Positions 1 to 64,000 of a stretch of DNA of 64,000 bases are shown piece after piece; positions within the stretch are counted from its first letter, which is position 1; every line of letters begins with the position of its first letter. Both the position numbers and the translations under genes were made by a program. Below the pieces are notes generated by a model. It was not told the origin of the DNA, ran no database searches, and saw nothing but the letters and a program-made list of their open reading frames with translations. Source of the stretch: Kappaphycus alvarezii (taxonomy: Eukaryota; Rhodophyta; Florideophyceae; Gigartinales; Solieriaceae); the NCBI GenBank assembly GCA_002205965.3, contig NADL03000137.1:124001-188000 (forward strand), written 5' to 3'.

Positions 1-258
1 CAGACGACCTCGCATATTACATATATTTCTTCATTTTTCGGAGATTCGGAAAGGTTACGGATGAAGAGTGTATTCAACCTCAGCTTAAAGTCATCAAATC
101 TACATATGAAGCCATGTTACGAAGTCAAACACCAGTGACGCGAACTTACTTTTTGGAACATCATGTTGGTAGTCAGCTATATCTTTATCCAGTTGAAAGG
201 CCTTCTATTGTGGAAATAAGAAAACGTACATTTACCGGAAACAGAAGAAGAACAATGA
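1..258 (+). pseudogene. C-terminal end of a Pol extension domain (element 0, partial)
   Basis: This is the last part of the second post-integrase domain (type 2), cut by the window edge. It carries the landmarks EHH.G near 153 and the YP..RP motif near 190. It matches the C-terminus of the element B extension (34090-34325), with a stop codon at 256-258 that is equivalent to the element B stop. A frameshift lies between the YP..RP motif and the stop. A purine-rich tract and an LTR follow directly, as in intact elements. Its function is unknown. Confidence 0.75.
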
Positions 259-291
259 CGAGCCGGGATGGTCATTTTGAGCGAAAGGGGG

Positions 292-1027
292 TGATATAAA
301 ATATACTTGCGCCAGCTAAAAAAATCCAGAAGAGGACCTATTTCGGATATAATATCTGAAGTTGGAACATATTTTACAGTATCTGAATTTGAGAGAAATG
401 TTTAAATTGGATGAGTGCGGCAAATTCGTGGGTTGATTTTTCATTTTATGACACGCTGGCATAAGTGGATATCAGTACACGCCAAATTTCTGGGTGATAC
501 CAAGAGTGAATTTGAAAAACCTATGTAATGACCGCATCAATTCCAACCCCTGGTCGATGGGTGGCGGGCATAGGTATGGTACCTAGATACATATTTCGTA
601 AAAATATCTTCTCCTAGTCTCTCTCGTTCACATGATTCCATTTAATGCATGTTATGGTACTTAATAAGTCTGTTAGAGATTTTATAGCTAGCCAGAAAGT
701 CTTTTCAAGCTGCTTATTAAGACTGAGTAAACTGATATTTATTGGAGAGTTGAAGCAAGTTGTTAGACAACTTAAATTCACTCAAAAATAATTGGGAAAT
801 TTAGAGTCAACCTCAGAATCAAGATCAGTTTCTTTTACGCTGGTCACAGAGCATAGGGGGTCGATTCAGCCCCTTCTATATTCGCTTGTAGCCCTCTGAA
901 CTGTCGTCCTTACCTTCCTCTTTCTCTTCGCTCTATTATACCACGGTAACAATTTCTCGTTTGGAACAACTCCTCCTTCGGTAATTGGTTCTGAACGTCT
1001 CTTCTACCCGATGAGTTATCCCTATCC
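292..1027 (+). repeat. degenerate LTR of element 0 (standard U3)
   Basis: The LTR begins TGATATAAAA directly after the purine tract GAGCGAAAGGGGG and ends near CCCTATCC, where intact copies end CCCCTATCA. It keeps the diagnostic blocks in order: the GTGGCAAATTC-like block, the CGATGGGTGG block, a remnant TATA zone, AAGTTG-TTAGA-CAACTT, and the ACCACGGTA block. It is clearly more diverged than the LTRs of B and the array. No primer site follows, so it is a 3' LTR or a solo remnant. Confidence 0.8.
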
Positions 1028-4000
1028 AAAGCTACTGGTTAATCTCCTTATGGCTTCCACCATGGGGAAAGGTCGCGGTATGTTGTCTTCCTTCGCTAGT
1101 ATCTTCAAAAGGGAGCCTACAATACACGGAGACAGATAGTATGGGACACTCTCCCCGGCCAGTACGTTGACAAATTCTGTTAGGGAGTCCAAGAAGCCAC
1201 CTTGGGAAGACAAGGAGTCGGCACGAATTTAACTCCTGTAAATTTTAGGGGCAGAGTCCTTATCGACCTGGAGCTGAGCCTTTTTTGAAGCGTTATACTG
1301 CATATATTACATTCATTATATGATATTCTAATGAATATTGGGAGTTCTGGGGGTGAAGTGAATTGCTTGGTTTCCGTTTCGGGATCTGATACGGGTGCTC
1401 AGCACAAAGGGCATTAGAGGCTGCCTGCGTTGCTGGTAGTGCTCTCCGGGTCTGTCGAACTAGGGCTGGATTTCCATACGCCCCTTATCTGACGGGCTTC
1501 AAACACCTGCATGGCGTTCATTTGTCCTAATCTTCACATTTCATTCTGTTTGAAGATCGAAAAGAGGATAGCTGCAGGGCTTCTTGACAGATAAAGTCCT
1601 ATGGTTTAAGACCTATTCCTTTCTCTCATTCTTTCTGCGTTTGGAACCATTGTAACTTCTGAGCTCTAATTTACATGCCGAGAAGAAGTTGTGGCAAGCA
1701 TTTCTGAAAGGAAGAGGAAAACCTGGGTCAGCCTCTGCATCGCGCCTCACTGCCCTTGTTTTCATTAATGAGTAGCCGCTGGGATGTTTTGGGCATAAAA
1801 ATCGACACCCGAAGAGATGACTATTGCGAAGTTGATAGAGGTGCACTAGAAAATACAAAAAAATATCAAGCTGGAAACCAAGCCACTAAGCGATGAACAA
1901 AAAACTCCCCGAAAATGATGAAGCCAGTATATTTCGATCAGTTTAAACTGTGTCATCTACATCCAACTAACCCTTGTTCTGAGTTTTCTATTATTTTGCG
2001 CTTGTTTGGTTAGGAGCCGCTAAATTAAATCCCGCTAACCTGATTTGCGTTTAGCCTCCAAATGATGCACCCGCCGTCTGCCTGCGTAGTTGAGCTCTCA
2101 ATACTCTCCGCTCATTTTTGTGGCTGATAAATCGTAGAAAACAAAGCAAAAACCCTAAATTGAGACCACCGAGAGCATCGGACTTTTTGAAAAGAAAGGT
2201 GGGTGTCTTTCAAGAGGGCTATAGAGTTACTACAATCCGTCCGATCTAGCCAATTATTGACGTACTAAGGCGATGCAATCGCGAGTAGTACTAAATGGTA
2301 TCCCCAGGGCTGCCATTCCATGAATGATGAGCATTTCGCGAAATAATTGTATGGAGACAGCACTGACATGTTGAAGACTGGGGTTGGGAACGCTGGCTTG
2401 TATCCGTTGCGCGAACTGGTTTTTGGTGCTACCCTTTTCTTAGAACTTTACTTTGCAATCTACTGCAGCTATTTATACTGAAAACCAATAGGTAACCCAT
2501 TATTCCCTAGCACGAAGGACCTGTTAAAACGCATACACAAAGGCAATTAATTTTGTATACCCTTCAATACCTAGTCCAATTTCCCAACCAGAGATGAATT
2601 TACTCAGTCCTTCAACTCCTGGATTCGACGCAGCAGCATGAAAGATCTGGGCCGCACAACATCTTGTCAATTCACGTAGGTAGTCATTTTTTCAGGTTAT
2701 GATAACATAATGTAACATCTTGTCTAACGGAAGCGTAGATCAATACTGGAATTCAAACTGAGAGCGATGCTACATTCTTAACAAGATGCAGAAAAGACCG
2801 CCACAGAGATTCCATTCCAAGGTTATCAATGGCACGGATGACGTCTTACGAGAATTCTCGCGAAGGAAAAGTATTTTTGGTAAAAAAATTGATGTTTATT
2901 CAGTCTTTCCATCTTACGCTCACTAGGGTTGAAACTGAAAAGAAGAAAAATTTGACGCGAAAGTCTGTGCAACAGGATGAAAGGCTATAGCGAATAGCAA
3001 TATTCCGAGGGAGTAAAAGTTTATGCTCTAGTTCTGCTCTAGAGACGAGTTTCACCAAAAAGGAAAAGGGCGATACTTCGCAGAGCTAGTGAATCCAATA
3101 TGCACTTCCAAGAGCAAAATAAATGACTCATTGCAGTATTTCATACAAGATGTCAGGTAAGTCTGCTGGCAAATAGGACTTTCCATCACCGGTATCACTC
3201 TAAGATATTCCGGGCCCCAACCGACCACATCTTTCAAACAGTAAAGCACCCAAAAATTTTCCTCCGTGTTTCGGAGCGGCTGATAAAATTTGAGTTACGG
3301 CATTAAATTAGTAAGAAGGAAAGTGTATGTTTTGCTCTTGAAATATATATTAGACTTCAATTTGCATGAGAATGTTTCGTTCTTTCACAGATTTCACCTG
3401 CTGTACTCTATCTCGTATGTCCTTGGGTTGGATTTATGCGCCTGGGAGAAATGAATTTAGAATTTTATTCTAAACTAAGCGCCAAAGAAGGCTAAATAAC
3501 ACACGGCCTATTGCAATTAGATAGGCTCCAGTAAATTCCAAACGCTTAAGAGCCCGACAAGAGAGACTGTGGAAAAGTAAGCACATAACTAAGCATAATA
3601 AGTTGAATAACTGCGAATGCTTGCTCAAATTATAACAGGTAATTGCTCCAATAAATTTCAGTGACATCCGCTTATAATGTATAAAAATGACTACTTGCAA
3701 TTGTTCGCATCCTCGTAATCTTTATGCTACTTCTACTTAAGCGATGAATACGTGCCTGCATTGTAAAATAAAGAGCGATTGTCATGAACTACGCACCCTT
3801 CGACTACGCACTACTATTGATATCTGACCATATCATCTAGACACCGTCATTGTTTAGTCATGGACCCAGTGACCCCCTTGAAAACATCCCCCCTTTAGGC
3901 ATAGGTTAGGTTGGGACATAAAGTGACCTCCGAGGACAGTTGGGGTGGAATTTTGTGTAATTTTTCCTTGAAAGATATATTCGATCTATAGATGCGAGAG

Positions 4001-4156
4001 GAGATCAGGAAGAAATTCGAAACTCTGTGAAGAAATGGTTGTTTTTTCACATTATTTTGTGGTATCGAACAAAAAAAGGAACCAGAAGCGATATGGGAGA
4101 GTTTAAAGAAGTCTCAACTTTATGGTCGAGGTCAGGAATTATGCTCTCTTAATACA
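1028..4156. other. unassigned sequence
   Basis: I see no gene, RNA gene or recognisable transposon here. The open frames are short, lack family motifs and do not line up into a broken longer gene. The stretch 1020-1850 includes a higher-GC patch; the rest is A+T-rich. It probably holds old decayed repeats, but nothing in it can be named from sequence alone. Confidence 0.4.
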
Positions 4157-4164
4157 GAAGAAAA

Positions 4165-4212
4165 GTTCGGATCTGATATATCTTCCAAGAAAAAACCCTC
4201 AAACCTTTCTCC
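4165..4212 (+). mobile_element. 48-bp footprint of non-LTR family N1
   Basis: The insert reads into the N1 3' terminus (a ..TCTTCCAAGA.. block, then CTCAAACCTTTCTCC) and is flanked by the direct repeat GAAGAAAA at 4157-4164 and 4213-4220. It is the most diverged footprint in the window. It looks like an extremely 5'-truncated target-primed insertion. Confidence 0.6.
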
Positions 4213-4689
4213 GAAGAAAATTTGGGTAGTGATATTACAGTAAGCTGAAATATCGGTAAAATATGGAAGCGAGACGTATCTACCGTCTTCAGGCGAAAAT
4301 GTTTGGTGTTGTTACTGTTGGACGATGTATTCGATCTGTGAAGCATATCAGTGAAGCACATCATGCATTTAGCAAGCTTCTAAATATCGGTAGAATAACA
4401 TACGTGTCAGTGAACAGCTTCCAGTTGACATTTCCTGCGCAGTTGGTTATATTTAATGGTATTTTGACGACAATTTTGCAATTTAGCTTGGATTATTTTC
4501 TCAAATCCAGATATTGATGATCAGGGTAATTGATGAACAGGGTAAAAATATCGGAAATGAAAAATGAAGCTGCCAGCGTCCCGGAATAAGAGTTGTTGAA
4601 TGCGACTGAAGTGCTGCAGTAGATTTCAATGGACCAACGAAAGTTCTTTCTCTAGTACCCAATTTTTAATGGACAGAATGAGCTTCGAT

Positions 4690-5040
4690 TAATTGCTAGA
4701 GAGCTGAGCGAAGGTTGTTGTTAGAATTTGACTCTTAATTTGCTTTTTTCCTCCTGAAGGAAGCAATTTTTCCAGCTTATATAGAATTTTAAGGCCAAAT
4801 AAAAATATTGATAAAAATACTAAAAGCACCAAAAGCACATAAAAATCAATCATGTGGAAGCAGATAATTTGAAAAAATGTGCTTTTAATAATCAAAGCAA
4901 ATGTACTTCCCAAAATACTCGCTCTCTAGATCAGAACCTACTAATTCCCTCAATACATCATAATTACCCCTGGAGTTCCCATACATACCCGTGAATGGCT
5001 CATTATTGCATAGCTCTTCCTCCAAAGAGTCTAGCTCACC
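4690..5040 (-). repeat. old LTR remnant with the C-terminus of the U3 gene
   Basis: Read on the minus strand, 4700-4900 follows the R region of the LTRs here: an A/T-rich block, TCTATATAAG, then GCTTCC and hairpin-like DNA. Just upstream, 4920-5035 translates to a stretch with NEPF, D(V)L, EL and GSDLE in the same order as the end of the U3 protein at 17990-18110 (EPF, DIL, GLFGSDLE). This is an ancient copy of the gene-bearing LTR. Its 5' limit is not visible. Confidence 0.55.
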
Positions 5041-6450
5041 TAGCTTCCCTCCAACAGAACTCCGTTATTCTCACTGCATCCCCTCAAATTATTCAATTAA
5101 TACTAGCGAGAGCGCGGCAAGATGCAAGGACTCATCTCAACTGGAACGACGCCGACTGGGACGTCAATCCTACTCCATTCCAAAATAGTGACGAATATAT
5201 CTGACTCTGCATACGGAGCCCAGCGTTCCGCCACAGTCCCGCCCCCACCTTCCTCTACCCACATCCTATCATATTCCGGACACGCAATGGTCTGGATTCC
5301 TCCAAAAGCACTTGGGCCTCCCTGTGTATGACGAGCCTCCACCTGTCCTCTGACCCTACTTTCACAAGCCAATGGAAACGCATTTCGATCATGCGACAGG
5401 CCTCTGTCCCACCGGCACAACTATGCAATGACGTAGTCACATTCTTCATTGTGCTGCTACTAGCCGCTACTGCGAGCTAAAGGCACCTCTCTCTATCTCG
5501 GGGACTAACCTCCATCCCGCGGATATATTATTCTCTCCCCCGTCTAACGCCGTGCCGCCACAACCCCCCACTCACTCGCTTGTGAATCAACACTGTATTA
5601 CACTCTAAGAGCAAACTTATTGTGCCTCTGTTTCCGCTTTTCAGACAAAAGATTGGGTCAAACCAAACCTACCTTGTATCAAGACGGCCATTTAGTCGCT
5701 AAATTGTTAGCCCCAATTCTAAATGCGTCTCTACTCCGGAGCATTGTTGGCACTCTTTTAGCGATCTGCTGTAAATTTTCTGTGTTTATTTAACTACATA
5801 GAAATATCTGTGAAAGTTGGAAAATATTTTTACAAGTAATGGAAAACTATTTGATTGGTTTTCCATATCGAACACAGTGATGAAAAATTGTGGAACAATT
5901 TTTTTATCAGAGGTCAACAATTTTTGCTTATTGTGAATCATCGAAAATAATTTTATCTATTTTCACTGGCCCATGTTTTATAGTGTATTACACGTGAAGC
6001 AATTTTTATGTCTGTCGGTTGGTTTTTGAATTCTACAGTTAAAACTACTGGAATTATATTACCAGCAAATTATTATTTGGATTAATGCTCACCTGGATAA
6101 TTATTCTACAATTATTATTGAGCATGAATTTGGTCTCCAATTATTATTATAGTAGTGGTGGAATCATCTTCGTAGCTTTCTATTCTGATCTGCAGTATAA
6201 ATAGTCTTAGGCTGTTAGGAAATTTCAGCGAGTCTCGGGCCATCGAAAAATCCTCGTCGATCAATAAGTATTGGTTTTCCTTTTATTATTATTCTCAGTT
6301 CTATTTAGGTATTCTATTATTCAATTATTCGGAATTACCTTTTTTGGATCTACGCAAATCATTTAATTGTTGCAATATCATTCTTGCTGAAAAGAAATAA
6401 CGGCTCCCTATCGATCGCTTCGCCGCCGCTGACTGTTTTGCCGCGATTTC
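5041..6450. other. unassigned sequence with a possible promoter
   Basis: No gene is recognised. From 5640 to 6400 the DNA is A+T-rich and non-coding. A GTATAAATAG TATA-like box lies near 6196, about 250 bp upstream of the small ORF at 6451. The stretch 5640-6420 could be an LTR of another element, because it ends near TGTTGCAATATCA, but no primer site or partner LTR supports that. Confidence 0.3.
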
Positions 6451-6666
6451 ATGTCAAACGTCACTGATGTACCCACAATGTCCTCTCAAACTACTAGCTT
6501 TTCATCGTCTCAAGTCCCAACCATTTTTGACTTTGCCATCATCACGGTGGTAAACCTTTACGAGCTGTACAGTGTGGCACAGAAGCGTGCGGAGGATATT
6601 CAGAAATTAACTACGAATACGGGCAGCGGGTGGAAACCTGTCGCTCCTCCATCACTTGGAGACTAA
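6451..6666 (+). CDS. small unrecognised ORF (71 aa)
   Basis: The ORF starts at an ATG after a plausible TATA box and leader. The protein is Ser/Thr-rich at its N-terminus, followed by a hydrophobic/helical segment (FDFAIITVVNLYELY) and a charged tail. I do not recognise it. It may be the first exon of a host gene or the start of a retroelement Gag. The next ORF begins 8 bp after its stop, in another frame. Confidence 0.25.
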   Translation: MSNVTDVPTMSSQTTSFSSSQVPTIFDFAIITVVNLYELYSVAQKRAEDIQKLTTNTGSGWKPVAPPSLGD

Positions 6667-6673
6667 ACGCAAA

Positions 6674-7003
6674 ATGGATAACGAATTCGCGAAGCTCCTG
6701 TTGAGGGGACGGACCGCGGTGGGAAGCAGCGATGGAAGCAAGGCGGCGGAAAAAACCCGGGCCGTCATCGCCCAAGGCGCCATAGATATCAACCCCGGCG
6801 GGGGAGAGGAGGATATGGTTTTGGCCGCAGTAAGTGCCGTAGTGACGATATTTTTCTCGCCCTGCGAGTGTAGCGGCAGCGTCTGCCGTAACCGTACCGG
6901 GCGAGATGTGGCAGCGAGCGGAGGGGTGGGCAAAAATAACGTCGACGGCGATGTTAGTACAGTGAAGCCCATGGGAAGCGGGAATCTACATGTCCATTCG
7001 TAA
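6674..7003 (+). CDS. unrecognised GC-rich ORF (about 109 aa)
   Basis: This ATG-initiated frame is clearly more G+C-rich than its surroundings. It has no recognisable domain; it is Ala/Gly-rich with a short Cys cluster (SPCECSGSVC). It ends just before the N2 copy on the opposite strand. It could be a broken retroelement ORF or chance coding potential. Confidence 0.2.
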   Translation: MDNEFAKLLLRGRTAVGSSDGSKAAEKTRAVIAQGAIDINPGGGEEDMVLAAVSAVVTIFFSPCECSGSVCRNRTGRDVAASGGVGKNNVDGDVSTVKPMGSGNLHVHS

Positions 7004-7029
7004 CGCGAGAGACTCCGAATGTCCAGACG

Positions 7030-8530
7030 AATTGGGAACCTGGTAAACGAGCGGATTCTCGACGAGGGCGACTATCCCAATTACCTTACAGAAGCGGACA
7101 AGAACGTTGCGGAGGACATGATATCGACGGGACATTCTGTCTTTGTATTTGCAGGTCAACGCGTGTTAGCTGCTTGGATCTAAGACGGGTGCGATGTCAG
7201 CAGAGCATCGGAAGCAAATCGCACAGCGAGTAGATGCAGGGAATAGTGCATTGCGGAAATGGAGAGCCAGAGCGACTTTCCATGCAGAAAAGGGCATATA
7301 ATGTAGGGGTGAGGAAGCGAAGAGAAAACAGAAGAGGAGGAAGATATGCACACAGTGTTGCGATTATGCCCATAAATCACCAAATACCCTGACAATATCC
7401 CTCCGGTAACCTGTACCAAGGATTTACACTGTAACAAGACATCATTGCAACTTGTGAACTGTACTCACGCACCAGTGTAAAAGCATAATATCATACCTCT
7501 TTGTACCTAGCCAATGACATGGATCCATCATGGCTATCTCGCGTGGTTCTCGAAACATTTCGCACCCACCAATCAGCAACCACTTTATGCCTCCTTCCCA
7601 ATTGGACCAATGGGACTTTGCCATGTTGTTTGTTGCTGTCTTTTATACTGATGGATGCTACGTAAGCCCTCAGAACCTTGTAGTTTGATACCTCTGGGGT
7701 CGCTTTTCCTAGAATACCTTTGAATTCAGTACCGTTTAGTTACAATTTATCTCTGCTGGTGTTGAGTACTTTTTCTTTACAAACCCTGGTCTGATTTTCC
7801 GGCCTGTTTACCGGAAGCATCAACCAACAGTTCAACCATCGATAACCTTTTGTGCGCTCAAAAACCCACACACAGAGATGAGAGATGCTCGGTCGAGTGC
7901 TGTTGCGGACAAGAACAGTCTATAAGACTTCTATAGCATGAGTTCAGTTTTGATTGCAGACAGGAGCCTTTCACGGAAACCGGCAATGAACAACGCTCGA
8001 AAAGTTCCATAGCTGTAGGCGACGAAGACAGCTGCGGGTGGTGGGAAAATTAGAGCGAGATGGCAGACCGAGGGATCTCTTCCAAGTGCCGATCGTTGAA
8101 AAGATTCAGAAGGTCGGAGATAAGTCCAAAATAATCAACTACAGAGGCTGCGTAAGCAGCTTCGATAATGTACGAAGTTTGCAGGAGACCTAGACCACCC
8201 ATTGAGAGGGGGAGAGAGGCCTTGAGTCAGGCCCGATCCGGGCAGGGCAATTGCAATTGGTGGAACGCTTCCCTCCGCTTCTGATCGGAGCTGGTGGCGA
8301 GTACCGCAGATTGAGTGGAGGGAAACGTACGTAGCAAGTGCATGACTTGGAGGCGTTTGCACAGAAGCGGTGTAACTGGAAAGACAATTGAGCATCATAC
8401 CAGTCTCGAAGGGAGTGCAAGATACGGTCAATTACGATTTGGCGGCCTGCGAAAAATGGGAGTCAAAATAGTCCAAGCCAGTCGGAGACCCCAGCACGAT
8501 GACACCGAGGGGGGTGGGGTTGAAAAGATC
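7030..8530 (-). pseudogene. non-LTR element N2 copy b, RT C-terminal part
   Basis: On the minus strand this aligns block by block with N2 copy a (40625-41520). Shared blocks include the region before the SLP...GGL-type motif near 8210-8260 and the C-terminal zinc-finger/endonuclease-like region near 7030-7200. The reading frame is broken in many places, so it is a dead 5'-truncated copy. A 515-bp solo LTR (7356-7870) splits it. The right end abuts element A. Confidence 0.7.
7356..7870. repeat. solo LTR inside N2 copy b
   Basis: The 515-bp insert begins TGTTGCGATT and ends AACCCACA (TGT...ACA). It is flanked by the 5-bp direct repeat CACAG at 7351-7355 and 7871-7875. The paralogous N2 copy at about 40930-40965 aligns straight across the site with one copy of the target and no insert. 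The ends and 5-bp duplication fit a solo LTR of a different LTR family, perhaps copia-like; no internal region remains. Orientation is not clear. Confidence 0.7.
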
Positions 8531-8547
8531 CCATCATTAATGAACTG

Positions 8548-9969
8548 TGATAGGGGTAAATCGTCGGGTGAAGAGATACTCAGACCCAACTACCCCAAGA
8601 AGGAGGTGTTGCAAGCGACAAAAGTGCTACCGTGGTATAGTTGAACGAACAAAAAGGATTGTATATGGAAGAGAGTTGAGAGGGCTACAAGCAAGTATAA
8701 AAGGGGCAGGGGTCTACCACTGATGCTCTGTGAGCAGCGTAGGAAAAAGGTTTCTTGGATCTGAAGTTGACTGGCAACTTCCTACTACTCAGGACGTGGC
8801 TTGAAGTTGTCCGCCAACTTGCTTGACCTCCACAAGAGGAAGCAGTTTACTCAGCTTATATAGACTTTTTGGGTATCCCTAAAGTCTCAAAGAAACATAC
8901 TAAGAACCATAAAATGCATCAAATGGAATCGTGTGAACAAGAAAGACTAACTGCAGATAATATCAGGATAAGTATCTAGATTCTTTCCTTAATATCTTAG
9001 TCCCCTATATTAGAGCCAAACAGTTCCCCCAAAATATCCATTCCACCCAGGCAGTCCACACAAATATCCGCGAACGGCTTAGAATTCTCCATTGCCTCCT
9101 GCGAAATATCTGGACCACTGAGGACGTCCCCATCCGGTTCCGGAGTCGGAACCACCTGGTCCATATTTTCTGGCCCCTTACCCACTAATCCAGCACTTTC
9201 CATGTCTCTCTCCCCCTCATCCTCCTCTTCCTCCTCTTCTCTCCTCTCTTCATCCTCGTCAGAAGAGTCAGAGATCACAATTACTCCCCCAGGCTCCCCT
9301 CTTTTCTCTATGGGAGCCCCCCCACCGTTACACACTAGTGGTTCCCACGGATCCACCCAGTCCTCCTCTTCATCCTCCTCATCCTCCTCTTCCTCTAACT
9401 CAACTTCTCCCTCCTCCTCCTACTCTGCCTCTCCTGCCTGCTCGAAGCAGTTACGGCGGACCCACACTCCCGAGCGAGTTCCCGGTCCAAACTTCTACAG
9501 TAATCATAGTAGTCGGTTGGAACATTTGCCATCAGGGGCAAAGCGTTGAGTGGACGACGGCCTCGGGATGACTTGGTGATGGTGAGGGAAGGGCGGAGGT
9601 TGGTCATGCTTGTTGAAAAAGGGATAGAATGCATGCAATGTGTTTTTCCTACAATGCTAAGGGCTAAAAGAAGGGGTGAGCCGATGGGGTAGTTGATGGC
9701 GGGGGGTTGCCTCAACGACGTCGACTTCGAAGTTTAAATACTACGACGTCTTCGAAAAGTATGTCGACCTTGGACGTGTACAGTAATGACATCTATTAAT
9801 GACACGGTGTCTTAAAATAAAAAATCAACTCATGAATTTGCCACACTCCTCCAATTAAAAAATATCTTGCAAATTCAGAAACTCTAAAAATATCTTCCAA
9901 ATCCCGATACTATATCCAAATTTGGTCCTCCTCTAGATTTTTTGTCGTGTGCAATTTTTGCGCACATCA
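8548..9969 (-). repeat. long LTR (3' LTR of A) containing the U3 gene
   Basis: This 1422-bp LTR is bounded on the plus strand by TGATAGGGG and GCGCACATCA. It is nearly the same as the 5' LTR of C (20304-21731). It shares R/U5 with the other LTRs (TATA box, AAGTTG/CAACTT hairpins, ACCACGGTA block). In place of about 100 bp of the standard U3 it has a cassette with a TATTTAAA promoter and a protein-coding gene. It carries the GAGTATC variant in U5 that is shared only with the long LTR of C. Confidence 0.9.
8997..9607 (-). pseudogene. U3-encoded acidic protein, frameshifted copy
   Basis: The start is the ATG whose complement lies at 9605-9607; the product begins MTNLRPSLTI. The order is a basic N-terminal segment with RRPLNALPL, a DYYDYCRSLDREL segment, an extended Glu/Asp stretch, the SUMO-interaction-like core VIVISDSSDEDE, and a conserved C-terminus (VVPTPEPD, ISQE, KPFADIC, MDILGELFGSN). 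The N-terminal and acidic halves are in different frames, so this copy is broken at the domain junction. I do not recognise the family. The gene sits wholly within U3, so every element insertion would carry two copies. Confidence 0.7.
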
Positions 9970-10005
9970 CGCCCTCCCGCTCAAGACGATCGTCCCGGCT
10001 CGTCA

Positions 10006-11067
10006 TTAACTCTCTTGTTGTTCTTGTGGGAGTTCTATCCATTCATCAGGGAGAGTATATGGTTGACTGAAAGGATATGGTAGTAGCTCATTTCCAATAT
10101 GATGAGAGAGTGTGTACCGTGCGATGACCGGCTCATCTCCTTGGTCAAGAGTTTCGTAGATTCGGCGTATGGTTTCATAGTGTTTTCTAATGAGCTCCTC
10201 CCGTTTCACTTCTCCAAACCTTCCAAATGTGAGGTAGTAGACGTAGTATGCAAACTTTTCTGGCAACGGGTCCAGAAACGGGTATCTGAAGGAGAAAAAA
10301 ACTCGCAACATAAGGACTGAGTCCTCACGAGTAAGGTGCGCCCCGTGAATGGTTTGGAAGCACATGCAAATACTAATGGCAAAAAAGGAAATTACTTCTG
10401 CTTCTCGAGGGTCCTCTGTTATCTCAAGAAGCCAACGTCTGATTGGTAGTCGTCCAATAATTAAGGAGGCATAGTTTCCCCCTGGGAGACTAGGCGGTGT
10501 TTGAGGTGATCTTCTTGGTGATCTTCCTCGCTGCTCCCGACGCCTTGCCCTCTTCGATGATCCGCCCCGATCACTTGATGGTCCTACTCGTATCATCATG
10601 ACGGTCTCGGGAGGATCTTGATCTTCAGCTGAGCTTGTGTTCATGAGCGGAGAAACGTAAGGTTCCCGTAGAGGATACGGGAACAGTCGATTTTCCATAT
10701 CATGGGGTAAGGCGTAACCTCTCAGTTCGCACATCTTGGTTGTTCTTGAGAAATACGTAAACGGACGGATAATGTTCAGATATGTTTGCGACAAGTCTCC
10801 GATAGCTACCATTCCATACCTTCCTATAGAGTAATGATAAATTACCTCCAGAAACTCTGGACCTGCTTCCGTGAACCTTCCGTTTTGGGATGAGAATAGA
10901 ACTCTGATTAATAGTCGGAAATCTTCTTGAGGTAGCAATGGTCCGTTCAACGTACGAAAACATAGGCATATATTAATGTAGAAATGGATGATTACGTGGA
11001 GTTCGTAGTAGTCACGCGTAATCGAGATGATCCATTCCTAGGCCCTTTTTCCTCCCATAGGAATCAT
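10006..11067 (-). pseudogene. pol: post-integrase tandem domains of element A (type 1)
   Basis: The reading frame runs on from integrase (ILIFNYRMIPMGG) into two homologous domains of about 120 aa each. The first has CFRTLNG, an ED pair, IRVLFS, a Y..GRYG motif and a C-terminal PYPLREPY. The second has CFQTIHG, ED, LRVFFSF, FGRFGEV and LLPYPFSQPY. A linker with RARRREQRGRSPRRSP joins them. The stop is at 10006. A stop after GGKRA and a frameshift near 10725 break this copy. No known family is recognised. Each domain has a hydrophobic 13-15 residue segment but no clear signal peptide or membrane anchor. Confidence 0.75.
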
Positions 11068-12337
11068 TCTATAGTTAAAGATGAGTATGACCCGTGGTTG
11101 CGAATAGTCCTGTGTGAGAAGGAATTCTTCAGGCCTCTGATGGTAAGGGACTAGACGACGTGCATGGATTGCCCTCCTTGATCTCTTCCCTGAGCTTGAA
11201 CAGAGCTTATAGTGCGGGTGTCTTTCCTCCGTGACGATGCAAGGGTTCGAGTACTTTGTTTGGAATGCCGGCCACTTCACAGCCTGTTGCATTGCTTTTC
11301 CGTGTGCTACAAAGATTTTAGAGCCGACTGAAAAAGTTTGGACTGGAGGCTCTGCATCCTTTTTTCTTTTCTGTGTTAGCGCGCGGTGTGATCTCCAGCC
11401 TTCGGTCGCCAGTAGTTCGACTTCCCTACTCTCTTCATCGATATTTTTTGTCTCCATGTCTCTTTTCGACATTCTAGGAGCCCTTCCGTACATTTGCTCG
11501 AATGGTGACCGTCCACTTCTTCCTCTTCTTCGACGATAGCCGTATAACACTTTTGGTAAGGCATCTTCCCACTGGATTTCATTCTCGACATAGTTTTCGA
11601 TATTGCTCGTTTGATAGTTCCAACCATCCTCTCCGCTTTACCGTTTGACATAGGAGCGTATGCGAGAACTGTCTTCAGCTGAATACCTTTCTCTTCCAAA
11701 AAAAGACGCATTGTAGTTGCAGTAAAACAAAGGGCGTTATCCGAGATGATCCTTTTTGGAAGACCAAACGGTTCAATTATTTCTTTTTCGATGAATCTCA
11801 GGACCACCTCAGCATTGGCCTCCTCAACTGCAACTGCTATTGGCCATCCAGTAAGATGTTCCACCCCTATAAGGAGATATTTGTTTCCGGAAGAGGTTTC
11901 CTTGAATGGGCCGGCAAAGTCAATTGAGAAGGTTTCAAAGAGACCGGAAACTGGAAAGCTTAGAGTTGTCTTATACTTTCGTATCGGAGTGAATTTTTGA
12001 CAGTTGTCACAGCTTTTCACGAAATTATAGACGTCCTTATGGATACTGGGCCACCAGAATCTCTCCGTAATGAATTTTTGGTTGTTTCGAGATCCCAATG
12101 CCCTAACTCATCATGAAAAGTCCTCAAGATCTTCATTCTTTCTTTCAAAGGGGCCACTAGTCGAGGACCGGCTTTCGTGTGTCGGAAGAGTTTCCCATTC
12201 CACAATGTAAAAGCCTTTTGATTCCTGCGTACCCAATTTCTGTGTTCAATATCAACCTTTCTCATTTCTAGTCCATCCAGGAATTTAATTAGTCCGTGAA
12301 TATTAGCTTCGTACTCGTTATTGTTCGGCACTTGCAC
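11068..12337 (-). pseudogene. pol: integrase of element A, broken
   Basis: A Ty3/gypsy integrase inserts element cDNA into the genome. The N-terminal zinc-binding HHCC module is present (H..LGHWD near 12110, CDNCQKF near 12010). Next come the catalytic core with IDFAGPF (first Asp), ISDNALCF (second Asp) and NGKAERM (Glu), the RSPFEQMYGR helix, and a GPY/F-like C-terminal module ending ARRLVPYHQRPEEF. No chromodomain is visible; the tandem extension follows instead. Small indels shift the frame near 11500 and 12050. Confidence 0.8.
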
Positions 12338-13760
12338 CTCGGCAACTCCGACGATGTCTCGGAAGCTTTTTCATTTGGAATCAGTGGATCCCTCAAGCGG
12401 GATAGGTAATCGGCAGGCTGATTATTGCGTCCGGGCCTATACACAATTTCAAACCGATATTCTGCGAAAATGTCGAGCCATCGGGCCAAGCGGTGATGTA
12501 CATCTTTCTTTTGGAATGCTGTCTTAAGTTCCTGGTGATCAGTTATCAAGACAAATTTCTCGAGTGATAAAAGGTACGCGAAACTTTTTCAGTGCGAAGA
12601 CGACAGCGAGCGCTTCTTTCGCAGACTGAGTATCTCTTTCCGCATCATTCAGAGTGCGACTTGCGAATTGAACCGGGTGTAGTCTTCCGTTTTCATCTTT
12701 TTGGGACAAAACGGCACCCAAAGACCGTTCTGAGGCATCTGTCTCCACAACAAATGGTCTCTTGAAATCTGGATACATGAGCACTGGGGGACACATAGCT
12801 TATCTTTAAGCTCTTCAAATGCGTTTGCATTTCCTTGTTCCATAAAATTTTCCGTTCTTCGTAGTGTGCTGGCATGTAACGGTGCTGCAGTCTTGGCGAA
12901 ATCTTTGATAAATCTCTGTAATATGAGGCCAGTCCTAAGAAGCTTCGAACCTCCGTCTTTGAAGCGGGCCTTGGTGCCAACTTGATTTTTTTCGTTTTCT
13001 CTGGATCCACTTTAATTCCCTCTTGATCGACGATATGACCGAGTAATTGGATAGACGTTTTCGCAAAGAAGCATTTGCTTAACTTAATTTTCAGGCTGTA
13101 CGCAGCTATTTCTCCACCACAGTCTTGACATGCGATATGTGCTGATCCAAGGTTTTTGAGAATATCACTACATCATCGATATAAACTCTTGCAAATGGAA
13201 GTCCTTTCAAAACCTCGTTCATCATTCTTTGGAATGTAGCTGGGGCATTCATGAGACCAAAAGGCATCACTTCGAACCTGAATGTACCGGCTTTGCTGGT
13301 AAAAGTTGTTTTTTCCTTGCATTTTTCATCCAATGGAATCTGCCAATAACCAGTGTAAAGATCAATTGAGGTGAAGTATCTCCCGTCCTTCAAGTCCTCG
13401 AGGATTTCCTCCATATTCGGAATCGGAAATCGATCGGGTATCATTCTCTGGTTCAGTTGTCGGTAATCGACGCAAAAGCAGCTTTCCATCCTTCTTTGGT
13501 GCGACCACAACTGGAAATGACCATGGGGATGAAACTGGCCGAATAATATCATTTTCCAGCATACTTGTAACATTCTCTGAGATAAATTGGTCATATTTTG
13601 GCGGTTGACGTCTAGGCCTGTGGTAAATTGGTTGAGTATCGGTAAGTTCAAATGAGTGAGTGACCGGTACACTTGCTTGTCTTAAATCTGAAACGCTCCA
13701 TGCAATTACTTCGGAAGATGTTAACATGTCGGATATTTTCATTGAGGCGGGGGCGGAAGG
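12338..13760 (-). pseudogene. pol: reverse transcriptase-RNase H of element A, broken
   Basis: RT motifs are in order on the minus strand: PVSSPWSFPVV (shifted), [35 protein letters not shown], and the catalytic YIDDVVIFS near 13180. RNase H follows with VVETDASERSLGAVL near 12750 and ITDHQ near 12540; the next landmark is YRPGRNNQPADYLSRL near 12400. Frameshifts split the region into at least five pieces. The layout matches the uninterrupted RT of element B. Confidence 0.85.
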
Positions 13761-14149
13761 TGCTGTACTTTTTCTTGAATTTCTGCCATTTGGCGCTGGT
13801 CTTCTTCTTGATCCTCCCTCCAAATTTTGAAGGACCTCTTCCGGTGCTCACATCTTCAGATATGGAATTCGATATTTTTTCCTTGCAATTGTAATCTTCT
13901 TTCATGCTGAATTCCGTCCTTTGATTCGATATTATCGCAAAAAGAAACCTATCCAGGTCTCAAACCTACCCTAGAATTCCATGTTCATCTGTTTCAAACC
14001 CGGAATCATAATCGTCCCATGTCATGTTCATTATCCCCGAGCGTACCCTTTTCCTTCCGAAAGTGTTAGTTGGTTCGGAATCTTCGCTGTCATAGCTAGA
14101 AGTGAAATCTTCACTGTCCGTTTCTCTTAAATCTTCCGGATGTGTGCTT

Positions 14150-14941
14150 TTGTCGAAATCCAGGGGCATCTTCACGTTCTGCCGTCAACATTAACTGAAA
14201 CGATTTGGTTGCCCAAGTCAATGCAGGTCCCTAGTCTTTCCATGGTAGGGCAGCCAATGATTGCATCGAAAGGGAGATCAGGCATGACAAGAAAGTCTAC
14301 ATCAACTTTAGAGTCCCCAAAGAACACGGAAACCTTGTCAACAGTGCCCATGCATTTTGATACGGTTCCATCCGCCACAGTTATTCTTCGAGTAGTTGGA
14401 ATAATTTCGAGACCTAGATCTGTCACCAAAGTTTCTGAAATAAGGTTTGGAACAGCGCCCGAATCGAAAAGAGCTTGGGTTTTCATTCCCAATACTTTGA
14501 CTGGTACTAGTTTAAGACGTCTTGTGTGCTGTCGAGGCCGATTGAAGAAACAGTTTCTTACCCTTAGCGGACTTATTAGACCTGATAATTTTTTGAGTTA
14601 TTTTCTCGCATCCCTGCGTCGCCTCAAAATACCAAACGTTTTCCAGTTGGGCCGATGCAAGTTCAGCTACAAAATTGTACTTCTTCACATATTCTAGTAC
14701 TCTTTCACAAGCCACTCGCATACCTCACCGAAGTTACGCCCATTCCGTTAAGAGACCACCCGTTGATAAACTTGGCCTTATATTTGTGCTTTGCGTCACC
14801 ATGAAGATAGGCGAAGATACTTTCGGCCTTTTCTTCATCGCTCTTCTCACGCATCAAAATGTTGACATATGTATAGAGAAACTCCTCAACGTCTTCATTC
14901 TTGCCCCCTGTGAACTTTATACGAGCAGCGTTGAGATCCAT
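14150..14941 (-). pseudogene. gag: Gag-protease of element A with large Gag deletion
   Basis: The ATG is at 14941, giving MDLNAARIKFTGG as in the other copies. After the Gag N-terminal segment, the sequence jumps near 14700 to the pre-protease region (VLEYVKKYNF). This removes about 0.9 kb, including both zinc knuckles. Intact copies have GTA at both deletion ends (AAAGAGTATG and GACGTACTAG), so a 3-bp microhomology joins them. The aspartic protease follows with LFDSGAVPNLIS near 14460 and PFDAIIG. The element could not package its own RNA. Confidence 0.8.
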
Positions 14942-15030
14942 GATTACAGAAAAGAAATCCCCATGAAGTGTTCCCTAATACTGCTCAACTCGAATACCTC
15001 GGGTGCAACCACCTCCACAAGAGTACCAAA

Positions 15031-15607
15031 TGATAGGGGTAAATCGTCGGGAGAAGAGATAATCAGACCCAACTACCCCAAGAAGGAGGTGTTGCAAGCG
15101 ACAAAAGTGCTACCGTGGTATAGTTGAACGAACAGAAAGGAGTGTATATGGAAGAGAGTTGAGAGGGCTACAAGCAAGTATGAAAGGGGCAGGGTCTACC
15201 TCTGATGCTCTGTGAGCAGCGTAGGAAAAAGGTTTCTTGGATCTGAAGTTGACTCGCAACTCCCTACTACTCAGAACGTGGCTTGAAGTTGTCTGACAAC
15301 TTGCTTTACACTCTGTGTTGTGTGCGACTTAGTTTGGTGAGCACCCCGCTCGGGTATGCTGACTCACAAGTACTCCTAACATCTCATGCAAACAGCCCCT
15401 TATATTGAGTTTTCAACCCTCAAAATTTGTAGCACCTATACAGTACCTATGTGCCATACGTATCTGCACCGATACAGTACGGGGCAAAGCATCCCTCTAA
15501 AAATAATTGAAAATAAAAATGTAAATACAGTGACAGCGCAGCCAGCGCAGCATGCCAGCTCATCCAGCGCAGCATGCCAAATAATATCTAGAAGTTACAT
15601 CATATCA
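15031..15607 (-). repeat. short LTR (5' LTR of A), U3 type 3
   Basis: This 577-bp LTR has the same R/U5 as the other LTRs but an unrelated U3. It is bounded by TGATAGGGG and ACATCATATCA. Its partner is the 3' LTR of C (25945-26522), with which it shares the U5 variant GATTATC. The primer site lies outside its left edge at about 15014-15028. The right flank GTGTT (15608-15612) is the reverse complement of the AACAC that follows the short LTR of C. Confidence 0.9.
15542..15579. repeat. 16-bp direct repeat in short U3
   Basis: CCAGCGCAGCATGCCA occurs twice (15542-15557 and 15564-15579), 22 bp apart, in the distal U3. A diverged pair is visible in the partner LTR near 25983-26020. A spaced direct repeat in U3 could be an enhancer-type element; that role is inferred. 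Confidence 0.5.
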
Positions 15608-15612
15608 GTGTT

Positions 15613-17125
15613 CAGGATAATGGGTAATGTCACTCGTGAGCTTAAATGGCTGGCTCAAAGCCTGTCAGCAACAGGCACAGGCAACTGCAGTTCTCGGAAT
15701 ATTTCGGGGTCGAGAACGCCGGCGGTGTATGTCCGCACACAGTTCTTCATCATTGCATCAAACACTGCAGCGCCTTCCGCAATGCAAGATGGTGACACCA
15801 CTCGTAACAGGTATCCGAGGTTGCAGACCCCGAAACAGTTGTGCAGGAGGTGGAACGCGATTTGCGTGTTCTCCAAGGCTATGATGGTGTCGAGGAATGG
15901 CTTCAGGGACTTCAAATGGCCCTTGAAGTGCTGCTTGATGAAGCCATTGGTGCCAACTGGAGCATTCAGCACCACTGTGCCATCGCTGTACTCCTGTGCG
16001 AGTTCTCTTGGATAAAGGCGTTGCACTGACTCCTGTGGTGGAGTCGGCCCCCGGATTCGGCATTTCGGCACTGCTAGATGCAGTCCCCGAGCTGTGGCCT
16101 CTGGAGATGACAAGATGTCCAGTGCCTTGCGGAGCTGATCGTGTTTTGCAATGATGTACCCATCATCATGGTACCAAAGTTGAAACAGCGGGTTGCCGAG
16201 TTGCTGCTCTTCGTCATCCCCTGATGTCAGTAACCGTTGGATTTTGAGGATAACGAGGTGCAGCGCAAGATCGAAAAGGAGCCCACCAAGGTTTTTCCCT
16301 TGTCGCGTTCCTTGCACGCTCCGGATGATACGAAGATCAAACCCCAGGAAAGCGGACTCATTTGCGGAGCAGTATGCTACCCACGGGAACAGCTCGGGGA
16401 ACTGGTGTTTGACTGCTCAAGGGAAGCTGTCCAACTGCACAAATTGAATGCGTTTTTGAGGTCAACATTCAGCAATGCGTATTCGGACCTGTGCCCGAAC
16501 TTCTGGACGACCCTCCGGAGTCCATGGACGATGGTGTCAGTGACAGATCGGGTAGCAATGCCGACCTGCAGCAGTTGTAGGTATTCTGCAGCTCTCGCGG
16601 AGGCCCTTATTATTGGGCAGTTAACAGTCAACCTGTGAAGTGTTTCTCCTACCGCTTCTGGCCTGGTTGTCAGGTCTTTCTTGTCCAAAGGGGTTAGGGG
16701 CGCGCCAGCTATCCAAGGGCCAAGGGCGGCTGGGGCCCTTCTGGCTGCGAAGGTGTTCACTATTTTAGACAAGGCTGCCAAAAAACCGAACGGGCCAGAT
16801 GAAGACGTGGATCGCAGAAGTTCGACGAGGTGGCAAGGTTTGAGACCATAACCCCTCGAAGAGGAATCTGGTTTAAGCCCACCAACAGCGTCGAGCACCT
16901 CCTTTTCCGTGAACTGGCGGAAAAGCGGGACATTGTCTAGTGGGATGTTGTGCGCTGCCACGTCGTGGGGGGCTTGTTGGGGGTGCTTCGCGAGGAGCGC
17001 CTGGACGACCTCTGGGGTGGGTGATAACACGCCCAAAGAGCCGAGCGCCTATGCTGCCTTTCCATATGCCCCTTCTGTTAGGCGCGTGCTGATCGGAACG
17101 GATTTTCTTTTCGCCGTCATCTACT
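15613..17125 (-). pseudogene. non-LTR element N1 copy e, RT part (split by inversion)
   Basis: Reverse transcriptase of a non-LTR element. On the minus strand it shows an N-terminal EGAYGKAA segment near 17080, SLGVLSPTPE, GYGLKPCHLVELL, motif A LNVDLKNAFN near 16440, motif B GTRQGKNLGGLLF near 16300, and the catalytic box YHDDG near 16170, followed by GLHLAVPKC. The thumb runs on to DPEIFRELQLPVP near 15700. A frameshift after motif A and some stops break it. The continuation lies at 26528-27075 on the other strand, because a short-LTR element inserted here and the locus was then inverted. Confidence 0.85.
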
Positions 17126-17429
17126 GACTTTTCATTTACTGTACTACCTCTCCTTGTCCAAAATTGCTTATAGTTCCGGTCCTTCCTCGACCTCCCTGAT
17201 CCTTGCTTATCCTTGCCACGGTCCCCTCCAAATTCACTTCCATTTTCTCTAGATATTTTTATACTGTATCTACCTCTCTAAATCGATCCCAAATCAAGGT
17301 TTTTTTCCTTTTCGCTTACCCCTCCTCCAAATTCATTTTTTTGAGAAAAAGTGCGCAAATGCACCACTACAAATTCCCTTGTAGATTTATTTTACCTATT
17401 ACAAATCTATAGAATGAGCCCTCGGGAGC

Positions 17430-17440
17430 CTATTTAAACC
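17430..17440 (+). promoter_or_regulatory. TATA-like box upstream of the U3 gene
   Basis: CTATTTAAACC lies about 115 bp before the ATG of the U3 gene at 17548. The same TATTTAAAC lies at about 20531 and, inverted, near 9740, upstream of the other two copies. It probably drives the U3 gene separately from the genomic TATA box further down the LTR. Confidence 0.5.
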
Positions 17441-17547
17441 CCTTTATTCCAAGTTTCAAACGTCCCCGATCATTGTACTCACCATCCCTCTCCTCCTACC
17501 CATTATAAACACCCTCAATTGCCTACCACTCCCCAAATCCCACCAAA

Positions 17548-18112
17548 ATGGGCAACGTATGCCCCTCCAAAGTCATATCCAAAAATCGCCACCCCCGCCC
17601 CCTAAACTCCATCCCCCTACTCCCTTTCGGACCTACTGACCGTGATGACTACCTACGCCGACAAACCAAAAAGAAGGTGATCGAATTCGTGCGTCGCTTG
17701 TCCGTCGAGGATGAGGCGGGGGAAGTAGGTGAGGGGCAGGAGTGGGAAGACGAGGAGGGAGCTGGGGAGACCTTCGACGAGTGGGTAGCCCCGTAATTGG
17801 TCTACGAGGTTGAAGAAGAAGAGGACGAGGAGGATGATGAAGATGAGGACGGGGGCGATGATGAAGAGGAGGACGAGGGGGGATGAGGGAAAGGGAGATA
17901 TGGGAAGTGTTGGAATGGTGGGGCCGGGGCTAGAAAGGATGGAACAAGTGGTCCCGACGCTGGAACCGGATTGGGATATCTTTAGTAGTTTAGATATCTC
18001 CCAGGAGAAAATGGAGAGTTATGAGCCGTTCGCATATATTTGTGGGGACCGCTTGGGCAGGATGGATATTTTGGAGGGGTTGTTTGGGTCTGATCTAGAG
18101 AATGGGAAATAA
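17548..18112 (+). pseudogene. U3-encoded acidic protein, divergent copy
   Basis: The ATG context is CCACCAAAATGGGC. The N-terminus MGNVCPSK is followed by RHPRPLNSIPLLPFG, which matches RRPLNALPL of the other copies, and by a DDYLRRQ helix-like segment. An acidic tract follows, then the conserved C-terminus (MEQVVPTLEPD, ISQE, EPFAYIC, MDILEGLFGSDLE). A TAA at about 17794 and a later frameshift separate the parts. The SUMO-interaction-like core seen in the other copies is not evident here. The strong divergence with a conserved C-terminus suggests past selection on the protein. Function unknown. Confidence 0.65.
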
Positions 18113-18555
18113 GAGGACCAGATCGATTGTTCGTTTCTTAAGTATCTTTTTTTTGTCCTATATCATCCACAAAACGTGTTTTTATGCATTTCCTGGTATC
18201 TTCTGTAGTTATGCTAGGACTTTAGGGGCAGCCAAAAGTCTATATAGGCCGAGTAAATTGCTTCCTCATGGAGAGGTCAAGCAAGTTGGCAGACAACTTG
18301 AAGTCGAGTCCCGAATAGTAGGGAGTTGAGAGTCAACTTCAGACCCAAGAAAAAGTTTTACTAAGCTGGTAACAGAGCATCAGTGGTAGACCCTGCTCCT
18401 TTCATACTTGCCTGTAGCCCTCTCAACTGTCTTCCTTATCCACTCTTTTTTTGTTCGTTCAACTATACCACGGTAGCACTTTTGTCGCTTGTAACACCTC
18501 CTCCTTGGGGTAGTTGGTTCTGAGTATCTCTTCTCCTGACAATTTTACGCTATCA

Positions 18556-20298
18556 GATAGATCAAATATAACTTTCAACAGGAAAAGCACCTATTCTTTT
18601 CCCCAATTCAAACGCCGACGTACTGAGAATGCCCCAGTACCGCCTTAAACGGATTCCTGGATTACGGTAGGTCCTCTCAGGGTCCAATCTGCCACACTTC
18701 CGCTCCCTGCTAAACCATCCGACATCAACCGCTAAAGTCCCCTTGAACCCATTACCAACCCCAATGCCGACATGGATCATTATGCATGAATCTCTGTGCC
18801 ATGAATCAATTTTCAGGTTCATCTAGCCACCAACCTGCTCGAGACCCGCCAACCATCTCCCGATTATCGGATCTATCTTTTTCATCCCTAACCTTCCGTT
18901 CCCTTCTCTCCGCCCCTTCCCTGTTCTTACCTGCATTCCTCTTCCAGTCCAAGCCGCAGCTTACGAATTAAACTACGCAGGTTTGCATCGCGTTGTATCC
19001 GCTCCGTCGCCCGAGAACAGAACTCGAGCCCTCCTGATACTTCTTGCCATCCGGGGAATGTTTTGGGTGTTTTACTTTTGGAAGATATATCTTGCCATCC
19101 CGAAGCAGGTTTTCGGACACAGAAGCCCGCTCGTCCTGGGCCGCCGTCGCCGTGAAAATTTCTCCAGCCTTGTTGACCGCACCCGCATGGCTTCCCGTAG
19201 TCTCTATGAAGACCTTTTTTAATAATTCTGCGAATTTGCAAACTTCCGCCCTCGCCTCTCCGATTCCATCCACTCTCGCCCTCGCCTGCCCTGACAAGAC
19301 CCTTCGTACTGTCGCTGTTTCTCTCCCAGTGTAGCCCTTTCCGGGCCATCGCAGCACTTCTCCGGGTTGAACCCAAACTCTCTCCAGCGAAGCTAATTTA
19401 CCGTCCTTGCCTTCTCTCCATCCCATGCTGCCCAGTTCTATCACTCACATGAGCCCCCATCGCCTCATCAGCTAGGATTCGTCGTCAAGAACGGTACCAA
19501 TGCAATCATTCGCTCCGAGCGTCGTCTTGCCCAGATTCCCGAGTTCCATGACAAGAAAAAGGCCATCACAAACTGATATCGGCTTTGTTAGGCCAGAAAA
19601 TTTGATGAATATAGGCTATTGCCAGCAAAAATGCAGTAGGGTATTGGATAGTGTTTAAGTGGTGTGTATTTTGCTTGTAATATTGTTGCGTACTCGCGGT
19701 CATGTCGCTTTTGGTTTACATACAATGACCGCATGTGGGTTCTGCTATGGGTGCAGATGCAATTTTAAGCCGAATACAGTACATTCGAGAAGCGCACTTG
19801 TACAGAGATATGCTATCTATTTCGAGTCTGATATTACATCAAAATACTTCGTGTTGTCGATGTACGCTGCTAGTCTAGATATTTCTAGAGCTGTTAGCAC
19901 GAAGATATTCTTTTTCGTCATACCAGCCGTCAACTGGTATGATGTAGGGCATCTATAAAGGTCATTCGATTGAACGGCCACTCACCGCGGGAACTCCGCA
20001 GAAGGGTGAGTGCGCCCGCTTGCTTGCCTTACCTGGCAGAGTAGAATCTGCTCCCTCTTTCCCGCACTATTCTTTCACTTGATTGCTGTTGTGTTCCGTT
20101 GGTTTCGCACGCCAAATTCGTCCCCAGGTATCAAGTGGTATTTAGGACTCATTGTTGTCCCGTCTTTCGGCTTTTGCCTGCGAAGATGCGACATGTCAGT
20201 GTGCCGGTGTTGAACAGTTCATGGGAAAAAAGGGTGTTTCTTTATTGATATGTATGGACCGGCTGGAAACCATATTTGGAATTGTAAATCTGAATGTA
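18556..20298. other. unassigned sequence with one coding-like patch
   Basis: No family is recognised. From 18968 to 19444 the minus strand has an open, Ala/Arg/Glu-rich, helix-like frame interrupted by the N1 footprint at 19053-19090. It could be a fragment of a Gag or ORF1-type protein or a host gene. The rest (19450-20298) has only short, unsupported frames. If the A/C inversion is right, this stretch is now flipped relative to its original orientation. Confidence 0.35.
19053..19090 (-). mobile_element. 38-bp N1 footprint
   Basis: The plus strand reads GGGGAATGTTTTGGGTGTTT and then the N1 terminal block. It lies between perfect 10-bp direct repeats CTTGCCATCC (19043-19052 and 19091-19100). 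It is a severely 5'-truncated N1 insertion with its target duplication intact. Confidence 0.8.
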
Positions 20299-20303
20299 CA
20301 GTT

Positions 20304-21731
20304 CGATGTGGGCAAAATTTGCACGCGACAAAAAATCTAGAGGAGGACCAAATTTGGATATAGTATCGAGATTTGGAAGATATTTTTACAGTTTCTGAAT
20401 TTGCAAGATATTTTTTAATTGGAGGAGTGTGGCAAATTCATGAGTTGATTTTTTATTTTAAGACACCGTGTCATTAATAGATGTCATTACTGTACACGTC
20501 CAAGGTCGACATACTTTTCGAAGACGTCGTAGTATTTAAACTTCGAAGTCGACGTCGTTGAGGCAACCCCCCGCCATCAACTACCCCATCGGCTCACCCC
20601 TTCTTTTAGCCCTTAGCATTGTAGGAAAAACACATTGCATGCATTCTATCCCTTTTTCAACAAGCATGACCAACCTCCGCCCTTCCCTCACCATCACCAA
20701 GTCATCCCGAGGCCGTCGTCCACTCAACGCTTTGCCCCTGATGGCAAATGTTCCAACCGACTACTATGATTACTGTAGAAGTTTGGACCGGGAACTCGCT
20801 CGGGAGTAGGTCCGCCGTAACTGCTTCGAGCAGGCAGAAGAGGCAGAGTAGGAGGAGGAGGGAGAAGTTGAGCTAGGGGAAGAGGAGGATGAGGAAAATG
20901 AGGAGGATGAAGAGGAGGACTGGGTGGATTCGTGGGAACCACTAGTGTATAACGGTAGGGAGGCTCCCATACAGAAAAGAGGGGAGACTGATGGAGTAAT
21001 TGTGATCTCTGACTCTTCTGACGAGGATGAAGGGAGGAGAGAAGAGGAGGAAGAGGAGGATGAGGGGGAGGGAGACATGGAAAGTGCTGGATTAGTGGGT
21101 AAGGGGCCAGAAAATATGGACCAGGTGGTTCCGACTCCGGAACCGGATGGGGACGTCCTCAGTGGTCCAGATATTTCGCAGGAGTCAATGGAGAATTCTA
21201 AGCCGTTCGCGGATATTTGCGTGGACTACCTGGGTGGAATGGATATTTTGGGGGAACTGTTTGGTTCAAATGTAGAGGACTAAGATTTTAAGGAAAGAAT
21301 CTAGATATTTATCCTGATAGTATCTGCTGTTAGTCTTTCCCGTTCACACGATTCCATTTGATGCATTTTATGGTTCTTAGTATGTTTCTTTGAGACTTTA
21401 GGGATACCCAAAAAGTCTATATAAGATGAGTAAACTGCTTCCTCTTGTGGAGGTCAAGCAAGTTGACGGACAACTTCAAGCCACGTCCTGAGTAGTAGGA
21501 AGTTGCGAGTCAACTTCAGATCCAAGAAACCTTTTTCCTACGCTGCTCACAGAGCATCAGAGGTAGACCCTGCCCCTTTCATACTTGCTTGTAGCCCTCT
21601 CAACTCTCTTCCATATACAATCCTTTTTGTTCGTTCAACTATACCACGGTAGCACTTTTGTCGCTTGCAACACCTCCTTCTTGGGGTAGTTGGGTCTGAG
21701 TATCTCTTCTCCCGACGATTTACCCCTATCA
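20304..21731 (+). repeat. long LTR (5' LTR of C) containing the U3 gene
   Basis: This 1428-bp LTR begins CGATGTGGGC, where other copies have TGATGTGCGC, and ends CCCCTATCA. The first base appears mutated. A genomic TATA box (TCTATATAAG) lies near 21415-21424 and the two R-region hairpins near 21460-21525. The primer site follows at 21734. Its partner is the 3' LTR of A. Confidence 0.9.
20666..21283 (+). pseudogene. U3-encoded acidic protein with two in-frame TAG codons
   Basis: One frame runs from ATG 20666 to the stop at 21283 (about 205 codons), interrupted only by TAG at about 20807 and 20849. The parts are: basic N-terminus (RGRRPLNALPL); DYYDYCRSLDREL; a long Glu/Asp run; VIVISDSSDEDE, a typical SUMO-interaction motif with an acidic tail, near 20996; more Glu; and the conserved VVPTPEPD...MDILGELFGSN end. 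The upstream TATTTAAAC at about 20531 is a likely promoter. It may be a captured host nuclear protein; that is inference. No known family is recognised. Confidence 0.7.
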
Positions 21732-21733
21732 TT

Positions 21734-21747
21734 TGGTACTCTTGTGG
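21734..21747 (+). promoter_or_regulatory. primer binding site of element C
   Basis: TGGTACTCTTGTGG begins two bases after the LTR end. The same sequence follows every 5' LTR in the window. It would pair with a tRNA whose 3' end is CCACAAGAGTACCA. It is not the usual initiator-Met site (TGGTATCAGAGC). Confidence 0.7.
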
Positions 21748-21819
21748 AGGGGGCCGCACTCGATGTATTCGAGTTGAGAAGTATTAGGGAACCTTCATGG
21801 GGATTTCTTTTCTGTAATC

Positions 21820-22660
21820 ATGGATCTGAACGCTGCTCGTATAAAGTTCACAGGGGGCAAGAATGAAGACGTTGAGGAGTTTCTCTATACATATGTCAAC
21901 GTTGTGATGCGTGAGAAGGGCGATGAAGAGAAGGCCGCAAGTATCTTCGCCTATCTTCATGGTAACGCAAAGCACAAATATAAGGCCAAGTTTATCAACG
22001 GGTGGTCTCTTAAAGGGAATGGGCGTAACTTCGGTGAGGTATGCGAGTGGCTTGTGAAAGAGTATGCTTAGGAGGTAGAACTAGATGAGATGATTCGTAC
22101 CGCCATAGAGGCCCGGCTCAACTTCGACGATTTGTTAAGCTCATTGGTGTACTTGTGTGATCTTTATGAAAAGGCCGGGTTCAACGCCCAAGCCAAGTAC
22201 GGAATGCTGCGTAAGGCGGCGATGGGGGATAAGCGGCTCTCCGATTTCCTCCTCATCAAGGGCCCTCACACTTTTGATGAACTGAAGGGTACCATAGTAG
22301 AATTTGTCAAAAATTCGGAGACGTTTCAGTCACTAAGTGAAATATCGAGGAAAACCCGTACATCTATGCCGATCATAAATTTTGAAAAGAATTATCAAAG
22401 GCCGTCTACTAGCACAACGGCATTGGAATCTGTCAGGAGCGATGTCAAAAACTTGAAAGAAAGGTTAGAAACCCGATCGATAATTGACTTGACATGATAA
22501 CAACGCAGTTGGAAGGCCTTACTCTTACCATTAAGAAGAACCAGTCTGGGGCCCCTAAGGCCGCAGAAGTCTATTCTTACTGCCACAAGCCTGGAAACTT
22601 TGCAAAATAGGTGTCCTGATAACCCACATAGAAACACTCGTTGTGGAAAGAGCGTCCAGG
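21820..22660 (+). pseudogene. gag: Gag of element C, broken
   Basis: The ATG at 21820 gives MDLNAARIKFTGG. Gag forms the particle and binds RNA. The region continues through EEFLYTYVNVV, FAYLHGNAKHKY and a TAG near 22069 to LLSSLVYLCDLY and the first zinc knuckle (Cys codons near 22575-22610, disrupted). Just after the knuckle near 22645 the sequence jumps to the pre-protease region, deleting the second knuckle. It is non-functional. Confidence 0.8.
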
Positions 22661-25060
22661 AGTGGAAAATACTCCGGTCAAGAAGACGAAAAAGAGTAAA
22701 AATTTTAAGAAAATCTCGAAGGACGTACTAGAATATGTGAAGAAGTACAATTTTGTAGCTGAACTTGCATCGGCCCCAACTGGAATAACGTTTGGTCAAT
22801 TTTTGAGGGGCGACGCAGAGGATGCGAGAAAATAACTCAAAAAAATTATCAGGTCTAATAAGACCGCTAAGGGTAAGAAATTGTTCCTTCAATTGGCCTC
22901 GACAGCACCACGAAGTCTTAAGCTGGTACCAGTCAAAGTATTGGGAATGAAAAACCAAGCTCTGTTCGCTTCGGGCGCTGTTCCAAACCTCATTTCAGAA
23001 AATTTGGTGACAGATCTAGGTCTCGAAACAACTCCAACTACTAGAAGAATAACTGTTTGCGGATGGAACCGTATCAAAATGCATGAGCAATGTTGACAAG
23101 GTTTCCGTGTTCTTTGGGGACTCCAAAGTTGATTTAGACTTTCTTGTCATGCCTGATCTCCCTTTCGATGCAATCATTGGCTGCCCTACCATGGAAAGAC
23201 TAGGGACATGCATTGACTTGGGCAACCAAATCGTTTCAGTTAATATTGACGGCAGAAACGTGAAGATGCCCCTGGATTTCGACAAAAGCACACATCCGGA
23301 AGATTTAAGAGAAACGGACAGTGAAGATTTCACTTCTAGCTATGACAGCGAAGATTCCGAACCAACTAACACTTTCGGAAGTGGAAAAGGGTACGCTGGG
23401 GATATGAACATGACATGGGACGATTATGATTCTGGGTTTGAAACAGATGACGACTGGAATTCTAGGGTAGGTTTGAACCTGAATGTGTTTCTTTTGCGAT
23501 AATATCGAATCAAAGGACGGCATTCAAGAAATTCGTGAAGAAGATTATCAAGATGTGAGCACGCCGGAAAGGTCCTTCAAAATTTGGAGGGTGAGGATCA
23601 AGAAAAAAGGGCGCCAAATGGCAGAAATTCAAGAAAAAGTACAGCACCTTCCCGCCCCCGCCTCAATGAAAATATCCGACATGTTAACATCTTCCGAAGT
23701 AATTGCATGGAGTTTCAGATTAAGACAAGCAAGTGTACCGGTCACTCACTCATTTGAACTTACCGTACTCAACCAATTTACCACAGGCCTAGACGTCAAC
23801 CGCCAAAATATGACCAATTTATCTCAGAGAATGTTACAAGTATGCTGGAAAATGATATTATTCGGACCAGTTTCATCCCCATGGTCATTTCCAGTTGTGG
23901 TCGCACCAAAGAAGGATGGAAAGCTGCGTTTTTGCGTCGATTACCGACAACTGAACCAGAGAATGATACCCGATCGATTTCCGATTCCAAATATGGAGGA
24001 ATACTCGAGGACTTGAAGGACGGGAGATACTTCACCTCAATTGACCTTTACACTGGCTATTGGCAGATTCCATTGGATGAAAAATGTAAGGAAAAAACAA
24101 CCTTTACCAGCAAAGCCGGTACATTCAGGTTCGAAGTGATGCCTTTTGGTCTCATGAATGCACCAGCTACATTCCAAAGAATGATGAACGAGGTTTTGAA
24201 AGGACTTCCATTTGCAAGAGTTTATATCGATGATGGTAATATTCTCAAAACTTGGATCAGCACATATCGCATGTCAAGACGGTGGAGAGGATATCTGATA
24301 CAGCCTGAAAATTAAGTTAAGCAAATGCTTCTTTGCGAAAACTTCTATCCAATTACTCGGTCATATCGTCGACCAAGAGGGAATTAGAGTGGATCCAGAG
24401 AAAACGAAAAAAATCAAGTTGGCACCAAGGCCCGCTTCAAAGACGGAGGTCCGAAGCTTCTTAGGACTGGCCTCATATTACAGAAGATTTATCAAAGATT
24501 TCGCCAAGACTGCAGCACCGTTACATGCCAGCACTACGAAGAACGGAAAATTTTACTGGAACAAGGAAATGGAAACTGCATTTCAGGAGCTTAAAGATAA
24601 GCTATGTGTCCCCCCAGTTCTCATGTACCCAGATTTCAAGAGACCATTGTTGTGGAGACAGATGCCTCAGAACGGTCTTTGGGTGCCGTTTTGTCCCAAA
24701 AAGATGAAAACGGAAGACTACACCCTGTTCAATTCGCAAGTCGCCACTCTGAATGATGCGGAAAAGAGATACTCAGTCTGCGAGAAAGAAGCGCTAGCTG
24801 TCGTCTTCGCGCTGAAAAAGTTTCGCGTATACCTTTTATCACTCGAGAAATTTGTCTTGATAACTGATCACCAGGCACTTAAGACAGCATTCCAAAAGAA
24901 GGATGTACATCACCGCTTGGCCCGATGGCTCGACATTTTCGCAGAATATCGGTTTGAAATTGTGTATAGACCCGGACGCAATAATCAGCCTGCCGATTAC
25001 CTATCCCGCTTGAGGGACGCACTGATTCCAAATGAAAAAGCTTCGAGGACATCGTCGGAG
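22661..25060 (+). pseudogene. pol: protease-RT-RNase H of element C, broken
   Basis: The protease active site is altered: LFASGAVPNLIS near 22965 has Ala where the catalytic Asp of DSG should be. RT motifs are FCVDYRQLNQ near 23930, IDLYTGYWQIPL near 24040 and [13 protein letters not shown] near 24140. The YIDD box at 24223-24234 is followed by a small deletion (GN instead of VV). RNase H (KEALAVVFALKKF, ITDHQALKTAF) is readable but its TDASERS region is frameshifted near 24650. All are Ty3/gypsy type. Confidence 0.85.
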
Positions 25061-25908
25061 TGCCGAGTGCAGTGCCGAACGATAACGAGTACGAAGCTAA
25101 TATTCACGGACTAATTAAATTCTTGATGGACTAAAAATGAGAAAGGTTGATCTTGAACACAGAAATTGGGTACGCAGGAATCAAAAGGCTTTTACATTGT
25201 GGAATGGGAAACTCTTCCGACACACTAAAGCCGGTCCTCGACTAGTGGCCCCTTTGAAAGAAAGAATGAAGATCTTGAGGACTTTCCATGATGAGTTAGG
25301 GCATTGGGATCTCGAAACAACCAAAAATTCTTACTGAGAGATTCTGGTGGCCCGGTATCCATAAGGACGTCTATAATTTCGTGAAAAGCTGCGAAAACTG
25401 TCAAAAATTCACTCCGATACGAAAGTATAAGACAACTCTAAGCTTTCCAGTTTCCGGTCTTTTTGAAACTTTCTCAATCAACTTTGCTGGCCCATTCAAG
25501 GAAACTTCTTCGTGAAACAAATATCTCCTTATAGGGCTGGAACATCTTACTGGATGTCCAATAGCAGTTGCAGTTGAGGAGGCCAATCCTGAAGTGGTCC
25601 TGAGATTCATTGAAAAATTGAAATAATTGAACCGTTTGATCTAACAAAAAGGATCATTTCAGATAACGCTCTCTGTTTTACTGCAACGTTACTGCTTGGT
25701 TTTTTGGTAGTCAGAGAGATTCAATTGAAAAGGTTCTCGATTACGCCCATATGTCAAACGGGGAAGAAGAAAAGATGGTCGGAACCATCAAATGCGCACC
25801 TGCTTTTTGGAATACTTCAGAGGTAATCAGCTGCATCCATATCCGTTTGAAAGGCCTTATGTTAAATCAATAAGGCAAAGTACATTAATGGAAACAAAAG
25901 AAGAATAA
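25061..25908 (+). pseudogene. pol: truncated integrase joined to extension remnant (element C)
   Basis: The HHCC module is readable (FHDELGHWD near 25285, NCQKF near 25395). Of the core, the first Asp is lost (FSINFAGPF), ISDNALCF remains near 25660, and NGEEEKMVGT replaces NGKAERMVGT. At about 25790 the sequence jumps straight into the last about 40 codons of the type 2 extension (NQLHPYPFERPY), deleting the integrase C-terminus and most of the tandem domains. The stop precedes ACGAGTCGGG and the purine tract. Confidence 0.8.
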
Positions 25909-25944
25909 TGACGAGTCGGGACGTTCGTCTCGAGCGAGGGGGCG

Positions 25945-26522
25945 TGATATGAGGTAACTTCTAGATATTATTTGGCATACTGCGCTGGATGAGCTGGAAT
26001 GCTGCGCTGGCTGCGCTATCACTGTATTTACATTTTTATTTTCAATTATTTTTTAGAGGGATGCTTTGCACCGTACTGTAGCGTTGCAGATACGTATGGC
26101 ACATAGGAACTGTATAGGTGCTACAAATTTTGAGGGATGAAAACTCTATATAAGGGGCTGTTTGCATGAAATGGTAGGAGTACTTGTGAGTCAGCATACC
26201 CGAGCGGAGGGCTCACCAAACTAAGTCGCACACAACACAGAGTGTAAAGCAAGTTGTCAGACAACTTCAAGCCACGTCCTGAGTAGTAGGAAGTTGCGAG
26301 TCAACTTCAGATCCAAGAAACCTTTTTCCTACGCTGCTCACAGAGCATCAGAGGTAGACCCTGCCCCTTTCATACTTGCTTGTAGCCCTCTCAACTCTCT
26401 TCCATATACAATCCTTTTTGTTCGTTCAACAATACCACGGTAGCACTTTTGTCGCTTGCAACACCTCCTTCTTGGGTTAGTTGGGTCTGATTATCTCTTC
26501 TCCCGACGATTTACTCCTATAA
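25945..26522 (+). repeat. short LTR (3' LTR of C), U3 type 3
   Basis: This 578-bp LTR begins TGATATGAGGTAAC and ends TACTCCTATAA, where intact ends read CCCCTATCA. It has a TATA box (TATATAAG at 26147-26154) in its distinct U3, followed by AAGTTG-TCAGA-CAACTT and the common R/U5. Its partner is the 5' LTR of A. The right flank AACAC (26523-26527) is the target duplication. Confidence 0.9.
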
Positions 26523-26551
26523 AACACGTCTACCATAAACCGGGGGGATAG

Positions 26552-26599
26552 ATCGGACTTATCCTCCAAGAGTAAAACACCCAAACCTTTCTCCTGGGA
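26552..26599 (+). mobile_element. 48-bp N1 footprint
   Basis: The insert reads ATCGGACTTATCC... through AAACCTTTCTCC and is flanked by GATAG (26547-26551 and 26600-26604). The paralogous DNA at 42290-42306 reads straight through (CCGGGGGATAGCCG) without it. This makes it a clean short insertion with an empty-site control. Confidence 0.75.
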
Positions 26600-26689
26600 G
26601 ATAGCCGAGCCGCTTCTTTCAAATATTAAAGACCCAAATCGTTTTCAACGTTGCCTGTGAAACCAATTACTACCAAGAGGCCATTACTG

Positions 26690-27075
26690 GGAATTGGACT
26701 CACCTAGGCGAAGTCAATCGCAGCTGCAGCCTTCCTTGCCTCCAGCGCAGCGTCCAGCAGGCTGTGCACAGCCCTGCTTCCAACGATAATTGCGCATCTT
26801 GCAACGTACCGAGACACCGTGGAGGGGCACCAGATTTGGTCCCTCTCTTGCTCCCAATCCAGGATTCTCCCCTTCAGTGCCCTCTGCTCAAACAAAACAC
26901 CATCGCAGAAGACACTTTCGGACGCCATCCACGAGTGGGTGCAGGAAGAGATAGATGTTGGCAACAACAGACGGCAGGCCTTCCGTGCCTCTATGGGGCT
27001 CCCCGACGCGAAAGATTGGGTTTACTGTACCCCATCTCTTCTCGGATCCAAACAAGGTCTGTCCAGAATTGCTGA
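26690..27075 (+). pseudogene. N1 copy e, downstream part
   Basis: The translation shows AKSIAAAAFLASSAASS near 26703, matching AKNIAAA.FLASSSSSS of copies a and c. It continues through CSNKTPSQKTLSDAIHEW, RRQAFRASMGLPDAKDWVYC near 26965-27025, and then diverges. This is the linker after the RT thumb. In other copies it directly follows the segment that here lies at 15613-17125 on the opposite strand. A TAG near 26704 and sequence loss after 27040 make it dead. Confidence 0.75.
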
Positions 27076-27247
27076 GTACATCGCTCTACGGAAAGGCAGT
27101 AGCCCTGCCTTCGAGCGCGATCGCTTGTTCATGATTATCAGCTCGCTCATACAACAACGAACTTCTGTCGCGATCAACCGACGACGACTCAACCGCTCCT
27201 GGCTCGGATAGATTTTTACCCCTTTGAGGGCCGCTAGGCCCCCCCTT
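27076..27247. other. unassigned spacer between N1 copies
   Basis: No feature is recognised in this short stretch. It ends CCCTTTCCTGCTT just before the N1 copy a 3' terminus and should hold that copy's target duplication. A possible partner (CTGCTT near 38119) is too short to trust. Confidence 0.3.
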
Positions 27248-27579
27248 TCCTGCTTGGGAAAGGTTTGGGTGTGTTACTCTTGGAAGATATACCCGGTCTA
27301 TCCCCATGGTTTTCAAGACAACCGCAATCAACTCAAAAAGGGTATAACGACACAGTAATGGGGAAAGAACTACGCTCCCTAAAATGCTACCTTCAGCCAT
27401 CAAGCAGGCCGCATTGGACATGACGGCTGCTGCAGCGTGCCTTTGCATCAAAACCCCCCGACCCTTTCCGTACGTCTCCAGTGCCCTTACGGCCACGTTC
27501 CTTGCCACGTCATTTAGCACTGCACATGCATCCGGGTGCCACCCTCCAAGAGTGGAGATTGGCACAGGCACGAGCCTAC
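27248..27579 (-). pseudogene. N1 copy a, 3' end (C-terminus and 3' UTR)
   Basis: On the minus strand it reads PVPISTLGGWHPDACAVL, ARNVAVRALETYGK, QRHAAAAVMSNAACLMA and a stop. A 3' UTR of about 130 bp follows and ends ACACACCCAAACCTTTCCC at 27248. The protein continues from 35062 onward; element B separates the two parts. The 3' terminus is the same one seen in all the N1 footprints. Confidence 0.8.
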
Positions 27580-28289
27580 TGATGTGCGCAAATTCGCACA
27601 CGAAAAAATCTAGATGAGGACCAAAATTGTGTACAGTATTTGGAACTGGGAAGATATTTTTACAGTTCTTGAATTTGCAAGATACTTTTAATTTGGGTGA
27701 GTGTGGCAAATTCATCGGTTGATTTTTTATTTTAGGACACACTGTCATAGTGGATGTCAGTACAGTTCTAGGTTGTGGGTGATACTACGAGTGACTCTGA
27801 AAGGTCTATATAATGGCCACATCAATTCCCACCCCTGGCCGATGGGTGGCTTGCATGGGTATGGCACCTAGATATTTACCTTGAGGAAATATCTTCTAAT
27901 GGTCTCTCTGGTTCACACGATTCCCGTGAATGCTTTTATGGTTATTAGTATGTTTGTTGAGACTTTAGGTAGCCAAAAGTCTATATAAGCCGAGTAAACT
28001 GCTTCCTTAGTGGAGGTCAAGCAAGTTGGCAGACAACTTCAGGTCAAGCTCCGAGTAGTAGGAAGTTGAGAGTCAACTTCAGACCCAAGAAAACTTTTTC
28101 CTAAGCTGGTCGCAGAGCATCAGTGGTAGACCTGCCCCTTTTATACTTGCTTGTAGCCCTCTCAACTCTCTTCATATACACTCCTTTTGTTCGTTCAACT
28201 ATACCACGGTAGCACTTTTGTCGCTCGCAACACCTCCTTCTGGGTAATTGGTTCTGAGTATCTCTTCTCCCGACGATTTACCCCTATCA
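27580..28289 (+). repeat. 5' LTR of element B (standard U3)
   Basis: The termini TGAT...ATCA form a short inverted repeat. Close to the start is a perfect hairpin, TGTGCG-CAAATT-CGCACA. There are two TATA-like boxes (27807-27814 and 27982-27989) about 175 bp apart. The first lies where the long LTR has the promoter of its U3 gene and may be a relic of it. Confidence 0.9.
27982..28080 (+). promoter_or_regulatory. core promoter and twin R-region hairpins
   Basis: TATATAAG at 27982-27989 is followed about 35 bp later by two hairpins: AAGTTG-GCAGA-CAACTT (28023-28039) and GAAGTTGA-GAG-TCAACTTC (28062-28080). Both arms persist in the standard, long and short LTRs while loops vary. The transcript should start between the TATA box and the hairpins, so they would lie near the RNA 5' end. 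A role in packaging, dimer formation or translation is inference. Confidence 0.6.
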
Positions 28290-28291
28290 TT

Positions 28292-28305
28292 TGGTACTCT
28301 TGTGG
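28292..28305 (+). promoter_or_regulatory. primer binding site of element B
   Basis: TGGTACTCTTGTGG starts two bases after the 5' LTR. It would be primed by a tRNA ending CCACAAGAGTACCA. The acceptor identity is not known to me. Confidence 0.7.
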
Positions 28306-28374
28306 AGGGGGTTGCACCCGAGGTATTTCGAGTTGAGCAGTAGGGAACACTTCGGGGATTTCTTTTCTGTAATC

Positions 28375-29300
28375 ATGGATCTCAACGCTGCTCGTATAAC
28401 GTTCACAGGGGGCAAGAATGAAGACGTTGAGGAGTTTCTTATACATATGTCAACGTTGTGATGCGAGAAGGGCGATGAAGAGAAGGCCGCAAGTATCTTC
28501 GCCTATCTTCATGGTGACGCAAAGCACAAATATAAGTCCAAGTTTATCGACGGGTGGTCTCTTAACGGGAATGGGCGTAACTTCGGTGAGGTATGTGAGT
28601 GGCTTGTGAAAGAGTATGCTAAGGAGGTAGAACCAGATGAGATGATTCGTACCGCCATAGAGGCCCGGCTCAACTTCGACGATTTGTTAAGCTCATTGGT
28701 GTACTTGTGTGATCTTTATGAAAAGGCTGGGTTCAACGCCCAAGCCAAGTACGGAATGCTGCGTAAGGCGGCTATGGGGGATAAGCGGCTCTCCGATTTC
28801 CTCCTCATCAAGGGCCCTCACACTTTTGATGAACTGAAGGGTACCATAGTAGAATTTGTCAAAAATTCGGAGACGTTTCAGTCACTGAGTGAGGTACCGA
28901 GGGAAACCCGCACATCGATGTCTATCGTACATCCTGAAAAGAATTATCAAAGGCCGGCTACTAGTGCAGCGGCATTAGAATCTGTCAGGAGCGATGTCAA
29001 AAACTTGGAAGAAAGGTTGGAAACCCGATTCGATAATCGACTTGACATGATAACCTCGCAGTTGGAAAGCCTTACTCTTACCATTAAGAAGAACCAGTCT
29101 GGGGCCCCTAAGGCCGCAGAAGTCTGTTCTTACTGTCACAAGCCTGGACACTTTGCAAACAGGTGTCCTGATAATCCACATAGAAACACTCGTTGTGAAA
29201 GTGCGGTCGATATGGGCATCATGAAAGTAACTGCTGGTCTAAAGACAACAGAAGAGCAAATTTATCGGAAGCAAGGAGTGAGTCAGGACCAGAGGTGAAA
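28375..29300 (+). pseudogene. gag: Gag of element B, frameshifted
   Basis: The ATG at 28375 lies 85 bp after the LTR. Gag builds the particle and binds genomic RNA. The capsid-like part (FAYLHGDAKHKYK, WLVKEYAKEVEPDEMI, LLSSLVYLCDLYEKAG) runs to about 28900, followed by a coiled-coil-like segment (LEERLETRFDNRLDMI). The CCHC knuckle CSYCHKPGHFANRC lies at about 29124-29165. A second knuckle (CGKCGRYGHHESNC in array unit 2) is destroyed here by a 1-base loss near 29200. A missing base near 28437 breaks the N-terminus. Confidence 0.85.
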
Positions 29301-30563
29301 ATCTTACAAAATAGAAGGGATCAAAGGTTGACGGATGCCGGTAACGTATCCATCGCTGAAGAGATTAGTCAAGTCAATGTGACAAAAAGGGATGGGGAAG
29401 GGAACATTTTATCGAAGAAACCTAGGCTAGATTATGGAATGCTGGAGCATATCCCAGCACCTGTACCTCCTCGAACCAAGAGGTCTGATCAAGTTGTTCC
29501 AGGAGTGGGAGTCACTCCGGCCAAGAAGACGAAAAAGAGTAAGAAAGTTAAGAGTATCTCTAAGGACGTACTAGAGTATGTGAAGAGGTACAATTTGGTG
29601 GCTGAGCTTGCATCGGCCCCAACTGGGATAACGTTTGGTCAACTTTTGAGGGGCGACGCAGAGGATGCGAGAAAAGAACTCAAAAAAATTATCAGGTCTA
29701 ATAAGTCCGCTAAGGGTAAGAAACTGTTTCTTCAATCGGCCTCGACAGCACCAAGACGTCTTAAGCTGGTACCAGTCAAAGTATTGGGTATGAAAACCCA
29801 AGCTCTCTTCGATTCGGGTGCTGTTCCAAACCTCATTTCAGAAACTTTGGTGACAGATCTAGGTCTCGAATTACTCCAACGACTCGAAAAATAACTGTAG
29901 CGGATGGAACCGTCTCAAAATGCATGGGCACTGTTGACAAGGTTTCCGTGTTCTTTGGGGACTCTAAAGTTGATGTAGACTTTCTTGTCATGCCGGATCT
30001 CCCTTTCGATGCAATCATTGGCTGCCCACCATGGAAAGACTAGGACATGCATTGACTTGGGCAACCAAATGGTTTCAGTTAATATTGACGGCAGAACCGT
30101 GAAGATGCCCCTGGATTTCGACAAAAGCACGCATCCTGAAGATTTAAAAGAAACGGACAGTGAAGATTTCACTTCTAGCTATGACAGCGAAGATTCGGAA
30201 CCAACTAACACTTTCGGAAGTGGAAAAGGGTACCCTTGGGGGGGTAATGAACATGGCATGGGACGATTATGATTCTGGGTTTGAAACAGATGACGACTGG
30301 AATTCTAGGATAAGTTTGAAACCCGAATGTGTTTCTTTTTGCGATGATATCGAATCAAAGGACAGAATTCGGAGCATGAAAGAAGATTACCTTTGCAAAG
30401 AAAATAAGAATACGTCGAATTCCATATATGAAGATGTGAGCACGACGGAAGAGGTCCTTCAAAATATTGAGGTTGAGGATCAAGAAGAAAAAGGGCGCCA
30501 AATGGCAGAAATCCAAGGAAAAGTGCAGCACCTTCCCGCCCCGCCTCACTGAAAATATCCGAC
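29301..30563 (+). pseudogene. pol: pre-protease linker and aspartic protease of element B
   Basis: A basic linker (PAKKTKKSKK, VLEYVKRYNLVAELASAP) leads into the protease, whose catalytic LFDSGAVPNLIS lies near 29805-29840 and whose second landmark PFDAIIG lies near 30005. A 2-3 base loss near 29870 shifts the frame. An acidic spacer follows (TDSEDFTSSYDSEDSEPTN, WDDYDSGFETDDDWN) before RT. In array unit 3, Gag reads into the linker without a shift, so the original was one Gag-Pol frame. Confidence 0.8.
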
Positions 30564-31907
30564 ATGTTAACATCTTCCGAAGTAATTGCATGGAGCGTTT
30601 CAGATTTAAGACAAGCAAGTGTACCGGTTACTCACTCGTTCGAACTTACCGACACTCAACCGATTTACCACAAGCCTAGACGTCAACCGCCAAAATATGA
30701 CCAATTTATCTCAGAAAATGTTACAAGTATGCTGAAAAATGATATTATTCGACCAGTTTCATCCCCATGGTCGTTTCCAGTTGTGGTCGCACCAAAGAAG
30801 GATGGAAAGCTGCGTTTTTGCGTCGATTACCGACAACTGAACCAGAGAATGATACCCGATCGATTTCCGATTCCGAACATGGAGGAGATCCTCGAGGACC
30901 TGAAGGACGGGAGATATTTCACCTCAATTGACCTTTACACTGGCTATTGGCAGATTCCATTGGATGAAAAATGTAAGGAAAAAACAACCTTTACCAGCAA
31001 AGCCGGTACGTTCAGGTTCGAAGTGATGCCTTTTGGTCTCATGAATGCACCAGCTACATTCCAAAGAATGATGAACGAGGTTTTGAAAGGACTTCCATTC
31101 GCAAGAGTCTATATCGATGATGTCGTCATATTCTCAGAAACATTGGATCAGCACATCTCGCACGTCAAGACAGTTGTGGAGAGGATATCGGAGTATAGCT
31201 TGAAAATTAAGTTGAGCAAATGCTTCTTTGCGAAAACTTCTATCCAATTACTCGGTCATATCGTCGACCAAGAGGGAATTAGAGTGGATCCAGAGAAAAC
31301 GAAAAAAATAAAGTTGGCACCAAGGCCCGCTTCAAAGACGGAGGTCCGAAGCTTCTTAGGACTGGCCTCATATTACAGAAGATTTATCAAAGATTTCGCC
31401 AAGACTGCAGCACCGTTACATGCCAGCACTACGAAGAACGGAAAATTTTACTGGAACAAGGAAATGGAAACTGCATTTCAGGAGCTTAAAGATAAGCTAT
31501 GTGTCCCCCCAGTTCTCATGTACCCAGATTTCAAGAGACCATTCGTTGTGGAGACAGATGCCTCAGAACGGTCTTTGGGTGCCGTTTTGTCCCAAAAAGA
31601 TGAAAACGGAAGACTACACCCTGTTCAATTCGCAAGCCGAACTCTGAATGATGCGGAAAAGAGATACTCAGTCTGCGAGAAAGAAGCGCTAGCTGTCGTC
31701 TTCGCGCTGAAAAAGTTTCGCGTATACCTTTTATCACTCGAGAAATTTGTCTTGATAACTGATCACCAGGCACTTAAACAGCATTCCAAAAGAAGGATGT
31801 ACATCACCGCTTGGCCCGATGGCTCGACATTTTCGCAGAATATCGGTTTGAAATTGTGTATAGACCCGGACGCAATAATCAGCCTGCCGATTACCTATCC
31901 CGCTTGA
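30564..31907 (+). CDS. pol: reverse transcriptase-RNase H of element B
   Basis: A long open frame. Motifs in order: [78 protein letters not shown] (31110-31121 for YIDD), LKLSKC/LGHIV, LGLASYYRRFIKDF, and the RNase H motifs ETDASERSLGAVLSQ, EKEALAVVFALKKF and ITDHQAL. It copies element RNA to DNA and degrades the RNA strand. A single missing base near 31790 (CTTAAACAGC for CTTAAGACAGC) moves the last 40 codons out of frame; the normal continuation is in the next frame. Best RT in the window. Confidence 0.9.
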   Translation: MLTSSEVIAWSVSDLRQASVPVTHSFELTDTQPIYHKPRRQPPKYDQFISENVTSMLKNDIIRPVSSPWSFPVVVAPKKDGKLRFCVDYRQLNQRMIPDRFPIPNMEEILEDLKDGRYFTSIDLYTGYWQIPLDEKCKEKTTFTSKAGTFRFEVMPFGLMNAPATFQRMMNEVLKGLPFARVYIDDVVIFSETLDQHISHVKTVVERISEYSLKIKLSKCFFAKTSIQLLGHIVDQEGIRVDPEKTKKIKLAPRPASKTEVRSFLGLASYYRRFIKDFAKTAAPLHASTTKNGKFYWNKEMETAFQELKDKLCVPPVLMYPDFKRPFVVETDASERSLGAVLSQKDENGRLHPVQFASRTLNDAEKRYSVCEKEALAVVFALKKFRVYLLSLEKFVLITDHQALKQHSKRRMYITAWPDGSTFSQNIGLKLCIDPDAIISLPITYPA

Positions 31908-33237
31908 GGGACGCACTGATTCCAAATGAAAAAGCTTCGGAGGACATCGTCGGAGTCGCCGAGTTGCAGTTGCCGAACGATAACGAGTACGAAGCTAATA
32001 TTCACGGACTGATCAAATTCCTCGATGGACTAGAAATGAGAAAGGTTGATCTTGAACACAGAAATTGGGTACGCAGGAATCAAAAGGCTTTTACATTGTG
32101 GAATGGGAAACTCTTCCGGCACACTAAAGCCGGTCCCCGACTAGTGGCCCCTTTGAAAGAAAGAATGAAGATCTTGAGGACTTTCCATGATGAGCTAGGG
32201 CATTGGGATCTCGAAACAACCAAAAAATTCGTAACTGAGAGATTCTGGTGGCCCGGTATCCATAAGGACGTCTATAATTTCGTGAAAAGCTGCGACAACT
32301 GCCAAAAATTCACTCCAATACGGAAGTATAAGACAACTCTAAGTTTTCCAGTTTCCGGTCTCTTTGAAACCTTCTCAATTGACTTGCGGGCCCGTTCAAG
32401 GAAACTTCTTCCGGAAACAAATATCTCCTTATAGGGGTGGAACATCTTACTGGATGGCCAATAGCAGTTGCAGTTGAGGAGGCAAATGCTGAGGTGGTAC
32501 TGAGATTCATCGAAAAAGAAATAATTGAACCGTTTGGTCTTCCAAAAAGGATCATCTCGGATAACGCCCTTTGTTTTACTGCAACTTCACTGCTTCGTTT
32601 TTTGGAAGAGAAAGGGATTCAGCTGAAGACCGTTCTCGCATACGCTCCTATGTCCAACGGGAAAGCGGAGAGGATGGTTGGAACCATCAAACGAGCAATA
32701 TCGAAAACTATGTCGGAGAATGAAATCCAGTGGGAAGATGCCTTACCAAAAGTGTTATACGGCTATCGTCGAAGAAGAGGAAGAAATGGACGCTCACCAT
32801 TCGAGCTAATGTACGGAAGGGCTCCTAGAATGTTACAGAGAGACATGGAAACAAATATTATCGATGAAGAGAGTAGGGAAGTTGAACTACTGGCCACCGA
32901 AGGCTGGAGATCACACCGCGCGCTAACACAGACAAGAAATAAGGATGCAGAACCTGCAGTCAGAACCTTTTCAGTTGGCTCTAAAGTACTTGTAGTACAT
33001 GGAAAAGCAATGCAGCAGGCTGTGAAGTGGCCGGCCTTCCAAACCAAGTACTCGAACCCTTGCATCGTCACGGAGGAAAGACACCCGCACTATCAGCTCT
33101 GTTCAAGCTCAGGGAAGAGATCAAGGAGGGCCATCCATGCACGTCGTCTGGTCCCTTACCATCAGAGGCCTGAAGAATTCCTTCTCACACAGGACTATGC
33201 GCAACACGGGGCATACTCATCTTTAACTATAGAATGA
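31811..33237 (+). pseudogene. pol: RNase H tail and integrase of element B, one frameshift
   Basis: YRPGRNNQPADYLSRL ends the RNase H part. The HHCC module spans FHDELGHWD (32180) to CDNCQKF (32294). In the core the first Asp (FSIDL near 32373) is followed by a missing base, then ISDNALCF (32550) and NGKAERM (32655). RSPFELMYGR, a GPY/F-like module (KWPAFQTKYSNPCIV) and ARRLVPYHQRPEEF follow. The stop at 33235 results from a 1-base loss in the CAACCACGGGGC block near 33206. In array unit 2, elements A and unit 3 the frame runs on into the extension. Confidence 0.85.
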
Positions 33238-34325
33238 TTCCTATGGGAGGAAAAAGGGCCTGGGAATGGATCATCTCGATTACGCGGGACTACTACGAAC
33301 TCCACGTAATCATCCATTTCTACATTAATATATGCCTATGTTTTCGTACGTTGAACGGACCATTGCTACCTGAAGAAGATTTCCGACTATTAATAAGAGT
33401 TCTATTTTCATTCCAAAACGGAAGGTTCACGGAAGCAGGTCCAGAGTTTGTGGAGGTAATATATCATTACTCTATAGGAAGATATGGAATGGTAGCTGCT
33501 GGAGACTTGTCGCAAACGTATCTGAATATTATCCGTCCAATTTACGTATTTCTCAAGAACAACCAAGACGTGCGACTGAGAGGTTACGCCTTACCCCCGG
33601 ATATGGAATACAGGCTGGTCCCGTATCCTCTATGGGAACCTTACGTTTCTCCGCCACAAATTGGGAACGTTGGAGGCGGCGAGGATCCTCCTGAAGCAGT
33701 GATGATGACCAGAGGAGGACCTTCAGGAGACAACAACCCGCCCAGAAGAGGTTCCGGTCGTCCCCCGAGAGGACCTCGTGCAGGTCCCAGTACGTCAGGA
33801 GCTGGTCGCGGCCATTCATCGGGACCGTCCACCACAACTTCATCTCTAGCTCTCCTTCACAACCATGCACAGCATACAGTCGGAAGAAGAAGATTATCTT
33901 TTTGGCTGCGCAATATCTCCGAGGATGCGAACGATGCGCAGGTCATTTCTTATTTCATGATAAGCATCTGTTTATGTTTTAGGGCGCTACATGGACCGCA
34001 CTTATCTTACGAAGATTCGTTCTTGATGATGCGCGTCTTCTTTTATCGGCATCCATTCCTCCGGCATCTTCCAGAAGAGTTTGCATATCACATATTTTTT
34101 TCACTCTTGGAAGATTCGGAAGAGTCACGGAAGAAGAATGTATTCAACCCCATCGATGTTATCAAACCAATATATGAGGCTATGCTACAAAGTGAGGTAC
34201 CAGTAATGCGAACCTACTTTTTAGAGCATCATATTGGTAATCAGTTGCATCCGTACCCGTTTGAGAGACCATACATTTTATCAATAAGACAGCGAACACT
34301 AACGGAAGCAGAAGAAGAGCAGTGA
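33234..34325 (+). CDS. pol: post-integrase tandem-domain extension, element B (type 2)
   Basis: Here it is a separate 363-codon frame from ATG 33234. Domain 1 (about residues 8-125) has ITRDYYELHVIIHFYINICL, CFRTLNG, EEDFRLLIRVLFSF, YSIGRYGM and LVPYPLWEPY. A Gly/Pro/Ser/Arg linker (about 140-215) follows. Domain 2 (about 220-350) has ISEDANDAQVISYFMISICL, CFRALHG, YEDSFLMMRVFFY, LPEEFAYH, an EHHIGNQ motif and LHPYPFERPY. The two domains align end to end, so this is an internal duplication. Domain 2 and the linker differ sharply from type 1 (array, A) while domain 1 is nearly identical. It is not a chromodomain, envelope protein or any family I know. Confidence 0.75.
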   Translation: MIPMGGKRAWEWIISITRDYYELHVIIHFYINICLCFRTLNGPLLPEEDFRLLIRVLFSFQNGRFTEAGPEFVEVIYHYSIGRYGMVAAGDLSQTYLNIIRPIYVFLKNNQDVRLRGYALPPDMEYRLVPYPLWEPYVSPPQIGNVGGGEDPPEAVMMTRGGPSGDNNPPRRGSGRPPRGPRAGPSTSGAGRGHSSGPSTTTSSLALLHNHAQHTVGRRRLSFWLRNISEDANDAQVISYFMISICLCFRALHGPHLSYEDSFLMMRVFFYRHPFLRHLPEEFAYHIFFSLLEDSEESRKKNVFNPIDVIKPIYEAMLQSEVPVMRTYFLEHHIGNQLHPYPFERPYILSIRQRTLTEAEEEQ

Positions 34326-34345
34326 CGAGTCGGGACGTTCGTCTT

Positions 34346-34358
34346 GAGCGAGAGGGCG
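34346..34358 (+). promoter_or_regulatory. polypurine tract of element B
   Basis: GAGCGAGAGGGCG abuts the 3' LTR start TGATG. Equivalent tracts precede the 3' LTRs of 0, A, C and the array units. It is the expected primer for plus-strand DNA. Confidence 0.65.
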
Positions 34359-35061
34359 TGATGTGCGCAAATTCGCACACGAAAAAATCTAGATGAGGAC
34401 CATGATTGTATACAGTATCGGAATTGGGAAGATATTTTTACAGTTTTTGAATTTGCAAGATATTTTTAATTTGGGTGAGTGTGGCAAATTCATCGGTTGA
34501 TTTTTTATTTTAGGACACGCTGTCATAGTAGATGTCAGTACAGTTCCAGGTTGTGGGTGATACTACGAGTGCTCTGAAAGGTCTATATAATGGCCACATC
34601 AATTCCCACCCCTGGCCGATGGGTGGCTGGCATGGGTATGGCACCTAGATATTTACCTTGAGGAAATATCTTCTAATGTCTCTCTGGTTCACACGATTCC
34701 GTGAATGCATTTTATGGTTATTAGTATGTTTGTTGAGACTTTTGGGTAGCCAAAAGTCTATATAAGCCGAGTAAACTGCTTCCTTTAGAGGTAAGCAAGT
34801 TGGCAGACAACTTCAAGCAAGTCCGAGTAGTAGGAAGTTGAGAGTCAACTTCAGACCCAAGAAAACTTTTTCTAAGCTGGTCGCAGAGCATCAGTGGTAG
34901 ACCTGCCCCTTTTATACTTGCTTGTAGCCCTCAACTCTCTCATATACACTCCCTTTTTATTTGTTCAACTATACCACGGTAGCACTTTTGTCGCTCGCAA
35001 CACCTCCGTCTTGGGGTAGTTGGGTCTGCGTATCTCTTCTCCCGACGATTTACCCCTATCA
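34359..35061 (+). repeat. 3' LTR of element B
   Basis: At 703 bp it closely matches the 5' LTR. Differences are mainly single-base gaps (for example AGAGGTAAGCAAG for GGAGGTCAAGCAAG), so the insertion looks recent. The target duplication CCTAC follows at 35062-35066. Confidence 0.95.
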
Positions 35062-38000
35062 CCTACCTCTGGTGAAGTCGCGATAAAGGATTGATACCTT
35101 CTCTGCTTTGCATTTCGCGCCGCATTCAGAGAGGAAATCGGGTTGAAGGCCCTCACTCTCCTGTTGGAGGGAGCGAGGGGATTCACGAAGGTAACATCAA
35201 AAAAGTCGGTCCCTCCGCTGCTTCCCATTGCCTGGATATCTGGTCTCGTGCGGTGGAGACCATGGCGTGGCTCTACAGCAGGATGACGAGCAGCTCTTGC
35301 CAGGTCTTTCGCAAGAAGGTTTACCTGGCGATCATGTCGGTTGATCCTGTGGGCTCCATTCAAGCAGTGCATGAGATGATCGCCATGTACATCGAGTGTG
35401 TCCGGGCAATTCCTTCTCGGGCATGGCGTGCAGGGTGAAAAAGTGGGACTTGACAGTAGTATTGAAGCCACACCGAGAATTCTCGAGGATCAATGCTTGT
35501 CTGTAGTCCGGGCATGGGGGACAATACACCCATTTTGGCTCCCGGGAGGGCCATAGACGCGCGAAACGCCTGCCTCCTCGAATAAGAGGAATCGTTCTTT
35601 GCACTGCTCATGGATTGCGTCCCTCAGGTCTTTTGCTGGTGTTTTTTGCGAGCAAATTACACTGAACGGGATAATCCTAGACGGTAGGCAAGCAGTCGGC
35701 CACCTCCGATGGGCGTCTGCAGCTGCTTCGTATGTTCCCAGCTCCTTAATAGGAGTTGGGAGCAAGGTCTTGCAACACTTGCTGGATGATGAGCTTGAAG
35801 CCAAGAACACCGCAGCCGCGATGTTCTTCGCGGAGGTGAGTCCGATCCCAAAAGATGGTTTTTTTTTGTCCTTGGGTGTGACCGGGAGCTTGAGTTCTCG
35901 GAATACTTCCGAATCCAGTACTCCCCTCCAAATTTTCGAACACAGTCCTCCATCATCCTGTCGAACTCTTCCGCTCCTTCTCCGGTGCAAGACGGGGGCA
36001 ACAACGGCAACAAATAGCCTACTTTGCAAACGCCAAAACAGTTACGCAGTAGCTGGAACGCCACTTGCCTATTCTCAAGGTCAGCAATGGTCTCGAGGAA
36101 TGTCGAGAGATAGACATGGTTCGTAAAGGACCGTGTGTGTATTCCTTAGTACCGCGCAGGGGCGTTCAGGACGGAGTACCCTCGCTGTACTCTTGCTAAT
36201 CCCGTCTGGGTAGAGACCTGTACTGACCTGGAGGGGCTTAGGCCACCAGACGGTGCACTTCGGCAGCGACAAGTGCAGTCCTCGGCTTTCAGCATCCACG
36301 GAGCGAAGTACTTCGATGGCTTTGGCGAGTTGGTCGTGGCGCCCGATAATGTACCCGTCATCGTGGTACCACAGTTGAAGTAACAACTTTGCCAAATCTC
36401 TGTTCTCCCCTTCCTCTGAACTGAAGAGTTCTTGTATTTTGAGGATAATAGGGTGCAGCACCAGGCGAAAGAGGAGTCCAAGGTTTCTCCCTGTTGGGTC
36501 CCGCAGACGCTTCTTATTGTGTGACTACCTAATCCACAGGAATGCGGGCTCGTTTGCATGGCAATATGAGACCCAAGGCTGTAACTCTGGGAATAGCTGT
36601 CTCACCGCGATCAGAAAAGCGGGTCTGCTGCACATATTAAAAGCGTTCTTGAGATCGACAGTCAATAACCCATATGCTGGGTCACCGCCGTACTCCTGAA
36701 CGACTCGTCGATTCCGTGCACGACGTGTCGGTACCCGACTTTGTGGCGATACCCACCTGGAGAGGTTGGAGGTAGTCTGCCGCCTTCTGGGACACTCGCT
36801 TCATTAAGCAGCTACCGACCAACCTGCGCAGCGTCTCCCCAACGGCGATTGGCTTAGGCGACATGTCCTTCTGCGCCAACGGGGTTAGTGGAGCACCAGC
36901 GATCCAAGGAGCGAGAACGGCTGGTGCTTTTCCAGTTGCTAAAACACTAACAAGTCTCGTAAGAGCTGCCAAAAAGCCGGAATTCCCCGATGAGGATGGA
37001 CATCTTAGCAATTCTACCAGGTTGCAAGGCTTTAGACCTGAGCCTCCGGGAGAGGACCCTGGTTTAAAATCCCTGATAGCGCCAAGGACTTCGTCTTCAG
37101 TGATCGGTCGGAAACTGTAGTTGGTAGAAGATGTTCCGCTGACTAGAGTTGTTTCATCGGGGGCCTGCTGGGGATGTTTATCGATAAGGGCATCGATTAC
37201 ATCACTGGTAGCTGGTAGGACGCCTAGCGAGCGCAAAGCTTGTGCAGCCGTTCCGTACGCACCTTCTTTGGCCAGTTTTGTCGCCCTTTTTACATTGACC
37301 TGTTGCTGGTCCGAAGTGGAACGAGCTCGTGCCGTGCGGTGTTTGGGCTGGTCGAGTGCTTGCGCCCATAGTGTTCTGAAGGGGGAAAACGTTTGGGTGT
37401 TTTACTGTTGGAAGATATTTCCGACCTATCCCATGGTTTTCCAGACAACCGCAATCGACTCAAAAAGGGTATACCTACAGCGTAATGGGGAAGGAACTAC
37501 GCTTCCTAAAATGCTACCTTCAGGCCAGCCATCAAGCAGGCCGCATTGGACATGACTGCTGCTGCAGCGTGCCTTTGCATCAAAACCCCCCGAACCTTTC
37601 CGTACGTCTCCAGTGTCCTCACAGCCACAGTGTTCTGAAGTGCCCCGCGTTCCATAAATCTATTTTTCCCTCATTTTGTCCATAGTAGAGTGCCACCGGT
37701 ATTCACTGGAGCAGGAATCTGACGAGTGAATGTTCGTAAGCATTACTGCTGGGAACAGAAATATTTTTGTGAGCGCCTGAGTTGCTCGTGAATTATCAGC
37801 GAGACAAGCGTTCACTGCATCGCCCATCGACTTTGCATACGTCTCTGCTAGACAACCGCAGAACTTTGTCGGTATGTGCGACATGACAGGGGTGTGGGTT
37901 GTGAAGATCTCTTTTAGAGATGGCAGAGACTGTTCGCAAAGATCGGGGTTTTGAGACGCGATGTTGGGCCTCTGGTTTGGAGCTGAGGGAGCTGGGTCAT

Positions 38001-38097
38001 CTGAAACAGGTACCGGTGTAATGTAGTCGACCTCCTCCAACGGTATGTGCTCCAGGACAACCTGATCCATGCCAGCGATGAAAAACAGTTCCTCCGC
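35062..38097 (-). pseudogene. non-LTR element N1 copy a, main part (RT and endonuclease-like domain)
   Basis: In minus-strand order it has an N-terminal segment (KFCGCLAETYAKSMGDAVNA near 37840), TKLAKEGAYGTAAQAL near 37250, SSPGGSGLKPCNLVELL, motif A LTVDLKNAFN near 36640, a degraded motif B (GTQQGETLD), and the catalytic YHDDG near 36370 with GLHLSLPKC. The thumb and linker follow (AKNIAAAVFLASSSS). A Cys-rich knuckle CPRRNCPDTLDVHGDHLMHC lies near 35370-35430 and RPDIQAMGSSGGTDFFDVTF near 35210-35270. The knuckle plus RPD...D arrangement resembles restriction-like endonuclease non-LTR elements (R2/CRE-like group). Frameshifts, element B and a truncated N1 insert (37382-37628) break it. Confidence 0.85.
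37382..37628 (-). mobile_element. 247-bp 5'-truncated N1 insertion inside N1 copy a
   Basis: It contains only the last codons and 3' UTR of N1 (MSNAA.. region to the CCCAAAC..CCCCC terminus). Perfect 12-bp direct repeats AGTGTTCTGAAG flank it at 37370-37381 and 37629-37640. This fixes the 3' end of the N1 family and shows target-primed insertion with 5' truncation into a member of the same family. Confidence 0.9.
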
Positions 38098-38835
38098 CAA
38101 CTTTCCGCGATTAATTACTGCTTTTCCTCTCTGATCGGGCTGCGAATGACTATACCTCCTAACCAGACAGCCAGCCGACCGTCTTCGTTATTATAGTCCG
38201 CAATGACCCTCCAGTGCCAACAAACAGCCTCGGAACCGCGGATTCGTTAAACGAGTATTCTTACACTGGGGGAAGCAGTTTCCAATCGACGACTTGGTGC
38301 CAGCAATGCTACGACGTGCAAACTTGATTTTTCCAAGGTTATCTCAGCCAAAAATTTCGAATTTTTAATGATCTCCTGGGAGATCACGCCGGGACGAAAG
38401 GATCTCGCTTTGAGGTGGAGGTGGGGCAGCGTAGCCAAGGTGTGGGAAGGGGGCGATCCGGATGAGGAGTCCCTCGCGAGCGCTGGCAAGGCTCCGACGA
38501 GGGGTGGATAGACAGAGTGGTAGAGAATTTCCGTACCTCTGGTGGAGAGGGGGAAAGGTTTGGGTGTTTGGTGGAGATGGAGGTAATGAGCGCGATGTGT
38601 GCCCAAAGGAATGGTTAGGAAGGAAAAATGTCAGTGAGAAACGGCGGAGACCCCAAGGCGGGCCGCGCGCACACGGTCCGCGCCGCGAGCTGTGCCGTGC
38701 GCGCTGAAGCAGCTCAGGTGGGGAGAGGGAGAAAAGGGTTAGCTCATTGTGTTCCCAAGTGCATTAGTAGGCATTTGGTTGAGGTGGTGGTAAAGTCTTC
38801 TTCTTCTTCATCTTCTTCTTCCCATCTCCGGGCCT
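38098..38835. other. unassigned sequence
   Basis: The 5' end of N1 copy a may lie near 38118. From 38340 to 38620 the plus strand is G-rich and coding-like (SLASAGKAPTRGG in one frame) but no family is recognised. A short TTC microsatellite lies at about 38797-38823. The N1 footprint at 38549 interrupts this stretch. Confidence 0.35.
38549..38568 (-). mobile_element. 20-bp N1 footprint
   Basis: The insert is exactly GGGGGAAAGGTTTGGGTGTT, the reverse complement of the N1 3' terminus. It lies between perfect 9-bp repeats TGGTGGAGA (38540-38548 and 38569-38577). It appears to be an insertion that copied only the last 20 bases of the element. Confidence 0.7.
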
Positions 38836-39487
38836 AAAGAAAAGTATTGAACCAAGAGAATTATCGATATGGTTCTAATACTACTGCCAAGTCCCGCTTT
38901 TCCCTCCGGAAACACCATGCCCGAGACGGAACTGCCCCGAAACTCTCGACTGTTTCGGCGACCATCTCTTGCAATGCTTCCACGGAGGCGAAAGGAAGCG
39001 AAGACACAACCGTCCGGTCAGTTTATTGGCGAGCGATCTGGGGAAAGCTGCGCGACATCTTGGCGTTGAGCCGCGGGAAGGGCTCCACCGCACCAGACCT
39101 GATATTCGCGCAATGGGACGCACTGGCGGAACAGACTTCTTCGATACTACCTTCGTCAACGCCCGAGCTCCCTCGAACAGGAGAGTAATGACTTTCGACC
39201 CGCTCACCTCGCTCACCTCGCTCACGCAGCAAGAACGGCGAAGCAGAGAAGATACGAGTCCATCGTATCTTCCGCCAGAAGCAGACTGGTCCCCGTCCCC
39301 CTTCTTTACCATCGGGCGATGGCACTCGGACGCTCACGAGTTGCTAACCGACGTCGCACGCAATGTTGCTACTAAGGCAAGGGAGACTTACGCAGAGGTC
39401 AAACTCGTCTTAACACAACGTCATGCCGCAGCGGCAGCAATGTCCAATGCGGGGTGCCTGTTGGCTTGCCTCCAGTCAGTTTTCTAA
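38836..39487 (+). pseudogene. N1 copy b, C-terminal endonuclease-like domain
   Basis: A diverged N1 C-terminus. The frame reads CPRRNCPETLDCFGDHLLQC near 38920 (a CCHC-like knuckle), RKRRHNRPVSLLASDLGKAA, RTRPDIRAMGRTGGTDFFDT (the RPD...D pattern) near 39085, GRWHSDAHELL, ARNVATKARETYAEV and QRHAAAAAMSNAGCLLA, with the stop at 39485. It is open from about 38886; one upstream TAA replaces CAA of copy c. The usual 3' UTR is absent. It is the least broken endonuclease-like domain here and may represent a subfamily. Confidence 0.75.
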
Positions 39488-39529
39488 CGTTTTGAAGGCT
39501 TCCCGCCAATCCTTTACATTGTAAGGATC

Positions 39530-40600
39530 GGACTCACCTCCGCGAAGAACATCGCGGCTGCGGCGTTCTTGGCTTCAAGCTCATCATCCAGCAAGTGTTG
39601 CAAGACCTTGCTCCCAACTCCTATTAAGGAGCTGGGAACATACGAAGCAGCTGCAGACGTCCCATCGGAGGTGGTCGACCTCTTGCCTACCGTCTAGGAT
39701 TATCCCGTTCAGTGTAATTTGCTCGCAAAAAACACCATCGCAAAAGACGCTGACGGACGCAATCTATGAAGCAGTGCAAGAACGAATTCCTCTTGGGGAT
39801 TCGAGGAGGCAGGCGTTTCGCGCGTCTATGGCCCTCCCGGGAGCCAAGGAATGGGTGTATTGTCCCCCATGCCCCGGACTACAGACAAGCATTGATCCTC
39901 GAGAATTCTCGGTGTGGCTTCAATACTACTGTCAAGTCCCACTTTTTCACCCTGGAACGCCATGCCCGAGAAGGAATTGCCCGCAAACACTCGTTGTACA
40001 TGGCGATCGTCTCATTCACTGCTTGTATGGAACCTACAGGGTCAACCGACATGATAGCAAAGTCACCATTCTCGCAAAAGACCTCGCAAGAACTGCTCGT
40101 CATACTGTAGTAGAGCCATGCAATGGTCTTCGCCGCACGAGACCGGACATCCAAGCAATGGGAAGCAGCGGAGGGGCCGACTTTTTTGATTTTTTCCTTT
40201 TGAATCCCCTCGCTCCCTCCAGCAGGAGAGTGAGGTCCTCCAATCCGATGTCCTCTCTGAATGCGGCGCGAAATGCGAAGCAGAGAAGATATCAATATTT
40301 TATCGCGACCTCCACCAGAGGTAGGCTTGTGCCTGTTCCGATCTCCACTCTTGGAGGTTGGCACCCGGATGCATGTGCAGTGCTAAATGACGGGGAAGGA
40401 ATGTGGCCGTGAGGGCAATGGAGGAATACGGAAAGGTTCGAGGGGTTTTGATGCAAAGGCGCTCTACAGCAGCTGTCATGTCCAATGCGGCCTGCTTGAT
40501 GGCTGGCCTGAAGGTAGCCTTTTAGGGAGCGTAGTTCCTCCCCCACTACTGTGTCGGCACACCTGAGTCCATTGTGGTTGTCTGGAAAAATTTAGGATAG
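39530..40600 (+). pseudogene. N1 copy c, 5'-truncated
   Basis: It starts in the post-thumb linker (TSAKNIAAAAFLASSSSSS near 39545). It continues through RRQAFRASMALPGAKEWVYC, the knuckle CPRRNCPQTLVVHGDRLIHC near 39965, RTRPDIQAMGSSGGADFFDF near 40140, and PVPISTLGGWHPDACAVL near 40330 to the TAG at 40525, plus most of the 3' UTR. The tail after GATATATC near 40607 is missing, where N2 copy a begins. The segment 40305-40360 shows the empty target of element B. Confidence 0.8.
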
Positions 40601-41858
40601 ATCGAATATATCAATCGACTCTGGGAAGCTTGTAGAGGAGCGGATGGTCGACGAGGGCGACGATCCCAACTTCGTTACAGAGGCGAACGAGAACGTTGCG
40701 CGGGACTTGATGTCGACGAGTCATGCCGTCTCCGTATTTGCAGGTCAAAGCGTGTTGGCCGCCTGGATCTAAGATGGGTGCGACGTCGGCCCAGAGCCGG
40801 GAGCAGACTTCATAGTAAGTAGATCCAGGGAATAGTGCGATGCCGGGACGGATAACCAGAGCGATCTTCAACGCAGAGGAGGACATGTACGTACCGAGGT
40901 GGGGGTGAGGAAGCGAAGAGAAAGCAGAAGAGGAGGAGGATGTGCGCACGGAGAGGAGATGTTCTCGGCCGGGTGCTGCTGCGGACGAGAACAACCTGTC
41001 AGACTTCGAAAGCATGAGTTCAGTTGTGGTCGCAGACTGCAGCCTTTCACCGGGGAGCGGCGAAGAACAAAGCTCGAAAAGGGCCGTAGCTGTAAGCAAC
41101 AAAGACCACTGCGGATGGCCGGAGGATAAGATCGAGATGGCAGACAGAGGGATCTCTTCCAGGTGGTGTTCGTGGGAAAGGGTCAGCAGTTCGGAGATGA
41201 GTCCAAAAGAATCAATTAGTAGATGCTGCGCAAGCAGCCTTAGTAATCTCCGAAGCTTGCGGGAGACGTAGACCACCCCTTGAGAATGGGAGCGAGGCCT
41301 GGAGCCAGGCCCGATCCGGGCAGTGCAATTGAAAATGGTGGAACGGTTCCTTCTGCTTCTGATCGAAGCTGGCTGCGAATACGGCACATTGAATGGTGGG
41401 AAGCGTACTTAGCAAGTGCATGACCTTGGAGTCCTTCGCACAGAAGCGGTCTAAGTGGAAAGCCAGCAGAGCATCGTCTAAATCTCGAAAGGATTGGAAG
41501 ATACGGTCAACTGTGGTTTAACGTTTAGTAAGGAGCTCGGAAACAAACGAGTCCGAGCCAATCGGATATCCCAGCATGGTAGAACCGGACGGTGGAAAAG
41601 GGGCCGAGAAGTGACAAAGGGGGATAGGAAGAGAAGAAGCCGTAAACGTGGGTCTTGGAATGGCTGAGCTGGAACCCGAGTGGACCTCCTTCGAGCTGGA
41701 TGAAACAGATGGCGGCGGTAGCTTGGGAACCGGGAAGGACAATGTTACCGACTTCTTCATACCAAGCATTCAGGGCAGGTAAGAACTTCTCTCGTAACGC
41801 GAGAAAGAGAGGATGAAAAGCAAGAGAAAAGAGCATGGGACCGAGGGGATCACCTTGG

Positions 41859-41902
41859 AGATCGGATATATCTTCCAAGAGTAAAACACCCAAACCTTTC
41901 CC
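41859..41902 (+). mobile_element. about 44-bp N1 footprint in the N2 RT
   Basis: It reads AGATCGGATATATCTTCCAA then AACACCCAAACCTTTCCC. The flanks CACCTTGG (41851-41858) and CACTTGG (41903-41909) are an imperfect duplication. It separates ALTKW from QGDPLGP of the RT and shifts the frame. Confidence 0.65.
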
Positions 41903-42039
41903 CACTTGGTGAGTGCCCTCTGAGCTACGGGCATGATAGGGACCGAAAGCAAGCTCTGTAAGGGCATCGTAACAGGAGTGTACTCACAATGCGAGGCCTG
42001 GGGCATACGTTTGTACCGCTTCAAGAATGCGTTGGCGGG

Positions 42040-42170
42040 AAAGGGGAAAGGTTTGGGTGTTTTACTCTTACAAGATACCTCCGATCTGTCCCATAGTTTT
42101 CCAGACAACCGCAATCGACTCAAAAAGGGTATACCGACACAGTGATGGGGAAGGAACTACGCTCCCTTCC
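42040..42170 (-). mobile_element. 131-bp N1 footprint in the N2 RT
   Basis: It contains the last 130 bp of the N1 3' UTR and is flanked by perfect TGGCGGG repeats (42033-42039 and 42171-42177). It lies just after motif A of N2 copy a; taking it out joins FNCIT to RQRILEAV in frame. Confidence 0.8.
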
Positions 42171-42225
42171 TGGCGGGTAATGCAATTGAAAGCGTTGCCA
42201 GCGTCAATCTGGACCGGTGAGCTTT

Positions 42226-42881
42226 GAGCGTTGAGCCAGCCATTTAGTCACACGAGTGACATTACCCATTATCATGACCACATCTAGCATACACCGGGGG
42301 ATAGCCGAACCGCACTTTTCAAACATTAAAGAACCAAATCGACTTTCCCATCTGGACCGACACGTGGTCTTAGAATTTGGGGCTCTTGGAAGGACGGTGC
42401 ATAAATTGAATTATTGCAACGGTGCCGTTTCTGAAGCTAACCCCGACCTGATAGGGCAAAAGGTAGGAACGGAGGGCAAGGAAGGCTTTGTGTGCCGCGA
42501 GCCTAGAAATTAGGCGTCGGAAGAGAAGCCTAATAAGGGGGGAATGATGGGATAGTTTACTTCGTCGTCTGACACTTCTAGCAAGGGGAATCTTAACGGA
42601 GGCACCCGGCCGGTAGATCGTCGTTCAAATAGAGGCTGAGGAATTATGTCAGAGCATAAAGGCAATATATGACTGGCGTGACCCCATCCGACGGGCGAAG
42701 TAGGATTCGCAGGAACATTGCGGATGGACCAACGGCCCTAGGGAGCGCTTGAAGGATCTAGGCTGCGAATGTAAGTCACAGCTGACATCCGAAACCGAGA
42801 ACTTGAGCGCAGGAGGCACACAGTGGGGGGACATGGGGGTGATTGGAACGGGGTCTGGGGATGGAGAAAAGCCAAGGATTG
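42226..42881. other. unassigned sequence including an unoccupied paralogous site
   Basis: 42236-42350 is homologous to the DNA that flanks the short LTRs: first the reverse complement of 15613-15650, then directly 26528-26650. It therefore shows the pre-insertion arrangement. 42400-42881 has no recognisable feature. The last 5 bases before the array, GATTG (42877-42881), do not match the array's right flank. Confidence 0.6.
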
Positions 42882-43599
42882 TGATAGGGGTAAATCGTCG
42901 GGAGAAGAGATACTTAGAACCAACTACCCCAAGACGGAGGTGTTGCGAGCGACAAAAGTGCTACCGTGGTATAGTTGAACAAATAAAAAGCAGTGTATAT
43001 GGGAGAGAGTTGAGAGGGCTACAAGCAAGTATAAAAGGGGCAGCGTCTACCACTGATTCTCTGCGACTTGCTTAGGAAAAAGTTTTCTTGGGTTTGAAGT
43101 TGACTCTCAACTTCCTACTACTCGGAGCTTGACCTGAAGTTGTCTGCCAACTTGCTTGACCTCTCAAGGAGGAAGCACTTTACTCAGCTTATATAGACTT
43201 TTCGGCTAATCCTAAAGTCTCAATCAAACATACTAAATACCATAAAACGCATTCACGGGAATCGTGTGAACCAGAGAGACCATTAGAAGATATTTCCTCA
43301 AGGTAAATATCTAGGTGCCATACCCATGCCAGCCACCATCGGCCAGGGTGGGAATTGATGTGGCCATTATATAGACCTTTCAGAGTCACTCGTAGTATCA
43401 CCCACAACCTAGAACTGTACTGACATCCACTATGACAGCGTGTCCTAAAATAAAAAATCAACCGATGAATTTGCCACACTCACCCAAATTAAAAATATCT
43501 TGCAAATTCAAAAACTGTAAAAATATCTTCCCAGTTCCAATACTGTATACAATTATGGTCCTCATCTAAATTTTTTCGTGTGCGAATCTGCGCACATCA
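42882..43599 (-). repeat. array LTR a
   Basis: 718-bp standard LTR, bounded by TGATAGGGG and GCGCACATCA. It is the 3' LTR of unit 1. It carries both TATA-like boxes and both R hairpins in inverted orientation (hairpins near 43095-43155). Confidence 0.9.
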
Positions 43600-44691
43600 C
43601 GCCCTCCCGCTCAAGACGAACGTCCCGGCTCGTCACTGCCTCTTGTTGTTCTTGTGGGAGTTCTATCCATTCATCAGGGAGAGTATAGGGTTCACTATAA
43701 GGATATGGTAGTAGCTCATTTCCAATATGATGAGAGAGTGTACCGTGCGATGACCGGCTCATCTCCTTGGTCAAGAGTTTCGTAGATTCGGCGTATAGTT
43801 TCATAGTGTTCTCTAATGAGCTCCTCCCGTTTCACTTCTCCAAACCTTCCAAATGTGAGGTAATAACGTAGTATGCAAACTTTTCTGGCAACGGGTCCAG
43901 AAACGGGTATCTGAAGGAGAAAAAAACTCGCAACATAAGGACTGAGTCCTCACGAGTAAGGTGCGCCCCGTGAATTGTCTGGAAGCACATGCAAATACTA
44001 ATTGCAAAAAAGGAAATTACTTCTGCTTCTCGTGGGTCCTCTGTCATTTCGCGAAGCCAACGTCTAATTGGCAGCCGTCCAATAATTAAGGATGCATAGT
44101 TTCCCCCTGGGAGACTAGGCGGTGTTTGAGGCGATCTTCTTGGCGATCTTCCTCGCTGCTCCCGACGCCTTGCTCTCTTCGATGATCCGCCCCGATCACT
44201 TGATGGTCCAGCTCGTATCATCATCACGGCCTCGGGAGGATCCTGGTCTTCGGCTGAGGTTGTGTTTCTGAGCGGAGCAACGTAAGGTTCCCATAGAGGA
44301 TATGGGACCAGTCGATATTCCATATCAGGGGCAAGCTGTAACCTCTCAGTCGCACATCTTGGTTGTTCTTAAGAAATACGTAAACCGGACGGATAATGTT
44401 CAGATATGTTTGCGACAAGTCTCCGATAGCTACCATTCCATACCTTCCTATAGAGTAATGATATATGACTTCCACAAACTCTGGACCTGCTTCCGTGAAC
44501 CTTCCGTTTTGGAATGAGAATAGAACTCTGATCAATAGTCGGAAATCTTCTTGAGGTAGCAATGGTCCGTTCAACGTACGAAAACATAGGCATATATTAA
44601 TGTAGAAATGGATGATTACGTGGAGTTCGTAGTAGTCACGCGTAATCGAGATGATCCATTCCCAGGCCCTTTTTCCTCCCATAGGAATCAT
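43600..44691 (-). pseudogene. pol: tandem extension of array unit 1 (type 1)
   Basis: Domain 1 starts at MIPMGGKRAWEW (near 44691) and runs to LVPYPLWEPY near 44290. The linker RARRREQRGRSPRRSP lies near 44150 and domain 2 (CFQTIHG, LRVFFSF) near 43960. Single-base losses near 44335 and 43864 shift the frame, and the C-terminal stop region is altered, so the frame reads towards the LTR. Confidence 0.75.
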
Positions 44692-45880
44692 TCTATAGTT
44701 AAAGATGAGTATGCCCGTGGTTGCGCATAGTCCTGTGTGAGAAGGAATTCTTCAGGCCTCTGATGGTAAGGGACAGACGACGTGCATGGATGCCCTCCTT
44801 GATCTCTTCCCTGAGCTTGAACAGCTTATAGTGCGGGTGTCTTTCCTCCGTGACGACGCAAGGATTCGAGTACTTTGTTTGGAAGGCCGGCCACTTCACA
44901 GCCTGCTGCATTGCTTTCCCATGTACTACAAGTACTTTAGAGCCGACTGAAAGTTTGGACTGGAGGCTCTTCATTCTTATTTCTTGTCTGTGTTAGCGCG
45001 CGGTGTGATCTCCAGCTTCGTGGCCAGTAGTTCGACTCTCTACTCTCTTCATCGATAATATTTGTTTCCATCTCTCTGTAACATTCTAGGAGCCTTCCGT
45101 ACATTAGCTCAATGGTGACCGTCCACTTCTTCCTCTTCTTCGACGATAGCCGTATAACACTTTTGGTAAGGCATCTTCCCACTGGATTTCATTCTCGACA
45201 TAGTTTTCGATATCTCGTTTGATGGTTCCAACCATCCTCTCCGCTTTCCGTTTGACATAGGAGCGTATGCGAGAACTGTCTTCAGCTGAATCCTTTTCTT
45301 CCAAGAAACGAAGCAGTGAAGTTGCAGTAAAACAAAGGGTTATCTGAGATGATCCTTTTTGGAAGACCAAACGGTTCAATTATTTCTTTTTCGATGAATC
45401 TCAGGACCACTCAGCATTGGCCTCCTCAACTGCAACTGCTATTGGCCATCCAGTAAGATGTTCCACCCCTATAAGGAGGTATTTGTTTCCGGAAGAGGTT
45501 TCCTTGAATGGGCCCGGCAAAGTCAATTGAAAGGTTTCAAAGAGACCGGAAACTGGAAAGCTAGAGTTGTCTTATACTTTCGTATTGGCGTGAATTTTTG
45601 ACAGTTGTCGCAGCTTTTCACGAAATTATAGACGTCCTTATGGATACTGGGCCACCAGAATCTCTCAGTAACGAATTTTTGGTTGTTTCGAGATCCAATG
45701 CCCTAACTCATCATGAAAAGTCCTCAAGATCTTCATTCTTTCTTTCAAAGGGGCCACTAGTCGAGGACCGGCTTTCGTGTGTCGGAAGAGTTTCCCATTC
45801 CAAGTGTAAAAGCCTTTTGATTCCTGCGTACCCAATTTCTGTGTTCAATATCAACCTTTCTCATTTCTAGTCCATCCAGG
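44692..45880 (-). pseudogene. pol: integrase of array unit 1, heavily frameshifted
   Basis: The HHCC, catalytic core and GPY/F-like parts are all recognisable by alignment to unit 2. At least six single-base losses (for example near 44940, 45060, 45190, 45290 and 45345) cut it into short frames. It is the most damaged integrase with full length. Confidence 0.75.
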
Positions 45881-45887
45881 AATTTAA

Positions 45888-47300
45888 TTAGTCCGTGAAT
45901 ATTAGCTTCGTACTCGTTATTGTTCGGCACTTGCACCTCGGCAACTCCGACGATGTCTCGGAAGCTTTTTCATTTGGAATCAGTGGATCCCTCAAGCGGG
46001 ATAGGTAATCGGCAGGCTGATTATTGCGTCCGGGCCTATACACAATTTCAAACCGATATTCTGCGAAAATGTCGAGCCATCGGGCCAAGCGGTGATGTAC
46101 ATCTTTCTTTTGGAATGCTGTCTTAAGTGCCTGGTGATCAGTTATCAAGACAAATTTCTCGAGTGATAAAAGGTATACGCGAAACTTTTTCAGTGCGAAG
46201 ACAACAGCGAGCGCTTCTTTTTCGCAGACTGAGTATCTCTTTTCCGCATCATTCAGAGTGCGACTTGCGAATTGAACCGGGTGTAGTCTTCCGTTTTCAT
46301 CTTTTTGGGACAAAACGGCACCCAAAGACCGTTCTGAGGCATCTGTCTCCACAACAAATGGTCTCTTGAAATCTGGATACATGAGCACTGGGGGACACAT
46401 AGCTTATCTTTAAGCTCTCAAATGCGGTTTGCATTTCCTTGTTCCATAAAATTTTCCGTTCTTTGTGTGCTGGCATGTAACGGTGCTGCAGTCTTGGCGA
46501 AATCTTTGATAAATCTCTGTAATATGAGGCCAGTCCTAAGAAGCTTCGAACCTCCGTCTTTGAAGCGGGCCTTGGTGCCAACTTGATTTTTTTCGTTTTC
46601 TCTGGATCCACTTTAATTCCTCTTGATCGACGATATGACCGAGTAATTGGATAGACGTTTTCGCAAAGAAGCATTTGCTTAACTTAATTTTCAGGCTGTA
46701 CGCAGCTATTTTCTCCACACAGTCTTGACATGCGATATGTGCTGATCCAAGGTTTTTGAGAATATCACACATCATCGATATAAACTCTTGCAAATGGAAG
46801 TCCTTTCAAAACCTCGTTCATCATTCTTTGGAATGTAGCTGGGGCATTCATGAGACCAAAAGGCATCACTTCGAACCTGAATGTACCGGCTTTGCTGGTA
46901 AAAGTTGTTTTTTCCTTACATTTTCATCCAATGGAATCTGCCAATAACCAGTGTAAAGATCAATTGAGGTGAAGTATCTCCCGTCCTTCAAGTCTCGAGG
47001 ATTTCCTCCATATTTGGAATCGGAAATCGATCGGGTATCATTCTCTGGTTGAGTTGTCGGTAATCGACGCAAAGCGAAGTTTTCCATCCTTCTTTGGTGC
47101 TATCACAACTGGAAATGACCATGGGGATGAAACTGGCCGAATATATCATTTTCCAGCATACTTGTAACATTCTCTGAGATAAATTGGTCATATTTTGGCG
47201 GTTGACGTCTAGGCCTGTGGTAAATTGGTTGAGTATCGGTAAGTTCAAATGAGTGAGTGACCGGTACACTTGCTTGTCTTAGATCGGAACGCTCCATGCA
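45888..47300 (-). pseudogene. pol: RT-RNase H of array unit 1
   Basis: RNase H is open over 170 codons from 46400 to 45888 (ETDASERSLGAVL, EKEALAVVFALKKF, ITDHQAL). The RT upstream is shifted at several places; the YIDD codons lie near 46775, where a base is lost, and IDLYTGYWQIPL is readable near 46960. Confidence 0.8.
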
Positions 47301-49483
47301 ATTACTTCGGAAGATGTTAAATGTCGGATATTTCATTGAGGCGGGGCTGGAAGGTGCTGTACTTTTTCTTGAATTTCTCCATTTGGCGCTGGTCTTTTCT
47401 TGATCCTCACCCTCCAAATTTTGAAGGACCTCTTCCGGCGTGCTCACATCTTCAGATATGGAATTCGATATATCTTGTTTTCCTTGCAATTGTAATCTTC
47501 TTTCATGCCGAATTCCGTCCTTTGATTCGATATTATCGCAAAAAGAAACACATTCAGGTGTCAACCTACCCTAGAATTCCAGTCTTCATCTGTTTCAAAC
47601 CCAGAATCATAATCATCCCATGCCATGTTCATTATCCCCGAGCGTACCCTTCTCACTTCCGAAAGTGTTAGTTGGTTCGGAATCTTCGCTGTCATAGCTA
47701 GAAGTGAAATCTTCACTGTCCGTTCTCTTAATCTCTGGATGTGTGCTTTTGTCGAAATCCAGGGGCATCTTCACGTTCTGCCGTCAACATTAACTGAAAC
47801 GATTTGGTTGCCCAAGTCAATGCAGGTCCCTAGTCTTTCCATGGTAGGCAGCCAATGATTGCATCGAAAGGGAGATCCGGCATGACAAGAAAGTCTACAT
47901 CAACTTTAGAGTCCCCAAAGAACACGGAAACCTTGTAACAGTGCCATGCATTTTGAGACGGTTCCATCCGCCACAGTTATTCTTCGAGTAGTTGGAATAA
48001 TTTCGAGACCTAATCTGTCACCAAAGTTTCTGAATAAGGTTTGGAACAGCGCCCGAATCGAAAAGAGCTTGGGTTTCATTCCCAATACTTTGACTGGTAC
48101 TAGTTTAAGACGTCTTGGTGCTGTCGAGGCCGATTGAAGAAACAGTTTCTTACCCTTAGCGGACTTATTAGACCTGATAATTTTTTTGAGTTCTTTTCTC
48201 GCATTCTCTGCGTCGCCCCTCAAAAGTTGACCAAACGTTATCCCAGTTGGGGCCGATGCAAGCTCAGCCACCAAATTGTACTTCTTCACATATTCTAGTA
48301 CGTCCTTGGGATACTCTTAAATTTCTTACTCTTTTCGTCTTCTTGGCCGAAGTGTTTCCCACCTGGAACAACTTGATCAGCCTCTTGGTTCGAGGAGGTA
48401 CAGGTGCTGGGATATGCTCCAGCATTCCATAATCTAGCCTAGGTTTTTTCGGTAAAATGTTTCCTTCCCCATCCCTTTTTGTCACATTGACTTGACTGAT
48501 TTCTTCGGCGATGGATACATTACCGGCATCCGTCAACCTTTGATCCTTCCAGTTTTGTAAGATTTTCATCTCTGGTCCTGACTCACTCCTGCGTCCGATA
48601 AATTTGCTTCTGTTGTCTTTAGACCAGCAGTTACTTTCATGATGCCCGTAACGCCGCACTTTCCACAACGAGTGTTTCTATGTGGATTATCAGGACACCT
48701 ATTTGCAAAGTGTCCAGGCTTGTGACAGTAGGAACAGACTTCTGCGGCCTTGGGGCCCCAGACTGGTTCTTCTTAATGGTAAGAGTAAGGCTTTCCAACT
48801 GCGAGGTTATCATGTCAAGTCGATTATCGAATCGGGTTTCCAACCTTTCTTCCAAGTTTTGACATCGCTCCTGACTGATTCCAATGCTGCTGCTAGTAGC
48901 TGGCCTTTGATAATTCTTTTCAGGATGTACGATGGGCATCGATGTACGGGTTTCCCTCGGTATTTCACTCAGTGACTGAAACGTCTCCGAATTTTTGACA
49001 AATTCTACTATGGTACCCTTCAGTTCATTAAAAGTGTGAGGGCCCTTGATGAGGAGGAAATCGGAGAGCCGCTTATCCCCATCGCCGCCTTACGCAGCAT
49101 TCCGTACTTGGCTTGGGCGTTGAACCCAGCCTCTTCATAGAGATCACACAAGTATACCAATGAGCTTAACAAATCGTCGAAGTTGAGCCGGGCCTCTATG
49201 GCGGTACGAATCATCTCATCTGGTTCTACCTCCTTAGCATATTCTTTCACAAGCCACTCACATACCTCACCGAAGTTACGCCCATTCCCGTTAAGAGACC
49301 ACCCGTTGATAAACTTGGCCTTATATTTGTGCTTTGCGTCACCATAAAGATAGGCGAAGATACTTGCGGCCTTCCTCTCATCGCTCTTCTCACGCATCAC
49401 AACGTTGACATATGTATAGAGAAACTCCTCAACGTCTTCATTCTTGCCCCTGTGAACGTTATACGAGCAGCGTTGAGATCCAT
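47301..49483 (-). pseudogene. gag: Gag-protease of array unit 1
   Basis: The Gag ATG is at 49483. The N-terminus carries a 1-base loss near 49448; the capsid-like part is open to about 49020. The first knuckle near 48710-48750 and the second near 48640-48680 are separated by frameshifts. The linker and protease follow, with the DSG region near 48060 broken by indels. Confidence 0.75.
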
Positions 49484-49570
49484 GATTACAGAAAAGAATC
49501 CCCTCGAATGGTTCCCTAAGACTGCTCAACTCGAATACCTCGGGTGCAACCCCTCCACAAGAGTACCAAA

Positions 49571-50287
49571 TGATAGGGGTAAATCGTCGGGAGAAGAGAT
49601 ACTTAGAACCAACTACCCCAAGACGGAGGTGTTGCGAGCGACAAAAGTGCTACCGTGGTATAGTTGAACAAATAAAAAGGAGTGTATATGGGAGAGAGTT
49701 GAGAGGGCTACAAGCAAGTATAAAAGGGGCAGGGTCTACCACTGATGCTCTGCGACAGCTTAGGAAAAAGTTTTCTGGGTCTGAAGTTGACTCTCAACTT
49801 CCTACTACTCGGAGCTTGACCTGAAGTTGTCTGCCAACTTGCTTGACCTCTCAAGGAGGAAGCACTTTACTCAGCTTATATAGACTTTCGGCTAATCCTA
49901 AAGTCTCAATCAAACATACTAAATACCATAAAACGCATTCACGGGAATCGTGTGAACCAGAGAGACCATTAGAAGATATTTCCTCAAGGTAAATATCTAG
50001 GTGCCATACCCATGCCAGCCACCCATCGGCCAGGGGTGGGAATTGATGTGGCCATTATATAGACCTTTCAGAGTCACTCGTAGTATCACCCACAACCTAG
50101 AACTGTACTGACATCCACTATGACAGCGTGTCCTAAAATAAAAAATCAACCGATGAATTTGCCACACTCACCCAAATTAAAAATATCTTGCAAATTCAAA
50201 AACTGTAAAAATATCTTCCCAGTTCCAATACTGTATACAATTATGGTCCTCATCTAAATTTTTTCGTGTGCGAATTTGCGCACATCA
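49571..50287 (-). repeat. array LTR b (shared by units 1 and 2)
   Basis: 717-bp standard LTR. It serves as the 5' LTR of unit 1 (primer site complement at 49555-49568) and the 3' LTR of unit 2 (purine tract complement just after 50287). No target duplication flanks it. Confidence 0.9.
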
Positions 50288-50320
50288 CGCCCTCCCGCTC
50301 AAGACGAACGTCCCGGCTCG

Positions 50321-51381
50321 TCACTGCTCTTGTTGTTCTTGTGGGAGTTCTATCCATTCATCAGGGAGAGTATAGGGTTCACTATAAGGATATGGTAGTA
50401 GCTCATTTCCAATATGATGAGAGAGTGTGTACCGTGCGATGACCGGCTCATCTCCTTGGTCAAGAGTTTCGTAGATTCGGCGTATGGTTTCATAGTGTTC
50501 TCTAATGAGCTCCTCCCGTTTCACTTCTCCAAACCTTCCAAATGTGAGGTAATAAACGTAGTATGCAAACTTTTCTGGCAACGGGTCCAGAAACGGGTAT
50601 CTGAAGGAGAAAAAAACTCGCAACATAAGGACTGAGTCCTCACGAGTAAGGTGCGCCCCGTGAATGGTCTGGAAGCACATGCAAATACTAATGGCAAAAA
50701 AGGAAATTACTTCTGCTTCTCGAGGGTCCTCTGTCATTTCGCGAAGCCAACGTCTAATTGGTAGCCGTCCAATAATTAAGGATGCATAGTTTCCCCCTGG
50801 GAGACTAGGCGGTGTTTGAGGCGATCTTCTTGGCGATCTTCCTCGCTGCTCCCGACGCCTTGCCCTCTTCGATGATCCGCCCCGATCACTTGATGGTCCA
50901 GCTCGTATCATCATCACGGCCTCGGGAGGATCCTGGTCTTCGGCTGAGGTTGTATTTCTGAGCGGAGCAACGTAAGGTTCCCATAGAGGATATGGGACCA
51001 GTCGATATTCCATATCAGGGGGCAAGCTGTAACCTCTCAGTCGCACATCTTGGTTGTTCTTGAGAAATACGTAAACTGGACGGATAATGTTCAGATATGT
51101 TTGCGACAAGTCTCCGATAGCTACCATTCCATACCTCCTATAGAGTAATGATATATGACTTCCACAAACTCTGGACCTGCTTCCGTGAACCTTCCGTTTT
51201 GGAATGAGAATAGAACTCTGATCAATAGTCGGAAATCTTCTTGAGGTAGCAATGGTCCGTTCAACGTACGAAAACATAGGCATATATTAATGTAGAAATG
51301 GATGATTACGTGGAGTTCGTAGTAGTCACGCGTAATCGAGATGATCCATTCCCAGGCCCTTTTTCCTCCCATAGGAATCAT
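50321..51381 (-). pseudogene. pol: tandem extension of array unit 2 (type 1, best copy)
   Basis: One 1-base loss near 51136 is the only break in about 350 codons. Upstream, integrase reads into it without a stop (QPRGILIFNYRMIPMGG), so the extension is part of Pol. Domain 1: CFRTLNG, EDFRLLIRVLFSF, LVPYPLWEPY. Linker: SSKRARRREQRGRSPRRSP. Domain 2: ISFFAISICMCFQTIHG, LRVFFSF, YYLTFGRFGEV, IRRIYETL, HHIGNELLPYPYSEPY. The C-terminus is LPQEQQEQ. The linker resembles an Arg/Ser nuclear-localisation type stretch; that role is inferred. Confidence 0.8.
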
Positions 51382-52580
51382 TCTATAGTTAAAGATGAGT
51401 ATGCCTCGTGGTTGCGCATAGTCCTGTGTGAGAAGGAATTCTTCAGGCCTCTGATGGTAAGGGACCAGACGACGTGCATGGATTGCCCTCCTTGATCTCT
51501 TCCCTGAGCTTGAACAGAGCTTATAATGCGGGTGTCTTTCCTCCGTGACGATGCAAGGGTTCGAGTACTTTGTTTGGAAGCCGGCCACTTCACAGCCTGT
51601 TGCATTGCTTTTCCGTGTGCTACAAGTACTTTAGAGCCGACTGAGAAAGTTTGGACTGGAGGCTCTTCATCCTTATTTCTTGTCTGTGTTAGCGCGCGGT
51701 GTGATCTCCAGCTTCGGTGGCCATAGTTCGACTCTCTACTCTCTTCATCGATAATATTTGTTTCCATATCTCTCTGTAACATTCTAGGAGCTCTTCCGTA
51801 CATTAGCTCAAACGGTGACCGTCCACTTCTTCCTCTTCTTCGACGATAGCCGTATAACACTTTTGGTAAGGCATCTTCCCACTGGATTTCATTCTCGACA
51901 TAGTTTTCGATATTGCTCGTTTGATGGTTCCAACCATCCTCTCCGCTTTCCCGTTTGACATAGGAGCGTATGCGAGAACTTTAGCTGAATACCTTTTTCT
52001 TCCAAGAAACGAAGCAGTGAAGTTGCAGTAAAACAAAGGCGTTATCCGAGATGATCCTTTTTGGAAGACCAAACGGTTCAATTATTTCTTTTTCGATGAA
52101 TCTCAGGACCACTTCAGCATTGGCCTCCTCAACTGCAACTGCTATTGGCCATCCAGTAAGATGTTCCACCCCTATAAGGAGATATTTGTTTCCGGAAGAG
52201 GTTTCCTTGAATGGGCCGGCAAAGTCAATTGAAAGGTTTCAAAGAGACCGGAAACTGGAAAGCTAGAGTTGTCTTATACTTTCGTATTGGCGTGAATTTT
52301 TGACAGTTGTCGCAGCTTTTCACGAAATTATAGACGTCCTTATGGATACTGGGCCACCAGAATCTCTCAGTAACGAATTTCTTGGTTGTTTCGAGATCCC
52401 AATGCCCTAACTCATCATGAAAAGTCCTCAAGATCTTCATTCTTTCTTTCAAAGGGGCCACTAGTCGAGGACCGGCTTTCGTGTGTCGGAAGAGTTTCCC
52501 ATTCCATAGTGTAAAAGCCTTTTGATTCCTGCGTACCCAATTTCTGTGTTCAATATCAACCTTTCTCATTTCTAGTCCAT
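51382..52580 (-). pseudogene. pol: integrase of array unit 2
   Basis: The HHCC module and the start of the core are open (FHDELGHWD, CDNCQKF near 52300-52440). ISDNAFVL shows a shift near 52040; NGKAERM is near 51950; RSPFELMYGR is near 51815. The GPY/F-like module reads with one shift near 51590. It is less damaged than unit 1. Confidence 0.8.
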
Positions 52581-52591
52581 CAGGAATTTAA

Positions 52592-54012
52592 TTAGTCCGT
52601 AATATTAGCTTCGTACTCGTTATTGTTCGGCACTTGCACCTCGGCAACTCCGACGATGTTCTCGGAAGCTTTTTCATTTGGAATCAGTGGATCCCTCAAG
52701 CGGGATAGGTAATCGGCAGGCTGATTATTGCGTCCGGGCCTATACACAATTTCAAACCGATATTCTGCGAAAATGTCGAGCCATCGGGCCAAGCGGTGAT
52801 GTACATCTTTCTTTTGGAATGCTGTCTTAAGTGCCTGGTGATCAGTTATCAAGACAAATTTCTCGAGTGATAAAAGGTATACGCGAAACTTTTTCAGTGC
52901 GAAGACAACAGCGAGCGCTTCTTTTTCGCAGACTGAGTATCTCTTTCCGCATCATTCAGAGTGCGACTTGCGAATTGAACCGGGTGTAGTCTTCCGTTTT
53001 CATCTTTTTGGGACAAAACGGCACCCAAAGACCGTTCTGAGGCATCTGTCTCCACAACAAATGGTCTCTTGAAATCTGGATACATGAGCACTGGGGGGAC
53101 ACATAGCTTATCTTTAAGCTCTCAAATGCGGTTTGCATTTCCTTGTTCCATAAAAATTTTCCGTTCTTTGTTGTGCTGGCATGTAACGGTGCTGCAGTCT
53201 TGGCGAAATCTTTGATAAATCTCCTGTAATATGAGGCCAGTCCTAAGAAGCTTCGAACCTCCGTCTTTGAAGCGGGCCTTGGTGCCAACTTGATTTTTTT
53301 CGTTTTCTCTGGATCCACTTTAATTCCCTCTTGATCGACGATATGACCGAGTAATTGGATAGACGTTTTCGCAAAGAAGCATTTGCTTAACTTAATTTTC
53401 AGGCTGTACGCAGCTATTTCTCCACCACAGTCTTGACATGCGATATGTGCTGATCCAAGGTTTTTGAGAATATCACTACATCATCGATATAAACTCTTGC
53501 AAATGGAAGTCCTTTCAAAACCTCGTTCATCATTCTTTGGAATGTAGCTGGGGCATTCATGAGACCAAAAGGCATCACTTCGAACCTGAATGTACCGGCT
53601 TTGCTGGTAAAAGTTTTTTTTCCTTGCATTTTTCATCCAATGGAATCTGCCAATAACCAGTGTAAAGATCAATTGAGGTGAAGTATCTCCCGTCCTTCAA
53701 GTCCTCGAGGATTTCCTCCATATTCGGAATCGGAAATCGATCGGGTATCATTCTCTGGTTCAGTTGTCGGTAATCGACGCAAAAACGCAGCTTTCCATCC
53801 TTCTTTGGTGCGACCACAACTGGAAATGACCATGGGGATGAAACTGGCCGAATGATATCATTTTCCAGCATACTTGTAACATTCTCTGAGATAAATTGGT
53901 CATATTTTGGCGGTTGACGTCTAGGCCTGTGGTAAATTGGTTGAGTATCGGTAAGTTCAAATGAGTGAGTGACCGGTACACTTGCTTGTCTTAATCGGAA
54001 CGCTCCATGCAA
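52592..54012 (-). pseudogene. pol: RT-RNase H of array unit 2
   Basis: The RT N-terminal half is open over 145 codons (PVSSPWSFPVVVAPKKDG, FCVDYRQLNQ, IDLYTGYWQIPL). A base change in a T-run near 53617 shifts the frame before [22 protein letters not shown] near 53480 is intact. RNase H (ETDASERSLGAVL near 53040) is followed by a base loss near 52945. Confidence 0.85.
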
Positions 54013-54289
54013 TTACTTCGGAAGATGTTAACATGTCGGATATTTCATTGAGGCGGGGCTGGAAGGTGCTGTACTTTTTCTTGAATTTCTCCATTTGGCG
54101 CTGGTCTTTCTTGATCCTCACCTCCAAATTTTGAAGGACCTCTTCCGGCGTGCTCACATCTTCAGATATGGAATTCGATATATTCTTGTTTTCCTTGCAA
54201 TTGTAATCTTCTTTCATGCCCGAATTCCGTCCTTTGATTCGATATTATCGCAAAAAGAAACACATTCAGGTGTCAACCTACCCTAGAAT

Positions 54290-55193
54290 TCCAGTCTTCA
54301 TCTGTTTCAAACCCAGAATCATAATCGTCCCATGCCATGTTCAGTATCCCCCGAGCGTACCCTTCTCACTTCCGAAAGTGTTAGTTGGTTCGGAATCTTC
54401 GCTGTCATAGCTAGAAGTGAAATCTTCACTGTCCGTCTCTCTTAATCTTCCGGATGTGTGCTTTTGTCGAAATCCAGGGGCATCTTCACGTTTCTGCCGT
54501 CAACATTAACTGAAACGATTTGGTTGCCCAAGTCAATGCAGGTCCCTAGTCTTTCCATGGTAGGCAGCCAATGATTGCATCGAAAGGGAGATCCGGCATG
54601 ACAAGAAAGTCTACATCAACTTTAGAGTCCCCAAAGAACACGGAAACCTTGTCAACAGTGCCCATGCATTTTGAGACGGTTCCATCCGCCACAGTTATTC
54701 TTCGAGTAGTTGGAGTAATTTTGAGACCTAGATCTGTCACCAAAGTTTCTGAAATAAGGTTTGGAACAGCGCCCGAATCGAAAAGAGCTTGGGTTTGCAT
54801 TCCCAATACTTTGACTGGTACTAGTTTAAGACGTCTTGGTGCTGTCGAGGCCGATTGAAGAAACAGTTTCTTACCCTTAGCGGACTTATTAGACCTGATA
54901 ATTTTTTTGAGTTCTTTTCTCGCATCCTCTGCGTCGCCCCTCAAAAGTTGACCAAACGTTATCCCAGTTGGGGCCGATGCAAGCTCAGCCACCAAATTGT
55001 ACCTCTTCACATATTCTAGTACGTCCTTCGGGATACTCTTAAATTTCTTACTCTTTTCGTCTTCTTGGCCGAAGTGTTTCCCACCCTGGAACAACTTGAT
55101 CAGCCTCTTGGTTCGAGGAGGTACAGGTGCTGGGATATGCTCCAGCATTCCATAATCTAGCCTAGGTTTTTTCGAAAATGTTCCCTTCCCCAT
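54290..55193 (-). pseudogene. pol: linker and protease of array unit 2
   Basis: 215 codons are open from the Gag-Pol linker through VLEYVKRYNLVAELASAP to the protease LFDSGAVPNLIS near 54770 and PFDAIIG near 54580. A 1-base loss at the CLPWKD point near 54560 ends it. It is the longest intact protease in the window. Confidence 0.8.
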
Positions 55194-55303
55194 CCCTTTT
55201 TGTCACATTGACTTGACTGATTTCTTCAGCGATGGATACATTACCGGCATCCGTCAACCTTTGATCCTTCCTGTTTTGTAAGATTTTCATCTCTGGTCCT
55301 GAC

Positions 55304-56209
55304 TCACTCCTGCGTCCGATAAATTTGCTTTCTGTTGTCTTTAGACCAGCAGTTACTTTCATGATGCCCGTAACGACCGCACTTTCCACAACGAGTGTTT
55401 CTATGTGGATTATCAGGACACCTATTTGCAAAGTGTCCAGGCTTGTGACAGTAGGAACAGACTTCTGCGGCCTTGGGGGCCCCAGACTGGTTCTTCTTAA
55501 TGGTAAGAGTAAGGCTTTCCAACTGCGAGGTTATCATGTCAAGTCGATTATCGAATCGGGTTTCCAACCTTTCTTCCAAGTTTTTGACATCGCTCCTGAC
55601 TGATTCCAATGCTGCTGCGCTAGTAGCCGGCCTTTGATAATTCTTTTCAGGATGTACGATCGGCATAGATGTACGGGTTTCCCTCGGTTCACTTAGTGAC
55701 TGAAACGTCTCCGAATTTTTGACAAATTCTACTATGGTACCCTTCAGTTCATTAAAAGTGTGAGGGCCCTTGATGAGGAGGAAATCGGAGAGCCGCTTAT
55801 CCCCCATCGCCGCCTTACGCAGCATTCCGTACTTGGCTTGGGCGTTGAACCCAGCCTTTTCATAGAGATCACACAAGTATACCAATGAGCTTAACAAATC
55901 GTCGAAGTTGAGCCGGGCCTCTATGGCGGTACGAATCATCTCATCTGGTTCTACCTGCTTAGCATATTCTTTCACAAGCCACTCACATACCTCACCGAAG
56001 TTACGCCCATTCCCGTTAAGAGACCACCCGTTGATAAACTTGGCCTTATATTTGTGCTTTGCGTCACCATGAAGATAGGCGAAGATACTTTCGGCCTTCT
56101 CTTCATCGCTCTTCTCACGCATCACAACGTTGACATATGTATAGAGAAACTCCTCAACGTCTTCATTCTTGCCCCCTGTGAACGTTATACGAGCAGCGTT
56201 GAGATCCAT
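55304..56209 (-). CDS. gag: Gag of array unit 2 (nearly intact)
   Basis: 301 codons from ATG 56209. The capsid-like region is followed by LEERLETRFDNRLDMITSQL (coiled-coil-like) and two CCHC knuckles, CSYCHKPGHFANRC near 55440 and CGKCGRYGHHESNC near 55370, then basic residues. The frame then shifts near 55327, where other copies continue into the protease linker. This is the reference Gag for the family in this window. Confidence 0.85.
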   Translation of the reverse strand: MDLNAARITFTGGKNEDVEEFLYTYVNVVMREKSDEEKAESIFAYLHGDAKHKYKAKFINGWSLNGNGRNFGEVCEWLVKEYAKQVEPDEMIRTAIEARLNFDDLLSSLVYLCDLYEKAGFNAQAKYGMLRKAAMGDKRLSDFLLIKGPHTFNELKGTIVEFVKNSETFQSLSEPRETRTSMPIVHPEKNYQRPATSAAALESVRSDVKNLEERLETRFDNRLDMITSQLESLTLTIKKNQSGAPKAAEVCSYCHKPGHFANRCPDNPHRNTRCGKCGRYGHHESNCWSKDNRKQIYRTQE

Positions 56210-56298
56210 GATTACAGAAAAGAAATCCCCTCGAATGGTTCCCTAAGACTGCTCAACTCGAATACCTCGGGTGCAACCCCCTCCACAAGAGTACCAAA

Positions 56299-57015
56299 TG
56301 ATAGGGGTAAATCGTCGGGAGAAGAGATACTTAGAACCAACTACCCCAAGACGGAGGTGTTGCGAGCGACAAAAGTGCTACCGTGGTATAGTTGAACAAA
56401 TAAAAAGGAGTGTATATGGGAGAGAGTTGAGAGGGCTACAAGCAAGTATAAAAGGGGCAGGGTCTACCACTGATGCTCTGCGACCTTAGGAAAAAGTTTT
56501 CTAGGGTCTGAAGTTGACTCTCAACTTCCTACTACTCGGAGCTTGACCTGAAGTTGTCTGCCAACTTGCTTGACCTCTCAAGGAGGAAGCACTTTACTCA
56601 GCTTATATAGACTTTCGGCTAATCCTAAAGTCTCAATCAAACATACTAAATACCATAAAACGCATTCACGGGAATCGTGTGAACCAGAGAGACCATTAGA
56701 AGATATTTCCTCAAGGTAAATATCTAGGTGCCATACCCATGCCAGCCACCCATCGGCCAGGGGTGGGAATTGATGTGGCCATTATATAGACCTTTCAGAG
56801 TCACTCGTAGTATCACCCACAACCTAGAACTGTACTGACATCCACTATGACAGCGTGTCCTAAAATAAAAAATCAACCGATGAATTTGCCACACTCACCC
56901 AAATTAAAAATATCTTGCAAATTCAAAAACTGTAAAAATATCTTCCCAGTTCCAATACTGTATACAATTATGGTCCTCATCTAAATTTTTTCGTGTGCGA
57001 ATTTGCGCACATTCA
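56299..57015 (-). repeat. array LTR c (shared by units 2 and 3)
   Basis: 717-bp standard LTR. The outer edge reads CACATTCA instead of CACATCA (one extra T at 57012-57013). It is otherwise nearly identical to LTRs b and d. Confidence 0.9.
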
Positions 57016-57049
57016 CGCCCTCCCGCTCAAGACGAACGTCCCGGCTCGT

Positions 57050-58075
57050 CCTCATGCTCTTGTTGTTCTTGTGGGAGTTCTATCCATTCATCAGGAGATT
57101 ATAGGGTTACTGTAAGGATATGGTAGTAGCTCATTTCCAATATGATGAGAGAGTGTGTACCGTGCGATGAACGGCTCATCTCCTTGGTCAAGAGTTTCGT
57201 AGATTCGGCGTATGGTTTCATAGTGTTCTCGAATGAGCTCCTCCCGTTTCACTTCTCCAAACCTTCCAAATGTGAGGTATAAACGTAGTATGCAAACTTT
57301 TCTGGCAACGGGTCAGAAACGGGTATGTGAAGAAAAAAAGCTCGCAACATAAGGACTGAGTCCTCACGAGTAAGGTGCGCCCCGTGAATGGTCTGGAAGC
57401 ACATGCAAATACTAATGGCAAAAAAGGAAATTACTTCTGCTTCTCGAGGTCTCTGTCATTTGCGAAGCCAAAGTCTAATTGGTAGCCGTCCAATAATTAA
57501 GGATGCATAGTTTCCCCCTGGGAGACTAGGCGGTGTTTGGCGATCTTCTTGGCGATCTTCCTCGCTGCTCCCGACGCCTTGCCCTCTTGATGATCCGCCC
57601 CGGTCACTTGATGGTCCACCTCGTATCATCATCACGGTCTCGGGAGGATCTCTTCAGCTGAGGTTTGTTTCTGAGCGGAGCAACGTAAGGTTCCCATAGA
57701 GGATACGGGACCAGTCGATATTCCATATCAGGGGCAAGCTGTAACCTCTCAGTCGCACATCTTGGTTGTTCTTGAGAAATACGTAAATGGACGGATAATG
57801 TTCAGATATTTGCGACAAGTCTCCGATAGCTACCATTCCATACCTCCTATAGAGTAATGATATATGACTCCACAAACTCTGGACCTGCTTCCGTGAACCT
57901 TCCGTTTTGGAATGAGAATAGAACTCTATTAATAGTCGGAAATCTTCTTGAGGTAGCAATGGTCCGTTCAACGTACGAAAACATAGGCATATATTAATGT
58001 AGAAATGGATGATTACGTGGAGTTCGTAGTAGTCCGCGTAATCGAGATGATCCATTCCCAGGCCCTTTTTCCTCA
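57050..58075 (-). pseudogene. pol: tandem extension of array unit 3 (type 1), damaged
   Basis: It is readable from FNYRMIPM near 58085 through domain 1 to the linker and domain 2. It has many small gaps (near 57100, 57280, 57320, 57450, 57540, 57650 and 57870). Integrase again reads into it without a stop. It is the most eroded extension in the array. Confidence 0.7.
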
Positions 58076-59275
58076 TAGGAATCATTCTATAGTTAAAGAT
58101 GAGTATGCCCCGTGGTTGCGCATAGTCCTGTGTGAGAAGGAATTCTTCAGGCCTCTGATGGTAAGGGCCAGACAACGTGCATGGATGGCCCTCCTTGATC
58201 TCTTCCTGAGCTTTAACAGAGCTTATAATGCGGGTGTCTTTCCTCCGTGACGATGCAAGGGTTCAGTACTTTGTTTGGAAGCCGGCCACTTCACAGCCTG
58301 CTGCATTGCTTTTCCGTGTGCTACAAGTACTTTAAGCCGACTGAAATTTGGACTGGAGGCTTTTCATCCTTATTTCTTGTCTGTGTTAGCGCGTGGTGTG
58401 ATCTCCAGCCTTCTGTGGCCAGTAGTTCGACTTCTCTACTCTTCATCGATAATATTTGTTTCCATGTCTCTTCTGTAACATTCTAGGAGCCCTCCGTACA
58501 TTAGCTCGAATGGTGACCGTCCACTTCTTCCTCTTCTTCGACGATAGCCGTATAACACTTTTGGTAAGGCATCTTCCCACTGGATTTCATTCTCCGACAT
58601 AGTTTTCGATATTGCTCGTTTGATGGTTCCAACCATCCTCTCCGCTTTCCCGTTTGACATAGGAGCGTATGCGAGAACTGTCTTAGCTGAATACCTTTTT
58701 CTTCCAAGAAACGAAGCAGTGAAGTTGCAGTAAAACAAAGGGCGTTATCCGAGATGATCCTTTTTGGAAGACCAAACGTTCAATTATTTCTTTTTCGATG
58801 AATCTCAGACCACTCAGCATTGCCTCCTCAACTGCAACTGCTATTGGCCATCCAGTAAGATGTTCCACCCCTATAAGGAGATATTTGTTTCCGGAAGAGG
58901 TTTCCTTGAATGGGCCGGCAAAGTCAATTGAGAAGGTTTCAAAGAGACCGGAAACTGGAAAGCTTAGAGTTGTCTTGTATTCGTATTGGCGTGAATTTTG
59001 ACAGTTGTCGCAGCTTTTCACGAAATTATAGACGTCTTATGGATACTGGGCCACCAGAATCTCTCGTAATGAATTTTTGGTTGTTTCGAGATCCAATGCC
59101 CTAACTCATCATGAAAAGTCCTCAAGATCTTCATCTTTCTTTCAAGGGGCCACTAGTCGAGGACCGGCTTTTCGTGTGTCGGAAGAGTTTCCCATTCCCA
59201 ATGTAAAAGCCTTTTGTTCCTGCGTACCCAATTTCTGTGTTCAGATCAACCTTTTCTCATTTCTAGTCCATCAGG
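58076..59275 (-). pseudogene. pol: integrase of array unit 3
   Basis: All integrase parts are recognisable: NGKAERM near 58650, ISRITPFVLL near 58750, IDFAGPF near 58915, CDNCQ near 59010, and HHCC start near 59110. Single-base losses occur roughly every 50-150 bp. Confidence 0.75.
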
Positions 59276-59278
59276 AAT

Positions 59279-60720
59279 TTAATTAGTCCGTGAAATTAGC
59301 TTCGTACTCGTTATTGTTCGGCACTTGCACCTCGGCAACTCCGACGATGTCTCGGAAGCTTTTTCATTTGGAATCAGTGGATCCCTCAAGCGGGATAGGT
59401 AATCGGCAGGCTGATTATTGCGTCCGGGCCTATACACAATTTCAAACCGATATTCTGCGAAAATGTCGAGCCATCGGGCCAAGCGGTGATGTACATCTTT
59501 CTTTTGAATGCTGTCTTAAGTGCCTGGTGATCAGTTATCAAGACAAATTTCTCGAGTGATAAAAGGTATACGCGAAACTTTTTCAGTGCGAAGACAACAG
59601 CGAGCGCTTCTTTTCGCAGACTGAGTATCTCTTTCCGCATCATTCAGAGTGCGACTTGCGAATTGAACCGGGTGTAGTCTTCCGTTTTCATCTTTTTGGG
59701 ACAAAACGGCACCCAAAGACCGTTCTGAGGCATCTGTCTCCACAACAAATGGTCTCTTGAAATCTGGATACATGAGCACTGGGGGACACATAGCTTATCT
59801 TAAGCTCTCAAATGCGGTTTGCATTTCCTTGTTCCATAAAAATTTTCCGTTCTTTGTTGTGCTGGCATGTAACGGTGCTGCAGTCTTGGCGAAATCTTTG
59901 ATAAATCTCCTGTAATATGAGGCCAGTCCTAAGAAGCTTCGAACCTCCGTCTTTGAAGCGGGCCTTGGTGCCAACTTGATTTTTTTCGTTTTCTCTGGAT
60001 CCACTTTAATTCCCTCTTGATCGACGATATGACCGAGTAATTGGATAGACGTTTTCGCAAAGAAGCATTTGCTTAACTTAATTTTCAGGCTGTACGCAGC
60101 TATTTTCTCCACCACAGTCTTGACATGCGATATGTGCTGATCCAAGGTTTTTGAGAATATCACACATCATCGATATAAACTCTTGCAAATGGAAGTCCTT
60201 TCAAAACCTCGTTCATCATTCTTTGGAATGTAGCTGGGGCATTCATGAGACCAAAAGGCATCACTTCGAACCTGAATGTACCGGCTTTGCTGGTAAAAGT
60301 TGTTTTTTCCTTGCATTTTTCATCCAATGGAATCTGCCAATAACCAGTGTAAAGATCAATTGAGGTGAAGTATCTCCCGTCCTTCAAGTCCTCGAGGATT
60401 TCCTCCATATTCGGAATCGGAAATCGATCGGGTATCATTCTCTGGTTCAGTTGTCGGTAATCGACGCAAAACGCAGCTTTCCATCCTTCTTTGGTGCGAC
60501 CACAACTGGAAATGACCATGGGGATGAAACTGGCCGAATATATCATTTTCCAGCATACTTGTAACATTCTCTGAGATAAATTGGTCATATTTTGGCGGTT
60601 GACGTCTAGGCCTGTGGTAAATTGGTTGAGTATCGGTAAGTTCAAATGAGTGAGTGACCGGTACACTTGCTTGTCTTAAATCGGAACGCTCCATGCAATT
60701 ACTTCGGAAGATGTTAACAT
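59279..60720 (-). pseudogene. pol: RT-RNase H of array unit 3
   Basis: RT is open over 168 codons from 60666 to 60160 ([40 protein letters not shown]). A missing base right after YIDDV near 60165 shifts into the next frame, where the thumb and LGLASYYRRFIKDF continue. RNase H breaks near 59635 and 59505. Confidence 0.85.
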
Positions 60721-61139
60721 GTCGGATATTTTCATTGAGGCGGGGCTGGAAGGTGCTGTACTTTTTCTTGAATTTCTCCATTTGGCTGGTCCTTTTCTTG
60801 ATCCTCACCTCCAAATTTTGAAGGACCTCTTCCGGCGTGCTCACATCTTCAGATATGGAATTCGATATATTCTTGTTTTCCTTGCAATTGTAATCTTCTT
60901 TCATGCCCGAATTCCGTCCTTTGATTCGATATTATCGCAAAAAGAAACACATTCAGGTGTCAAACCTACCCTAGAATTCCATTCTTCATCTGTTTCAAAC
61001 CCAGAATCATAATCGTCCCATGTCATGTTCATTGTCCCCCGAGCGTACCCTTTCTCACTTCCGAAAGTGTTAGTTGGTTCGGAATCTTCGCTGTCATAGC
61101 TAGAAGTGAAATCTTCACTGTCCGTCTCTCTTAATCTTC

Positions 61140-62898
61140 CGGATGTGTGCTTTTGTCGAAATCCAGGGGCATCTTCACGTTTCTGCCGTCAACATTAACT
61201 GAAACGATTTGGTTGCCCAAGTCAATGCAGGTCCCTAGTCTTTCCATGGTAGGCAGCCAATGATTGCATCGAAAGGGAGCTCCGGCATGACAAGAAAGTC
61301 TACATCAACTTTAGAGTCCCCAAAGAACACGGAAACCTTGTAACAGTGCCCATGCATTTTGAGACGGTTCCATCCGCCACAGTTATTCTTCGAGTAGTTG
61401 GAATAATTTCGAGACCTAATCTGTCACCAAAGTTTCTGAATAAGGTTTGGAACAGCGCCCGAATCGAAAAGAGCTTGGGATTGCATTCCCAATACTTTGA
61501 CTGGTACTAGTTTAAGACGTCTTGGTGCTGTCGAGGCCGATTGAAGAAACAGTTTCTTACCCTTAGCGGACTTATTAGACCTGATAATTTTTTTGAGTTC
61601 TTTTCTCGCATCCTCTGCGTCGCCCCTCAAAAGTTGACCAAACGTTATCCCAGTTGGGGCCGATGCAAGCTCAGCCACCAAATTGTACTTCTTCACATAT
61701 TCTAGTACGTCCTTCGGGATACTCTTAAATTTCTTACTCTTTTTCGTCTTCTTGGCCGAAGTGTTTCCCACCCTGGAACAACTTGATCAGCCTCTTGGTT
61801 CGAGGAGGTACAGGTGCTGGGATATGCTCCAGCATTCCATAATCTAGCCTAGGTTTTTTCGACAAAATGTTCCCTTCCCCATCCCTTTTTGTCACATTGA
61901 CTTGACTGATTTCTTCAGCGATGGATACATTACCGGCATCCGTCAACCTTTGATCCTTCCTGTTTTGTAAGATTTTCATCTCTGGTCCTGACTCACTCCT
62001 CGCGTCCGATAAATTTGCTCTTCTGTTGTCTTTAGACCAGCAGTTACTTTCATGATGCCCGTAACGACCGCACTTTCCACAACGAGTGTTTCTATGTGGA
62101 TTATCAGGACACCTATTTGCAAAGTGTCCAGGCTTGTGACAGTAGGAACAGACTTCTGCGGCCTTGGGGGCCCCAGACTGGTTCTTCTTAATGGTAAGAG
62201 TAAGGCTTTCCAACTGCGAGGTTATCATGTCAAGTCGATTATCGAATCGGGTTTCCAACCTTTCTTCCAAGTTTTTGACATCGCTCCTGACTGATTCCAA
62301 TGCTGCTGCGCTAGTAGCTGGCCTTTGATAATTCTTTTCAGGATGTACGATAGACAGATGTGGGTTTCCCTCGGTACCTCACTCAGTGACTGAAACGTCT
62401 CCGAATTTTTGACAAATTCTACTATGGTACCCTTCAGTTCATTAAAAGTGTGAGGGCCCTTGATGAGGAGGAAATCGGAGAGCCGCTTATCCCCATCGCC
62501 GCCTTACGCAGCATTCCGTACTTGGCTTGGGCGTTGAACCCAGCCTTTTCATAGAGATCACACAAGTATACCAATGAGCTTAACAAATCGTCGAAGTTGA
62601 GCCGGGCCTCTATGGCGGTACGAATCATCTCATCTGGTTCTACCTGCTTAGCATATTCTTTCACAAGCCACTCACATACCTCACCGAAGTTACGCCCATT
62701 CCCGTTAAGAGACCACCCGTTGATAAACTTGGCCTTATATTTGTGCTTTGCGTCACCATGAAGATAGGCGAAGATACTTTCGGCCTTCTCTTCATCGCTC
62801 TTCTCACGCATCACAACGTTGACATATGTATAGAGAAACTCCTCAACGTCTTCATTCTTGCCCCCTGTGAACGTTATACGAGCAGCGTTGAGATCCAT
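61140..62898 (-). pseudogene. gag: Gag-protease of array unit 3
   Basis: The Gag ATG is at 62898. There is one break near 62493 and another near 62355. From 62300 to 61734 a single frame spans both zinc knuckles and the linker, showing that Gag and Pol share one frame. The protease DSGAVPNLI lies near 61455 with shifts after it. Confidence 0.8.
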
Positions 62899-62987
62899 GA
62901 TTACAGAAAAGAAATCCCCTCGAATGGTTCCCTAAGACTGCTCAACTCGAATACCTCGGGTGCAACCCCCTCCACAAGAGTACCAAA

Positions 62988-63706
62988 TGATAGGGGTAAA
63001 TCGTCGGGAGAAGAGATACTTAGAACCAACTACCCCAAGACGGAGGTGTTGCGAGCGACAAAAGTGCTACCGTGGTATAGTTGAACAAATAAAAAGGAGT
63101 GTATATGGGAGAGAGTTGAGAGGGCTACAAGCAAGTATAAAAGGGGCAGGGTCTACCACTGATGCTCTGCGACCAGCTTAGGAAAAAGTTTTCTAGGGTC
63201 TGAAGTTGACTCTCAACTTCCTACTACTCGGAGCTTGACCTGAAGTTGTCTGCCAACTTGCTTGACCTCTCAAGGAGGAAGCACTTTACTCAGCTTATAT
63301 AGACTTTCGGCTAATCCTAAAGTCTCAATCAAACATACTAAATACCATAAAACGCATTCACGGGAATCGTGTGAACCAGAGAGACCATTAGAAGATATTT
63401 CCTCAAGGTAAATATCTAGGTGCCATACCCATGCCAGCCACCCATCGGCCAGGGGTGGGAATTGATGTGGCCATTATATAGACCTTTCAGAGTCACTCGT
63501 AGTATCACCCACAACCTAGAACTGTACTGACATCCACTATGACAGCGTGTCCTAAAATAAAAAATCAACCGATGAATTTGCCACACTCACCCAAATTAAA
63601 AATATCTTGCAAATTCAAAAACTGTAAAAATATCTTCCCAGTTCCAATACTGTATACAATTATGGTCCTCATCTAAATTTTTTCGTGTGCGAATTTGCGC
63701 ACATCA
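62988..63706 (-). repeat. array LTR d (5' LTR of unit 3)
   Basis: 719-bp standard LTR ending GCGCACATCA at 63706. The primer site complement (CCACAAGAGTACCA) lies at about 62972-62985. The right flank CGTGT does not match the left flank of the array. Confidence 0.9.
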
Positions 63707-64000
63707 CGTGTATTAGGAGTACGAGGTTTCCCTGCAAAGAGTTTGACTGAATTTCAGGGGCACGAAGACATGGATATAAATTTAACTTCAGGTAACGGCG
63801 ATGGTAATAGAAGCATGTTGAGAGAGACCACATATGAATCAAGTGTATATTGCGGGCCAGAAAGGTGGTGAGGACGTTGAAGATGTGCTTTTATTTGAAA
63901 ATGAAGCCTGCTTGTCCCCCGGGTCACAGTGAGATTAAGGGAGTCTTGGAGCGTAGATTCAAAGATGATGTCGATGTTATTGTAAATACTGAACAAAATG
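63707..64000. other. unassigned right flank
   Basis: No feature is recognised. The plus strand has short open stretches but no family motif and no similarity to the left flank of the array. Confidence 0.4.

Follow-up and report, generated by a model that had tools for sequence, protein, structure and literature searches.

Within 18 kb of a genomic contig of the red alga Kappaphycus alvarezii (NADL03000137.1) lie two LTR retrotransposons in opposite orientation, each of which has two unlike LTRs and unlike flanking 5-mers, and the question raised by this locus is how such a pair came to lie side by side. We have analysed a stretch of 64,000 nucleotides of this contig (positions 124,001 to 188,000 of the forward strand), hereafter the window, to which all coordinates below refer. 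An earlier note on this DNA had read the locus as an inversion between two opposed LTR elements, and our analyses support this reading: un-inverting one segment restores both target duplications, both LTR pairs, a small nested repeat and the order of a further repeat, termed N1, all together.

Structure and Identity of the Two Elements

The two elements, viz. A (8548-15607, minus strand) and C (20304-26522, plus strand), are Ty3/gypsy-type elements whose limits were set by self-comparison and by direct reading of their ends, and each has one long LTR of ~1.42 kb and one short LTR of ~0.58 kb. The 3' LTR of A is long (8548-9969, 1422 bp) and its 5' LTR is short (15031-15607, 577 bp), and C has a long 5' LTR (20304-21731) and a short 3' LTR (25945-26522), an arrangement that agrees with the earlier description. 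The internal region of A (9970-15030) contains an integrase ORF at 11376-12107 and lacks 956 alignment columns close to its 5' end; that of C (21732-25944) contains an RNase H ORF at 24299-25114 and has a large deletion ahead of its 3' end. The two internal regions are homologous in opposite orientation, so that homologous copies stand at both ends of the inverted segment. The LTR termini of A, and those of a related element D (27580-35061, plus strand), are TG...CA; the outer LTR ends of C are decayed, with CG for TG at 20304 and AA for CA at 26522.

The assignment of the A/C/D family to the Ty3/gypsy type is based on its integrase, RNase H and reverse transcriptase (RT) domains, since Pfam identifies H2C2 and rve (integrase) in A, RNase H in both C and D, and RVT_1 in D. 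The integrase lies nearer the 3' LTR, a domain order that was deduced from the self-comparison alignment of the elements. A search with the RT region gave identities of up to 58% among the best 120 of 4632 matches. A 25-base LTR pattern, which occurs exactly in just five of the window's LTRs and is therefore blind to the D/T type, had no exact match in viral_contigs or genome_contigs.

Exchanged Target Duplications

The 5 bp next to each end of A and C were read directly on the plus strand. The two halves of the target duplication of the long-LTR element are found at the left of A (AACTG, 8543-8547) and at the left of C (CAGTT, its reverse complement, 20299-20303), and those of the short-LTR element are found at the right of A (GTGTT, the reverse complement of AACAC, 15608-15612) and at the right of C (AACAC, 26523-26527). 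The reverse-complement relationship that had been claimed for both left flanks and both right flanks is thus perfect over 5 bp in each pair. When the six ends of A, C and the control element D, which was picked after its target duplication was already visible, were compared in all 15 pairings, 5-bp matches in the required orientation were present in three of them: between the left ends of A and C (AACTG), between their right ends (AACAC), and between the two ends of D (CCTAC). Neither A nor C had matching 5-mers at its own two ends. By simple arithmetic, the chance that both swapped 5-mers would agree is ~(1/4)^10, or ~1e-6.

Element D is a normal insertion which keeps its own target duplication, CCTAC, and has paralogous empty sites: its joined flanks match positions 40524-40125 at 88% over 401 positions, together with a second, weaker copy. 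Two other end joins yielded matches that were rejected. The match of the joined A-right and C-left ends is the flank of A itself (15807-15579) with a chance run-on, and joining C-left to D-right gave five weak matches (E 0.004-0.026); the duplications are unmatched in both cases.

Pairing of the Long and Short LTRs

The LTRs of A and C pair across the two elements, long with long and short with short. The long pair differs by 39 substitutions over 1419 sites and 3 indels, and the short pair by 22 substitutions over 577 sites and 1 indel. Long and short LTRs have ~280 bases of R-U5 in common; the long and short U3 regions do not match each other at the threshold of our self-comparison, in which each U3 matches its partner. 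The R-U5 of the four LTRs contains 22 variable columns (8 two-against-two, 13 singletons and 1 unclassified), none of which backs a grouping of the LTRs by element. All 8 two-against-two columns separate long from short LTRs, as do all 6 that are left after columns 1 and 3, which are gaps at the edge where the LTR pieces were cut, are dropped; of these six usable sites, columns 4, 5, 6 and 9 are at the edge of the shared stretch, and 22 and 256 are inside it. The pair-specific U3 regions are stronger evidence for the pairing than the R-U5 sites, and the two together make both A and C chimeric at the level of their LTRs. The private U5 variants that the earlier note had ascribed to the two pairs stand in part: among the 12 LTRs compared, GATTATC is found only in short LTRs, but GAGTATC, ascribed to the long LTRs, is also present in S and D5. 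A practical consequence of the pairing is that an age estimate for either element from its own two LTRs would be meaningless, since these are unlike; the valid pairs for dating are the 3' LTR of A with the 5' LTR of C, and the 5' LTR of A with the 3' LTR of C.

Unlike LTRs on one element could also be imagined to arise without any inversion, through reverse transcription or through gene conversion of a single LTR. Reverse transcription gives both LTRs the same U3, so that both LTRs of A, and likewise of C, would carry one U3. Neither this process nor gene conversion relocates target duplications or splits N1 and its nested repeat, and an origin of this kind is extremely improbable, even though gene conversion among LTR copies is documented in the available part of one report (PMC4921805).

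Insertion Sites of the Short and Long Elements

The flanks on the right of A and on the right of C contain the two parts of a small repeat of ~190 bp, the insertion target of the short element, viz. 15613-15675 (minus strand) and 26528-26649 (plus strand). A paralog of this repeat at 42228-42347 (plus strand), in which both flanks adjoin, is equivalent to an empty site of the short element. The earlier proposal that this paralog crosses the restored junction holds, as the joined A-right and C-right flanks align with 42228-42347 at 76.6% identity (E 4e-19).

Outside the small repeat, the same two flanks contain the two parts of N1, a repeat whose likeness to reverse transcriptase was judged by eye from its translation; Pfam found no match in the two long frames of N1. 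The first part lies at 15676-17125 (minus strand) and the second at 26651-27075 (plus strand), the latter end being that given in the earlier note (our alignments reach 27035). That one N1 copy is split between the minus side at 15.6 kb and the plus side at 26.6 kb, as was originally noticed, agrees with alignments both to paralogs within the window and to an outside protein, P0121. In the paralog at 35514-37267, the two N1 parts are contiguous (~65% identity), and a stop-to-stop frame at 35490-36041 (minus strand) crosses the position of the 15.6/26.6 kb split with no stop at the split point. A third copy (39527-39870) contains the second part only and is silent on N1 order.

A protein search with this crossing frame gave one match with E <= 0.001 among 479 candidates, which is P0121. 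Residues 7-130 and 135-182 of P0121 align in order to 16193-15822 and 15807-15664 (minus strand), followed by residues 176-250 to 26651-26875 (plus strand), with E values of 8e-23 and 6e-20 (composition correction and low-complexity filter off). The first 130 residues align in a frame that has stops and that differs from the frame of the next stretch, and P0121 may itself be a damaged copy; such damage does not matter for its use as a marker of order. The restored order of N1 and the nested repeat is that seen in two paralogs of the window and in one outside protein.

Compared with P0121 and with the paralog at 35 kb, the N1 copy examined here has ~190 extra bases at the split, bounded by the 10-bp word GTTGCCTGTG. 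This word has only two exact occurrences in the window, at 15676-15685 (minus strand) and at 26650-26659 (plus strand), which form the two halves of an apparent nested duplication, and the overlap in the P0121 alignment (residues 176-182) contains the LPV that the duplicated word encodes. We infer that the small repeat entered N1 with a 10-bp target duplication and that the short element then entered the small repeat, in which case the inversion would have split all three layers.

Empty sites were seen only as paralogs, for the short element and for the control D; none was seen for the long element. When the joined flanks of the long element were compared with the window, no paralog spanned the junction, and its insertion is therefore read from its duplication and LTR pairing. 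A collinear match between 19404-19459 and 42878-42824 is weak (E 0.001) and was not relied on.

Probable Origin of the Arrangement by Inversion

Exchanged duplications, LTRs paired across two elements, and a split N1 and small repeat are most readily explained by a single ectopic (homologous) crossover between the opposed elements, or by an odd number of such crossovers, which very probably inverted the intervening DNA. Under this proposal, two related Ty3/gypsy-type elements would have inserted in opposite orientation ~5 kb apart, the insertion of the long-LTR element creating AACTG and that of the short-LTR element creating AACAC within the small repeat nested in the N1 copy. One or an odd number of later ectopic crossovers would then have inverted everything between the exchange points, a segment of ~7-10 kb, leaving two chimeric elements with unlike LTRs and with their target duplications exchanged. 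Such an inversion would leave what A and C provide, an unusually complete record of a single event, with both reciprocal products side by side, a single break that runs through one target duplication and one apparent nested duplication, and an internal control.

The same arrangement would result if the unique middle segment (15608-20303) had been flipped during assembly between the long inverted repeats, the organism itself having the ordinary order. Long inverted repeats are a known trap for assemblers, the homologous arms of A and C are long and include stretches at 95-99% identity, and nothing in the window tells whether the flip is biological or was made by the assembler. The internal regions of a tandem array of the same family (42882-63708), in which indels are about as numerous as substitutions (65 and 67 between units T1 and T2), might also point to imperfect sequence of repeats. 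Against this, 230 of the 3505 comparable internal sites distinguish A from C and each element has unlike U3 regions, so that reads of modest length might separate the two, and the three units of the array were kept apart in the assembly even though they are 97-98% identical, which suggests that long reads were used. The divergence of A from C and the resolved array favour a real arrangement mildly and indirectly, and we consider an artefact quite unlikely; the inversion would then have occurred in the living organism.

A related proposal is that the A/C pair acts as a recurrent flip switch, in which the ~5-kb middle inverts repeatedly and both orders segregate in the population. With each flip, the LTRs and internal halves of the two elements would be reshuffled, and this would go some way towards explaining why their internal regions are mosaic; we regard a switch of this kind as unlikely.

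Position of the Proposed Crossover and Probable Exchange among Copies

The earlier note had proposed that an alignment of the A and C internal regions would locate the crossover. The expected homology in opposite orientation is present, but no single reciprocal switch of affinity was seen. Affinities were scored against the window's remaining four copies, D and T1-T3, at those sites that distinguish D from the majority of the T copies, excluding sites where the tested element has a gap. Up to column 5250, element A agrees with T at 158 of 186 sites, and beyond this column it does so at 269 of 289. For element C, the sites up to column 4427 are mixed (86 D, 80 T and 7 other), and 33 of 47 sites in its last 155 columns are D-like. 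The first 332 columns contain just six informative sites, and the first two of these misfit a simple switch.

Two tracts are candidates for the exchange. The first is the 5' leader/gag end; of the 10 variants limited to A and C, 6 are located there (columns 315-1397). Read simply, the affinities would place the crossover near the 5' end (A at ~14.6-15.06 kb, C at ~21.7-22.8 kb), which would give an inverted interval of ~7-8 kb. The second is in the RT region (A 13419-13752, C 23656-23988) and is the longest stretch between A and C that is free of substitutions, with none in 330 comparable columns and 7 indel columns; a crossover here would give an inverted interval of ~10 kb. A permutation test of this tract, which ignores codon constraint and covers 3031 comparable columns up to 4094 (124 differences) with the divergent 3' end dropped, gave 0 of 20000.

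Between columns 2501 and 3750, A differs from T2 at only ~3 of 1231 sites, with five windows of this alignment at 99.6-100%, a closer likeness than that between the LTRs of the long element's own pair (39/1419). Because of this near-identity, copies in the window have probably exchanged sequence after insertion, and hence the affinities are not to be taken at face value; this exchange is apparently the reason why no single crossover point emerges from them.

Such exchange also bears on the possibility that the locus was formed in two or more steps other than inversion, for example by independent exchanges with further copies, or by an arm being duplicated and lost. The A-T2 tract is one trace of other exchanges; another is the array, located on the minus strand, which has the structure LTR-internal-LTR-internal-LTR-internal-LTR with LTRs shared between units. 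Its outer flanks, GATTG and CGTGT, are unmatched, and it has therefore probably resulted from unequal exchange between different insertions. The partner ends of A and C, however, are within the same 18 kb, are in mirror order, and have both duplications restored together. In view of this mirror order and simultaneous restoring, one inversion is simpler than a multi-step origin, which we judge to be very improbable.

Comparison with Known Rearrangements

Inversion by this process is already established, and the A/C pair is best read as a new example of it. As described in the available part of the report on inversion 2z3 of Drosophila buzzatii (PMC2775673), that inversion was generated by homologous crossover between two Galileo copies in opposite orientation, both chimeric and with exchanged target duplications; these three marks are likewise found in A and C. 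According to the same source, Galileo belongs to the DNA transposons and makes duplications of 7 bp, whereas A and C are LTR retrotransposons with duplications of 5 bp; a maximum chi-square test narrowed the 2z3 crossover to within 141 bp, and sequence was obtained from non-inverted chromosomes, whereas A and C are known from one assembly, with an interval of at most ~11 kb.

Two other systems have features in common with A and C, as far as the accessible portions of their reports go. The gibbon provirus 10_73510506 (PMC11379458) has non-matching duplications and discordant LTRs and apparently consists of two insertions joined by recombination; it is described as giving a translocation, with flanks that map to two human chromosomes, whereas in the present case both products of a local inversion would lie side by side. 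The chimeric centromeric LTR retrotransposons of maize CEN10 (PMC4806543) are complete, have mismatched TSDs and lie in a cluster that recombines; that portion describes recombinant elements but, unlike the case of A and C, no pairing of the two products of a single inversion.

Other Repeats and Reading Frames of the Window

The U3 of the long LTRs (8548-9969 and 20304-21731) contains a remnant ORF whose product would be strongly acidic (VIVISDSSDEDE and glutamate runs). Over 195 bases of this ORF, the three codon positions show 15, 14 and 18 differences, which gives no indication of selection. A degenerate LTR of partly long type, S (17342-18557, plus strand; left end uncertain), is located within the inverted segment and holds a related, broken frame of the acidic ORF. 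No obvious matching target duplication was found for S, for which the right flank is GATAG and the left end is uncertain.

The indels in the array internal regions (43602-62987) are mostly of 1 bp, and their balance with substitutions is unlike that in the paired LTRs of A and C (3 indels against 39 substitutions in the long pair, and 1 against 22 in the short pair). A short dispersed repeat (GGTTTGGGTGTTTTACTCTTGGAAGATA-like) is present in several flanks (26545-26594, 27256-27380, 37383-37628, 42044-42167 and others). Lastly, positions 12-1026 contain a more distant relative of the 3' end of the family, which has ~74% identity to the other LTRs and is cut through by the edge of the window.
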